A stretch of DNA of 64,000 bases from Diphasiastrum complanatum (taxonomy: Eukaryota > Streptophyta > Lycopodiopsida > Lycopodiales > Lycopodiaceae): contig CM055097.1 of assembly GCA_029204225.1 (NCBI GenBank), positions 7,087,676-7,151,675 on the forward strand, in the 5' to 3' direction. The notes under the pieces were generated by a model that was not told the DNA's origin, did not search any database, and saw nothing but the letters and a program-made list of their open reading frames with translations. Within the stretch, counting starts at the first letter, position 1. Every line of letters starts with the position of its first letter. Positions 1 through 64,000 of the stretch are shown here, in pieces. The position numbers and the translations under genes are program-made.

Positions 1-1340
1 AAGACACCTATCACTTGCAAATGGATATACAAGATCAAATAAGAGCTGATGGGCAACTCAACAAGTACAAAGCACGGTTGGTTGCGAGAGGATTTGAGCA
101 GCAGGAAGGTATTGATTTTGAGGAAACCTTCACACCCATAGCTAAGATGTAACTATACGTTCTATCATTGCTATTTCTGCTTTATATGGTTGGAAGATCT
201 AGCAAATGGACGTTAAATCTGCTTTTCTTTATGGAGTGCTGGATGAAGAGGTGTACTTAGTACGACCTCAAGGATTTGTTGAGCCAGGGAGAGAGCATCT
301 CGTTTGTAAGCTCAACAAAGCCATTCATGGATTGAAGCAAGCACCACGGGCATGGTACTCTTGCATTGATGAACACTTCAAGTGAAGGGGAATGGTAAAG
401 AGTGATGTTGATCCTAATCTTTACATTCTAAGGCAAGATTCAGATATAGTGTTCATTGTGTTGTACGTGGATGATTTGATTATTACAGGAAGTAATGAGA
501 GCTCAATTGATGAAATAAAATCAGATCTTTCCAATGCTTTTGACATGAGTGATCTAGGATTGATGCACTATTGTCTTGGCATTGAAGTATGGCAAAAGGA
601 AGATATGGTCTCTCTTACACAAAGCAAATATGCACGAGATTTGTTTTATAAGTTCAATATGCAAGACTGTAAGCCTCTGAGTACACCTATGGATGTCAAC
701 ATGAAGCTTACTGCATATGATGAATTTGAGAAAGTGGATGCTTATTTGTATAGACAATTGGTGGGCAGTTTGATTTATTTGACACACACACAGCCTGATA
801 TTTCTTATGTTGTTGGTGTTGTTAGTCAATTTATGCAAGATCCTAGTCAAACACACTGAAAGTCTACTAAACGTATTCTCCAATACATTCGAGGGACATT
901 GAATTTTGGTTTGAAGTATGATCAGTCTGAAGTGCCAATATTGATAGGATATACAGATGCTGATTGGGCAGGTAATATTGATGACAGAAGGTCTACTAGT
1001 GGTCATACATTCAGTTATGGTACAGCTGTAGTTTTATGGAGTAGCAAAAAGCAACCTACAGTAGCCTTGTCCTCGACGGAAGCTGAATATTGAGCACTCA
1101 GCAATGCTGCACAAGAAGCGGTATGGTTACGAAGATTGCTTGTGGATTTAGGTAACCACAGGTGGATGCGACTACTATATCTTGCGATAATCAAAGTTGC
1201 ATTCACCTTGCCAAAATTCTAGTTTTAAATCTGAAGATCAAATGGCAGATATTTTTACTAAGTCATTATCTAGATGTAAATTTGAGAGGCTTCGTACTCT
1301 ATTAAGAATAGAAGAATGTAATTTTATCATTGAGGGAGAG
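1..1340 (+). pseudogene. Ty1/copia pol remnant: reverse transcriptase and RNase H (Copia-1)
   Basis: 3' half of a copia polyprotein running in from the left edge. The start of the RT is readable but frameshifted (CKWIYKIK near 20-45, then a palm region to about 385). A longer open stretch at 392-859 carries the catalytic motif YVDDLIITGSN and the YCLGIEV block. RNase H follows at 899-1093, with DADWAG and LSSTEAEY, and the tail runs to the LTR. The frame is broken by stops near 383, at 857-859 and at 1091-1093, and by frameshifts before 392 and after 1100, so the copy is dead. It is followed directly by a purine tract and an LTR that also bounds element D at 28.8-30.6 kb. The same family could therefore have supplied D's coding functions. 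Product in life: cytoplasmic virus-like-particle RT/RNase H that makes cDNA from element RNA. Confidence 0.9.
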
Positions 1341-1602
1341 TGTTAGAAATCAATGATAAACTTCATTGTTACTGTTTACGAGGTACACTAATGTTGATAG
1401 TTGTGACCAGCTGTCATTAGCCATAGGCTAGTCTATTAGTCTACTCATAGGTTTTCTCTCTATCAGGGTTCAAGATTTATTTGTACATTTTAACATTCTG
1501 TATGAGTGAAGTGCGATAGTGTGATAGTGCGTGTTCTTCTTCTGCCTTCTTGTGGTGATTGCTTATGGTGAATGCTTGATGTTGCATATCTAATTCTTAA
1601 CA
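1341..1602 (+). repeat. 3' LTR of Copia-1 (262 bp)
   Basis: Begins TGTTAGAAATCAATG right after the purine tract GAGGGAGAG and ends TTCTTAACA, giving the TG...CA termini of an LTR. It matches the two LTRs of element D (28846-29106 and 30348-30608) over its length, with substitutions and small indels. It is more diverged than D's pair, so it is the older insertion. Confidence 0.88.
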
Positions 1603-4500
1603 GGCCAGAATAAAAAAGAGATCGATTTGATTGATTCAATTTTAGACTTGAAGTATGTATTATGTCACTTAAAAAAATCTTAATGTACATAAAGTTTCAC
1701 TTGTTATCATTTCAAAAAAAAAAAACAAATGATACAAAAAGGTTGTGTAGTTTAGTTAATGATCACATTATACTCTTGCATTTGTTTCTTTTTTATTTCC
1801 TTTTGTTGCATGGGTAGGCACACCAAATTTGAATGGATGAATGTGTGGAAATCTTCCAATCTAAGACATACTCATATTCTAAAAGGAATAAATATAACTT
1901 TTGAATATTTGAATTGAGAATTCACTCTAGTTTAAGATAAATTTATTTTTCTAGAATGCAAGTACCATGAAGTTTGAACAAGAAAATGGTGCAATTGGGG
2001 CTACTGAGAAACTTTCTTGTAAATGTAAATTTGGAATACATGTATCTACCTATGTTAATCTAATTCTTATGTAATCGCTTAAAAGGGAGTTGACAAGACA
2101 TACATCATCTCATGATACAAGTGGATTGGTCAAGTACACTTTTGTTATTTTTAGGTATATTTATCTACAAGATAGCTATACCTTTAAGATTCAAAAGACC
2201 CATTGAAAATATGTTAACGACATATGAACTCTTCATATTGCACATGTGGAGTATATACAGACTAACTAATTGTGATAATTCTAAAATGATAATTTGCCTT
2301 CACCATGAAGTGATTTAGTTGCTAGATGATCAAATTTGCTATTCTTTTCTACATTCACAAATTATCATTGTGCCAAACATTGACAACTCATATACCATTT
2401 TTCAAAAAAATTGAATCATGGATATCAATAACAAATATGTATAATCTAGTAGGAATGTTATTATTAAAGTGGTTCCATACAAAAAAGATGCATTTTTTAA
2501 AATTAAAAAAACAATATTTTAAATTATTGCATAATGATCTACAAACTTGGCACTAGAATTGTAGTACGTAGATTTTCTGGCATTTTATTTTATGATATAG
2601 TTTCACAAGACTCATAAGCATGTTTATCTCTTAAAATTTAACCATAGAGGTGCAATTCATATTGAAAGTTGATTTTTTCTTTCAAGCTAGTAACATAAGA
2701 TATTAGTTGTTAAGAAGCTTTATTATCCCCTTTATGCTATATTTGAAGTGACATATCATGACTAATCATATGAAATGTATGTCCTCTCTTATAGTGCCAC
2801 CCCTTGCCATTCATTTACCATTTTCAAGAAGAATCTTTTTGGTTGAAAGTAGCAGGGTTAGTTGGTCAAAGTTATTTATTGTAGTTAGAAAGGAGCATAC
2901 TCAATCCTTGGCAGTTATGTAATGACATTTCAGAGCCTTGTCCTTCCAATTCTAAGGGATGTGGCTTGATGTTTGATCGACAAGCAAATACAAGGGAGCG
3001 CACCCTCATCTCCTATTCTCCAACAAAACAACTATGTCATGGGCTATAGCTAGTTTCATGGATGAAAAAGAGAGCACAAATGAGCGACACATCCATGCAA
3101 CCCATAGATTCCCAAATAGAAATTTATCCCACCACTTCACCTCTCTTTTTAAAGAAATTATAAATTTTCATAAAAGTTAACTGAACAGATGATATATGAA
3201 AATATCTAAATCCAAGAAAAGTCAGTAATAAGTGCTTCCACTAAAGAATTCACTTCATTACAAACAGGACTTCTCCCTCAAATATTTTCAATCTGAGTGA
3301 TAGAAACTACTATTCTATCAAAATCCATTTATGCAACAGAGAAATTCTATGGTTTAAGAAATTGAAACAATTTAACCTTAGAATTTATCTGAATTCCAAG
3401 TCTATTCACACAAGTAGTAATTTATATTCACACAACAGTCTTTTAGAAGAATAACTTCATGCTAGAAAGAATCATATAAATAGTTTGATGTCTTATAAGA
3501 AATTATTAAAAAGTAAAGGATTAATTAAGAAAGCAAGAAATAGATTTGAGGACTTCTGATTTTGTAAATAATGAGATACCATATTAGGATCTAGATTAAA
3601 CCTCAAAATTCTCCAAAATATCCCACATTTGACCGAATGGTTTTTTTTTTTCCCATATTGCGACTAGGTACTAAAACACAACATTGATCATCAGATATTT
3701 ACAGTCCTAGAATTCTCTTTCCAAAATTACTGATGTCCCATACCATCAGCTTTTCCTTCCAGGAAATCCTTGACTGCCTTATCTGATATTCTAGAGATCC
3801 ATTGATCATCTAACTGTCCTATAATCACTATAGGATATAATCTCTTGTTCACAAACACTGGAGAATCCATTTATTTGGATGATTGGCATGCCTATCAAAT
3901 GGATACCACAAATCCACATCTGATTACGTGACTTAAAAGAAGAATTAACATGGTTCACTATTACACTCTGAGCCTTTCTGATTATTGACAAACTTCGAAA
4001 CCCTACTGATGCATCAAATCTAGGGACAAGCTTCTATCAACTAACAGATCCAATGTAATCCACGTATCAGATTCCACTTCTAACATCACAATTGACATCC
4101 AAAACTGCGAATAACTCAATGGTTACAAAGATATCAATTACAAATTCAACTTAATGAATTCTAACCAGGAAATTAATAACCAGTATTGAGCAATTATGAT
4201 TACCAAAATCCTAACTACAGAAATATATTATCACACTTACTACCTCTGATGTCCACTCTTCTTCCCTCCTTAGAATTTTCAGTTCCCTAAAAATCTACTT
4301 CAGTTAAGGTACCAAGAAGACGTAACGGCATTAGTAAATGTTTAAGAACTAATTACTGTAGGAAAAAATCTAAAACAGTTTCATTTTTGTCCTATACCTG
4401 GGCTGAGTATCTGATATATCAAAAATCATTTACTAGTATGTGAAATAGTACTAGTCTGATCTTTTGAATATAATTCACCACAGGATTTTACTGGAAATAA
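1603..4500. other. AT-rich intergenic DNA, no gene recognised
   Basis: No ORF here resembles a known protein. The short open frames (for example 2112-2318 and 2326-2556) have no domain signature and the base composition of AT-rich filler. No LTR, primer-binding site or tandem array was recognised. Confidence 0.6.
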
Positions 4501-4560
4501 AATCAGTTACTAAGACTTAAAGGGTGGAATCTTGAGAACATAGAGCCCTTATGGAGGGAA

Positions 4561-4630
4561 TGAAACTTGAAAATATGCATCTCTCATGGATGGAACTTGA
4601 AAATATGCATCCCTCATGGATGGAACTAGT
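4561..4630. repeat. 30-bp tandem repeat, about 2.3 copies
   Basis: The unit TGGAACTTGAAAATATGCAT followed by CCCTCATGGA occurs at 4561-4590 and 4591-4620, with a partial third copy to about 4630. The first copy differs by one or two bases. It is a local minisatellite; a short minus-strand ORF across it only repeats the unit. Confidence 0.8.
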
Positions 4631-4679
4631 AACCCTCATAGATAAACTAATAAGGTAATATTGAAGATAAGTACCCCTC

Positions 4680-5230
4680 TTGTGGGCCCCACCTAACACC
4701 TAAGGGTGTTTGCGAGCCCCACACATTAAAGCACTTGGGCTTTTGCCAAGTGGCATATAGTCATTTTGTGGGCCCCACATACTTATTCAATACTATACTA
4801 GATTTGTGCCATGTGGCATGAAGTCATGGACATATACTAAAACAAAACTAATACCCTTACATGCATGCGAGGCCCATGAAAAATGTGGTGGCAAGTGTTG
4901 TGTGTGCTCAAACCAGAAAATTGCAAAATTTTGAGGCCCACCAAAAATGACAAATTTCTAGTGGCCATTTGTTGCCCCTACCCTTGGCACATTGGCATTG
5001 CATTGGGGCCAAACAATCATGGACCATAGATCTTTTTGGGCCCCACATATATTAAAGCTTTAGGTTATTGTTGTGCCCAAGTGGCATGGAATAGTTTTTT
5101 GTGGGCCTCACATTTCAAACTCTATATGTGGCATGAAGTCATGCATGAATCATAGGTGTTTGTGAAGCCCCACATGTGGCACGATTAATTTACCAAAAAG
5201 ATTTTAGTAACACACATTATGCTTCATAAT
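4680..5230. repeat. Diverged interspersed GGGCCCCACA / AAGTGGCATG repeat block
   Basis: The words GTGGGCCCCACAT, CCAAGTGGCAT and GGCATGAAGTCATG recur many times with variable spacing (about 4685-5185). This looks like a decayed tandem array of roughly 100-bp units or a transposon subterminal region. It lies just left of a retroelement primer-binding site. No coding potential is visible. Confidence 0.55.
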
Positions 5231-5262
5231 GTGTGTTGGGGTGGTACAGGCTTTAATTATTA

Positions 5263-5274
5263 GCTCTGATACCA
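5263..5274 (-). other. Minus-strand retrotransposon primer-binding site; LTR probably to the right
   Basis: The plus strand reads GCTCTGATACCA, the complement of TGGTATCAGAGC, the plant copia primer-binding site for initiator-Met tRNA. On the minus strand it is preceded by sequence ending TATTCAACAAGAG, the presumed LTR end. The matching LTR (about 5275-5600) and the body of this element were not delimited. Confidence 0.6.
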
Positions 5275-5629
5275 CTCTTGTTGAATATAAAATCCAAACA
5301 AGAGAAACACAATGTTAAATTAAAGGATCGATACAGACTACATATTCAGACTATTACTTAGATCATTTCTTTTGACCAGAGGATTATCTTTGTAGGTGTC
5401 TAAGACAACCATGAAGATAGCAATACAGTTAGGCATCTATGATAGCCATGCTTCCTTCGAAACTAATATTCTGTATGAATTACAGGAACGAGTATCAGTA
5501 ATAGAGAAAGAAATCATCAGAAAACATTCATTAATGTAACCACACATGGAGAAAATAGAGAATCTGTGTATTAGCTATTGTGATAACAACTATCCTGTGT
5601 CCGAGAATGGTTTGCAGTACTAATGCACT

Positions 5630-6112
5630 ATGTGCTGTGATCCTACTATGCTGGTTACAAGGGGCCATCCAGACGTAGGAGCCCAAAGACATCGACCCCA
5701 TAAAGAATCAGCTCAAACCCATCTTGTCGATCACTCCTATGATCAAGCATATCGTCACGATACCACACCCACTTCTGGTAATTCAACACACTATCATGAA
5801 GATACCTCATGCTCATGCAAACAAGATGAGTATTTCACAAACCTAAAAAATCTAGGAAAGCTAGCCATCCAAGATGTCTATGTAATCGCCACGGGACCCA
5901 TGAGCAACAGATGTTTTGTCTGTGGTGAAACAGGACATTTTATGGTCGACTGCAAAGTGGAAAACCAATACCATGCTGAATGTCCAAACTGTATTCGAAA
6001 ACACAGTTTCAAGGATTGCCCAAAGCAACCTAACAGGATCCTCCCAGCACAACATATCTCATCAGAACCTGTTAGAGTCCTTATTACAGCTCAACGCCAA
6101 AACCAACAATAG
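5630..6112 (+). pseudogene. Retroelement Gag-like ORF with two zinc knuckles
   Basis: A 160-codon open frame. Near residue 97 it has a canonical CCHC knuckle, CFVCGETGHFMVDC, and about 20 residues later a second cysteine/histidine cluster, CPNCIRKHSFKDC. The N-terminal half is rich in His, Thr and Ser without a recognised fold. CCHC knuckles bind single-stranded nucleic acid and are typical of Gag or LINE ORF1 proteins. No protease or RT follows in frame, so this looks like a fragment; its element type is undecided. It does not closely resemble the Gag of elements A, B, C or D. Confidence 0.5.
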
Positions 6113-6409
6113 CCGCAATATCTCTACTTCTTCAATTGCTTTCATTCTCTGATGAACTCTAATTCTATGGAGTCAGATAGTCTAATACAATGGAGTTCAC
6201 GGAGGAACTCTGATTTGCACTTTCGCTGCACTACTCTGATGAGTAATCTTCGACCCTCCTCTCCTTTCTTGATTGATTTATTGTGTATAAATGTATATGC
6301 ATCAGCTGAGGTGATCATGAAAATTACAACCGTACCATTTAGTGTGAACTATGTAGGTAACAGTCATGCAGTCATGCAGTTACTGCATAGTGAACGGTGA
6401 TGTAGTCTG
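6113..6409. other. No gene recognised
   Basis: Only short frames, with no domain signature. The stretch lies between the zinc-knuckle ORF and the LTR of element E. Confidence 0.5.
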
Positions 6410-6693
6410 TATTGGATAGAGCAAAGGAAGAGCTCCATTCAAAATGGTGATAGTCGATAGACATCAAGGGCGTCGGATGAGTCGAGTTGACTGTTTGCCT
6501 TGAGACAATGTCGAAGGAGTTGGAGTCGACTATGTCAAGTCGATCCTGCTCTGCATCTAAGTTGATGTATATATAGACCGTTTGACTTATGCGAGTAAGG
6601 CTGCATGCTAATGTAGAGAGTGAATATTTACATAGTACAAGAATACTCAGAAGATGAATTCAGGTGAATAGGAGTAAATATTAAACTCCAACA
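6410..6693 (-). repeat. 3' LTR of copia element E (left boundary approximate)
   Basis: On the minus strand a purine tract (AAGGGGGAG) ends at 6694 and is followed by TGTTGGAGTTTAATATTTAC, a typical LTR start at 6693. The LTR runs leftward and includes a TATATATAGACC box-like segment near 6570. Its far end is not certain because no second copy is present; the value given is where copia-like composition fades. Confidence 0.6.
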
Positions 6694-6780
6694 CTCCCCC
6701 TTAAGCTTAACTCCTAGTATCCTGAATGAAGTTTAATATGTTTGTTAAAGCAATATGCTTTTCCCTTGACAAGGGTGTCA
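6694..6780 (-). pseudogene. C-terminal end of copia E pol, plus polypurine tract
   Basis: Read on the minus strand this short segment encodes DTLVKG..FNKHIKL, the motif that ends copia RNase H/pol proteins (usually ADxLTKxL..xFxxH). It then runs into the polypurine tract and the LTR at 6693. Element A's 3' LTR abuts it at 6781, so A sits inside E. An integrase fragment of another copia, plausibly E, lies on the far side of A at 12206-13090 in the same orientation. Confidence 0.65.
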
Positions 6781-7642
6781 TGATGAATTTTACAGTTTTT
6801 AGGACACTAATGATTGTACTTTACAATCATAGAGAGTTATTGGTTGCTTAATAAATGGATCTACCAAGTTCTACACATTAGATCTTGATCTAGATTCACT
6901 AAGCTTGGATTTAAGCAAGAGCAATGGATCAACACATCATTAATTAGTGAGAGCGGCCTCACACGTGTGGAAAACTATCCACAGTATGGCCTGCACCTGA
7001 AACAACAAGTACAATAATCCTAGATAGCAATCATTCATAGAAATCACAAGACAAATGACTAGAAACCTCACAAAATTGTAGAATGCAAAAGTCTCATCAA
7101 TCTTCTTAGCAAAATGATGATCCTTTTATGGATCAAGTACATCCACGAGTCTGGTACAGTCCAGTAGGTCTTCACACATGTGAAGAGTGCCACATCACTC
7201 AGATCTATCCATTTGATCCATCCTTGATCCTTATCCAGATTTGACCTTCTAGAATATGGCTAAAATCCAAAAAGCTAGTCTCCTAGAATATAGGAATATT
7301 CCCTACAAAATAGGATCTAAGAAAAATGGTCAACTCTTATCTTCTAGTACTCTATACACACATGTGAACATCCACTTGCCATGTGGGAGCATTTACTCAT
7401 GCACATGCAAGGAAAAGCTAATTTCTAGGTGACTAGTCAACTTGACTAAAAACTAGTCATATCATGTTCAGACTAATTAGATTGATACAAAATAAATCTA
7501 GATATATACAAGTGTGAAAAGTAAATCCTTTCACACGTGGGAACAGGCTCCACACATGTGAAATCAGATCATCAACATTATTCTAATGTTTGATCAATAT
7601 TCACAATAACCAATGTCAAGTGAGAAGTGATAATTTTCAACA
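6781..7642 (-). repeat. 3' LTR of copia element A (862 bp)
   Basis: Minus strand: starts TGTTGAAAATTATCACTTC at 7642 right after the purine tract AGTCAGGAGGAG, and ends AAAATTCATCA at 6781. The last ~150 bases match the LTR end of element B (about 13363-13519). The motif CACACGTGTGA/CACATGTGTGG occurs several times within it. The five bases next to its outer end (TGACA on the minus strand) would be one target duplication. The partner is lost because the 5' LTR is almost wholly missing. Confidence 0.85.
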
Positions 7643-7761
7643 CTCCTCCTGACTTCTAACTTGGCCAATCTAATGTACATCTATCTACAATTCCAAGAGC
7701 ATATCTTAACTTAAAAAATGGATCTTTGGACAATGGCTTGGTTAAGATATCAGCTATGCAT

Positions 7762-9276
7762 TCAGATAATGGTATGATGTAGTTGCACCTCCTTTGATTG
7801 TACCTTCTCCCTCACAAAGTGATGAGCTATCTCAATATGCTTTGTTCTAGCATGGAAGATAGGATTTGAAGCAATTTGTTGAGAAGCTTGATTGTCACAA
7901 AATATGTAAGGGATCTCCTCGGCCTCTACCACATGTAGCTCCATCAAGAGTCTTCTTAGCCAAAGGAGCTCTTTGGTTGTTGAAGTCAATGCCTTGTACT
8001 CGGCTTCACAAGAAGGTAGTGAGATTGTATCTTGCTTTTTGGAAAGCCAAGATATTACTCCTCCACAAAGAAATGTTGCAAATGCACTAATGGACTTCCT
8101 ATCCATCTTGTCACCTGAAAATTTTGAATCCGAGTAGGCTCTCAAGTGCAAGTTAGATCCTTCATAAAGTATGCCAAAAAATCTAGTGCTAGAAACATAT
8201 CTAAGTACTCTCTTGGCACTTTTCAAATGATGAACTAAAGGAGCTTGCATACTTTGACTCAACTTACTTACACAAAAACTTAAGTCAGGTCTAGTGATGG
8301 TCAAATAGATTAGAGAGCCTATAAGCTTTCTAAAGAGGGTGATGTCCTCAAAGGATGCTTCATCACCTTCATTAATTGCTTTCACAACGTTCTCCATAGG
8401 GGTGTCGATCCCCTTACAATCTTTCATACCAAATCTTTCAAGAATGGAAGTAGCATACTTAGATTGACTTATTAAAGTACAATTTCTACTTCTAGACACT
8501 TCTATCCCAAGTATAAACTTTAGGAAGCCTAGATCTAGCATCTTGAACTCACTAGATAAATCAACTTTTACTCTGCTTATACCTTCATCATCATTTCCTG
8601 TCAAAATGATGCCATCAACATAAAGTACCAAAATGATGATCATTCCTTCATTACATTTGAAATATAAAGAAGGTTCATAAGCACTTAGTACAAAGCCAAG
8701 AGAATAGATAAAATCATGCAACCTAGAGTACCAAACTCTAGGTGCTTGCTTCAAGCCATATAGGCTCTTCCTTAAGTAGCACACCTTTTGCTCCTCACCA
8801 ACCTTGATGAAGCCCTCGGGTTGCACCATGTAGATTTCCTCTTTTAAGAAGCCATTCAAGAAGGCATTTGTCACATCCATTTGGTAGAGATCCCACTTGA
8901 ACAAAGTAGCAATGCAAATGATTATTCTAATAGTCACAAGCTTAGCTATAGGTGCAAATGTTTCTTCATAATCCAATCCTTTTATTTAAAGAAATCCCTT
9001 AGCAACAAGCCTAGATTTGTACTTACTAATAGATCCATCTTGATTGTACTTTATTCTATAAATCCACTTACATGCAAGTGGTTTCTTCCCTCTTGGAAGA
9101 TTTACAAGATTCCAAGTATGATTTTCTTCTAATGCATCATACTCTACTTGCATTGCATCTCTCCAAACTTTAGATTTATATGCTTCTTCAAAAGATGATG
9201 GTTCTTCAAGCAATGTAGCTAAGAAGGAGTAAGAGGTAGAAGGTGTAGAGTCTTCCTTTTGCTTTCCCTTGTCCAC
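7762..9276 (-). pseudogene. Element A: reverse transcriptase-RNase H
   Basis: The minus-strand frame covers the RT fingers (LACKWIYRIKYNQDG, residues encoded near 9090-9040) and the palm motif MDVTNAFLNG. It continues through RNase H (SDSKFSGDKMD, LPSCEAEYKAL) and the C-terminal HARTKHIEI block. Three lesions are visible. An in-frame TAA lies near 8985, between KGFL and the DYEETF motif. The catalytic YVDD is changed to YVDG. The serine-rich motif before EAEY has a proline. The part at 8986-9276 is in the same frame as RT upstream of the stop. The copy encodes no active enzyme. It shares order and motifs with C and B, with which it forms one lineage. Confidence 0.92.
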
Positions 9277-9287
9277 ATAGGTGAGCC

Positions 9288-10456
9288 TTAGGGCTCGGCC
9301 TTGCTTCTGGATGATCTTCTCGGCCCCTTTTGACTTGGATCCATGTCTCCATCCTCGGGTTTGTCAAGATCCTCCTCGGGTTTGTCAAGATCTTCAATGC
9401 ACAATGGGTTTGGTCCATTTGACAAGCTCTTAGCAAAATGTGACTCATCAAAAAGTACATCCTTGCTTACCTTTACTTTCTTGGATATAGGATCATATAT
9501 CCTATAGCCCTTGCTATTTTCTCCATAGCCAACAAAGATCTCGGAGGTAGCATCTTCTTTCCTTCTAGTCTCCAAAGGGATATGAACATAACAAATACAT
9601 CCAAAGATCTTAAATTTTTTTACATTGGGTTTCTTATCAAACAAGGCTTGATAAGGTGATATCCCATCTATAGCACTACTAGGAAGTCTATTACACAAGT
9701 AATTAGCACATGTTATAGCTTCTCCCCAAAATGAGATGGGAAGTGATGCATCAAGTCTTAAAGACTTTGCACACTCACATAGACTCCTATTTTTCCTCTT
9801 GGCCACCCCATTTTGTTGGGGGGTGTACGAACAAGTGTATTTCAACTTAATGCCATTGATCTCACAAAAGTCTTTCATTTTATTGGAGGTGTACTCTCCT
9901 CCATTATCAGATCTTAGTGCTTTAATGGAAGTACTGAGTTGTTTCTCTACTAGAGACTTGAACTTAATGAAAGTTTCGTAAACAAGACTTTTCTTTGATA
10001 GTAACTCAATCCATGTGAATCTAGTACAATCATCTATAAAAGCTACATACATGAAAGCACCTCCATTACTTGCATGTGAAAAACTATGTACATCAAAATG
10101 TATGAGATCCAAAGGAGAGGTAGATCTTGATGACGATCTCTTGTAAGAAGATTTGTGTGACTTTGCAAGGCCACATGCCTCACACATCTTTCCACACTTC
10201 TTGAAGGCTCTTGGTAGGCCGAGAGCGAGTTCCTTGCTTGCCATTGACTCCATAGATTGAAGATTAGGATGGCATAATCTCTTATGCCATAGCTCACTTG
10301 AGATAGCTCCTCCCTAGACAAGTTCACACTTTCACTTGCAACATTAACATCCAACTTGAAAAGTCTAGCTTGCTTAATGCCACTAGCTATGCACTTATCA
10401 TTTCTCAAGATGGAACAAACTCCATTCTTGAAATGTACATCTAGTCCATTGTCCAT
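9288..10456 (-). pseudogene. Element A: GAG-pre-integrase and integrase
   Basis: The minus frame carries the zinc-binding pre-integrase end (CGKMCEACGLAKSHK), then the integrase core. The first two catalytic aspartates are readable (LIHFDVHSF and RSDNGGEYTS). The third catalytic position, glutamate in NGVAERKN of element C, is lysine here (NGVAKRKN), which would abolish strand transfer. A frameshift near 9290 separates it from the RT frame, and another near 10250 separates it from the pre-integrase region (10253-10456). The C-terminal FVGYGENSKGYRIYDP block is present. Together with the RT stop this shows long inactivity. Confidence 0.9.
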
Positions 10457-10613
10457 TAATTATCCTACACTAAGCAAGTTTCTTGAAATGGTAGGAACAT
10501 ACAAAACATTATCTAGATCTATCCTTTTAGATGTGCCTAAGCAAAGAGGTATAGATCCTATGCCATCTATCTTGCATGCTTGATCACTAGCAGTGTATAT
10601 TGACTTCTTAAAC

Positions 10614-11599
10614 TCAATACAAGATAAGAGTAGAAAAATAATGCTTGTTAAAAGACAAGTGGGAACTAGCCCCACTATATATCCACCATGTGTCTTGACT
10701 TGAAGTTGGTGTAGATGCAACCATTAAGGATGTGTTGAATCCATCCTCATCTTCTTCCTCTTGAGCAATGTTCCCTTGATCTCCATTGGCTTGTTGATTC
10801 TTCTTCAAGTTGCATTCTGAGGCAAAGTGTCCTTTCTTTCCACAAAAGAAACACTTGAGTTTTTCCTTGTTCTTCACTTTGCCTTTGGAAGTAGATCCTC
10901 CATTCTTCATCTCGACCTCCTTGCCTTGATTTTTCTTGAATGGATGTTTCTTCTTCTTGCCTTTAGATGTAAAGTTAGCCTTCTCCTCTCCTCCATTAAG
11001 TGACATGCTATCCATTCTTGTCTTGAGGTGTAGAAGCCTACTCTCCTCGGCCACGAGAACGTTGTGAAACTTTTCAATGGATGGAAGAGTGTCTTGAATG
11101 GCAAACGATTGGACTAAGTTGCTGAACTCATCACCTAGACCATTCAAGATGATTTGTACTAGCTCTTGATCTTGGATCTTCTCTCCTATTGCACTTTAAC
11201 TCCTTGTTAAGAAATTTGATCCTAAGGACATACTCTTGTCCACTCTCTTCCTTTCGTGCTTTGGAAAACTTGATTTTTTAGCATAAGGATTCTTGAAGTA
11301 TTATTGGATTCATAGATTCTCTTTAATGAATCCCAAGCCTCGTTGGATGAGGTACAAGAAGACACCTCTTTCAAGAGGTCATTGCATACATTTAACTTTA
11401 TGCAATGTAGAGCTTATCTTGCTCTCTTCTTGTATTTGGCTTGTTCTTGGGGAGTTTGAGGCTCTTCCTCAACTCCTTGAACTATGTCAAATAGATCATG
11501 GATCACTAGGAGTGATTCCATTCTCACTTTCCAAATGGAATAATTTGTGGAAATGAGTCTCTCACTTGATTCCATCAAATATCCACCCATGGATGACAT
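10614..11599 (-). pseudogene. Element A: Gag and protease start
   Basis: Gag starts MSSMGGYLMESSERL at 11599 with the copia Gag hallmark YSIWKVRMES. It is frameshifted several times between about 11410 and 11150 and reads openly again at 11147-10614. A CCHC knuckle (CFFCGKKGHFASEC) lies near 10830. The aspartic-protease motif normally reading WWIDSGASSH is WWIYSGASSH (near 10685), so the catalytic aspartate is lost. Gag would form the particle shell and the knuckle would bind RNA. The same protein is encoded on the opposite strand by element B, so A and B are inverted relatives. Confidence 0.9.
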
Positions 11600-12194
11600 T
11601 GTGGAATGAATGCTCTTCTTAAAGTCACAAAGATTTCTGAATTTTAAAAGATCTATGAAGGCCTCAAGCTTATAAGAATGCCTATAGGCTTGTCTTTATC
11701 AAACTAGCACACAAGCTTGAATGATACACAAAGATCTTGCCAAAAATTCCTAGCTTTCACTCTCACAAAAAAAATTGCTTTACACTTTTCTTACAGATTT
11801 CACTTCAACTAAGGATCTGAATAAATCAGCCTCTAAGCTCTGATCTTAGACTCTAAAAAGAAATGCTTCAATGATCCAAAACTCTATTTGGTCATAGGCA
11901 TTAGCTAGATTGAATCTAGATCAATACTATGCTTCAAAAAGCACTAAAAATGAACTAGTATTGTGATTTTGGGACCAAAAAAAAACACAAAGTAACTTGA
12001 AATGAAAGTTGTTGTACGGTTTCACACGTGTAAAAAGTACATACATAGCCTCCAAGTCATTTTGATCCAAATGAATTCAAGCTATCACTCTAGATGGACT
12101 CGCCCTCACTAGTGTTGGCCAAAAACAAATTTTGCCAATGATCTTTACAAGATTTATGATTCAATGATCACTCTCTTACTTAGCTCTGATACCA
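11600..12194 (-). other. Element A leader and primer-binding site
   Basis: Non-coding leader between the primer-binding site (GCTCTGATACCA on the plus strand at 12183-12194) and Gag. It contains a CACACGTG-type segment near 12020 like the one in the LTR. To the right of the primer-binding site only about ten bases (minus strand AAATTTATCA) resemble the LTR end. The rest of the 5' LTR is gone, replaced by the integrase fragment that begins at about 12206. Confidence 0.75.
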
Positions 12195-12205
12195 TGATAA
12201 ATTTC

Positions 12206-13090
12206 TGCATTCGAACTTGACAATGCTTCTTCTACTGAGGCAGGTTCATCATGACTGATGAAGGCCTGAGGGATATAACGATCAGACTCATGTTGATGTC
12301 GAGTAGAAATTTGAACAATAATAATTTACTGAGATGATGACTCTCCTTGCTGTGTGACATGGATATCTTCGATTTTTGTTGAAACGATTGTAGGTCGAGG
12401 TCTATCGATGGTTATTGGAGTCGTTGGAATAAAATCCTGTATTGGTTGCTTCTGCTTGAAGTCATAAAATCTCTCTTTGAGGAAGACAACATCTCATCGA
12501 CTGTGGATCGATTCAACATCATAGATCCGATAGGCTTTATGTGATGTTGAGTATCCAATGAAGATACTTCTGTAGCTAACATGATCGAGCTTATTTGATA
12601 TGAGGTCAGAAGGAATCTGCACATAGCAAAGACAACCAAACACTCAAAGGTGCTTTAGACTCACTTTGTATCCATGATAGGCTTTGAATGGGGTTCTTGA
12701 GTTGACTGCCTTAGTGCTTGAATAATTCTGCAAATAGCAAGCAGTTGAAATCACTTTAGCCCAAAATTTCTTAGGTAGCTAAGCATTTGATAACATTGAT
12801 CGTATGGCATTGAGTAAAGTTTGGTTCTTTCTTTTGACTACTCCATTCTGCTGTGGTGTGTAGTTGGTGGTGAACTAATGATAAATGTCGCATGATGATA
12901 GATAGTCAGACATTTCGTCTGACAGATATTCTCTCCCACTATCCATGCATAGGGTCTTGAGCTTTTGACTAGTAAGTGTCTCAACAAGCTACTTGAATTC
13001 TTTGAAGCAGTTGAATGCCTTAGACTTGTCCTTGATGACATAATGTGAAATTTTTTAAAAGTTATCTATGTTGACTTTAGGGGTGTCATG
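12206..13090 (-). pseudogene. Copia integrase fragment (probably element E)
   Basis: Minus strand, read through several stops. Integrase core words are YTPQQNGVVKRKN (near 12855), KKFWAK, VFGCLCYVQIP (near 12630), SIFIGYS..HKAYRIYD (near 12555) and the pre-RT linker EALSSSNAE at the left end (near 12215). The catalytic Glu of NGVVERKN is Lys. Its sequence differs from A, and it shares its orientation with the E pol tail at 6694-6780 across A. It is most simply the upstream part of E, into which A inserted, with later loss of E's RT and A's 5' LTR. Confidence 0.75.
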
Positions 13091-13269
13091 AAGTTTGTTA
13101 GTCAAGCATCTTGGTGTCATTAGTTGATAGGGCCATTTTTTGCTTTAAAGGTCAAATAGTCAAGTACACATGTTTTATCATCATTAGGCCAAAAGTCAAT
13201 TATGATGTACCTCGAGCTAGTTAGGTTGTTTACAAAGGATTTCAAATCATTCAAGATCCAAATCCATGT

Positions 13270-13362
13270 TCCTGATCTTTGGTTACAAAGAGAGCAAGCC
13301 AACAATCCTACCAATGTAGAAAAATCAACATCTACATACAAAATGAGATGCAAACTCTATGA
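13270..13362 (-). repeat. Fragment of a C-type LTR, antisense
   Basis: Reverse-complement match to the inside of the LTR of element C (20867-20955): words such as CCAATGTAGAAAAATCA, TGAGATGCAAAC and GATCTTTGGTTA are shared. It stops abruptly where the element B LTR sequence begins. Confidence 0.7.
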
Positions 13363-13531
13363 ACTGAAACATAAAGTATAGCTTGCTAAAATCATAGTGT
13401 AATGCATCTAGATCAAGATCTAACACATAGAACTTGATAGATCATTGGATTTAGCAATCGATAACTCTGAATGATTGTTTTGTACAATCATAATTGTCCT
13501 TTTTATCAGAAAAATCACATGGTATCAGGGA
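13363..13531 (+). repeat. Element B: 3' part of its 5' LTR and primer-binding site
   Basis: The stretch to 13519 matches the end of A's LTR (shared ATCTAGATCAAGATCTAA and the run to the terminal TCACA/TCATCA). It is followed at 13520 by TGGTATCAGGGA, a primer-binding site with two changes from TGGTATCAGAGC. The first ~700 bases of the LTR are missing. Confidence 0.75.
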
Positions 13532-13967
13532 TAAGTATAAGAGTGATCCTATGATTAATAAATCTTGTGAAAATCATTGACAATGTGTTGTTTTTGAACT
13601 TTCCTTGAGTGGGCGAGTTCAGCGAGAGTGGTACCTTCAATATTTTTGGTCAAGATCAATTTGCCAGTGGGATGTTGGTGTATTGTCCACACGTGTGAAA
13701 CCGTACAACAACCTTCAGATCAACTTCCTATAGTGTTTTTGATCCAAAAATGTGCATACTAGTCCAAAATTCATGATTTTTGGTGCATTGTCTAGATCTA
13801 GGTTCAATCCGATTTGCTAGGATTCTTGAGTGGATCTATTACACCATCATCCAAGTTTGAACTAGGTTGATTGGTCCGAGATTAAAAGCTTATTAGAAAG
13901 CTAGAAATCTATCTTGGATCATTCATTATCAAGAGATCTTTGTGAATCTCATAGGCATTCATTCATA

Positions 13968-15031
13968 ATGTCATCCATGGGTGGGGGTATTTGTTAGAAT
14001 CTAGTGAGAAACTAAATTCCACAAACTATTACATTTGCAAAGTGAGGATGGAATCACTTTTAGTGATCCATGACCTCTTTGATATTGTTCTAGGAGTTGA
14101 GGAAGAGCCTCAAGCTGCCCAAGAACAATTGAAATACAAAAAGAGGGCTACATTAGCCTTGCATTGTTTAAAGTTGAATGTAAGCAATGGCCTCTTGAAG
14201 GAGATAGCTTCTTGTGCCTCATCAAAAGAAGCTTGGGATTCACTAAAGAACACTTATGAATCCAACAACACTTCAGGAGTGCTTATGCTAAGAAACTTGA
14301 TCTTGCAAAGCATCAGGAAAAGTGGAAAAAATGGACAAGAATATGTCCTAAGGATAAAGTCTTTAAACAAAGAATTGGGATCTATAGGAGAAAAGATCCA
14401 AGATAATGAACTAGTACAAGTGATATTGAATGGATTAGGTGATGAATTCTCTAATCTAGTTCAATCTTTTGCTATTCAAGACCAATTTCCATCAATAGAT
14501 AAGTTGCATCATGTTCTTGTGGTTGAGGAGATTAGATTCTACACCTCAAGACAAGAATGAGGTCTATGTCACTACATGATGGTGATGAGAAAGCAAACTT
14601 CACATCAAAGGGCAAGAAGAATATTCATCCATTCAAGAAGAACCAAGGCAAGGAGGCCGAGGTCAAGGATGGAGGATCTACCTCCAAAGGGAAGCAAAGA
14701 ACATAGCCAAACTAAAGTGTTTATTTTGAAAGGACACTTTGCTTTTGAATGCTATAAGAAGAAGAATGCACAAGAGAGTGAAGATCAAGGCAACCTTGCA
14801 CAAGGGGAGGAGGAAGAGGATGGCTTCAACACATCCTTGATGGTAGCATCTACACCAAAATCAAGCCAAGAGACATGGTGGATTGATAGGGGGGCTAGCT
14901 CCCACATGTCATTCAACAAGCATTATTTTTCTACTTTACTTTCTTGTAATGATTCTAAGAAGTCAATCTACACTGCTAGTGATCAAGAATGTAAGATAGA
15001 TGGCATAGGATCTATTCCATTATGCTAAGGA
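13968..15031 (+). pseudogene. Element B: Gag and protease start
   Basis: ATG at 13968 matches A's Gag start (MSSMGG) but hits a stop within about ten codons. After a small frameshift the Gag reads openly at 13991-14560 (KVRMESLLVIHDLFDIV; ASCASSKEAWDSL; VQVILNGLGDEFSNLVQSF). It shifts frame again near 14560. The zinc knuckle region is damaged (first cysteine pair lost, GHFAFEC remains near 14740). The protease motif is WWIDRGASSHMSF, with the aspartate kept but the next serine changed to arginine. A TAA ends the frame near 15026. The polypeptide is closely related to A's Gag. Confidence 0.88.
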
Positions 15032-15565
15032 TCATCTAAGAGGATAGATCTTGATAATGTTTTGTATGTTCCATCCATTACAAAAAAATTGCTTAGTGTT
15101 GGTCAACTAATGGACAATGGACTAGATGTACATTTCAAGGATGGAGTACGTCCAACTTGAAAAGTGATAAGTGCATAGCTAGTGGCATTAAGCAAGAAAG
15201 GCTTTTTAAGTTGGATGCTAATGTGGCCATTGAAAGTGTGAATATGGTTAGGGAGGAGATACCTCAAGTGGAGCTTTGGCACAAAAGATTAGGCCATCCT
15301 AATCTTCAATCAATGGAGTCCATGGCATCAAAGGAGCTAGCTCTCGGCCTACCAAAATCATTCAAGAAGTGTGGCAAAGTGTGTGAGGCATGTGGCCTTG
15401 CAAAGTCACACAAGACTTCCTACAAGAGATCTTTGACAAGATCTACTTCACCCTTGGATCTTATTCATTCAGATGTACATGTTTTTTTTCATGAAAGTAA
15501 TGGAGGTGCCTTAATGTATGTGACTTTCATAGATGATTGTACTAGATTCACTTGGATTGAATTAC
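15032..15565 (+). pseudogene. Element B: pre-integrase and start of integrase, truncated
   Basis: Pre-integrase reads at 15157 onward (LWHKRLGHPNLQSMESMASK, then CGKVCEACGLAKSHK), followed by the first integrase block LIHSDVHVFFHE and YVTFIDDCTRFTWIEL. The sequence then departs from A at 15565, exactly where CACAAGAAAACATG starts. The remainder of pol and the 3' LTR are absent from the window. The break looks like the left end of a DNA transposon insertion with subsequent loss of the right flank, or a deletion breakpoint. Confidence 0.85.
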
Positions 15566-16080
15566 ACAAGAAAACATGTAGCAAATATCCACGCACAATA
15601 CAAAGGAGGTGGCGCGAACAAAAAAAAATTCGCCTGGATAGACGTGGATATACGCGTGGATACGGTCGCGTGGATGTTCCACGTAAGTGTCATTTCCGGC
15701 AGCAGATCGGCCAGAGGTCATGAAATTCAAATTGCATGAATTATCCATGCATGGATTATCCACGCCAACTCTGACAACCGGGCAAAATCTCCGACATCCA
15801 GAGCCGGAAATGAGAGTAAGATTTTAAAAAAAAGACTCGGCTTTTGCGTGGATATGGCATGGATATTGCATGGCAAATTATCCACGCGTGGATAATCCAC
15901 GTAAAATCCAGAGAGCTGGGGCCATGGATACCGCATGGATAAATTTTTTTTTATATCCACGCGGTATCCACGTGATTAAATCTCTGGATTTTGTGTGGCT
16001 TATCCATGAGTGGATAATCCATGCAATTTTTTTTGACCAAAAAAAAAACATTTGGCGAGAACCAAAATGTTGTTCGCTCC
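15566..16080. repeat. Left subterminal array of TATCCACG palindromes (putative CACTA end)
   Basis: Starts CACAAGAAAACATGTAGC, close to plant CACTA inverted-repeat ends. It then carries more than a dozen copies of TATCCACG or TATCCATG in both orientations, several as palindromes such as TTATCCACGCGTGGATAA at 15878-15895. Dense short motifs near the ends are the binding sites of TNPA-like proteins in known CACTA elements. The matching cluster is at 18316-18376. Assignment to CACTA is inference from motif layout and the gene between the clusters. Confidence 0.55.
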
Positions 16081-17270
16081 TAAACTAGAGGTCGACTTCT
16101 TTGCTTTTGTGTGAGAGAGAGAAAAAGAGAGTATAGATGGGAGTGAGGATGAGACGGGGATGAATGTGAGTGAGAATATTGATAGTGTTTAGGGATTTTA
16201 GTTCATTGATGGATGTTAATAACATGTGTTGTGATCATAAGATTTAAGATCTTTTTTGTTTGTGATGTAGGCTTGGATATGGAAAATGAAAAAAGAGCTT
16301 TCATTGCAAAGGATTGAAAGATCAAGTGCATGCAAAAGGAAAAGCAAAGATTGCAAAACAATGGAGATACAATAGTAAAGGTATATTCACATTTATTTTG
16401 ATTCAGTTGATATTTAGTTGATAACTGAATGTGTTATCTATTGATGCATTATATTGTGGTTTCCATTACTTTCCATTGTGCTTTCCATTACTTTCTATTG
16501 TGCATTCTAGCATGCAAATCATGTGCTAAAATAAATACATTGCATTGAATTCATCAATAGATACATTTGCATTCCATAGATGTGCATTAAATAGACTATA
16601 CATTGCATTGAACACATCAATAGATACATTTGCATTCAGTAGATGTGCATTCAATAGACTATACATTTTCATCCATGAATTACAAAAATATGCATTCAAA
16701 ATTTTTGCAAGAATGTAGTGCCAAAACATTATATTGATTGATTTAAAAAAAAATACATTGATGAGAGAATAAATTCTCTCTTCATACATTGCCTTCTACA
16801 AGGCCTTACATTTAATTTAAAAACTCTACTCATCATCACTTCCTCCCTCCTCACTTCCTTCGTCTTGTAGGTGTACATTGGTGTCCACATCTTCAAACTC
16901 CCCTTTGCTCTCATTCAAGTTCTCTTCCACATTTTGCTCCTCAGTATTTTTCACATTTTCTTCCACATCACGAATATTTGAAGTTGTAGAGCCTCTCTAC
17001 AAAATAGAATCAAAGATTCAGTTAAATTAAAATTAAATTTATCTATAAACCACAAAGTAAACAATCACAAAATAATAAAGGTTAAGAGTTTACGATTGGA
17101 AACAATCCATGGGATTACATAAAAGCCTTAAGGCCGGCACATCCATGATCATAACCTTGTTTGTACTCCACGGCGGTCACGTGTCTTCCAAAATTACTAA
17201 GCTACATTCAACAAAAAAACATAGTTTAGCAATACAATATAGTTTAGCAATAAAAACATTAACAATCTCA
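16081..17270. other. Interior of the putative CACTA element, no ORF recognised
   Basis: AT-rich sequence with a diverged direct repeat at about 16540-16660 (words CATTGCATTGAA, CATCAATAGATACATTTGC and GATGTGCATT, each occurring twice). The minus-strand ORF at 16526-16789 is this repeat translated. The stretch 16800-16985 reads acidic on the minus strand and could be a 3' exon of the TNPA-like gene, but this is not secure. Confidence 0.45.
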
Positions 17271-17975
17271 TTACAAAAATAGAATCATAGTAAAAAATAT
17301 TGCACTTACAAATTGGGCCTCTAGATTGCCCCTTCCTCCCGATCCCAAGTGACTTTGGTCATGTTTTAAGAGCTTCTCGGCGGCGACTCTATGTTGTTGT
17401 TCATACTTTTGGGGATCGTTTTGCAACAATTCCCCTTTCACCTTCCTCCAATCCCTTTTGGAGCACCATCCAGGCTTCATGGGATTCCTCACGACTCTTC
17501 TCATCAATTGCCTTTTGTTTCGAATCCAAAGGCACATTGAATTCAAGGCCCAAGTCCTACTAAAAGCATTGAATTGAGGGAATTTAGAATATAAAGTCTC
17601 TATTATTTTATTTTTGTCTTGAAGCGATTGGGAGGACCAATCGATCATGTAATCTTTACCAAAATATAAAGCAACTAAATCACGCAAATGGGCATAAACT
17701 ACATTGCCACACGTATTTTTTATAACTCCATCACGTGGATTAAGATCATAATACACACTACATGATTCATGGGAAGGAGCATCTTCGGAAACTCTTCTCT
17801 CGGATGATTTACCCAAAGAAGATAACACAAGATTTTTTATTCTCTCTCTTTGTTGAGGAGATAGATTCTCAAACCACTCTTGATTATATTCTTTGGGCTC
17901 CTCAAGAGCTCTTCTCCTAGATGGTTTCCCACTTGACCTTCCACTTGACCTACCACTTGAAGATATTGTATCAAA
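17271..17975 (-). pseudogene. TNPA / Transposase_24-like protein of a CACTA element
   Basis: The minus-strand open frame extends upstream of its first usable start to about 17975, where a stop (TAA) is followed by a possible splice acceptor (TTTTAAAG). Residues read a Ser/Gly/Arg-rich N-terminus, then WFENLSPQQRERIKNLV, then a central block (DYMIDWSSQSLQDKNKIIE and WALNSMCLWIRNKR). The last block is WRKVKGELLQNDPQKYEQQH with HLGSGGRGNLEAQF. The last block resembles the HTxGSKSF-type end of the plant Ptta/En-Spm Transposase_24 family, DNA-binding accessory proteins of CACTA elements. It lies between two TATCCACG palindrome clusters that could be its binding sites. The frame drifts into an intron-like 3' end (AIFFTMILFL), so the gene probably has more exons. 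Family assignment is moderate. Confidence 0.5.
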
Positions 17976-18315
17976 GAAAAACTTTAAAAGTTAGAAAGTA
18001 GTGGAGAATGGGAGTGAAAGAGTAGTGAAGAGTGTTAGATTAGAAAAGTAAGCAATGACAAGAAAGCAATAGATCAATAGTAAGCAAGAGCAAGCAAGAT
18101 CAATAGATTAGGAAGAGATTGCAAGCAATAGCAAGAGCAAGATCACTAGCAAAGAAGGGCAACCAAAAGCAAGCAAGCAAGATCTATAGAGCTTGGAAGA
18201 GCAATAGCAAGCAAGAGCACTAAACACTAGATTAGGGAAACCTATAAAACTTGAAAGCAAAACAAGAGGAGCAAGAATGCTCACGAAAATGCGATTTTAT
18301 TGGCATTCAAGTTTC

Positions 18316-18376
18316 GCATGGATTATCCACATAGAAGTTATCCACGCGATATCCACGTGTGGATGTTCCACGCGAG
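18316..18376. repeat. Right cluster of TATCCACG palindromes
   Basis: Contains GATTATCCACAT, TTATCCACGCGATATCCACG and TGTGGATGTTCCACGCGAG within 61 bases. The last is shared almost exactly with the left array (GTGGATGTTCCACG near 15673). Together with 15566-16080 it brackets the TNPA-like gene. Confidence 0.6.
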
Positions 18377-19620
18377 TTTTTTTCTCTCTCTCTCTTCACA
18401 CGTGAGAGGGTCCCCCACATGGGCTTGCATGCTTTAAATGTCATTCATGCAAGTCATAATCTTTTCTAGATTTTATGAGAATATTTTATTGTAGGATTTG
18501 ACATAAAATCTTACATAAAATTATATTTTTTAATATGATGGAACATAAAAAAATCAATTCAAAGATCATTATGGTAGTAATTAGTTGTTAAAACTAGTTT
18601 TATATTGTTATAGATTTTATTTTTCTTGAGATTTTACATACAAGACAAAGTCATGAGATAAAAAATAGTACATAATGTTATTAAACAAGTAATTTGACAA
18701 GTTTTTTAGGATTTTATGACATGATATTATGTCAAATCGGTGATGTCATAAAACATTTAGTTTATTAATAATCTAGGTGTCATAGATCTGATATAATTTG
18801 ATGACATAATTATATGGTCAAATAGAAAATTTTTGCTTGTGTCATGTGGCCTCTTAAATGGTTGCATGGGGTCATTTAGATTCATGATCAAAAGCATTTA
18901 TGTTATATTGAGGACCTTAGTGATATGTGACCTAAATGATATATCTTTTTAATTGTTGGTTTGTGACCTATATAAATCTTATATCATAGTGATTAGTTGA
19001 AATATCATTTAGCATTGTAATAAAGATGTTGATCAATGGTGTGCTAGCTAGTATATGATTGATTGACATTGTCCAATTGCTCGTCTTTTCTTTTCGATTC
19101 AAGGAACATCATCTTGCATACAAAGCAACCATAGATAGAAAGGGCAAATGCATATTGCTCGTCATGAGATACCATGGCACACTATGCCAATCCAAAGATA
19201 TTTATCCCTAACTAGCTCGAGCCAAGTATTAACTAATCAAATGAGTGATTGAGTGGGCAATGAATCAATTGAGTATATGACTGATTGTTTGATTTTGATC
19301 ATCACTCATCTTGGACAAGAGTTCAAACTGAAAGCTTCGAACATTGACTGCTATGTGATCTTTAAATTAGTTGAGATAGGCCTACGTGCACTATCTAATG
19401 ATGTCTAACATTTGTCAGTATGAACCTCATTTGATTTCTTGTCATGTGTTGCCCCACCCAAGCATTTTTCTTGATAGCAATGTTACTAGAACATTAGATT
19501 TTCATTAAGCATAACTAGAATATACATGAATCAGATGTTGGCATGTCTTTAACAAATTTTATTATATTTGTTCAGTACATACGGTCTCATAATGATTACT
19601 TATGATGTGGTATAGAGTAG
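18377..19620. other. AT-rich DNA, possible second transposon terminal region
   Basis: No gene seen. Between 18480 and 18840 the words TGACATAA, ATGTCA and GTCAAAT recur in both orientations, ending with TTTTTGCTTGTG at about 18836. The reverse complement of that end begins CACAAGCAAAAA. This could be a subterminal region of a CACTA element, but no partner end was identified. Confidence 0.4.
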
Positions 19621-19636
19621 CTGGCTACAGTTTGTA

Positions 19637-19980
19637 TATGTCATCGACGATGTCATCATCATCAGAGAGTGATTCATCTCATAATCACAACAACAGGTAT
19701 ATATTGTTATTGATATTGACATCAATTGCACTTTATTTGTTATTTGAATATGAGTGTATAATTTTTCTTGCAAATTTATTCTTACAATAACATTTGATTG
19801 GAATTATGAATTCTAGGAAAATTATTGTACCTCCACATGATTTAGAGAAAGAAAAAAGAATTGAGCTCTATCACAGAAAAAAGAGCAAGCAAGACTAAAG
19901 TACAATGAACAACTATTGACAAGTTCATCTTCAAGCTCTTCCATCAGTCGACGTAGACCGCCTATTGATCCATCACATAT
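19637..19980 (+). pseudogene. Two short exons of an unidentified Ser-rich protein
   Basis: Exon 1 (19637-19696) encodes a Met-Ser-Ser-rich peptide with ESDSSHNHNN. It ends at a GT donor whose phase matches an AG acceptor at 19815-19816. Exon 2 continues with KIIVPPHDLEKEKRIELYHR and, after a one-base frameshift near 19885, EQARLKYNEQLL and a Ser-rich tail with SISRRRPP. Matching splice phase argues for a former gene, probably an N-terminal exon of a transposon protein, because it stands just upstream of the CACTA transposase-associated domain. The family is not recognised. Confidence 0.4.
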
Positions 19981-20063
19981 ATGTATATTGATTTATGTCA
20001 TAATTTTTTTATTTGTAATAGTGATGTATTCCGATTTGGTTGAGGATTGTAACATAGTATATT

Positions 20064-20170
20064 GCTCTTTGGAAAGCCAAGACACCACTCCATCACAAAT
20101 GAAGGTTGCAAATGTACTAAATGTACAAAGACTATTTTGTCAATTTTTGTCACATGTTAGAATTTGTCAA
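20064..20170 (-). repeat. Antisense copia RNase H fragment
   Basis: Shares GGAAAGCCAAGA, ACTCC, CACAAA and GTTGCAAATG(C/T)ACTAA with element A's antisense RNase H at 8038-8095. It is a short fragment with no reading frame left, directly upstream of the transposase-associated-domain exon. Confidence 0.6.
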
Positions 20171-20181
20171 TTTTCACTTGA

Positions 20182-20337
20182 ATGACACTGAAAGAATTTG
20201 TGCCATTTGCAATTGGATTATTGGACCAATTTCAACCAGAATATGATGGGAGGATACCATGTACATGCACACAATGCAAAGGCCTTAGGATCCAGACAAA
20301 GAGGATTGTCAACGATCATATTTGGGCCAATGGAGTG
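20182..20337 (+). pseudogene. CACTA transposase-associated-type zinc motif exon, 5' part (split by element C)
   Basis: An open frame from ATG 20182 reads a hydrophobic/acidic helix (FVPFAIGLLDQFQPEYDG) and then a cysteine motif IPCTCTQCKG. A basic stretch ending in NDHIWANGV follows. The CPCxxC...HL/HI pattern is that of the plant transposase-associated domain found N-terminal to TNP2 in CACTA elements. The frame is interrupted at 20337 by the 5' LTR of element C. It resumes in the same frame after C's 3' LTR, which shows that C inserted into a coding exon. Confidence 0.6.
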
Positions 20338-20987
20338 TGTGAAAGATTCAACTAGTTTCATCACATTTTGCAATATTTCCATATTTGGCATATTGAGGCC
20401 AAAACTTGTTTTAGACTTAGAGGTTGACTTTTTAAAGTTCATTAGTCTAAATTTCATTTGAATAAACACTTTTTGAAAGTGTGGGAAAGATAGAATGCGA
20501 GTTTGAGTAGATTCAATTTGAATAAGTTGGGTACATTGAATCTAGACCCAAAATTGGTAGGGTTAGCAGTTTGGTGGGAAAGCCAAGTGGCCAAATAGGA
20601 TTTGGACCTGTTATAAAAGGATGTAACTCGTGGAGAGAGTCATCTTCTCTCTTCTCTATCTCATTTCATGCTTATACATGGTTCTCTTGGGTTCTACTAT
20701 CCATTGGTGCACTATCTTGGTGATTGCTTGCAATTCTATGTGTAGAATGATCTACATTTGCTATTTTTGGATCCACACATGTGAAATACAGTAGCTTGCT
20801 GGTTTTGTACGGACAGAAACAATACATAATCATTTCATTCAAGTTTGATCAAGTTCTATTAGTGTTTGCATCTCAAATTGTGTGTAGATGCTGATTTTTC
20901 TACATTGGTGAAATTGATAGTGTATTTCTCTTTCTAACCAAAGATCATTCAAGTAGATTGAATCTTAAGGATCTGAAATCTTTCACA
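20338..20987 (+). repeat. 5' LTR of element C (650 bp)
   Basis: Begins TGTGAAAGATTCAAC and ends GAAATCTTTCACA. A TATAAAAGGATG box at about 20613 is followed about 35 bases later by a CT-rich start region, a plausible RNA polymerase II promoter. An antisense piece of this LTR family is at 13270-13362. Confidence 0.92.
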
Positions 20988-20999
20988 TGGTATCAGAGC
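20988..20999 (+). other. Primer-binding site of element C
   Basis: TGGTATCAGAGC, complementary to the 3' end of plant initiator-Met tRNA, directly after the LTR. Confidence 0.9.
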
Positions 21000-21587
21000 T
21001 TGTGTTTCAGGTTATGAAGGAGGAAATCAGATCTATCAATGATTTGGCGAGGATATCAAGTCTAGAGCATGCTAGAGAGGATTCTACACCAAAATCGGAT
21101 TTTTTGCTTTTGTAGATTGGATCTTTTGTAGATCAAAACACTAAGTAGGTCAATATACTTGTTCAATTCCGTTTTTTGAATTGACATGCTGGATTTGGCC
21201 GATTTTTGGATCATTGGCTCAGCCTAAGTGGTGACTTATAGATTGCATATCAAATTTTCAGCATTTGCATGTAGATTTGGAAAAGTCAATTTTTTGTGAT
21301 TTTGTCAAAACCCTAATTTTGATTGGATCTCTAGATAGTGAGGTTGCTGGACTTCATTTGAGTGTGTTTCAATCTTAGGAAGTGGCAAAAGTCATTAAAC
21401 TGAGGATAGATCATAGGTTGATCAAGATTCCATGATTCTATGTGTTGATTTGCTTGGATAAGTGCTAGAAGAGAATTTGTGAGATAGTTTCAAATCTTGG
21501 TGATTTCTTTTGAAAGCATTTGTTGTTGTTCAAGGAGTGCTTTGTGCATTGAAGCAGGTTGAAAGAGAAGATCGGGTCATTGCAATC

Positions 21588-22497
21588 ATGTTGGAAGCCA
21601 ATGATAGGCTTACCTCAAGTAACTATTCATTATGGAAAATGGGATGGAGTCACTTCTCGAGATGAATGATGTTTTGGATATTGTTGTAGGTTTGGAGGAG
21701 AGACCAGCAACACAACAAGATCAATTGAGGTATGACAAGAGGGCCAAGAAGGCTCTACACATGATAAAGATGAATGTTACCAATGAACTTCTCAAGGAAG
21801 TTGGTAAGTGCACATCATCTTTGGAAGCTTGGAATTCATTGAAAAAGCTTTATGAATCCAAGTCTACTTCTAGAGTGTTGACTCTAAGAAGGCAAATCTT
21901 TTCTTGTTTGCAAAAGAATGAAGAAAGTCCAAGTACTTTTGTTTTGAGAATGAAGGCATTGAATGATGAGTTAGCTTGCATAGATGAAAGCATTAAGGAA
22001 GGAGAGCTTATTCAAGTGATTCTTAATGGCTTGTTGGATGCTCATGCTAACATTGTTCAAAGTATCGCTATTCAAAAGACTTTGCCAAGTTTGATGGATC
22101 TTCAAGAGATCTTGATCAATGAGGAATATAGGCTTCAAGCAAGAGGTGGATCTACATCGACACTTCAAGAGGATGCTATGTTCACAAAGGGCAAATTCAA
22201 GGGCAAAACCAAAAGCAAGTGGTCTAAAGGGCAAGATCAAGTGGATGCTTCTTCAAGTGGCAAAAAGAAGGATAGATCAAAGCTCAAGTGCTTCTATTGT
22301 GGCATCAAAGGACACTTTGCAAGTGAGTGCTACAAGAAGAAGAGAGATCAAGGAGACAAGCAAGGTAATCTTACTCTTGATGAGGATGGTTTGGATGTGC
22401 AAGATGCAAATGATGATGCTTTTGTGATGTCTTCATGTATGCCTGCTAATGATGGAGATCTAGATCCTTGGTGGATTGATAGTGGAGCAAGTTCACT
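21588..22497 (+). pseudogene. Element C: Gag and protease start
   Basis: Gag begins at ATG 21588 (MLEANDRLTSSNYSLWK). A one-base loss near 21640 shifts the frame, and Gag then reads openly from 21632 (MESLLEMNDVLDIVVGLEE). The CCHC knuckle CFYCGIKGHFASEC lies near 22290. The protease motif WWIDSGASS is intact at about 22470. The bases encoding the following His-Met segment are missing, and the frame shifts at about 22497 into the next ORF. Gag would assemble the particle. The frameshifts make this copy non-productive without correction. Confidence 0.9.
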
Positions 22498-24035
22498 CAC
22501 AAAGAGTATTTCACTTCTTTGTTGGCATATGGAGATGACAAGAGGGTGATCTACACGGCCAATGATGGTGAGTGTGCAATCAAAGGGATTGGCACAATTC
22601 CTATTTCTCTCTCTACAAATAGGAATGTTCATTTGGAGGATGTCTTGTTTATTCCATCTATTACCAAGAATTTGCTTAGTATGAGTCAAATGCTAAGTAA
22701 GGGCCTCAAGGTGGAGTTTGATGGAGATGCTTGTTTGATCAAAAGGAAGGATGTCTTGATTGGAAAAGGTAAAAGGCAAGGGAAGTTGTTCAAACTTGAT
22801 GCTTGTGTTATTGCTAACCAAGTTGGATGTGTTGCAAGGGAGCAAATTTCTATTCAAGAGGTTTGGCACAAAAGGATGGGACACCTCAACTTCAAGTCAT
22901 TGGAGGTAATGGCAAGGAAGAAGGTTGTGATTGGTCTTCCAAGTTCCTTAGGTAATGACAAGCATGTTTGTGAGTCTTGTGCTTTGTCTAAGTCACATAG
23001 ACTACCTTATACTAGATCTATTTCTAGATCTACAAAGCCTTTTCAACTTGTACATTCGGATATTCATGGATTTACTACAATTAGCAATAGTGGAGCTAAG
23101 ATGTATGTAGCATTCATTGATGATTCTAGTAGATTTTGTTGGATCTATCTACTAAAGAGCAAGGATGAAGTGTTTGATGTCTTTGTCAAGTTCAAGAATG
23201 CAAGGGAGAACCAATTCTCCACAAAGATCAAGTGCTTGAGAGGTGACAATGGTGGTGAGTACATATCTAACAAGTTCAAGGCCTTTTGTGATGAGCATGG
23301 GATCAAGAGGGAGTATACAACATCAAGGACCCCACAACAAAATGGAGTGGCTGAAAGGAAGAATAGAACTTTATGTGAAAGTGCTAAAGCTATGAGGTTA
23401 AGTGCTAATCTTGACAAACCATTTTGGGATCAAGCTTTGTTGTGTGCCAATTTCTTGTGCAATAGGTGGCCGAGTGCTATTTTGGATGGAAGGACACCTT
23501 TTGAGATGCTATTCAAGAGGAGGTCGAGTGTCAACTTTCTAAGAACCTTTGGATGCACATGCTATGTCAACATTACTCTTGATGATAGGACCAAGGAGGA
23601 TCCATCTTCAAGAAGAGGTATTTTTGTTGGATATAGTGAGGTGAGTAAAGCCTACAAGGTTTACATTCCTTCTACTAACAAAGTGATTATTGGTAGAGAT
23701 GTCATTTTTTATGAGAGAAACATTCCAAAGGTGTATTCAAGCATGATTGATGGTAAGGTAGATGGATCTAACATTCTTGATTTTGATGAGAAGGATCCTA
23801 CTTTGGATGGTGGTGATGATGGACCTTCATCAAGTCAAAAGCCAAGGAAAACATCAAGAGAAAGACAAGTACCTTCAAGGCTCACATATGATCAAAAGGG
23901 TAAGCAAGTAGTTTCTAGAAATTATGTTGCTTTCCTAACCTCTTTGGATGATCCTACAAGTGTAGATCAAGCAAGGAGAGAAGAGGAGTGGATCCAAGCA
24001 ATGGATCTTGAGTATCGATCTCTTATGAAGAATAG
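22498..24035 (+). pseudogene. Element C: protease remainder, pre-integrase and integrase
   Basis: A long open frame from 22519. Protease C-terminal part (YTANDGECAIKGIGTIP, NLLSMSQ), zinc-binding pre-integrase HKRMGHLNF...CESCALSKSH. The integrase core keeps its three catalytic acids: D in LVHSDIHGF, D in RGDNGGEY and E in NGVAERKN. The integrase C-terminal FVGYSEVSKAYKVY block follows, then the linker to RT, which stops being copia-like after DLEYRSLMKNRT at 24035. This is the best preserved integrase in the window. The frame continues into foreign sequence. Confidence 0.92.
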
Positions 24036-25050
24036 AACATCTTTTGGAAGATCTTCTTGTGTACATGGAGCTATGCAAGTGGATGGATGTTATTTTGCTG
24101 TAAAATCAAGTAATGGATCTGGAAAAAAAAATTTGTTCAATGACTTTGATGGTCAAGTTGAAGATCAAGAGGTTGATCTCAAAGCACTTCAACTAGTCAA
24201 AAGGGAAGTTGGCAATTTGGAGCTAGTCAAGAGCATCAAAGGAGAGGTAATTGGCAAAGGTGTTATGGATCTGTTTTTGCAGCATATTGAAGACTCAAGT
24301 AAGGTCAAAGGAGCATCAAGGAAGTGTTTTTCAAGTTTACTTTACTTGTTCTATCTCATGTTTGAGCAATTTCATGTGGATGTGTGCAGATTGTCAAGAT
24401 ATGGTAAAACTAGCTACATTGGTGAGCATTGTTTTGATGTTGGATTTGTACTAGCATTCTTGGCTGATTTTGCTGATGGAAATGAAGCTATTGGAGGTTC
24501 ATTATGTCACTCATCCATGGCTAAGCTCTCAAGTGTTGAGCTTGTGTCAAGTAGATCTTGAAGATGGACTAGTGCAACCTACTTGGTTTATGGAGTCATG
24601 TGGTGCTAGATTGGCATCATTAATGTACTCATCTACTCATAGATTTCCAAGGTTTGATGGTTTCTTGTGGCAAGATGAAGATGGAGGCTCATTCATGGAG
24701 TATCATGGTGGATACAAGGCAACAAAGGACAAAGGAGGAGGAGACATGCAAGCAAAAGTTTATCACTCACATTTATTGTTTGTTTGCTGTATTTTTCCAG
24801 AGAGTTCAGAGTTGGAAGCATGGTGGAATCATTTCATTTACATTCTATTTGATTCTTCATGTTCTAGTCACATTTTTACATGTAAAATTGATGCAAGAAA
24901 TAGTGAAGCATCCCAAGTGGACACTATTCTCTATATCAATTATGGTTGTTTCTATTTTGAGCATTACATGATCATTAAAAGGAGATCTATTCTTAGGAAG
25001 AAGATCATTCTTATGATGGATCAAAGTTCTATTGGCAAAAACTATGCTAG
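24036..25050 (+). other. Non-copia insert replacing RT in element C
   Basis: Exactly where RT should follow, about 1015 bases of unrelated sequence appear. The integrase frame stays open through the first half (to 24561), giving SFGRSSCVHGAMQVDG and an Asp/Glu/Lys-rich segment (FNDFDGQVEDQEVDLK). Then come hydrophobic stretches (SSLLYLFYLMFEQFHVDV). A second open frame covers 24470-25066. No RT motif (YVDD, TAFLNG) is present on either strand. Copia sequence resumes at GAGCATTGG (25051). It may be a captured host transcript or a piece of another element; the source was not recognised. Confidence 0.8.
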
Positions 25051-25638
25051 GAGCATTGGAAGCTAGGAAAGCGAGTTTTGAGGTACATCATTGGAACTCG
25101 AGATTTTGGCATATTGTATGAGAAATCATCACCTAATATTTTTGGATTTTCAGATTCGAACTATGCTGGAGATGTAATGGATAGTAAATCCATTAGTTCT
25201 TATTGTATTTTCATAGGTGATGGAGCTATTTCATGGATGTCAAAGAAACAAGCCACTATCTCATTGTCATCTAGTGAGGCCGAGTACAAAGCTCTTACAC
25301 ATTGCACAAAGGAGATGGTATGGATCAAAAGGATGATCAAGGATCTTCACTTGCTAGATTTTTCAGAGAGCCCAATCATATTTCTTGACATTCAATCAGC
25401 CCAAAGAATGGCATCCAATCCTATCTTTCATGCTAGGAGCAAGCATATTGAGATACAATATCATTTTGTGAGAGAGCGAGTCATTGCAAAGGAGGTGGAG
25501 CTTCAACATGTGTCTTCAAGGGAATGTGTAGCTGATATCTTCACCAAAGCATTGGGAAAAGACTTGTTCATGAAGCATAGGACTTCACTTGGAGTATTAT
25601 CAAAGTTTATGCTAAAACTAGTTGAAGAGGAAGTGTGA
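25051..25638 (+). CDS. Element C: RNase H and pol C-terminus
   Basis: The frame KRVLRYIIGTRDFGILYEK opens the RNase H domain. It has FSDSNYAGDVMDSK, SWMSKKQATISLSSSEAEY and HARSKHIEIQYHFVRERV, and ends with ADIFTKALGKDLF and LVEEEV. No stop or frameshift is seen from about 25054 to the TGA at 25636-25638, which overlaps the first bases of the 3' LTR, as in many copia elements. The enzyme would degrade RNA in the RNA:DNA hybrid, but it is cut off from an RT here. Confidence 0.9.
   Translation, partial: EHWKLGKRVLRYIIGTRDFGILYEKSSPNIFGFSDSNYAGDVMDSKSISSYCIFIGDGAISWMSKKQATISLSSSEAEYKALTHCTKEMVWIKRMIKDLHLLDFSESPIIFLDIQSAQRMASNPIFHARSKHIEIQYHFVRERVIAKEVELQHVSSRECVADIFTKALGKDLFMKHRTSLGVLSKFMLKLVEEEV
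25622..25633 (+). other. Polypurine tract of element C
   Basis: TTGAAGAGGAAG immediately before the 3' LTR; it would prime plus-strand DNA synthesis. Confidence 0.8.
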
Positions 25639-26283
25639 AAGATTCAACTAGTTTCCTCACATTTTGCAATATTTCCATATTTGGCATATTGAGGCCAAAA
25701 CTTGTTTTAGAATTAGAGGTTGACTTTTCAAAGTTCATTAGTCTAAATTTCATTTGAATAAACACTTTTTGAAAGTGTGGGAAAGATAGAATGCGAGTTT
25801 GAGTAGATTCAATTTGAATAAGTTGGGTACATTGAATCTAGACCCAAAATTGGTAGGGTTAGCATTTTGGTGAGAAAGCCAAGTGGCCAAATAGGGTTTG
25901 GACCTGCTATAAAAGGATGTAACTCGTGGAGAGAGTCATCTTCTCTCTTCTCTATGTCATTTTATGCTTATACATGGTTCTCTTGGATTCTACTATCTAT
26001 TGGTGCACTATCTTGGTGATTGCTTGCAATTCTATGTGTAGAATGATCTATATTTGCTATTTTTGGATCCACACGTGTGAAATATAGTAGCTTGCTGGTT
26101 TTGTACGGACAGCAACAGTACATAATCATTTCATTCAAGTTTGATCAAGTTCTATTAGCGTTTGCATCTCAAATTGTGTGTAGATGCTGATTTTTCTACA
26201 TTGGTAAAATTGATAGTGTATTTCTCTTTCTAACCAAAGATCATTCAAGTAGATTGGATCTTAAGTATCTGAAATCTTTCACA
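25634..26283 (+). repeat. 3' LTR of element C (650 bp)
   Basis: Same length and ends as the 5' LTR, with scattered substitutions (for example TTTCCTCAC against TTTCATCAC near the start). Confidence 0.92.
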
Positions 26284-26380
26284 AAGTGCACACAGAGAAT
26301 CCAAGAGTTTGAGAGAAAATCTTTGACCCTTATGACACTTCAAGTATAGTTTGGCAAATAAATATTGAGCGATAGGATGA
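26284..26380 (+). pseudogene. CACTA transposase-associated exon, 3' part (after element C)
   Basis: After one 5-bp target copy the frame of 20182-20337 continues with HTENPRV, one TGA where tryptophan is plausible, then FDPYDTSSIVWQINIER, and ends at a TAG near 26375. The continuing frame on both sides shows that the site was coding before C arrived. The stop may be the real end of an exon read into an intron. Confidence 0.55.
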
Positions 26381-26395
26381 GTGCCACGATACTCT

Positions 26396-26570
26396 GAAGT
26401 TAATCTCTCACTTGCTTTAAAAAAAAAAAATCCAAATAGAATAATTAGATGAAGTTAATCCCTCACTTGCTTCTAAAAGGAAAAATCCAAATAGAATGAT
26501 TGATGAAGTTAATCTCTCACTTGCTTTTAAAAGAAAAAATCCAAATAGAATTATTAGATGTAGTTAATCT
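26396..26570. repeat. 55-bp tandem repeat, three copies
   Basis: Units start GAAGTTAATC(T/C)CTCACTTGC at 26396, 26451 and 26505, with a fourth start (GTAGTTAATC) at 26560. Each contains AAAATCCAAATAGAAT. It lies between the split exon and the first GA microsatellite. Confidence 0.85.
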
Positions 26571-26610
26571 TGATTTTCATATCCAATCACCCATAATAGA
26601 CTCATTCACG

Positions 26611-26726
<116 letters not shown>

Positions 26727-26947
26727 ACCAACACTCCCAATTCTAGGAAGGTGTGTAGCCCTTGTTTTCTTCCGTTAAAGATGTGGTTCAAATGTTTTTT
26801 GTTGGAAGATGAGTTCCACAAGAAAGCTCAAACGCCGTAGGGAGGAAGCATGTGGTGACATTCTGGAGTAGGATATAAGTTTTGATTAGCACTCTATAAT
26901 GTTCTCTCTGTTTTTCTCTTCATGTGTGTTTAGGGTGGGTGTGGGTT

Positions 26948-26949
<2 letters not shown>

Positions 26950-27024
<75 letters not shown>

Positions 27025-27043
27025 TGTGTGTGCATGTGTGTGT
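26950..27043. repeat. (GT)n microsatellite, about 94 bp
   Basis: TG dinucleotides, pure to 27020 and then interrupted by TT and CA. Long alternating purine-pyrimidine runs can adopt Z-DNA. Confidence 0.97.
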
Positions 27044-27093
27044 TTCATGCTACTAGTTTACGGTTTGTGTTATATATTAATTTATGTTTCATG

Positions 27094-27209
<116 letters not shown>

Positions 27210-27632
27210 TGATATATCTAACATTTTTAACTTTTGCAGAAGAAAGAACATAAGTTGGTTTCAAGGAAAAGAGTTGCAAGAGAAATAGAGAATATTATTG
27301 ATAGGATAAATCACATGAATATTGATTTTGGATCATCATTGGCCTTAGATGATGCTCTTGTTGATGATGATCCCTTGCATGATATAATTAGTTCGTCAAT
27401 GCCTCGTGATTCAATCCATGTCTCCAGATCTCTAGAACGTTCTTACCACCAACCACACCTATCCTAGATGTTGCACATGAGTCCTCCATGATACTCCACG
27501 TGGATTCCACAAATATGACCACCTTTTTAAAAAAGAGAACACGTCTTGGACGTATTATGACTAGTTTGAAAGATAATTGCAAATTACTACGCACAGTGAT
27601 GTGTCAAAAGACATTCTAGGTTTTTTGTCTGA

Positions 27633-28259
27633 CCTTCTTTTTCCACCTTGCAACCATTAGTAAAGACTTTCATTAGAAGTAGATATTCATGTTGGCCACT
27701 CCAATCACCATTACCATTAAATGGAACACCATTTACATATTGGGGTCGAATGTACATGATCATGCTTAGTGAACACTTTCCTGAGGCTGGTTTGGGCCTT
27801 TTTGCATTGAGTAGTATTGAGGTCCCTCTAAATACTGTTGTGACATTGATGTCATATGCAGGACCTCAATACAATTGGGGTGATTGGCATGCTTTGTGTC
27901 GTCACCAATGGAAGATGCAAGTATATGGCTTGAATGCAAATGCTTGTTCTTTAGAGGAGCAACACATGCAAGGAGGCAACATCTCAAGGGCAAGTCGTAC
28001 ATACATTGATGGACGTCCAGATGTGCATGGAAACATTGCTGCATATATAAATAGTTCCATTGGCCACCCTCTATTGATGAATTGTGATTTTGAAGAACAC
28101 ACCAATGGAAAAGAAGAATATTTTACTAGGAATGTAAAGGGCACTTATGTAATGGTTTGTGCCACTAGATCTATCAGGGTTGGAGAGGAATTGTTCATCA
28201 AGTATAGTTTCAACTGTCCTCTACTCAAATGTTTGCAAAAGACAATAAGTAAAATGTGA
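27633..28259 (+). CDS. SET-domain protein ORF inside the CACTA locus
   Basis: An open frame of about 205 codons, with no ATG at its start (first in-frame ATG at about 27750; the upstream stop at 27630-27632 suggests a 5' exon). Motifs in SET order: GLGLFALSSIEV near residue 50 (GxG cofactor-binding strand) and SYAGPQYNW. Then come HGNIAAYINSS and NCDFEE (equivalent to the RFINHSCxPN block) and VMVCATRSIRVGEELFIKYSF (the GEELxxxY end). SET domains transfer methyl groups from S-adenosylmethionine to lysines, often on histones. A preceding open stretch (27234-27467, REIENIIDRINHMNIDF) may be an upstream exon. It lies on the transposase strand, between the transposase-associated exon and the TNP2 exons. 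It is therefore either a transposon gene or a captured host domain. The SET call is good; the exon structure is unknown. Confidence 0.65.
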   Translation, partial: PSFSTLQPLVKTFIRSRYSCWPLQSPLPLNGTPFTYWGRMYMIMLSEHFPEAGLGLFALSSIEVPLNTVVTLMSYAGPQYNWGDWHALCRHQWKMQVYGLNANACSLEEQHMQGGNISRASRTYIDGRPDVHGNIAAYINSSIGHPLLMNCDFEEHTNGKEEYFTRNVKGTYVMVCATRSIRVGEELFIKYSFNCPLLKCLQKTISKM

Positions 28260-28845
28260 AGATTTAAATTTTGTTGATATGCAGAGATGTATAATCCATG
28301 CACCTTGATTGTATTTGGTTTGTGTCATTAAATATGTCAAATGTTAGGAGCATTATTCGTCAAGCATTATTTGTCATTTGCCTAGATGTTTACATAAGAT
28401 AGTAAGTGAAAGCTAATGAATGTGAAATGTATAAATATGTAAATATGTAAAAGCGTGCAATTCTTTGAGTTCATTGAATGTTAACAAGTTGAAAAAAAAA
28501 TGGTCTAATAGATACATTGGTATGTTCATACTTTTTAAACAAAGAGGTAGTTTATATTCATATGCAACATTTAGATCTATCAAGTACTGGGAGGAAATGT
28601 TTATCAAACATTGTTTCAAACTATTTCTTGTTATTTTGGTATATAGGATTCTTCATTCTCATTTAGTGTTGGAGACAATAATCCTCGTAATGGTCGACAT
28701 AGACGACGAATGTCATACAACGGTCCTCATATAAAGCAATTATCTCGTCATCTACGTCAAGGCTTAAAAGAGATGATGGAAATTGATGAGCGTATTAATC
28801 AAGAGACTAATGCATCTGAATCTAGCTCATCTAGATCTACTTCTT

Positions 28846-29106
28846 TGTTAGAAATCAATGATAAACTTCATTGTTACACTTCTTAGTTACTGTTTACGAT
28901 GTACTTTATTACTAGCTGTAACTAGTCGTTGGCTAGTCTAGTAGTCTACTCCTAGGTTCTCCCTCTCTATCAGGGTTCAGGGTTTATATGTACATTTTAC
29001 ATTCAGTATGTTGTAGTGTGATAGATTGATAGTGTGTGTTCTTCTTTCGGCTTCTTTGGTGATTGCTTATGGTGAATGCTTGATGTTGCATATCTGATTG
29101 TTGACA
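28846..29106 (+). repeat. 5' LTR of element D (261 bp)
   Basis: TGTTAGAAATCAATG ... GATTGTTGACA. It differs from the 3' copy at only a handful of positions by eye, so the insertion is young. Confidence 0.95.
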
Positions 29107-29118
29107 TGGTATCAGAGC
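29107..29118 (+). other. Primer-binding site of element D
   Basis: TGGTATCAGAGC directly after the LTR, complementary to initiator-Met tRNA. Confidence 0.92.
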
Positions 29119-29649
29119 AGCAATAGTCATGTGTGCCTGACCAGTGGACACAAAATGTCATAGGCTCCGCAACGAAGTGAGAAAGTCCTTCATGGGAGGT
29201 GAAAGCTTGGAGAGATAAAAACGGCTGGAAGAAATCCTTCTTTGGTGTATTTTGTAGGTCTGGAGCTCAGAATCATCAGTGGGAAACAAAGACACAGTCT
29301 TGGAGGCATCCAAAAGGCTAGGGCAGCATCAAACAGATTGAAAATCTGTTGAGTGGGAGAGATTCTTACAATACCTCCTAGTTGTTGTGGAAAGTGCTAT
29401 TTGTGTGAGAGGTTTGCCAAGAAATCTCTTATTTGTCTGTTTGGAGTACCACAAATCACACTAGATAGTATCTAGTACTGTCATTCAGAGCTAGAAAGCT
29501 TCATACTTTTCACATTACTGATATCTGTCTGTTTGAACGATCACTTGTTTCAAAATCTAAGCAAAGAGGAGGCGACGTAGCTGCCGCGCCAAAGTAGGAA
29601 ATCTAAAATATTCCCTCTGAAAGTTCCTATATTCTCTCTTTTTTATATC

Positions 29650-29885
29650 CGTATATCGGATCCAAGTGCGCTAGCTAAAGAGAAACCCGAGCAGTCGTAC
29701 ATCCGCACTCCTGTCCGATATTGTTTGTACCAATATCGGATCCAAGCGCACGAGCTAAAGAAAATTTTGAGTAATTGTACATCCGCGTTCCAGTCCGATA
29801 TCTCATGCTCCAATATCGGATCCATGCGCACAAGTTAAGGAGGATCCTGAACAGCCGTACTTCTGCGCTCCATTCCCATATCAGG
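29650..29885 (+). repeat. 80-bp tandem repeat in the leader of D, three copies
   Basis: The block TATCGGATCCAAG(C/T)GC followed by an (A/G)GCTAAAG segment, GTACATCCGC and CCGATAT recurs with starts near 29653, 29733 and 29813, and diverges toward the third copy. It is GC-richer than its surroundings and lies in the untranslated leader. Confidence 0.85.
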
Positions 29886-29956
29886 TGTATAACCAGAAAA
29901 ATATATACAGTTTTGTGGTGTGATATATTACTTGATCTAGACTCATCTGTTTAGTA

Positions 29957-30268
29957 ATGGCAACTCTAAGCGAGAGTGTCCTCAATGAGTCAAGCAAATT
30001 GGAAGGAGCCGGCAACTATGCAGTTTGGAAATTCAAGCTGAAAAATATTTTGATGAAAAAGGAGCTATGGGAGATCGTGACAGGTGAAGAGACAAGGCCA
30101 GTGATTGAAGAAGATCAGCGGACATTTGATAGGAGAAAACAGAAAGCACACAATGTCATCAACTTATCAGTTAGAGATGCAATTATTCCCTACATTTCGG
30201 ATTCAGAAGGACCAAAAGAAACATGGGATACGTTGAAGGCATTGTTTGAGACCACAAACACATCTTGA
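29957..30268 (+). pseudogene. Element D: N-terminal Gag fragment
   Basis: ATG 29957 begins a clean copia Gag start (MATLSESVLNESSKLEG, YAVWKFKLKNILMKKELWEIV, ETWDTLKALFETTNTS). It ends at TGA 30266-30268. About eight bases later the sequence jumps to pol C-terminal coding (RCKFEKFRTLLGIEECNF in another frame). A full Gag would be several times longer and include a zinc knuckle. The fragment could not form particles. Confidence 0.9.
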
Positions 30269-30347
30269 GTGCTTAGGTAGATGTAAATTTGAAAAGTTTC
30301 GTACTCTACTAGGAATAGAAGAATGTAATTTTATCATTGAGGGAGAG

Positions 30348-30608
30348 TGTTAGAAATCAATGATAAACTTCATTGTTACACTTCTTAGTTATTGTTTACG
30401 ATGTACTTTATTACTAGCTGTAACTAGTCATTGGCTAGTCTAGTAGTCTACTCCTAGGTTCTCCCTCTCTATCGGGGTTCAGGGTTTATATGTACATTTT
30501 ACATTCAGTATGTTGTAGTGTGATAGATTGATAGTGTGTGTTCTTCTTCCGGCTTCCTTGGTGATTGCTTATGGTGAATGCTTGATGTTGCATATCTGAT
30601 TGTTGACA
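30348..30608 (+). repeat. 3' LTR of element D (261 bp)
   Basis: Preceded by the purine tract GAGGGAGAG. It ends GTTGACA and is followed by the TTCTT target copy. Confidence 0.95.
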
Positions 30609-33344
30609 TTCTTCACAAACAAGTTCCAACGATGAAAATGAGCTTCCAATGAATGAAGAATTTGAAGTCATGGGAGACATGTTGGATGATATGTACGAGA
30701 ACAATAGTGCAGCTAGACACAATATGAACAAGATGAGGAGACACTTTTGTCTAAAGAAGAAAAGAAATTGTGAGAAGAATCAAAGACCACATTGTATCCT
30801 AGATCAAAGACATCTCGTTTGGCGACTTCTCTACTTCCATTAAATCTTCAAGCCAAATATAGATGGAGTGACCAAAGCCTCACATCATTATTTGAGTAAA
30901 AAAAAATTCATCTACTTGTCATTTTTGCTTTGAGACAAAATTTACAATTTGGACATCTATTGATAATTTTTTTACATTGACTTCTTTTGTCATGTACAGA
31001 CTATTGAAAAACAAAATTCTCCCAGAAGGGAATGTCATGCCTGAGACAAGAGATGAGGCACGAAAGATGTTGTCTAACATCGAGATGGACTACAAGCAAT
31101 ATCATGCATGTCCAAAAGATTGTATTTTATGTCGAAGAAAGTACAAATCACTCAAGAAATGTCCCATTTGTGATACTCCTCGATATAGAGATGATTTGCA
31201 AGGGGCAATCATTTCGTGCAAAGTTTTATGACATTTTCCAGTAATTCCACGATTGCCACGTTTATTTCGTTGTAAATCTCTTGCAGAACTTATGGACTGG
31301 CATGCACACCATACTTCTACGGATGGGATGATGAGGGTACACTAGTAATTCCTGGCATTTACATGATATACTACAATGGCTAGAATTATTCTTTGACATA
31401 TATTTTTTTTAATAGTGATTGATAGTATACATTTGTTGGGCAGGCTTTCAAACGGCTGGAAAAAAAATGTTTGTTTTTTGTGCGGGCCAAATCTTGTGAA
31501 AAGATGCTATTATAATCTCAAAAAAATGGTTTATGAAAATCATCGTAAATATTTGCATGAAGGCCATCCATTCAGAGACACTCATAGAAGAGGTTTTGGA
31601 GGAAGAGTTGAGAGAGAGATGCCTCCAAAGAGGATGTTTGTGGAAGATTGGCTATGGGAGGAATCTCAAGCAAAGCCAATCGATGGTTTGAAAAGATTAT
31701 CTATATTTCATCGTTTGGAATATTGGAATAACCTTTTGATTAATCACCTACTTGATCCCATGCACATATTTAAAAATGTGAGTGAATCTATTTGGAAACA
31801 CTTGATTGGTGAAAGAGATACCATTGCTGCAAGGCACGATCTAAAAGAATCAAACACCAAAAAAGAATATTGGATAAAGGATGGTGAAGATCATGCTCCA
31901 AAAGTACCTTGGACATTCACTAAGGAGGAGCTTAACCATGTGCGCTCCATTATTCATGACATTCGAACACCAACTGGTTTTGCCCATTCTCTACGGTCAT
32001 CATTCACAGTGGATGGAAAGTTGCAAGGTCTCAAATCTCATGATTGGCTAAAGATGATTCAATTCATCTATCCATTGTCAATTTGCGGGTGCTTGTCAAA
32101 AGATATTTGTGAGACCATATACAAACTATCAATCATTGTCAGGTATTTACATGTACTTGGTGCCTTTTTTAATTTAATATTTATTGACTGGAAATTCAAA
32201 TAGACATAAAATGGATTGAATATGTTGCAGATGGATGTGTTCAAAAGAAATCCGTGAGCTGGATCTTCGCAAGAGACATGAGGATATGGTGGAGATTGTG
32301 TGCATGTTTGAGAGATATTTTTCGACTTCCATCATGGACTCGCAAGTGCATTTATTGGTGCACTTGGTTGAAGAAATTTCTATTGCTAGTCCAGTACACA
32401 CTAGGTATAAGTGCATAAATTTTCTTTTGCATGTGTGTTTGAACTGAATCAATTGATACATGAACTCATTAAATAAAACACTTATGTTTAATCATTTGTG
32501 ACTTTTTAGGTGGATGTTCTTTATGGAAAGATACATGAAAGTCTTAAAAGATTTTGTGCATCAAAAGGCAAGGCCTGAAGGTAGCATGTCAGAGGGAAGG
32601 TTAGTACATGAATCTAAAAAGCAACAAAAGAGGGACAAAAAATATCAAATGCAGAATGAGACTTTGCAAGAAGATGCGAATGGAAGGTATTATTCTTTAG
32701 ATACTTTATTATTAGAACATTCTCGTTTATAACAATATTTGTTTAATCATTTTGAAACACCATGTTCATTCACAGTGATTATTTATGAGATTCATGTTTG
32801 CCATGTGGCAATGTGAAATGTATAATGCTATGTGGGCTTTTGATTTTCACTTTTGTGTTGAAAGGATTGATAACAAGAGACGCACACACAATTGTGGTGT
32901 AATAGCATCTTTCCAACAAGAAAGTCAAAGCAGTGCACGAGATCGGAATCTCATCTCAAGAGACATAGAATACGTAGGAACTATACAAAATATTTATGAT
33001 GTGTCATTTGGTGAAAGTGGACACTATTTTTTATTTGATGTGAAATGGTTCAAGGTAGTTTGTAGAGGGCCAAATGCAACCATAAAATCGGATCCAAGTG
33101 AATTTTTTGCGATTGATTTATCAAAAACATTGAGCATGGAGTCCTTTGGCACATTGGTGTTGCCTCGTCACTGTGAGCAGGTGCACATGCTATGCTATCA
33201 TGTTTTTCATTTTAATGCAAGTGACTTTAGTATTTGAGTTTTTGATATGTTCTAAAATAGTAATTTCTATAGGTGTTTTTTCAACCAGATCGACTAAACA
33301 AGATATGGTGGTTTGTAGCTCAAGTTGAACCACGTTCACGATGA

Positions 33345-33480
33345 TCATAGTCAATCCCCTTGAATTGAGCATATCCCTTGGCAACTAGTCTTGTTTTATA
33401 ATTGTTCACACTACCATCTTGATTAAGCTTGATCTTAAAGACCCATTTGCAAACAGTAACATTTTGTATCTTTGATGAAA
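33345..33480 (-). pseudogene. Antisense copia RT fragment
   Basis: The minus strand reads [19 protein letters not shown] and [17 protein letters not shown], the conserved RT fingers of copia elements, ending next to the transposase stop. The frame upstream (33480-33690) is degraded. It probably belongs to the element whose primer-binding site is at 33689-33700, with integrase and most of Gag deleted. Confidence 0.8.
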
Positions 33481-33688
33481 GATCAATAATTTTACAAGTA
33501 TCTCAAACAATGCATCATATACTCACTTTTCATTATATCAAATCACTCTTTTGTTGCTAAAGTTTCATTCACACTTGAAGGAACATTATCAAACTTAAGG
33601 TAGTAATAAGGGCAATAAAAATTAAACAATCACCAACTTGTAATTGCTTCTCTCTTTCTTGTATTTGAGCCTTGATGGTTGCATTTGT

Positions 33689-34330
33689 GCTCTGATACCA
33701 TGTTAAAATTAGACATTATGAACCTCATTTGGATACTAAGACATTGAAAAAGCATCAAAGGTTTCACTTATATCTAATAGATAGAAAACTAGCACACACA
33801 TTAGAGGAAGTTTAAACACAAAAAGGGCCTTTTGTCAATATTCCTTTTTCATTTTTTATTCACTTTTTTTGTACATGTGGCCCAATAGTTTCTTGACATA
33901 GTGGCTTTAACGTAACATTACTTCTTTGAGTCTACACTAAAAATGGCATAACTTTTGATTGCCATATCAGAATGCGACGAAAATTGGTGCGTTGGAAAGC
34001 GCTTGACGAGCGCGTGCTTTTCAATGATATATTACTTGTTATATTTCTGAGCTACTACTGAAAAGTTATAGCGATTTAAAGATATTGGTTGAAAATAGTG
34101 ACAAAATGCAAAATAGATCTTGGCACGAATTCATATGCAGCCCTTTTTGAACTCAAACTTCCCCTAATAATTCAACCTATTTTGCATCTAATTGGCAAGA
34201 GCTTTTGAACACCACAATAAAACTAAAAATAATTGATCTTCACATCCTGTCACACATGTGGAAAGTATAGTACTTTGTTCAAATTCAGATCTATTCATTA
34301 GACACAAAAAACATCACATTCATCATTCAT
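33689..34330 (-). repeat. Primer-binding site and presumed 5' LTR of a minus-strand copia (right end uncertain)
   Basis: GCTCTGATACCA at 33689-33700 (complement of TGGTATCAGAGC). The minus-strand sequence just before it ends GTCTAATTTTAACA, an LTR-type end starting at 33701. The LTR then runs right for several hundred bases, including CACACATGTGGAAAG near 34250. No second LTR is present, so the right boundary is a guess. Confidence 0.55.
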
Positions 34331-35168
34331 CAATTCCTCATTAAAGAGCAAACTTGCCAAAATCATCATCTTTTGATAATCTCTCAAAGTATGTACAAAA
34401 TGAGCTCTCAATCCATATGAAATGATCTCGGATATGAGATTAGGGTAGAGTGCCATTAGGGTAGACCCTAAACCCCTGGGTATCAAAGCCTTAGATCATG
34501 CATAATTACCTTCTTGGTAGCTCGAGTCAACTGTCTTACAAAAGTAGGTGGCCGACCTCATCAAAAATCCCAATCATCTAGGAACATCATGATATAATTC
34601 ACTTTAAAAAAATATTTATTTAACTAATTCCATTTCATTATCAACATGCAAAAAAAAAAAAGAAAAACTTGGACTCCATAAGTAGTGTATTGTATCCATT
34701 GATAATTTATTGGTCAAAGCAAGTCATGTCAGATCAATATACATCAGAAGCAGACTTTGTGTATTCACAGACGTAGTGTATTGTATCCATTGATAATTTG
34801 CTGGTCATGTTAGATCAATCTACATCGGAAGCAGACACTATGTATTTACAACGGAAAATTTATCTAAAGACAAATTGCTAATTGCTGAATTGCAGCATTT
34901 GTAGCCTTTTATTCTTGGAAGCCAGTCTAGTCACTCATGTTGTCCAATAGAGGAACTGTGAGCAAATACTAACACCGATATTGATCTGCATTTCTAGGCA
35001 GCAATCATGTATGATCAAGTAGTATGCCGTAACCTTACCTCTTGTTCTATTTGGACTCAGTTTATCGATTGAAGGAGACGGATCAGATGGGTTACGGCAT
35101 TGAAGGATCAGGGTGATGCGATGCATAAGATGGGCTGCAGAAATGGAGGATCATGATGAGATGGATTT
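34331..35168. other. Intergenic DNA and 3' flank of the GDSL gene
   Basis: No gene seen. A diverged direct repeat occurs at about 34681-34750 and 34770-34850 (words GTAGTGTATTGTATCCATTGATAATTT, ATGTTAGATCAAT and ATC(A/G)GAAGCAGAC). The segment adjoining 35168 is probably the 3' untranslated region of the gene on the minus strand. Confidence 0.5.
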
Positions 35169-38062
35169 TCATATGGGGTTGAGATCACAGAGCTGGTCCA
35201 AATCAAAGTCGCTGGGGTCAAAGAATTTGCTTGTCAGAAGCTGTTGCACAGTGTAGTGATTGGCAGCCTCTGTGAAGTGGACGCCATCCCAGTTCAGGTA
35301 GATGGATGGGTTGGAGCAGGAAGGAGCAACGAGATCAAAGTTCCCAAATTGGGTCTTGCTCCTTCCACATTGTTGATTATTGTCATAGTTGTAAGGCCCT
35401 CCTGCTCCGCAGCATGCTCTCGTTGTAAACTGAAAGCCTGCAAGAACACAACAAAACATAGATCAGTAGCAGATCAGCAGACAAGAAGCATTGCCTCATG
35501 GTCCATGGATGTAAATGGTTATTGCAGTCGCTTAGGTATAAGAATTTGATTAGCTAACCGTTTTGGGATGCATTTGCTGTTAGTTGATACTTGACGGAAA
35601 AGGAGTCAACGTAGACAATTGAAGCATTAGCTAGCTGTGATCTGAGACTCCCCACGGCTTGCTTGAGCTGAGAATTATAGTACCGCACAATGTCATTGAA
35701 TTCCTCGCCACAACCCAGGGCGTCCTTGGTTGTACGGAGATACCCAAAGTTGGTGAGTATGTAGGGAGTACATCCCTGAGGACCAACATCTGACACTAGG
35801 ATGGTCCTAGCTCCTGCCTCATACAAGCCCTGATCAAACACCAAAGCAAACAGAAACATATATTGGCATGAAGTTGGCACCCACTAAGCCTATTTGATTA
35901 TAATGGCGCTAAAAAATCAGCATTATTTGAGAACGGAATCTGCATTTTTTTTTCTCAAAACTCGGTTTCAGTAAAAAAATAAAAGCATGTTGGCTCCTAA
36001 AAAACTAATACTCCCTTTCTTAGGTAAGAGAATATTATGTCCCAATACTTCATTAAATAATGATAACGCTCTAATAATTAAAATTCTTTGAGAATGGAAT
36101 CGGAGTTTGTTGACCAAAGCTCAATCGCAATGAGAATCTGAAGGATGTTGGCTTCTAAAAAACGGTCACTTACATTATTAGATAAGAAATTTGATGTCCC
36201 AACAGAGTACTTATAATTAGTAAAACTAAGTCAAGTGACAACATTTTTTATCCAAAAATCGGCAGTTATTCTTAGGCAGTAAATCTTCTGCCTTGACAAA
36301 ATACTGAAAATAATTAATCCTCAAGTTCTCTAGTATGCAAGATTCATTACTCTCACTCAAACTACTTATTAGATCGTAGATTTGTTTTTTGCAGGCATTC
36401 TAGTTATATTTTGATTTTGCCTAAACAATGACAAGATTATTATAAATTACTCGCACTCAAACTACTTATTAGATCGTAGATTAGTTTTTTGCAGGCATTC
36501 TAGTTATATTTTGATTCTGCCTAAATAATGACAAGATTATTATAAAGAGTCCTTTCAAAACTTTCACACATCAATCTATTTCCGTTCGAGGGAGTGGTAA
36601 GGCCTGAAGAAAAAATTCGTACTAACAAACTGTCATGAGTTCAGGCAATTTAAACTATATATTAGGCAAATGTATAGTCATTGTATCTTGACTTCCTTTT
36701 TTAGCGCTTTCACACAACCATCAACTTTTGAATTAAAATTCAAGGGAATCTAACCTATAGCAATGGCAAATTTTACTATGCTCCATGAGTGTATAAGAAT
36801 AAGAAGTTGTGGCTTATGACAGCCATGGCAAGGAGGGGCCCACCTTTATCAAAGGTGGTTGGGCATCAGATCAAAAGCACCCACCACCCATGGGTTGAGT
36901 TGGGTTCCCCCCGGTTCTCCATGCCGTGGGAGTCACATTTGTGTGTACACTTTTCCCAGGTTTTAGAATACAACAATCTTACAAAACCATCATCCTCTAA
37001 GTTTAGCTAATAACCTAAAATAGGATTTAGAGGACACAAAATTTAGAGCATGTTCAACCTCACAAAAGTGCAGGGTCTTTACAACAACGTCTTCAGAGCA
37101 CTCCTTTTAAATGAGATTAATGAGGCGTTTTGTTTCAAAGTGGCAGCTACACCAACTATCGATGCAGTAAGGCATACCTCCACAGCAGTGGAGATGGCCT
37201 CTACCACTTGAGGAAGATAGCTCTTTATCTGATGAAAACTCATATTCCTGTTGTAGCCATAGGTGAAGTCATTCCCCCCTATATCCACAATGTAGAGCGC
37301 TTGGCTGAACACATCGGGGGTGGGCAGGTTGGAGCTGCTTGGCTGCTTCTGCTGCTGCTGAAAGTTTCCTGATCGTAAGCGGAACTCGTTGAATTGATTC
37401 AACTGGACGTTGAGAGAGAAGGGAGTGATGTAGTTGATGGCTCTGGCGGTGGCTCCTGCAGTGGCAAAATTGACACCAGTGCTAAAGTCCGATCCCACCG
37501 ATTGGAGGTAAGCGCTTAGGAAGGGCAGCCCCAATGCCTGGCCTGCAATCACCAGTAGCTACCATCAAAAGACGATCAAGAGCAAAGGGAATTCTTCAAT
37601 AAAGGCGTGCTCTCCAATAAGGACTGGAAGTGCAACTGAAAGAAAAATGTATGACCGTGCCAGCCACAGGATAAGGAATGATCAGAAGTGAATCCTCCAA
37701 TAAGAGCTGTGCATACATACAAAGAATTAAAAAATGTGAAGTGAGTCCTTCCTGGCTGAGCATACATAGAAAGAAAAAAGTGAAGCTGGGGGACCTGCTT
37801 TGTACTTACAGATGAAATCGATGGCAAGGCGGCCATCGCTATAACGCCATGCAGGCTTGCCGAAGAAGGTGATGCCATAGGGAGGGAATTCGGATTGACT
37901 GAAGGTGGGAAAGGCTGACTGGATGCCCCCTGTGTCAGATGTGGAATCTCCGAAGTTGAAAATGGCTGGAAAGGAGCACTTCCCCTCCATCAAGCATCCA
38001 TATTTTAGCTGCAGCAGCAGAAGAACAAGCAAAGCTAGGGCCTTTGTAGCTCCCAAACTCAT
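35169..38062 (-). CDS. GDSL esterase/lipase, four exons, 385 aa
   Basis: A complete plant GDSL (SGNH-hydrolase) gene. Exons on the minus strand: 37810-38062, 37178-37542, 35559-35829 and 35169-35437 (253, 365, 271 and 269 nt; 1158 in total). All introns are GT-AG and the phases agree. The N-terminus has a signal peptide (ALALLVLLLLQL), so the enzyme is probably secreted or apoplastic. Block I is FNFGDSTSDTGG with the catalytic Ser near residue 40. Block II is GVNFATAGATA, block III VDIGGNDF, and block V has the catalytic Asp/His in WDGVHFTEAANHY near residue 350. It hydrolyses ester bonds of lipid or cell-wall acyl substrates. The FFGKPAWRYSDGRLAIDF segment places it with the ENOD8/fucosidase-like branch, but the substrate is unknown. 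No lesion is visible, so this is the best intact host gene in the window. Confidence 0.93.
36350..36547. repeat. ~98-bp tandem duplication in GDSL intron 2
   Basis: Two adjacent copies sharing ACTCAAACTACTTATTAGAT, GCAGGCATTCTAGTTATATT and AATGACAAGATTATTATAAA, differing at a few bases (TTTGTTTT/TTAGTTTT, CAATG/TAATG). It lies inside the 1.35-kb second intron. Confidence 0.92.
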
Positions 38063-38154
38063 ATTTGCCAGCTCTTCTTTGCAGCTTTGTCACGCTATCC
38101 TTGATCACTAATACAATTATCCAAGGCACTATGATCTCAGATTAATCCAAAAGA

Positions 38155-38575
38155 TTGCAATGCATGCAGCAAAAAGTAAAGAAACAAATCATAGTTCATA
38201 ACCAGATACGTAGAGGTGATAACACATCAGTACACATGATGTAACAGCTTAGCTTCAGCTCACAAGACAAACAGCCAAGCATCTATCAAAGTGCACACAT
38301 CCATGCTCAGATAGAAAACGAGTGTGGTCGCTAGATTAACAAGCGGCTCCAGTGAAAAGCACATAAACAGTAACTATCACCCGATTGGACAAAAATCCGT
38401 AAGAATCTGTAGTAGAATCGAGGTTATTTTATTACCCACTGGATTGCACTGCAATATGCATGCAACAAAAGCTACAAAGAAATCAACCAGATGGCAAGTC
38501 CAGATAGATACATAGAGATAATATTATAATACACAAACATACGATGCAACGGGTCAGCTTCAGCTCATGATCAGA
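38155..38575. repeat. Diverged direct duplication upstream of the GDSL gene
   Basis: About 110 bases at 38158-38268 (ATGCATGCAGCAAAAAG, ACCAGATACGTAGAG, GCTTAGCTTCAGCTCA) recur diverged at about 38455-38570 (ATGCATGCAACAAAAG, CCAGATAGATACATAGAG, GGTCAGCTTCAGCTCA). It lies within the promoter side of the gene and may be an old local duplication. Confidence 0.6.
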
Positions 38576-39926
38576 TCCTCAGCTACAGTCAGCAATTCAG
38601 CTGTGCTCAGTGCTGCTTCATGCTCATAACTCTTGATCAAAAACATCCACCTAGTACCAGCTACACACCCAATGCCCATTGCCACCCCAACCTCTACGTG
38701 ATTTTGCTGCAACAGTGATGGAGCTGCTGCAGCTGCTGCAGGAGCATTAAATGAAATTGGGTTGCCCATTTGAAGAGCAAAAAGCTAAATAAGAAATGTG
38801 ACTACTCTTCTTGTCTGCTTTGCATATTGTGTCTCCACACAGTGTCCACTCCACTGCTCATTATTTATTATCTAATGTAAACGTTACTATGAGTATTACA
38901 CCTAAACTGTGATCCCACCAACGGACACATTCTTAACTCCTTCCTTACTTCCTTCCCAATAATGGCTACCCATTTTTTATAGAACTCACGAGTCGCCATG
39001 AGTAACTACATTATGAAACACTTCACTTTTTACTTCAATTGACTTAATATATTTGCATCTAGCTCACATGTAATGCTCACAAAGAACCATCAAAGTCTTA
39101 CCACGAATCTGCAACCCTTAAATTTGATCTTCAATGTTCACATGGGCTGGAATTGGGAAAATTGATCCACACCCCCCAATTTTATAGCCGCCATGTTATC
39201 ATCCCAGAAAATGGTACAAGGAATCAATGTAGAATGTATAGGACCTTCTTACAAGTGGGCACTATACATCCACAGCTAAAAATGTGAGCGCATGGAAATT
39301 TATGCACTTAGTGAAAAGATGAGGAAATTTTTGACAATGATTTGACATAAAGCCTTAAACTTTAGACTAAATTCCTACCCTTCAGATTAACATTTGAAAA
39401 CTAAACACATAGTCTTACATGATGAGAGTTTTTTTGACAAACTCCATATACAACACTTTAAACTTTGAAATGGCAAAGATGCATTACAAAGAACAATGTG
39501 GTTAGATTGGAATTTGCATCACATTGAAAAGAAAAATCATTGCCTACAAGGACTATGAAGAGAAAATTAGCTAGAAATGGTTTTTGAGATTTTTTTTTTT
39601 CCAAACTTGCACCTCATTTGATTGGCCCCATCGTTTATGTACTAGGTATTTTTGTTTTCATCACTACTATATTAGTGCTTAAATCAAATTTGCACAAAGG
39701 CTCTTTCACATTGTTTGCTCAATGGCCCTAATTCTATTGTAAATCTTCTACCTTCTTCTAGGCTCACTCATGCTTTAGTGATTTGTTTTGTTGCAATAGT
39801 GGCAATTGCTTGGTTTATTTTAATATTTCTTGCCTTTGCTCTTCCTTTATTTGACTCAAATAGAGTTTGGTGATCTCACTCCATATTAATGTATCCCTTC
39901 TAGTTTTCACCTCTGGCTTGGAACAT

Positions 39927-39964
<38 letters not shown>

Positions 39965-40353
39965 TAAACAATACCAATATTAGAGACCAACTTTTGGGGT
40001 GCCAACATGGAGACACACCCTTTGCAAAATTTAGGCCTCACATGTGAGATTTTTAATAAGTAATGGACTAAAATCTGCCCTCTAATAACATTAACTTGGT
40101 GTAGAAAATTCCAAACATGAGCTCCATAGACTATAGATAGGGCTCAAATTTCCTCATTTCTTATCTTGATGTTTTTTCATCAAAGCAAAGAGAGAGGTGT
40201 TTTACACTGAGACTACATTGTGTAGTTTTTCTCTCTAGCTAGTATCATAATTTTTATGTCCATAGCCAAGCACTAGTACATGAAGGAAGTATATTTCTTT
40301 TCATAAATATAATCTGTATCATGTGCTAAGTTCGAGTTATCAATCATGTGTGA
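38576..40353. other. Intergenic DNA
   Basis: No gene recognised. A 70-codon minus frame at 38560-38769 has an Ala run but no known domain. A (CA)n microsatellite lies at 39929-39961. Confidence 0.5.
39929..39961. repeat. (CA)n microsatellite
   Basis: About 16 uninterrupted CA units. Confidence 0.97.
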
Positions 40354-41652
40354 TCCAGAATGATCTCCTTATGGATTTGGAGAGATCCATCCCCCCAAAA
40401 ATCACCAAAAACGGTCATTTTTTGAACTTTTTTGACTTCCTACAAGTTCAATTGCTGGAATTCTTGGTTCTAACTTCAGGGAAAGCTTCAAAAGACTTTG
40501 GTCCACCTCTTTAAAAGCTTCACATGGTGTTTTACAGCCATCTACTATCCAACTTTATGAAAAAAAAAAAAAAAAAAAAGCAAAAATAATAATTTTTGGC
40601 TATTTTCCGGTTTTTTCATCACCATAAAGTGGAAATTCATGACCTACAACTCTTTCTCTAACACATGCAAACCAATTTATAGAATTACAACCATCTAATT
40701 GATCTGATCTTGCTGGATCTTAGTTCTTACTATCTATTTTGTGCCAAAAAGCATGAAAAACCAACAATATTGATCAAAACATAGCCTAGAATCATAAATC
40801 ATTGGAGAGAATCGGCATGCATCATTAATTCCATCATTAATGAACCCTAAAAAGAAAGTACACTTGCTGGAAAATTCAGATCTACCAAAGATTTGATCTA
40901 CACAAAAAAAAAAAAAAAAAAAAAGCTCCAAAAAAGCATCACAAATTGGCCTTCAAGGACAATTCTCCATAAAACCACAAAGAATCCCAAGAGTAATGGA
41001 TCTTAGAAACATGCAAATTGAAACTGGGATAGTACACCCACTTGCACATTTGCTATTCACCTTGGAAGAGAATTCCCATGGATCCAATCCAAAATTTCGA
41101 CAAAAGGTAGCCATCCATGTTCTCCAATCTTTGTAAGCCTTGCTCTGATACCACTATAAGGGAAGCTCCCTAAGATCCTGCTTACAAAACAAAACACAAT
41201 GGAAAACACACTATGGAGCAACCACCCAACCAAGTAGAAGCAACCAATCAACTCTAGAAGCTTCACCCTCAAGCCAAGAAATAAAAAGCATGAATGTAGA
41301 GTGAAACCCTGGCAATGAATCAATGATCACAATGAGGAGTAAGGCGAGTTTGGCCTCAATATATAGAGCCAAAAGAAACCTGGGCACATAGCCATGCATA
41401 GCCTTCCCTATACATAGATTTACCTAGAATAAAGTTCTAAGCATGGATCACCTATTCATAGAATTGCTATTGATAACTCTACACTGTCTCATACCTTGTC
41501 TAAACTCCATTTAGTGTGTTCTGGGCCTCACAAGGATATTAGTTACTTTCGGGTCACATCCAGTATGACATGGCATAACTAACAGCTTGATTTATTGGAG
41601 TATCGTGTATCCAAGACTAGGAGTATACTGAATCCTACTTACTGGCCATGGA
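40354..41652 (-). repeat. LTR plus leader of a minus-strand retroelement, copy 1
   Basis: On the minus strand: an LTR-like segment beginning TGTCCATGGCCAGTAAG at 41652 runs to about 41154. The primer-binding site follows (GCTCTGATACCA on the plus strand, 41142-41153), and then a leader to about 40354. The same ~1.3 kb recurs at 43149-44443 with few differences. No Gag or pol follows. The leader contains poly-A/poly-T runs near 40560 and 40905. Confidence 0.8.
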
Positions 41653-43148
41653 CAATCGGTTATGTAATCCCTATTATTACAAATTCTCCAATAAAATTGG
41701 ACTGTTTTTCCTTTTTATTGACTGGTTTGGCATTACTCCATTAATATTGACAAATCCTATCAAAACGTAGAGTATGAAATTACATGAATGGAAATCCCAC
41801 CAATAGGATTTTAGTGATTCTTAAATTGTATCCTGTCAGATTTACTAACTAGATAAAGAATACTATTGCTACTCATCCAATCTGGTCGTTTCATATTGTT
41901 TTGACGATTTTAATTCAAATTTAACAAGCATTTTGCACAAACGTTCACTTGACTGATTTCTATCGATCAACATCGATTAGAAAACTATCAGACAAGTAAC
42001 TGAATTCAAATTTTAACCAATTTGAAATTCAACAAAAAAAAAAAATCAAATTTTAACTTTCAATCTAGGAGTTCCCAACTCCAAAAGTAAAAAAAAAAAA
42101 AAAAACACAATAAATACTGTCGGCAATTCATTGCGGTTCCTTCTGTCAATTTTAACCTATCTATCCCCAGGAAAATAATTTAGATTTAGTGAAAACACTG
42201 ACCAATTTTGACTGATATACTCAGTTTAATCACTTCGCCTATCTAAACCGGTTCCATAGATAACAAAAAATTGACAGAAATTTTGATTTTTTCAGAAAAC
42301 TCAATTTTTGCTTTATTTTACGTAATTCGAAAATTCTGACGAAAATATTATTAGTACAAAAGGCAATCGAAGTCGAGAAAATCGAAACATTATCCGATTC
42401 CTAATGTTACTAACCCAATGTCAAACTGGCATGCAAAGCACACTACGTCAGTCATAAACGTCATTAAGGAATTTTTTTACGTAAACTTCAGTTTTACGGA
42501 ATTTGTCATCCATTAACACTGATTTGTGACCCAACTGTCAGAGCACATGCGTATGACCACTCAAATCGATTGTAAATCCCTCATGCATGTCAGAATCACT
42601 CTGAGAATCAACATGCAACTAATCCATGCAAGCACAATACTACAAATTATGGAAATGACTGGCATGCAATCAGAACAATTTCAAATTTTGCCAATTTTAC
42701 TCACAAAATTGCAAAATTTTAGATGATCATAACTTTGGCTATAGAACACCAAATTGGGTGCTGTAAAGCTCAGTACAGAGGGAGACCAAGTGAACAAGAT
42801 GCTTGCCACATCAGCCTACCACCTATGCTTCACACGTGCAAGATCAGAGCTGCCAAAAATCTGTAGTAGGGCGCACTTCCACAAGAAGGAATCAAGCAAA
42901 AACGTGCAAACACGCATTCTAGCCCAAAATTGATGCTACCAACAGTCTTAAGCAATTAATTGGACTTCCATGAGGCATTCATACTAATCCTAAGATGCAG
43001 TATAGGTTGAGAACGCAGATTTCTTGATTTGTAGAAGTCAAAATAGCTTCAAACTTGATGGAGATGGTGCGTAAGCCACCGGCCATCAATTCACAGGTTT
43101 GATAGCTTGCTGGGAAGGTAAAAAGAAATGCTAATCATGCTATAATTA
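41653..43148. other. Unique-looking spacer between the two LTR-leader copies
   Basis: AT-rich, no gene recognised. The 66-codon ORF at 42526-42726 has no domain signature. Several A-runs (42033, 42090) and a CACACGTGCAAGA word near 42833 are present. Confidence 0.5.
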
Positions 43149-44443
43149 AATCCAGAATGATCTCCTTATGGATTTGGAGAGATCCATCCCTCAAAAATCA
43201 CCAAAAATGGTCATTTTTTGAAATTTTTTGACTTTCTACAAGTCCAATTGCTGGAATTCTTGGTTCTAACTTCAGGGAAAACTTCAAAAAAACTTGGTTC
43301 ACCTCTTTACAAGCTCTACATGGTGTTTTACAGCCACCTACTATCCAACTTTATGAAAAAAAAACAAGCAAAAATGATGATTTTTGGCTATTTTCCGATT
43401 TTTTCATCACCATAAAGTGGAAATTCACGACATACAGCTCTTTCTCTAACACATGCAAACCGATTTACAGAATTACAACCATCTAATTGATCTGATCTTG
43501 CTGGATTTTGGTTCTTACTATCTATTTTGTGCCAAAAAGCATGAAAAACCAAGCAATTTTGACCAAAACATAGCCTAGAATCATAAATCATTGGAGAGAA
43601 CTAGCATGCATCATTAATTTCATCATTAATGAACCCCAAAACAAAATTACACTTGCTGGAAAATTCAAATCTACCAAGATTTGATCTACACACAAAAAAA
43701 AAAAGCTCCAAAAAAACATTACAAATTGGCCTTCAAGGACAATTCTCCATAAAACCACAAAGAATCCTAAGAGTAATGGATCTTAGCAACATGCAAATTG
43801 AAACTGGGATAGTACACCCACTTGCACACTTGCTATCCACCTTGGAAGAGAATTCCCATGGATCCAATCCAAAATTTTGACAAAAGGTAGCAATCCATGT
43901 TCTCCAATCTTTGTAAGCCTTGCTCCGATACCACTATAAGGGAAGCTCTCTAAGATCCTGCTTACAAGACAAAACACAATGGAAAACACACTATGGAGCA
44001 ACCACCCAACCAAGTAGACGCAACCAATCAACTCTAGAAGCTTCACCCCCAAGCCAAAGAATAAGAAGCATGAATGTAGAGTGAAATCCTGGCAATGAAT
44101 CAATGATCACAATGAGGAGTAGGGTGAGTTTGGCCTCAATATATAGAGCCAAAAGCAACCTGGGCACATAGCCATGCATAGCCCTAAGTTTCCTATACAT
44201 AGATTCACCTAGAATAGAGTTCTAAGCATGGACCACCTATTCATAGAATTGCTAGTGATAACTCTACACATGCATACACTGTCTCATACATTGTCTAAAC
44301 TCCATTTAGTGTGTTCTGGGCCTCACAAGGATATTAGTTACTTTCGGGTCACATCCAGTATGACGGGCTAACAACTTGATTTACTGGAGTACCGTGTATC
44401 CAAGACTAGGAGTATATTGAATCCTACTTACTGGCCATGGACA
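43149..44443 (-). repeat. LTR plus leader of a minus-strand retroelement, copy 2
   Basis: Matches 40354-41652 from ATCCAGAATGATCTCC at its left end to the LTR start TGTCCATGG at its right end. The primer-binding site has one change (GCTCCGATACCA, 43922-43933). Flanks outside the shared stretch differ. Both copies end at the same internal position. Confidence 0.8.
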
Positions 44444-44454
44444 TAACATCGATG

Positions 44455-45130
44455 AAAAGACAAAACAAGGTTTTCTGGTATCGTTTGTGTAAAATTTGTC
44501 ATATTGTCGTGTCTATGTACCCGAAACTGGCTGAATAAAAGTTGTTCGAGATGTTAAGTTTGATGAGTCAAAATACATAGCAGATAGTGATCTAGTCGGC
44601 TATAAAATTCTCAAAAACTATTATGAGCTACCAATGATAACAGAAGTAAAACAAGCAAAAGATGAACGAGAATTACCAGATTCAGAGGGAGGTCAAGATC
44701 GAGTATCCGAGAAAATCGAATCACCAGTTCGAATTCCAGTAGAAAAGGTTGTATCCGAAACTGTAGAATCGAACTCGAAACCAACTGTGAGAAGATCTAA
44801 CAGACAACGAAAACCATCAGAAAGGTATGGTCAGGATGTTTTAAAAAATGCAGCCATCGAATATTGTGGTTTCTCAGACGAACATCAAACATTCGAGGAA
44901 GTTGCTCATGGACCAGATAAAGATCACTGGATTCAAACAGGACGAAATGTCATCCATGTATAAGAACAATGTATGGACACTTGCACATATACCTGATGGC
45001 AGAAAACCAATCAAATGCAAGTGGATCTACAAGATCAAAACAGGCCCTGATGGAGAAAACATCAGATACAAAGCAAGGTTGGTTGCTAAAGGATTTTCAC
45101 AGAAGTATGGGATCGACTACACTGGTGCAA
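44455..45130 (+). pseudogene. Copia pol fragment: integrase C-terminus, linker and RT start
   Basis: Weak integrase end (VRDVKFDESKY near 44550), then an open acidic linker. The RT-proximal block is TVRRSNRQRKPSERYG near 44790. After a one-base frameshift at about 44940 come NNVWTLAHIPDGRKPIKCKW and IYKIKTGPDGENIRYKARLV, to KYGIDYTG at about 45125, where similarity stops. Both frames are otherwise open. No catalytic RT motif remains. Plus orientation, unrelated in flank to the LTR-leader copies on its left. Confidence 0.85.
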
Positions 45131-45212
45131 ATTTGCCAATTGAACATGAACACTCATGAAAAGTGTGAAGTAAGAAGACACGGGCGTCCGACTTATTTAT
45201 AAAAAACTTTAG

Positions 45213-45460
45213 GTCAAGCGTCTCAGCGGATGTAACTCATCGGATGTAATGGGTCGTCAAATCTAAATGTTGGTTCTGATCATCGGATCTAGGTAAAATA
45301 ATTAATCGGATGTAACTGTCATATATATCATCAGATGTCAATCAACAGTCTAATCGTTGGAGCTACAGATGGGCGTCGGATGTAAATCCGTCGGATCCAA
45401 ATTTGTCGGATCTAATCGTCGGATCATCAACTCAAGTCATCAGATCTAAACATCAGATGC
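45213..45460. repeat. Cluster of CGGATGTAA/CGGATCTAA words
   Basis: About ten copies of (T)CGGATGTAA, (T)CGGATCTAA or the CAGAT variants within 250 bases, irregularly spaced (10-60 bp), all on the plus strand. It follows the broken copia fragment and may be part of an LTR or a decayed minisatellite. Confidence 0.65.
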
Positions 45461-47281
45461 ATGAATAAAGTTGGAGTTGAATTAGACTTCATGTATTATA
45501 ATAATATATCTTGGAATTCGCTATCTATTGACAAGATAAACAATCCCAAACCATAAAACAACACATACTTGTAAAGACTAATAGTCTTCTTGTATCCTTG
45601 AAACTATCGATATCCTTGAACAACTTTTGCCATGTTCCCATCATATGTGTAGACAAAAATGTCACTTTCCAGTGCTACAATAAAATCCACTTCTGCAAGC
45701 CTATTTTAGTACTTATTTAGATGACTCAGTTTTTCATTAGTGGCTAGAGTAGAATGTCAGAATACATTGAAAAATTTCTTTCTTAAGATGCCATGTCGTC
45801 ATTGTCAAAAAGGTATCCAACAACAACATACATGTTTGTAGATAATGAATAACCCATAGCTTTTAGAAAAAGAGCAATCTCATGAGGTCCCAAAGGGCAT
45901 CTACCTTGCACATGTTTCTTCTCACCATCAATCTAATGAGGTTCAATTTGTAGATTTTCGTGCACATATATATGATTAGATTTAGCTTCATCTTTGTAAA
46001 ACTCAATCAAGACGTCGAAAGTGAAAGCAAAAGCGAAGTCAAAAAATGCAAAATTTCACGAAGAAAGAAATAATCTTCATTTTATAAATTTTCGGGAAGA
46101 CAATTGCCACTTCCCACTCTCGTTTTATACCGAAATTACTAACATAACAACTAAGAACTAACTCTTAAACAAACATATATTTCAAAAAAAAAGATAATAT
46201 ATTTTTTAGATTTATTATCTCATTAATTAATCTCATTTTTAAGATCTAACAAATTTATAAACTATATATTTTTGCAGAATTTTTATCAAATTTCAAATAA
46301 ACAAATACGATCAAATCACAAATAAAGCCGACTCTAAGGTATTTTTTGAATTACATGTTTATATGAATTGTGATTTATAGATTTAAAATTAATATGAATG
46401 CGTATTAAATTAAATATGAATTTTAATTCAATTTGTTAATATTAGCCAATAAGCACCAAACTATACACAGATTTTACTTTGATATGATAAAACTAGTATC
46501 ATAAATTAGAATATATTAAATTTATATGGATTGTTAAAGATTTGTAACCTGCAACCACTTGAAATAGATTTTTGCATCCTACAACTCATTCCTTGCCATT
46601 ACAATGACTATCACGGGGCTACGTCTACCAAAAGAAATACAAACAATATCAATATCAATTTCAAAAGATATTACAAAAAGCTTGGAGACTTCACTTAAAG
46701 AACAGTGGCCTACTCCTATTAGCTACGTAATCTAAGAGGCACAAAGAAACAAAACATTTATATTGTTAACAAATTGATACTTGATCTGATTTCTTTACAT
46801 TATGAAACTATTTTTTACATAAGATGAAAAATATTTTCACAAGAAAAATCAACCATAAGACATGAATATTTCTACATACTCAAATTACATCACTCAAGTA
46901 AATTTACCATAAATATGTACAATTCCTAATAATTATTCAAATCAACACCCCCGCGTTGACTCACGTTGACACAATGAAAAATAGACAATTACATATAAAT
47001 GTATGAAAAAAAAAATTTCTTAATCGAAATATATAAGCAATGACTATCATTCTTATGTACTATTTCATCACATTGTATATAATCTACAAAATTAAGTCTA
47101 TTTTGCATAAATAGACTCTGATATCTTTTGATAAAGAAAATAAATCAACCATTAACACCAAAAATAACAATATTGAAGATATAACCCTAATGGATGATTG
47201 TTCAAGACAACAGCTTTCAAGCTCCCTATTGATAACAGACATATTCCACCTACTGCAACAAACTCAACAAGCAAATAAATT

Positions 47282-47335
<54 letters not shown>

Positions 47336-47961
47336 ATAGATATACAAAACACAATGCATAATAGCTAGCAAAATCCACATAAGACAAGCAAAAAAACTTA
47401 CAAAAAGGATATTGTAACACTAAAAGAACCTTTAAAATATATATATATATATATATACTCAATTTTATTATGTTTGACAACCACCCAAAAAGAAATCCAC
47501 AAGACATTGCAAACTATAGACACTTCAATAGAACAAAAACATTTGAAGGATATTATAATTTAGAATGTATTCCCAGCCAATAAAAAGAATTGGTTTCAAA
47601 AAAAGAAACAAAAGAATACAACATCAATTATTGCTTGGATAAAAGTATCATATTACAATACTTCTTTACTCTATTTAAAAACCTAATTCATCACCTCCAA
47701 TCCTAACGTTTGTTTGAAAGTTAACAATAAATCAACTCAATCCACGGCTCTCTTATCCAATCAAATTGGCTCAATTGGTTAGAATGGCTTCCAAAGTTCT
47801 TTCAATACAACATGATGTATTCCATGGCTCTCTTACCAAATTGCAAACCAAATTTAACTTTACAATTATTCAAAATATAAATTGTTCCTCACATTCTGTC
47901 AGTGGGCTTCCTATACTAGTTAGTGAAAGAGTGTCCCTTAGGGGACAGGGATTGGGCCATC
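45461..47961. other. AT-rich intergenic DNA upstream of the SICKLE-like gene
   Basis: No coding sequence recognised. AT microsatellites lie at 47286-47331 and 47437-47457. The last few hundred bases are presumably promoter for the gene starting at 48080; no clear TATA box was chosen. Confidence 0.55.
47286..47331. repeat. (AT)n microsatellite
   Basis: About 23 AT units; a second, shorter (AT)n run lies at 47437-47457. Confidence 0.97.
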
Positions 47962-47997
47962 CCTAAACCATAAGGAAGTCTGTCCTTATGGTTTAGG
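47962..47997. promoter_or_regulatory. Perfect 15-bp hairpin upstream of the SICKLE-like start codon
   Basis: CCTAAACCATAAGGA (47962-47976), six-base loop AGTCTG, then TCCTTATGGTTTAGG (47983-47997), a perfect inverted repeat. It ends 82 bases before the ATG, so it may lie in the 5' untranslated region or core promoter. It would be stable in RNA. Function is unknown; a MITE footprint or a regulatory hairpin are both possible. Confidence 0.75.
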
Positions 47998-48079
47998 ACT
48001 TAGGGTTAGCAATGGCATTAGTTCATGACAAGGCTTTTTAGGCTTTTTAGGTGGAGGAGAAGAGGAAGGATCGGTCGCG

Positions 48080-49258
48080 ATGGAGGAGTCTGAAAAGCGC
48101 AGAGAGCGTCTGCGAGCAATGCAACGCGAAGCTCAGCAGCATGCAGATCTATTATCTGCCTCACCATCGCTGTTGGCACCACCCAGGCTGGATGAGGCAA
48201 CAGGTATGGCCGATACAACTCCCTCCTTTGATTTTTACACAGACCCTTTGGCAGCTTTCTCAGCAGCAAGACGCAAGTCCTTTGCCCCTCCGCCTTCATC
48301 CAGGCCTACCCATGCTCAGAGCCCGGAAATGGGCGAAATGAGGCCGCCCTGGTCTGGATATCATCTTCAGCAGCAGTATCAGGGTCCTCACATTTCTCCA
48401 GTAAGCTCAAACAGCTCACGGTTTCATCCCCAGCAGCCGTATCAGCAGCATCAGCAGCATCAGCTTTCTCCAGCAAGCTCTAATAGCTCAGGCGCCTCTG
48501 CATTGCGGCCGCCATGGCCTGGATTCCCGTCTCAGCACCAGTTGTCTCCATCGGGGTTTCCATCGCCTGCTGCTTTTGCGGGGCAGCCGATATGGCAACC
48601 TAGTTTCCATTCGCCAACACCTCCTGTAGGAACATCACATAGATCCCCTGTTTCTGGAATGCAAAATAGTCCTTCTTTTCAAACCCCTAGCAGCTTTTCT
48701 GCAAGGCCATTAGATGGCCGCGGCCCTTTGGGTTCTCCGTCTCAAAGAAATGCAAGTCTAGGGTTTCGAGAAAGCAGCCATGGCTATGGTGGGAGAAGCT
48801 CCGGTGGGCGAGGAAGCCCGCGGATTGATTACAATAAGAGCCCTGGTGGAAGAGGAAGCCCGTGGCTGGATTCTGGCAGAAGCAGTGAGCGGAGCATGCC
48901 TCGGTCTGGTGGTGGCAGGGGTCAGAGATTCACTAAATCAACGCCAGTATCTGCTCGAGATCATCCAGAACTGTTTTACAAGAAATCAATGGTCGAAGAT
49001 CCTTGGAAAAATCTTGCTCCAAAACCATACCCTGCTCATGATGATAATCAGTCTTGGCTCCCAAAATCCATCAATTCTAAAAAGCCCAAGAGTGTAAACT
49101 TTAAGCAGCAGGCATCTGGACTGAGCCTAGCGGACAGTCTAGAAAGTGCGTTTGCTGCTGCAGTTGCTGATAGCAGCGACTCTGGTGAGGGTTTGGATCT
49201 ATGTAGTGACTACAGATGCTTGAACATTTTCACTTCTCAAAGGAGCAGAGTGCAGTAA
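48080..49258 (+). CDS. SICKLE-like Pro/Ser/Gln-rich protein
   Basis: ATG at 48080 opens MEESEKRRERLRAMQREAQ, the charged N-terminal helix typical of plant SICKLE proteins (nuclear, linked to miRNA biogenesis and intron-lariat turnover). The middle is low-complexity: Gln/His runs (QQPYQQHQQHQLSP) and Pro-rich repeats. Then come Arg/Gly motifs (GGRSSGGRGSPR) that may bind RNA. Near residue 313 is KKSMVEDPWKNLAPKP, matching the family's conserved VEDPW block, and a C-terminal SLADSLESAFAAAV. The unspliced frame stops at 49256-49258. A good donor (CTCTG|GTGAGG at 49185) and an acceptor at 49756 would instead end the protein after four more codons at 49768-49770. The GC-rich, open 390-codon frame argues for a real gene. 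Family name is from motif memory, moderate confidence. Confidence 0.7.
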   Translation: MEESEKRRERLRAMQREAQQHADLLSASPSLLAPPRLDEATGMADTTPSFDFYTDPLAAFSAARRKSFAPPPSSRPTHAQSPEMGEMRPPWSGYHLQQQYQGPHISPVSSNSSRFHPQQPYQQHQQHQLSPASSNSSGASALRPPWPGFPSQHQLSPSGFPSPAAFAGQPIWQPSFHSPTPPVGTSHRSPVSGMQNSPSFQTPSSFSARPLDGRGPLGSPSQRNASLGFRESSHGYGGRSSGGRGSPRIDYNKSPGGRGSPWLDSGRSSERSMPRSGGGRGQRFTKSTPVSARDHPELFYKKSMVEDPWKNLAPKPYPAHDDNQSWLPKSINSKKPKSVNFKQQASGLSLADSLESAFAAAVADSSDSGEGLDLCSDYRCLNIFTSQRSRVQ

Positions 49259-51640
49259 TTCATATTTATTTGAGGTTCAGTTGCATGTTCTTCAGGTTGT
49301 ATTGATGTGTTTTCCTAAGGTGTATGTGTTTATTTCTTTCAACGGCCTACTAATGCATAGTCGTATGGGTTCCGTGTCCTTGGCAGTCCTTGCAGTTTTG
49401 ACATGTGAACTACTCTCAGATCCATTTTTCTTTGTCTACAACCATGACTATATGACAGATTTTTCAGTTCTTGGCTATCGATATAGGTTATATTGAATAG
49501 AGAGTCATTTCAAAAAATGAGCAGGAACTTTTACTGCCTTCACACTTGTTTGGCACATTTATGGTTATTATCCATCCTTCAAATACAGTGTTTGGTAAAC
49601 AATAGAGATACATTTATCATTCACAGGGTTTGAGTATGTATAGTTTGTATTTTTAAGTATCACTGAAGATCTTCAAGGCCATCAAAGCTGTACTTTTTTT
49701 AAAGTTCCATTGTGCCTTGACAATGATATATGGTCTCACTATGGCTGTTTGTGTAGGGGCTTTGGCTTGACCGGGCAACAGGTGGAGTTTGTTATGTTCT
49801 CTCAGCATGGCCTTTCAACATTGCTTGGGGATCAGATCCTCGTGGCATTGACATCCTCAACATGGTTCTAGGTTAGTTTTGGCCTGCTGAAAGTCAGAGC
49901 AATGAGAAATGCTTGTAGAAAACTATTCATATAACTAGTTTCTGCACAGCTCATTGTACCGTTTCTAATGAGTGCTTTCTAGTACAAATTGCTTTGAACT
50001 TCTGTAAGCGATTTCCCTATATTTTTTCATCCATCTCTAACTAGACGTAGAGTATTATTAGCGTGGCATTTTCCTGTTCATTCCTGAAGTGCATTAATTC
50101 GTGCAAAGAGTTATATTCTTCAGGAATTTATCGGGTCCAGCTAGATTTGACGGTTTGTTTATATGGGATTTTTTTCTTAAAATATTTTTAGCATTAGCCT
50201 GAAAAGAAATGTGAAGCACATCATGGCTTTTGAAAGCAGTATACCATGAATTTTAAATCCCATAAAAATTTCCAAAAGTAGATTGTGCCCATAAGAAGTT
50301 TCTAAAGAAATTGGAGGATATTACAACCTATAAATAATCGAATTGTGTGGGCCATACAAGAATTCCAGCCATAATTGAAATGCTTTGCCTATCCTTCACG
50401 CCTGGTAAAGGAATTATGTCAACCTTTCTACTAGGCAAAATGGCCAAAAAACCTTAGCAACACAGTTAAATTCATTCCCCAATTTAAAATGTTAGCTAGC
50501 CCTTTGAGCTGCCACATTGCCTCCACAGTGCCACACATTGGTGTCAGATGCTACACAAGAAGTCAGCTTCCTACGTAGTTCTCTTCTACCTTTTTCGATT
50601 TGTGCTGATATTTTGTTGAAAGTTTTTGATATGAACACCTTTCATAAATCATCAATGGTTTGACCCTGATGAAACATATTTGCTGTCTGGAAAGTTGTGT
50701 ATTAACTATCTAGTGAATTTTCCTCTTAGAGCCTACAAGGTGGTATTTTTATCCATTTGCATTTAGAAGCTTTTACCTCTTTCCTAGTGATCTCTTTCAT
50801 AGTTGAGAATTGTGGTATTGTTGTGGTACACATCTTTGACAAGCTTATTGAGGTCTTTAAACTTGCAGGTGCATTATTTTTTCGTTGATTATCGTACCTA
50901 GAAGTTCTGTGCTCTCAACTTGCTTTCTCTCCTTGACATATCATCATCTTTGAGCTGGCCTGCTTACTAGGGAGGATGACAGCTACCTCATTTGTTATCT
51001 TGCAACTTCGATATAAATTTGCCTCCAATGTTCTATTTTATGGATTATACTCATGTTCTAATTTCTGGCCGAGTTCACAGTTTCTGTTTCTAATCAGCTG
51101 TTCCTAGGTTTCATGAAGTCGCATATCTGCAAAGTGTCTGTTAGTTTGAACTTTGAAGTCAGTGACTCTCTAAGGTGTTACTTGCAGCCTGAGGCCTACA
51201 CAGTCTCCTTCAGATTGCAGCTTGGTGAAACATGGGCTGCACAGTCAAGTATCTCGTATCACATGTTCGGGGTTGGAAATTGAAGCCTGTAAAATTTTAT
51301 CTTTCTACTTCGGATGGGAATTGAGCTTTACACTGCTAGAAGATTTGAATTTTTGGCACTCTATCTTAGGTTGTCATTTTGTCAAATGGTAACATAAGAG
51401 ATTTGAAAATTAAGCCAAGCTTGGATTCAAACTTGCATAGTTATTGGTTATAGAAAGTTCGAACCATTGAAGATTTGAAGATTATGGCAATGCCGATGAA
51501 CTGATGACCTGTAACATAACTTTTCAGAAATAGGAGTCAATTTGAATCTTTACATGTCTCACATGCTTAATCTATATAGTATGGCAAAATGATTCGACTC
51601 TTCAAATCTGTGCTTCACAAACGGATTTAGAAGCATCACC
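49259..51640. other. 3' flank of the SICKLE-like gene and intergenic DNA
   Basis: A stretch at 49757-49875 is open in two frames (for example WLDRATGGVCYVLSAWPFN) and begins after a good AG acceptor, so it is probably transcribed as a terminal exon or untranslated region. Beyond it nothing coding was recognised. Confidence 0.5.
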
Positions 51641-51644
51641 TGTA

Positions 51645-52055
51645 GTGGAAGAGAGGATCAATCACCCAGGTGTGCCTGCATTGTTCGTATTTCGTGACTC
51701 AATGATGGATGTAGGAAGCAGCAACCACCTACAGACTCTTGCTAGAGCAAACATGCCACCATATGGGAGAGATTTCGACACCCATACACCTATTGGGAGA
51801 TTCTGCAATGGCAGGATAAGCATAGACTATCTTGAAAAGGTCATGGTTTCGTGATAAATTTCTTTTAGCTTTCATGATCATGTCTTCTCCTTGCTTTCAT
51901 TTGTCTTTACAGCATCTTTCCTTGGCTTCCCTCTTGTGCCATCGTTGGTAAGCCAGAAGAATAATGCTTCTACCATGAAAGGGGGGGTAAACTTTGCCTC
52001 TGCTGGAGCTGGCATTCTCTTAGCCAGTGGCACTGATCTAATAACTCTCCTATGC
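51645..52055 (+). pseudogene. GDSL esterase/lipase fragment
   Basis: Exon-like frame 51645-51854: VPALFVFRDSMMDVGSSNHL and MPPYGRDFDTHTPIGRFCNG, ending RISIDYLEKV. This is block I of a GDSL lipase, but the glycine of GDS is arginine, next to the catalytic serine. After an intron-like gap (GT near 51840, AG at 51912) come FPLVPSLVSQKNNASTMKGG and NFASAGAGILLASGTDL (block II) to about 52045. Blocks III and V are absent. It differs from the intact gene at 35-38 kb (LARANMPPYGRDFD is another subfamily), so it is not a recent copy of it. A frameshift occurs in the second exon. Presumed dead. Confidence 0.85.
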
Positions 52056-52944
52056 TAATATGTTAACAAGAATAGAAGCTGATAGTTGCAGCATGCAAAA
52101 TGTCTGGTTGAAAGTCTGTTGGGTTGCGACCTTTTTCTGTCTTTTGTTCTCTGTTTATGAGGTAGTCCCAGTTGTTGGTTTGTTGGGCTCTTCAATAGTG
52201 TATTATGTAGTGTAGTAGCATTATTTACATGCAATGCCTTTTTTCTAAATCTGGCAACTGTCTGTATGTAGAAAACCTTAACGACTTACAGGTTGATGAT
52301 TTGCCAAATTTTGAGGTCGAGATTTTTTGCCCCTGCCCCTTGTCCTATTTGCAAAAGAAACTCTTGGGTCAATTAAGAAGGATAAAATGGCCAATGTTTC
52401 AAATAGCACGTTCCCAACAGTAAGGTTTGTAACCTAAGGCAAGCAACTTTGCATGCATAATCAACAAATGCCATGTTCCTTGCAATCCGACTCGGTGGTT
52501 GGGTTCACATGTGAATTTGCTAATAAAAGGGAATAGGTCTAAACTCTCAAAAGCTTTGTTCTGAGTATGTGGCTGAAGTGAAAGTGTAGTGCTTAATTAG
52601 AAAGAATGCTCATGTATTAGCGATGCTTTGTAAGAAAGTAACTATGTTCTAATTTTATTTGCTTCATCGGGAGGCAAGGGACACTGTCATGCCCTCATTT
52701 GAACTGATCTAAGATTGTTGTCTCACAAGGAGGTTATAAGGCCTACCTCGACCTGTAAATTAACTATGATTACGAGGGGTTGGGGCCCTCATGAAATTAA
52801 AGTCATAATTAATGGTTGAAGGCCTAAAACTCAAGATGGTGGATTTGTATGGGTCTAACAGTGACTCATGGGAGAAGTGGATGAGGTGGCCCAATGAGGT
52901 TGTTGTAGTGAGGTGTCACAATGCACTACTAGTGGTGCATGGGC
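52056..52944. other. Non-coding DNA, possible gypsy LTR fragment
   Basis: No gene seen. At 52685 TGTCATGCCCTCATTTG has the look of a Ty3/gypsy LTR start, shortly upstream of gypsy RNase H sequence, but no second LTR was identified. Confidence 0.35.
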
Positions 52945-53117
52945 CTTGGAGGATATAGATATACCCCTTTCGTTAATAACACTGATGCAAGAAATACGAC
53001 TATTGGAGTTGTTCTCTTACAAGAGGGTTAGCCCGTTGCTTTTGAGAGCTAAAATTTGTCAGATGCACAAGTCAAATATACTATCCAAGAAAAAGAGCTT
53101 TTTGTGGTAATCCATGC
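52945..53117 (+). pseudogene. Ty3/gypsy RNase H fragment, plus strand
   Basis: Reads NNTDARNTTIGVVLLQEG, one TAG, PVAFES, KLSDAQVKYTIQEKELFVVIHA: the first strands of gypsy RNase H with the TDAS..GAVLxQ and SRKLxxAExxYxxxEKE patterns. It stops at about 53117, where sequence of the opposite orientation begins. Confidence 0.85.
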
Positions 53118-54260
53118 TCCCGGCTAGCATAAACTTGAGCTCTATCTTGAGCATTTTTAATGCTTTCCTTGGCCACTTGTAGCATTTCTTGCAAGAAATT
53201 CACAACTTGCACCTTGAGACCTTTGAGTTTGACAGAAATTGGCGAATGTGGTTGAAAACCATACATCAACATAAAGAGACTGAATCTGGTGGCAAAATGT
53301 TTCGCACTATTGTGTGTGAACTCAACCATTGAGAGATATTTTTTTCAATTAGACTGTCGATGAGAGACATGCTCTAAGCATATCTTCCAACATCTGGTTG
53401 ATACGTTCAGTCTGCACATTAGATTTTGGGTGATCAAAAACTGACTGCCAGAATTTGTCAGTGAATTTGGTTGGAGTCACGGTCACTGACAATATTATTC
53501 GACAAGCCATACAGTATGAACAACGAAAAGTTGAGTAGTTCAGATACTTTGACAATTGATTTAGTTGGTAAATTGCACTAATTTGGTCACCACCACCCAA
53601 ATGACATCATGACCCTTCCTAGTTTTAGGCACAAAACCCATTGAAATATTTTGACATTTTTTTTTGGGAATTTCCAAAGGATGTAAAAGACCTGCTACTT
53701 TGAGTCTTTTTGCTTTATTACACTAGCATCGTTTACAACCTTGAACGTATGCCTTGACATGACCTTTTATCTCCGGCTAGAAAAAGTTTTGTTTAAAAAG
53801 GTCAAGTGTCTTCGGTATGCCTGGGTGACCAACACAAGGGTTGTCATGACACTAATGCAAGATTTGGGCCCGCAAGGTCCTCCCTATCCACAAGACACAA
53901 AACATTTTTCTTATGGAAAAGCATGCCATTTCTTATGGAATAGTCTTCAAGTATTTTGTCATTTCGAGATCCTGTTTCCCAAGTTCATCACTAGACCAAA
54001 AAACTCATCGGTTTGACTAAGATCCCGAAGTAATAAGATACAAATCAGGTTGGATTTCAGCAGAGCATAACTAATTAATTTCTTCAATTCTGACTCAAGG
54101 CATCAACAACAGTGTTCGACGACGTACCTTTACGATACTTAATGTTGAGCACAAATTCTTGAATGAGAAGACTCATTTTTGAAGTAAAACCACTCATTTC
54201 CTAACATTATATAATGTTTACGATATTTAAATTCAAAGCGGTTTAAACAACTGAGGAACA
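53081..54260 (-). pseudogene. Ty3/gypsy RNase H end and integrase, minus strand
   Basis: On the minus strand, from right to left: the end of RNase H (NIKYRKGTSSNTVVDAL, near 54130) and the integrase zinc-binding region (LDLFKQNFFWPEIKGHVKAY, CKRC, near 53780). The core follows (MGFVPKTRKGHDVIWVVV near 53620), then HPKSNVQTERINQMLEDMLR (near 53400, containing the catalytic Glu in QTER) and the C-terminal part ending ASREHG. Several stops occur (53340, 53550 and others). The plus-strand RNase H fragment abuts its left end head-on. Confidence 0.88.
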
Positions 54261-54599
54261 ACAAGCTATTCCAATCTTCCCCTGACGTCATTTTCAACAC
54301 ATAGATGGTTACTTGGCACAGGCACAGTGGATTGTTACTTGTGGTATGTTATAATAAAATAATTGTTTTTGTTGCTGGCCCATTTCATTGGTTATGAATA
54401 CATGCTTTATTTTTGGTTACATGTTTTGTGGAAATAATTTGCAAGCACATACCACCACTTCGTGATCACATTGTAAGTTAATCATAACGGAATGCCCATT
54501 GAGTACAATGTGAGTGTTACGTCCATATTTTGCATGAGGGATTCAAAATTTTCCTTGACATAGATATTCGCGCCAGTACTCTAGTGTACGAGATTATTA

Positions 54600-54990
54600 G
54601 TTAAGCCATGTCATTTCGGACTAGGCCAGTAATGTAATTAACAACTTTGTGAGGGTCCAGACACTCTTATTGAAACGATGGAGCTGTGCATGGTGATCGA
54701 TAGCTTTTTGTGCAAGAATAGGAGTCAAATGCATTTGCATGGTCTTTGGGGATCCTAGAGGGAATATTCCTATGCTTTTGGGGTCTATGTCCTTGATAGG
54801 AACTTGCCCATCTCGTCATTCAGTTTTCTGTTTTCAATAGCCATGATCCTCTCCTCTCTTGCACTTAGTCACCGTGGCTCGGGGGTGAAGCGGTTAGGGA
54901 TTTGACTTTCCGTTTCTTGTTGGTTGGGTGGTTTGGCTCCACAAGTGTCCTTTTGGTTGCATGCGACAGGATCTTGAGAGATCTCCACTT
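54600..54990. repeat. Dispersed repeat, copy 1 (partner at 60360-60710)
   Basis: Shares CCAGACACTCT near its left end and TTGGTTGGG(T/C)GGTTTGGCTCC near its right end with 60360-60710, with weaker similarity between. It may be an LTR fragment of the neighbouring gypsy element. Confidence 0.55.
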
Positions 54991-54999
54991 GGCGATCGT

Positions 55000-55060
<61 letters not shown>
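55000..55060. repeat. (TA)n(GA)n compound microsatellite
   Basis: TA units to 55026, then GA units to 55060. Confidence 0.97.
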
Positions 55061-55062
<2 letters not shown>

Positions 55063-55224
55063 AAACTTTATTAATGTCTTTTCCATGCCAAAAGGCATTT
55101 AAGACTAAAGAAGTACATCCAAGTATGATAGAAGCTAGACAGACCAATGTCGTCAAAACAAACTTACTGTATAAAACACAAAAACAACCACTAAGAAGAG
55201 AGAGATAGTTGTAGTCCAAGATTA

Positions 55225-55860
55225 TATAGTACAAAGACCATTTTCATATTTAATTGGACAACTCTTCATTTTTCCAAACTCTGCTCTAACTCAATCGAAG
55301 CTACACTCTCAATATTAGCTTTTTGTTTGGTCTCAACAAAATGAATGTTACCATCTTTGTAGACCATGCATCTACTTCTATCCTTTGCTTTCTGAAGGGC
55401 CTTTTTGCGTTCCACAACTTGTACATAAGTAAGATCTTCATCTAGAAAGATCTTCGTATGATCTTTTAGTTTAGATCGGCGTCGTAGCACATCTCGCCTA
55501 GACTCTAGTGAAGTTAAGCGTATCTTGACAAGAGTATTAATATCCTTCTTGGTATGCCAATTGTGTCCAAACCTTTGCTATGGTGCTGGAGGTTTTCGTC
55601 CAAAAACTTTTTGGCTTCTCTAAGAGTCAGGGACATTGAGGGCCTTTTGCTCTCGCAACCGATTTTTAGTGAAAGTGGCGGAGATGAAAGAGACAAGGGC
55701 ACTAGATTTACCTGGACGTGTAAGGATGTCCACCCATGAAGTCTCCTTGTGGTGTTGTTTTTCACATTTTTGAATTGTTTGTGAGGGTAATCTTTTTTTA
55801 GCTTATGTGACCTCTTTCTTAACATATTCAATGGAAGATTCTAGTCGTTGAATATGTGAA
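55225..55860 (-). pseudogene. LINE-like ORF1 remnant (uncertain)
   Basis: Minus strand, frames joined by a shift near 55520 and broken by stops. From the N-terminus: a heptad-like helix (RLESSIEYVKKEVT), a basic stretch, HKETSWVDILTRPGKSS (the SWxxIL signature common before the RNA-binding part of LINE ORF1) and RRDVLRRRSKLKDHTKIFLD. Then comes EDLTYVQVVERKKALQKAKD with YKDGNIHFVE, resembling the ORF1 C-terminal pattern (DLT..Q..R..L......R..I..G.I). No endonuclease or RT is adjacent. It stands left of a copia remnant on the other strand. Assignment is by pattern only. Confidence 0.45.
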
Positions 55861-55929
55861 AGTAGCTACTGGACCAGTCTCTGTTGATAGGCAGTGTTGG
55901 GCACGATATGCAGCAACGTAGCAGCAGGG

Positions 55930-57460
55930 CCAACGATCTGCAGGGCCACATAACATAACCAGCTACTCACCTCAGTCCAATGGTGTAGTTGAGAGGAAGA
56001 ATCGGACACTCATCAAAAGTGCCAAGAGCATGCTGGCCCATGCCTCTCTTCCAAAGAATTTTTGGGCAGAAGCTGTTACTACAGCTGCCTATCTACAAAA
56101 TCGATCCATCACTAAGGCCCTGAATGGCAAAATACCTTATGAAGTGTGGACATGATTGAAGCCATCACTCAAGCATATTCGAGTGTTTGGATGCATTGCT
56201 TACTCTCATATCCCTAAAGATCTAAGAAAGAAGCTGGACGACACCAGCAGAAAGTCGATCTTCATAAGCTACTCCCCAGACCACAAGGCATACGAGCTCT
56301 ACAACCTGGACACTCAGAAATTTTCACCAATAGAGTGTCATTTTCGTGGAAGCCAAATTCTTCGACCACAAGGGAAAAGCTCCATCGACTTCCAATTCTA
56401 GAGTCGACAACTTCGAACTCGGGACTGATCACAAGCTCAACACCGACTCCAACAATGAGTCTGAACCTCGACAAGTCGAACCACATCAGAGGATCGAAGT
56501 TCAACCTAGAAGATTGAACCGATCCAGACAGTCTCCATCTCGATTTATGGATGATCTAGCCTGGTACTGTGTGTAGGAACCAACCGCTATTTCTGAGGCA
56601 ATGTCGACACCTGCTGCTGACCAGTGGAAAGCTGCAATGGACACTAAATTCGATTCTCTTATCGAAAATCAAACATGGATTGCTACTGAGCTGTCAAAAG
56701 ATTGAAACCCGATTCCATGCAAATGGATGTTCAAAGCGAAGTATGATGTTGAAGGAAGATTAAATCGATACAAGGCCAGACTTGTCACTAAACGCTTCTT
56801 TCAGATTCCAGATCTGGATTATTCGGAGACCTTCAGTCCTGTCAGTTAGTAATAGTAGCCATCTTGCAATGCGTCCCGTATTGCATGTGTTGTTTACTAG
56901 ATAAAGCAATGGTTGATGGTTTCAAAAGATCAATGCATTTTTAATCGAGAATGGTTTTATTCCAAATTCGGCAGACTCGAATGTTTACTTCAAGTCTGTT
57001 TCTACTTCCTTCATAATCATCACTCTTTATGTAGATGATGCGTTACTTTTTGGTAACAATCTAAATCTATTGAAGGATACAAAATGCATGCTAGCACAGG
57101 AGTACAAGATGACTGATATGGGTCCAATCCATTATTGTCTCGGAATCTAGATCTATCGAGATTGACCCAACAAACAGATTTTCATCAGACAACAACGATA
57201 TCTCACTAATGTGCTGGAAAAATACGGAATGACCAATTGTAAATCGAGCTACTTCCCGCTCGACCCTGGTCTGAAGTTGTCAAAGGAGCAATGTCCACAA
57301 ACCGAGGCAGAGAAGAAGGAAATGAAGCAGTATCCATTTCACTCCATTATCGGTTCATTAATGTATGCTATGCTCTGCACTTGACCCGACCTTGCATACT
57401 TGATTAGCTCTCTCAGCCAATTTCTATCGAATCCAGGGCCAGTCCATTGGAAAGAGAATC
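55930..57460 (+). pseudogene. Copia pol remnant F: integrase, RT and RNase H start
   Basis: Begins in the integrase core with SPQSNGVVERKNRTL (catalytic Glu present, near 55985), then FWAEAVTTAAYLQNRS and VFGCIAYSHIPKDLR (near 56190). Next is the pre-RT block (SPSRFMDDLAWYC; PAADQWKAAMDTKFDSL; CKWMFKAKYDVEGRLNRYKA near 56725). A deletion of the palm's first half follows, then NSADSNVYFK, TLYVDDALLFGNN (catalytic aspartates kept, near 57030), MGPIHYCLGI and RNase H-proximal SIIGSLMYAM, ending at about 57460. Many stops (56154, 56574, 56703, 57148) and frameshifts. It differs from elements A-D. No LTR was found, and the left part (integrase zinc domain, Gag) is absent. Confidence 0.88.
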
Positions 57461-57469
57461 CTTGCTCAA

Positions 57470-58867
57470 GAAAGGTAGAGGTTGAGGTCTAGATTATTTT
57501 CCACTAATCATGGCACAAAAGCTAAGGGAGGAAGGTTTTATAAAAGGGCCTTGCAATGAACTTCAGCTTCATAGTGATCCGCAAACAAGCACCATCACTC
57601 TCAAGAGTCTCAAAGGAAGCTGTTGGGCCTAGAGAAAATGATCGATGATGTGATGATAAAAAGAGAGGGCTTTTGACCATGATGGTTTTATACAACAACA
57701 AGAGTTTTATGTTCTCATGTTAAGACTTAGCCCATCTCTCATTGTCAAATCCTATTGATCTATGGAGGAAACATATGTTTGAAGACAATTCTTTGAGCAA
57801 GGCTACATAAAGGATTATGTGTCTAGGCTATTGTAGCAGATGTTTTGTTCATCAAATATGGTGTTCTCTAAAAGAATGTCATTTCTCCAGGCATGGGCTT
57901 GATGTTGAAGAAACATTTTGTTTCTAATGCCCAAGCCTTGCTAGCTTTCAATTCTGAATCTTTGACAAAAAGCGACACGACACGACGCGATTCCTCTCGA
58001 ATCTCGGCAATTGCCTTTTCGAGGGTCATGGTAGGATCCTTTGCGAGCAGGGTTCTGGTTGTCTGGAAAGATCTAGGCAAGGCTCTCTACAGCAACAAAG
58101 AAAAGACAAATAAACAATTTAAGCCTAAGAGGGAGTCAAATCAAAGGTAGGATCGTAATCAGCAAGTAGAAGGGACCAGCAAAGGCAAATGGAAGAACAA
58201 AGGGAGGTCGAAACAACAAAGTGGAGACAAGACTAGACTCCACGCTCGTCGAACTACCAACGATTGGCTCGACTTGTTTCTCTTCGGTTCGTCCTCTCCT
58301 TTCAGGGTGTCTTCAACATTTGGTAGCAGGGACGAACGTCGAACATTTTGCCTTCGATTTGTCAAACATGAGGTTGAGGTTGCTCATTGCTGCAAGCATA
58401 CAAAACGAAAAAAGCAACCAACTTGAAAGAGAAGCTTCTAGGGGTAGCTATGAGGCATTGCATTAGGTACAAGGTTTGAAAGCGAGTATTAAGGATATTG
58501 TTTCTCATGCTTGTGATGAAATCAACCGCCTTTCGAATGGAGATGACAATGAGGATGTATTTGAGGACAATGGTTTTGATAATGAAGTGATACAAGGACT
58601 TACTATGGACACACCACTCGGATCGAAGCACGAATACGAGATAGGTTGGTAAAAGCTATGTTCATGCCATGACATAACTTCCATACTGGACACAACAGTT
58701 CTGATTCATCACTGGAGATTGAAGACTAGAATAGATGTGTAATTTCTTTTTTGTACACAATTTGTGTTCGATTTTTGTTGTTTGTGTTTTGTAGAATAGT
58801 TTGTTTTGTTTGTGTGTTCTAATAAAACCTGCTTGTTGTTTGTGTAGGTGGAAAATAATGATACATT

Positions 58868-58932
<65 letters not shown>

Positions 58933-59214
58933 TCTATTGTGTTAGAGAAAATGTGTTTTAGAGCTTCTCATTGGTCCATGTTTGCCCTAAACTATATTTG
59001 AAGCGCAGTTGAAGTGGAATTTTTTTTAGAGAGAACATGTGATTTTAGAAACTTCTAGAAAGAGAAGTTTCTAGAGAGAGATAAAGAGATGTTATAAAGT
59101 CGAGTGATGGCAAGAGAGAGAAAGAGAGGAGCACCATCAACAGAGAAAGAAAGAGAGGAGCACGAAACACAATTCTTCTTACTTAAGCAAGACCAAACCC
59201 TTTGAAATCTTTAT
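57470..59214. other. Non-coding or unrecognised DNA
   Basis: No recognised gene. A plus-strand open stretch at about 58467-58653 (KASIKDIVSHACDEINRLSN and an Asp/Glu-rich tail) could be the end of an old gene or transposase but matches nothing I know. A GA microsatellite is at 58871-58930. Confidence 0.4.
58871..58930. repeat. (GA)n microsatellite, 60 bp
   Basis: Uninterrupted GA units. Confidence 0.98.
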
Positions 59215-60250
59215 TCATAAACCAACAAAATAAAACATAGCTGAAAAGCATATAGTACTTGAAAAACACCATAAACCTATTTCAAGACATCCAGCTGGTA
59301 CTTGCCACCATCCCACCACACAAAACCGCGCAGTTAGCACAATGAGGAAAATAGATAAGCATAAAAAAGGCAAGTCTCTTCTTTTGTCATACTTACAAAG
59401 TTGTAGGGAATCATTTCTTGGGTGAAAGGAAATAGTAATATTCAAGAAGTTTATCGTATTATTGTCAGTGTCTCCTTCATCAATAACAAGGTACTTTGGA
59501 GGATAGATCCAGAAAGGGTTATCTGACGTCCTCGATTGCGTTTTATCTAGGAAGTTCCTGATACAGGGGTTGTTGATAAAGCAAATATCATCAATATATC
59601 TGAACGAAAACTTGAAGTCATTCATAAATTTTATTTGCTTCAGTCTTGCTAGCCTTTTGATAAACCGCATTTCAAAATACGAGAGGTACCAATTACACCA
59701 TAATGGTGAGCACAAAAAACCCATATATTCCTTGGATTTGTCTTCAAGTGTGATTACCAAGTTTGACTATGCATTTATCTATCAACATGGAATTCCATGT
59801 ACATATCGTCTCCATGTCAATAGTATTCCATTCTTCCGAAGTTTTCTTATTCCAAGATCATTTGAAATCTTTGACTCTCGACATCCACTTGTAACCAAAG
59901 CATTTTACCCTTAGTAAAATTGAAGGCAAGATTGATCAGTTTTTTCATAACTTGTTTTAGACCATTAGGTTCGTCCAGGGGTATATGTTTGTAACATTTG
60001 GAGATATTTGTGGCTTTTACACTGTATATATCCTTGGGTATATTGAGATAGAAGTCAACTGAAGAATCACATTGCCAAAGTGAAGTTGTATCCCCAATTA
60101 TGTAGCTCTTGTATGTTTTTGCCTTAAGGCCTGCTTCTTCCATAATGAAAGGATGCAGCATACCAAGGGAGGATCCTGTCAGGAATTTAGCAAGTCTAGA
60201 GAAATAACATTTGTATGCATTTGCGATCCATCTAAAAGAGTTTTTATGAG

Positions 60251-60789
60251 CTTTGAAAGTGACTTATCTCACTAGCCTTTTGGTTTCTTGCACTGACTAC
60301 GCTTCTACTGTTGCTCGCTACCATGGACTCCTCCAAGATTTAATTCCATGTTGAGGCCTGTTTGTGACTAATTACCTTGAGAGGACCCAGACACTCTAAT
60401 TTAGACATATGGAGTGCATGTCTGTGTGACGGATATAGGCAGGAGGACGCATGAAGAGATGTGATATATTTATAGTTAACCTGCATGGGGGTTGCATGGT
60501 TTCATGCACATGACTCTACTCTTTATATAATGAGGTAGGGATTCTCTCGTCGACATATTGGGTTTAGGTTACCAGTTTCTCTCTTCTCCCTTGCTTCACA
60601 TGGCATGGTTTGGGGGCTAGATCCAGTTTTGATCTAGGATTGGTTGGGCGGTTTGGCTCCATAGTCTCTCTTGTTGTGTTCTCCTATCCTCATCTTAGGG
60701 GCAATCCTTTAGGGTTAACCATTGTCATTCATTATTGGCCGCAATCTTTTTATGTGGAGATACAATACTCCCTTGAATTTATTTCTTAC
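60251..60789 (-). other. Frame-compatible intron (or inserted repeat) in the PLE
   Basis: Minus strand: exon ...TTGAAAG, then GTAAG at 60789 and TTTCAAAG at 60251, then CTCAT. Removing 539 bases joins phase 1 exactly, so that Lys-Ala-His-Lys reads through. Within it lies the repeat shared with 54600-54990. Either a true intron or a repeat inserted with splice-like ends. Confidence 0.6.
60360..60710. repeat. Dispersed repeat, copy 2 (partner at 54600-54990)
   Basis: Shares CCAGACACTCT and TTGGTTGGGCGGTTTGGCTCC with the left copy. It contains a TATATAATGAGG box near 60515. It lies inside the PLE intron. Confidence 0.55.
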
Positions 60790-62095
60790 CTTTCAAGAAA
60801 TCTATAGCGACATCTCTACATATATCAACATGTTTTATGACATAATCTGCATCCATTATTGCGTAAATAGGTAGAAGTTTTATAAGTTTGATCAAACCAT
60901 CGTGCAATTCATCAGTAATACTATAGATATTTGTATGTTGTAAAGTAATATGATTAAGACCTTTTTCTATAGATTGTTTTAGGTACTTACCTCTTATTAT
61001 ATTGCACTCCGTTGTTAGCACACGATCAAATTTTTCAGAAATGAAAGTTTTGAAAGGTTTTAAAGCAGTACAGGAGCATAGAGGTAGATTTTCGATTTCG
61101 AAATCGCAAAAGACATCAAACATAAAATACCATTTAGTTTTGATGGTAGGCATGTATGACCAAGCAAACACAATATCATAAAAGAACTCCTGTATAAAGC
61201 CAAAAATCTGTAGTAAAATACGAGCGTAAAAATGCTTCATATGAATGGTCTCAAACATCCTATTATAGTAACGTAAATGTAAAAAGATCTTTCTCTTGTC
61301 ATTGCGCTTGTTGAACTGAAGTCGATCCACTGTATTCTTAGTGATTTCTCTCCTATCCAAAACTTCATCATCCTGCAAATCAGTCAATCTTTGTAAAAGT
61401 TCAGTCTTTTAACCAGCAAGTCTTCTTTCGTACCACTGCCCTGTCCTTCCTTTCCTTTGTATCATGTAATTTTTTTTTTTTTCCATATTTTGTCCAGAAA
61501 CAACCGAACTCGGATTGTTTAGGTTAAAAGTACCGGTCCTTTTATTTGAGTTTTGGAAAAATTTATCTCGAAGAGTAGAAAGGCTTGGTCTTTTGAGGAG
61601 GCGTTCAATTTCTCTAATGTTTTCGGCATCTCCCAGATTGGCAAGAAGTTTGGCTGAGGGGTTTGCAGCAAGCTCTATAGATGCATCAATCATGTATTGG
61701 AATATAAAGAGGAAGGTGAGGTGTGACTTGACAACATCCCTAGCAGGCTTGTGCAGCCAAAGAAAGAAGGCATTCATCTGATTTTGGAAAGATGCACCAG
61801 GAAAGAATTTACTTAGATTGTTCATCATGAACCAAACGGCATGATAGAATCAGCCAATGGAGGAATTGTTTTTGCATTTGTCACCACATTTGCATTTGAA
61901 GAATGGTCTTTTGCAGTTCCATATTCTGGCTTGATGCATGTTCATTCTACTAAAACCAGTGTGAAAATGTCCACGTACCTGAGCCCAGGTTTGCTCAGAA
62001 GGGCATCAAGAGGGTTCGAAATTGTTCATGCGAATAATGTTGTCGAAGGCAATGGGTGTCTCAAGAGTGGGATTCTTATTTACTTTTTCCAGATG

Positions 62096-62454
62096 TAGGT
62101 AAGATAGGAACATTTTCCTATTTTTTATCATCGTCTTACCACCATTCGTCTATATATACTACTATTTGTGTAGATACAATCATTTCATCGTAAAGTAGTC
62201 ACCCATATACCATTTTGCAACACTAACTTGAATAGTTGTCGTGAGAGAATCTTGTGAGGAAGTCATGGTTGTAAGAGACGTTTCCTTCGAAGAATGGTAA
62301 TCAACAAGTTCGAGTCCATTTATTGCCATAGATTTACAACAATGATAGAATCAAAAGTAATGAAAAAAAGCACATATTTAGATTTGGAACGAAACCGCTT
62401 CTTAAACTAGCTAAAAAAGCATAGTATCGTATGGATGTCCTGTCCTAACTATGA
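62096..62454. other. Spacer between the PLE and the tandem array
   Basis: No coding sequence recognised. Its left part may still belong to the PLE 5' region. Confidence 0.4.
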
Positions 62455-63265
62455 CAACAATTTTTCATATAGCTCATATGGGAAAGGATCTACTTGTAAG
62501 CGAGTGTTGTGTTCTTCGACATGAATGATAGCATGTTTTTTAATGTGAAATAGAATATGTCTAATATCAAAAAACCAAGAGAATGGCTTATTAAATCCAT
62601 TTTGAAAGTGCAAATCAATCCGATTGAGAGTGCAAAGCAATCCAACAATGCATAGGCAATGGCATAAAAACAAAGCAACTCATTAAAAATCAATCACACA
62701 ATACCTTCAGAGAAAATCACAACGTGGAACTACCGCCTCACAAGTAGAAAGTTCATTGAGGAAGTGATTGTTGTGTTCATTGATAGGAATGACGATCTGT
62801 TGTTGAATGTCAAATGAAGTCTGTCGAATAACAAAAAAACAAGAGAATGGCTTCCTAAATCCAATTTGAAGTGCATAGTAAACCAATTGAAAGCTCAAAG
62901 CAATCCAACAATGTGGCGAAAAACCAAAAGCAACAGACAAAAAAAGTCATTCACACAATACCTTGATAGAGAATTACACCGTGGACGTGCCGCTTCACGG
63001 GTAGGAAGTTCACCGAAGAAGCGATTGTTGTGTTCTTTGACAAGAATGATAGCATGTTCTTGGATGTAAAACGAATATGTCTGATATTAAAAAACAAGAA
63101 AATGTCTTCCTAAAGTCAATTGTAAGTGGAAAGTAATTTGATTGAAAGTACAATGGCAGAAAAACGAAAGAAGTGTGTTAAAAACTTGAGCACGCACTAC
63201 CTGTTGAGACAATTTGAGTGTGGAGTTGTTGCCTCATGAGTGGAAAAATCACTGAGGGATGGGTG
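62455..63265 (-). repeat. ~240-256-bp tandem array of exon-like units (3 copies plus a partial)
   Basis: Units end (plus strand) at CACACAATACCTT near 62705, CACACAATACCTT near 62964 and GCACTACCTG near 63200. On the minus strand each has a short peptide-like block before an AG|GTATTG or AG|GTAGTG donor. Examples: VKEHNNRFFGELPTREAARP in one unit and INEHNNHFLNELSTCEAVVP in another; HVEEHNTRLQVDPFPYELYE in the third lacks the donor. Upstream of each is a T-rich acceptor-like tract. The pattern looks like a duplicated exon with its intron. The gene is not recognised; one unit has a stop just before its donor. Confidence 0.6.
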
Positions 63266-64000
63266 CATCGTGGAACTCCACAAACTAGAAATATGAGAAA
63301 TGTACATTTCCGTACCAATGTTGTGAGCTTTATGTATATGTTGGAGCAGCGTGTAGGAACCTGATAGGTAGTGCGAAGAGCAATTTCTGCCTTATAGAGG
63401 GTGCCCGATTGACCACTCCCAAACTCTACGCATTTTTGGTTGGTGGAATGCTAATGTCAAGGAGCAGGTTATCGACCGATTGATTGCATTGATAATGGGG
63501 AGCACACATCCTGCTATGAACTAGAGCAAAGTGTCTAAACCGTCCCCTTCTTCTCTAGCATGGGGAGCGGTTCTAATTGGAGTGAGTGTTGCACTTACCC
63601 CCCATCTTTGTGTGAAAGCAGCCTGAGTTGCCATATATGCATCTTGGTTTTCAAGGGAGGCTTGAACTTGGGACCAAAGAAACTTTGAATACGTAACCAA
63701 CCCTTTGCATATTGAGTTGCCATATATGGCTAAGGAGTGCCTAAGATGAATCTTTATGATGTTGGTTTCAAAATGTGTGAGTAAACACATAAAACACGTA
63801 GCAAGATGAAGAAGCTGAGTTGGAAAGCAAAATTTTTGAAAGTGGAGGCACGTGACTTGATCGTACTTGCACTAATTTTTCTTTCTTAAGCCCGTCGCCC
63901 TCCATCCACGTCGGACAGAGCTCCGTGACAGCCACTCACATCTCGCCACGTGTCCTTGACGCCAACCTCCCGCCGGCACCCTTTTCCAGTCTTTCGAAAT
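63266..64000. other. No gene recognised; right edge of window
   Basis: The minus frame 63521-63790 has no known motif. The last ~120 bases (63890-64000) turn GC-richer (CCGTCGCCCTCC, CCTCCCGCCGGCACCC), as expected near a promoter or first exon, so a gene may begin just beyond the edge. Confidence 0.4.

Follow-up and report, generated by a model that had tools for sequence, protein, structure and literature searches.

A SET-domain gene within a decayed CACTA transposon of Diphasiastrum complanatum

Does a SET-domain reading frame that lies among transposase exons belong to the transposon, and, if it does, does the transposon make use of it? This question is raised by an open reading frame at 27633-28259 of the window (the whole stretch of Diphasiastrum complanatum DNA analysed here, 64,000 nucleotides), which an earlier note had assigned to a CACTA element on the basis of its position. 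Our best explanation, to which we give a probability of about 0.7, is that the locus is a decayed copy of a high-copy CACTA (EnSpm) family with an extra SET-domain (protein lysine methyltransferase-like) gene, which would most likely serve against host silencing. The order of parts in the element is 5' end, divergent orfB, TAD exon, SET exon, TNP2, DUF4218, DUF4216-like exon and 3' end, and the features of the window copy are as follows.

15565..15590 (+): CACTA 5' end (CACAAGAAAACATGTAG...), inserted in a Copia integrase reading frame; the Copia homology (to 10265-10001) stops at 15565
15732..16026 (unstranded): 5' subterminal ATCCACGCGTGGATAA-type repeats, an inverted repeat; they match 3' subterminal repeats of other copies
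17271..17990 (-): orfB, a divergent ORF of 239 codons; no Pfam match; same place and orientation in five of ten copies (c6, c2, c13b, c1, c4b)
20182..20337 (+): TAD exon (Transpos_assoc); Pfam PF13963, E 4.4e-5, 24.0 bits, below the gathering score of 27.7; cut by the Copia element
20337..26283 (+): nested Copia retroelement, foreign to the CACTA element; LTRs 20337-20987 and 25633-26283, 96.9% identical
26285..27239 (+): intron-like spacer with 55-bp tandem repeats and GA/GT microsatellites; found in other copies too
27240..28259 (+): SET exon, from acceptor CAG/AAG to the shared TGA; about 341 codons when open, with frameshifts near 27450 and 27600 in the window copy
27633..28259 (+): open part of the SET exon, with SET domain PF00856 (ORF and Pfam)
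28316..28619 (+): two decayed tandem copies of the SET 3' tail, after the SET stop; the last is present in most other aligned copies
28647..28859 (+): beginning of the exon that precedes TNP2, acceptor ATATAG/GATTCTTC
28846..30609 (+): nested small LTR element, foreign to the CACTA element, which splits the TNP2 5' exon; LTRs 28846-29107 and 30348-30609, 98.1% identical
30938..31342 (+): N-terminal part of TNP2, recognised from its homology with other copies; no Pfam match; the ensuing stretch is missing in the window
31439..32143 (+): TNP2 (Transposase_21) C-terminal part; Pfam PF02992, E 4.3e-8, profile positions 144-206 of 213 only
32235..32600 (+): DUF4218, two exons; Pfam PF13960, E 8.4e-11 and 5.9e-9
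32878..33344 (+): DUF4216-like exon, by eye; no Pfam match; kept in some copies
33344..34667 (+): 3' part of the element, terminus lost; relative to other copies there is a deletion at 33344 and inserted sequence at 33799-34168, and homology ends at 34667

The frame at 27633-28259 is 208 codons long and lies on the transposase strand; in both its strand and its SET hallmarks it agrees with what had been claimed for it. Pfam SET (PF00856) matches it with E 3.3e-7 and 31.1 bits (gathering score 22.4), and it also exceeds the gathering score in three longer-framed relatives, that is, in 4/4 copies tested including the window. A stop-free run of at least 208 codons arose in one of 200 Markov-1 simulations (8 kb each), and codon usage in the ORF frame lies 5 SD above that of shuffled sequence, with none of 1000 shuffles as high; a chance origin of the ORF is unlikely. 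All three motif regions that had been quoted are found, and in GLGLFA, YINSS and GEELFIKYSF each position is kept in at least 27 of 30 copies, except for one (an A, 23/30); GLG and GEELFIKY are retained in nearly all of the 30. The position of the NHS motif reads NSS, its middle residue being S in 30/30 copies, and a post-SET CxC cluster is absent from the SET sequence. NHS and post-SET residues are important in typical SET enzymes, and the altered NSS may weaken SAM binding. Sequence searches of the PDB with SET gave no relevant solved structure (one chance match of E 0.46, and none in a second search), an NCBIfam search gave nothing informative, a PHROGs search gave a single match that carries no functional annotation (E 0.039), and searches of viral, prokaryote, plasmid and phage collections gave nothing useful; the predicted structure of SET has a mean pLDDT of 29.7, which is too low for use.

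Several features place the surrounding sequence in the CACTA/EnSpm superfamily: a TNP2 transposase, CAC...GTG ends, subterminal repeats and, in one copy, a 3-bp flank match. Close variants of the window's 5' terminus are present in c6 and L061 (c and L numbers denote individual copies and loci), a sharp common 3' end (inward CACAACTAGAAAACTC) is shared by c13b, c4b, c9 (as a small variant) and c7, and ATCCACGC-type subterminal repeats stand at the 3' ends of copies and again at 15732-16026 of the window. The terminal inverted repeats (5' CACAAG.. and 3' ..TTGTG) are exact in their first 5 bp and imperfect beyond. One complete copy was found (c9 with L061, G000:C9:43483644-43498330); it has CACAA...TTGTG ends flanked on either side by AAA, a 3-bp match that in a single copy can be chance, and each of the other copies lacks one of its ends. 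The end stretches of six further copies were examined and no ends were found in them. An initial search for ends at 18.3-20.2 and 33.3-35.2 kb of the window gave no excess over control regions, because the ends lie elsewhere. Two other candidates were discarded: 26409/33223 as terminal repeats (their flanks are unmatched, and 33223 falls within the DUF4216-like frame), and the view of 15.8-18.5 kb as a transposon in its own right (this stretch forms the 5' part of the SET-bearing CACTA element). The protein of orfB resembles, by eye, the second (TnpA-like) protein of CACTA elements; c4a has an orfB in another element of its stretch.

How often SET and transposase go together was read from the plant's own 1.74-Gb genome. 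In a search with SET the best 150 of 2625 first-look candidates were scored; these places, the window itself aside, are 84-92% identical to the window SET, and in 31 of the best 150 a frame of 336 or more codons is free of stops. Because some of the places duplicate each other closely (on a chromosome and on a small contig), the independent copies are fewer. Ten copies of 20 kb each were fetched, picked for long open frames, and their integrity is thus that of a non-random sample. The exon upstream of TNP2 lies 3' of SET on the same strand in nine of these ten (not c1), TAD lies 5' of SET in eight (not c3 or c4a; in c9 it is 6.4 kb off), and the TNP2 C-terminal part lies 3' of SET in six. When L002, L003, L004, L006 and the window are added to the ten, TNP2 sequence is found 3' of SET, in the same orientation, in 14 of 15 loci; L002 and L003 are alike, and L007 (a near-duplicate of L006), L005 (the same as c3) and L008 (the same as c13a) were left uncounted.

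A search with the TNP2 stretch, in which the best 150 of 5735 first-look candidates were scored, bears on the same point. Among the matches listed on large contigs (126 SET, 134 TNP2) there are 31 pairs no more than 6 kb apart in which SET precedes TNP2 on the same strand, the window being one of them, and 25 of these 31 are spaced 2.3-2.6 kb; no pair in any other arrangement within 6 kb occurs among the matches listed. The 95 of 126 SET places that have no TNP2 partner among the matches listed say nothing on true pairing. At the 12 TNP2 places that rank next after the window, SET is found at the expected upstream distance in six and not in the other six (two are paired with a listed SET, C11:18033343 and C7:63792919, and SET was found in four of the other ten, for each of which 700 bp were read); with the near-identical L063/L065 and L067/L068 each taken once, the count is 5/10. 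The upstream stretches read at those six places have no element match, a microsatellite (L064) or an inverted TNP2 piece (L066); they hold other sequence and so neither show nor exclude intact SET-less elements. The 700 bp of L067 (C2:17.896 Mb) and L068 (C16:44.959 Mb) are 100% identical, which may be due to recent transposition, a segmental copy or an assembly artefact.

Repeated co-occurrence of SET and TNP2 was the test named beforehand for carriage by the transposon, and carriage is borne out by it: the two recur in the same order and on the same strand, inside elements with defined ends. The opposite case, that the ORF belongs to a single ordinary SET gene of the host which happens to be interrupted at this locus, has the SET domain itself in its favour and nothing more; it is contradicted by the co-occurrence, by the presence of the sequence at no fewer than 150 places in the genome and by the TNP2 beside all but one of the 15 loci counted above, and we give it next to no credence. 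The SET segment could also be a separate transposon that became nested in the ancestor of this CACTA family, since it adjoins intron-like DNA with microsatellites and tandem repeats, but there are no end-like inverted or direct repeats around SET in the window and the 31 listed pairs all share one orientation relative to TNP2, and we consider such an origin very improbable.

The window copy is defunct: frameshifts, the insertion of two LTR elements, and the lack of the TNP2 core and of the 3' end leave it unable to make a complete transposase or a full SET protein. The middle of TNP2, read by eye as the catalytic core, is absent in the window and present in c13b, c9 and c4b. The upstream half of the window's SET exon is frameshifted, and 208 codons are open, as against 341 codons in the ten fetched copies (which were chosen for open frames). 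The Transpos_assoc match ends where the Copia element begins, which fits the earlier description of a transposase-associated exon from which an inserted element has to be subtracted. The GA and GT microsatellites at 26600-27206 occupy the same place in other copies and are thus part of the SET-bearing CACTA family. Beyond the element there are pieces of a GDSL lipase gene at 37082-38089 (-) (Lipase_GDSL, E 2.3e-11, with a sub-threshold match of 0.0028), a 409-codon frame at 48029-49255 (+) whose MPLKIP match stays below threshold (27.8 bits, cut-off 28.9), and broken frames at 59215-61849 (-) with, by eye, a YIDD-type reverse-transcriptase-like motif, possibly from a Penelope-like element; the latter frames have no Pfam match, and two of the four are without a relevant PDB match.

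The SET exon ends with ...CLQKT.SQM and TGA in the ten copies with flanks, and the same stop is present in the window. Since the exon has its own stop, SET and TNP2 do not share a reading frame, and a splice of SET to TNP2, which the earlier note had named as something to check, is unsupported. A candidate splice of this kind through GTAAGT in the second tail copy (28402) was rejected; this donor is not conserved, and in the window as in the ten copies a stop comes before it. The acceptor CAG/AAG of the SET exon is kept in seven of ten copies and in the window, and the first ATG lies about 25 codons past it, so an upstream exon seems to be needed for SET. Five copies were inspected for the end of the TAD exon; all have the donor GAG/GTAAAC, and in four the phase is 0 (c6 is frameshifted); the SET exon and the TNP2 5' exon both start in phase 0, and the acceptor of the latter is kept in 8 of the 9 copies that have that exon. 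Small candidate exons also lie between the TAD exon and the exons downstream. By their phases, TAD-SET and TAD-TNP2 splices would both be possible, so that one promoter could give both products. Probably SET is made as a product of its own, or as part of a TAD-SET protein by predicted alternative splicing, and not as a fusion with TNP2. A fuller account can be built on this, in which a chromatin methyltransferase gene was acquired by a CACTA lineage in plants and carried to at least about 150 places, one promoter yields TAD-SET and TAD-TNP2, and TAD aims the methyltransferase at the element's own ends; taken as a whole it strikes us as unlikely.

The element carries SET, and the pattern of nucleotide changes does not support use of SET by the element. 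Purifying selection on the SET exon was not detected in any of four copy sets (10, 15, 34 and 30 copies), in tests whose power is low, the copies being young and internal changes few. In the ten copies private changes have an N/S of 3.91 (3.04 expected) and shared changes are 20/11 (1.82, with 2.62 expected), neither of them significant. Shared changes among the 15 copies, a set that held the near-duplicates L002/L003, are 16 N and 12 S (3.03 expected; 56 of 1000 simulations at or below). This hint of constraint was gone with more copies: the 34 copies have 77/20 internal (2.93 expected) and 260/81 terminal changes (2.92 expected), and the set of 30, from which the near-duplicates L042, L055 and L058 and the stop-containing L002 were removed, has 23 N and 8 S internal (3.22 expected) and 304/91 terminal changes (2.89 expected). 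Such neutral-looking changes, together with the altered NHS motif, agree with a SET exon that was captured in the manner of Pack-CACTA elements and amplified with the element as a functionless passenger, and host-sequence capture is known for CACTA elements (PMC13317346, in the part available). We regard a passenger as somewhat unlikely, as the elements with SET are not gutted Pack-type elements: they keep TAD and TNP2 parts in most of the ten copies and DUFs in some, and, where a Pack-CACTA element has no transposase genes of its own, TNP2 sequence adjoins SET in nearly every locus read. The ten copies, which were selected for open frames, also keep one 341-codon frame and one stop. Moreover, neutral change after insertion is normal for any transposon gene.

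A second CACTA family lies beside the SET copy within L009 (c3 905-4442). Its TNP2 parts are 41-75% and its TAD 35% identical to those of the SET family, and its order (TAD, TNP2, DUF4218, DUF4216-like) is the same; c3 also carries, in or beside this family, an orfB relative with 30% identity. A search for SET in it gave a best match of E 0.53, and its TAD and the match to the TNP2 N terminus are some 0.6 kb apart. The exon was either gained by the SET family or lost by the second one, which is a useful outgroup for this gain or loss.

If SET is used against host silencing, as we favour, its protein would enter the nucleus and, through its predicted activity, modify chromatin or the transposase complex, and the element might then be expressed or mobilised despite the silencing; the element might in this way manipulate its own silencing. 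Plant SET enzymes are in some cases activating and in others repressive, and SET could instead be self-limiting, through repressive methylation that curbs the damage done by copies or through methylation of the transposase; nothing specific points to this, and we hold it to be distinctly improbable. Transposons with chromatin-modifying enzymes point to an arms race between elements and the silencing by their hosts. A plant CACTA family of high copy number in which many SET frames are long and open would be a tractable system in which to ask whether an element employs a histone methyltransferase to evade its chromatin state or to impose it.

The VANC protein is, to our knowledge, not a SET protein. 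It belongs to the VANDAL group of Arabidopsis MULEs, for which anti-silencing has been demonstrated (PMC5735166; this and the following papers are cited from the parts available), and the common point is an element-encoded anti-silencing factor, which is proposed here for SET. Primate SETMAR (PMC8704517) likewise has SET beside a transposase, but it is a fusion gene and not a mobile family. In one set of plant CACTA/EnSpm elements ORF1 comprises TAD, Transposase_21, DUF4218 and DUF4216, with Transposase_24 and Peptidase_C48 as extras (PMC8978399), and our family has the same domain order (TAD-TNP2-DUF4218-DUF4216-like) as Jozin of Chenopodium and, in its one complete copy, likewise has CAC/GTG ends and a 3-bp flank match; it differs from Jozin-type elements in the SET exon between TAD and TNP2, SET not being among the extra domains named in the available part of that paper. 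In the open-access papers searched (Repbase and most subscription papers were outside this scope) we came upon no plant CACTA element described as having SET. SET in DNA transposons is already known from oomycetes. The HarbingerS and MuDR families of Phytophthora bear SET methyltransferase genes (Kojima and Jurka 2014, cited in PMC12730594), and SET is recorded for 14 members of MULE-Phytophthora_1 (PMC6446971). The proto-Helentron-Pi of Phytophthora has a SET ORF described as similar to yeast Clr4, with conserved cofactor sites (PMC4067079); SET is a separate ORF on the transposon there as here, although that element is of the rolling-circle type. HarbingerS, MuDR and MULE-Phytophthora_1 have oomycete hosts and belong to other superfamilies, and they are compared with our family by description and not by sequence; what they all have in common with it is a SET gene beside the transposase in a DNA transposon.
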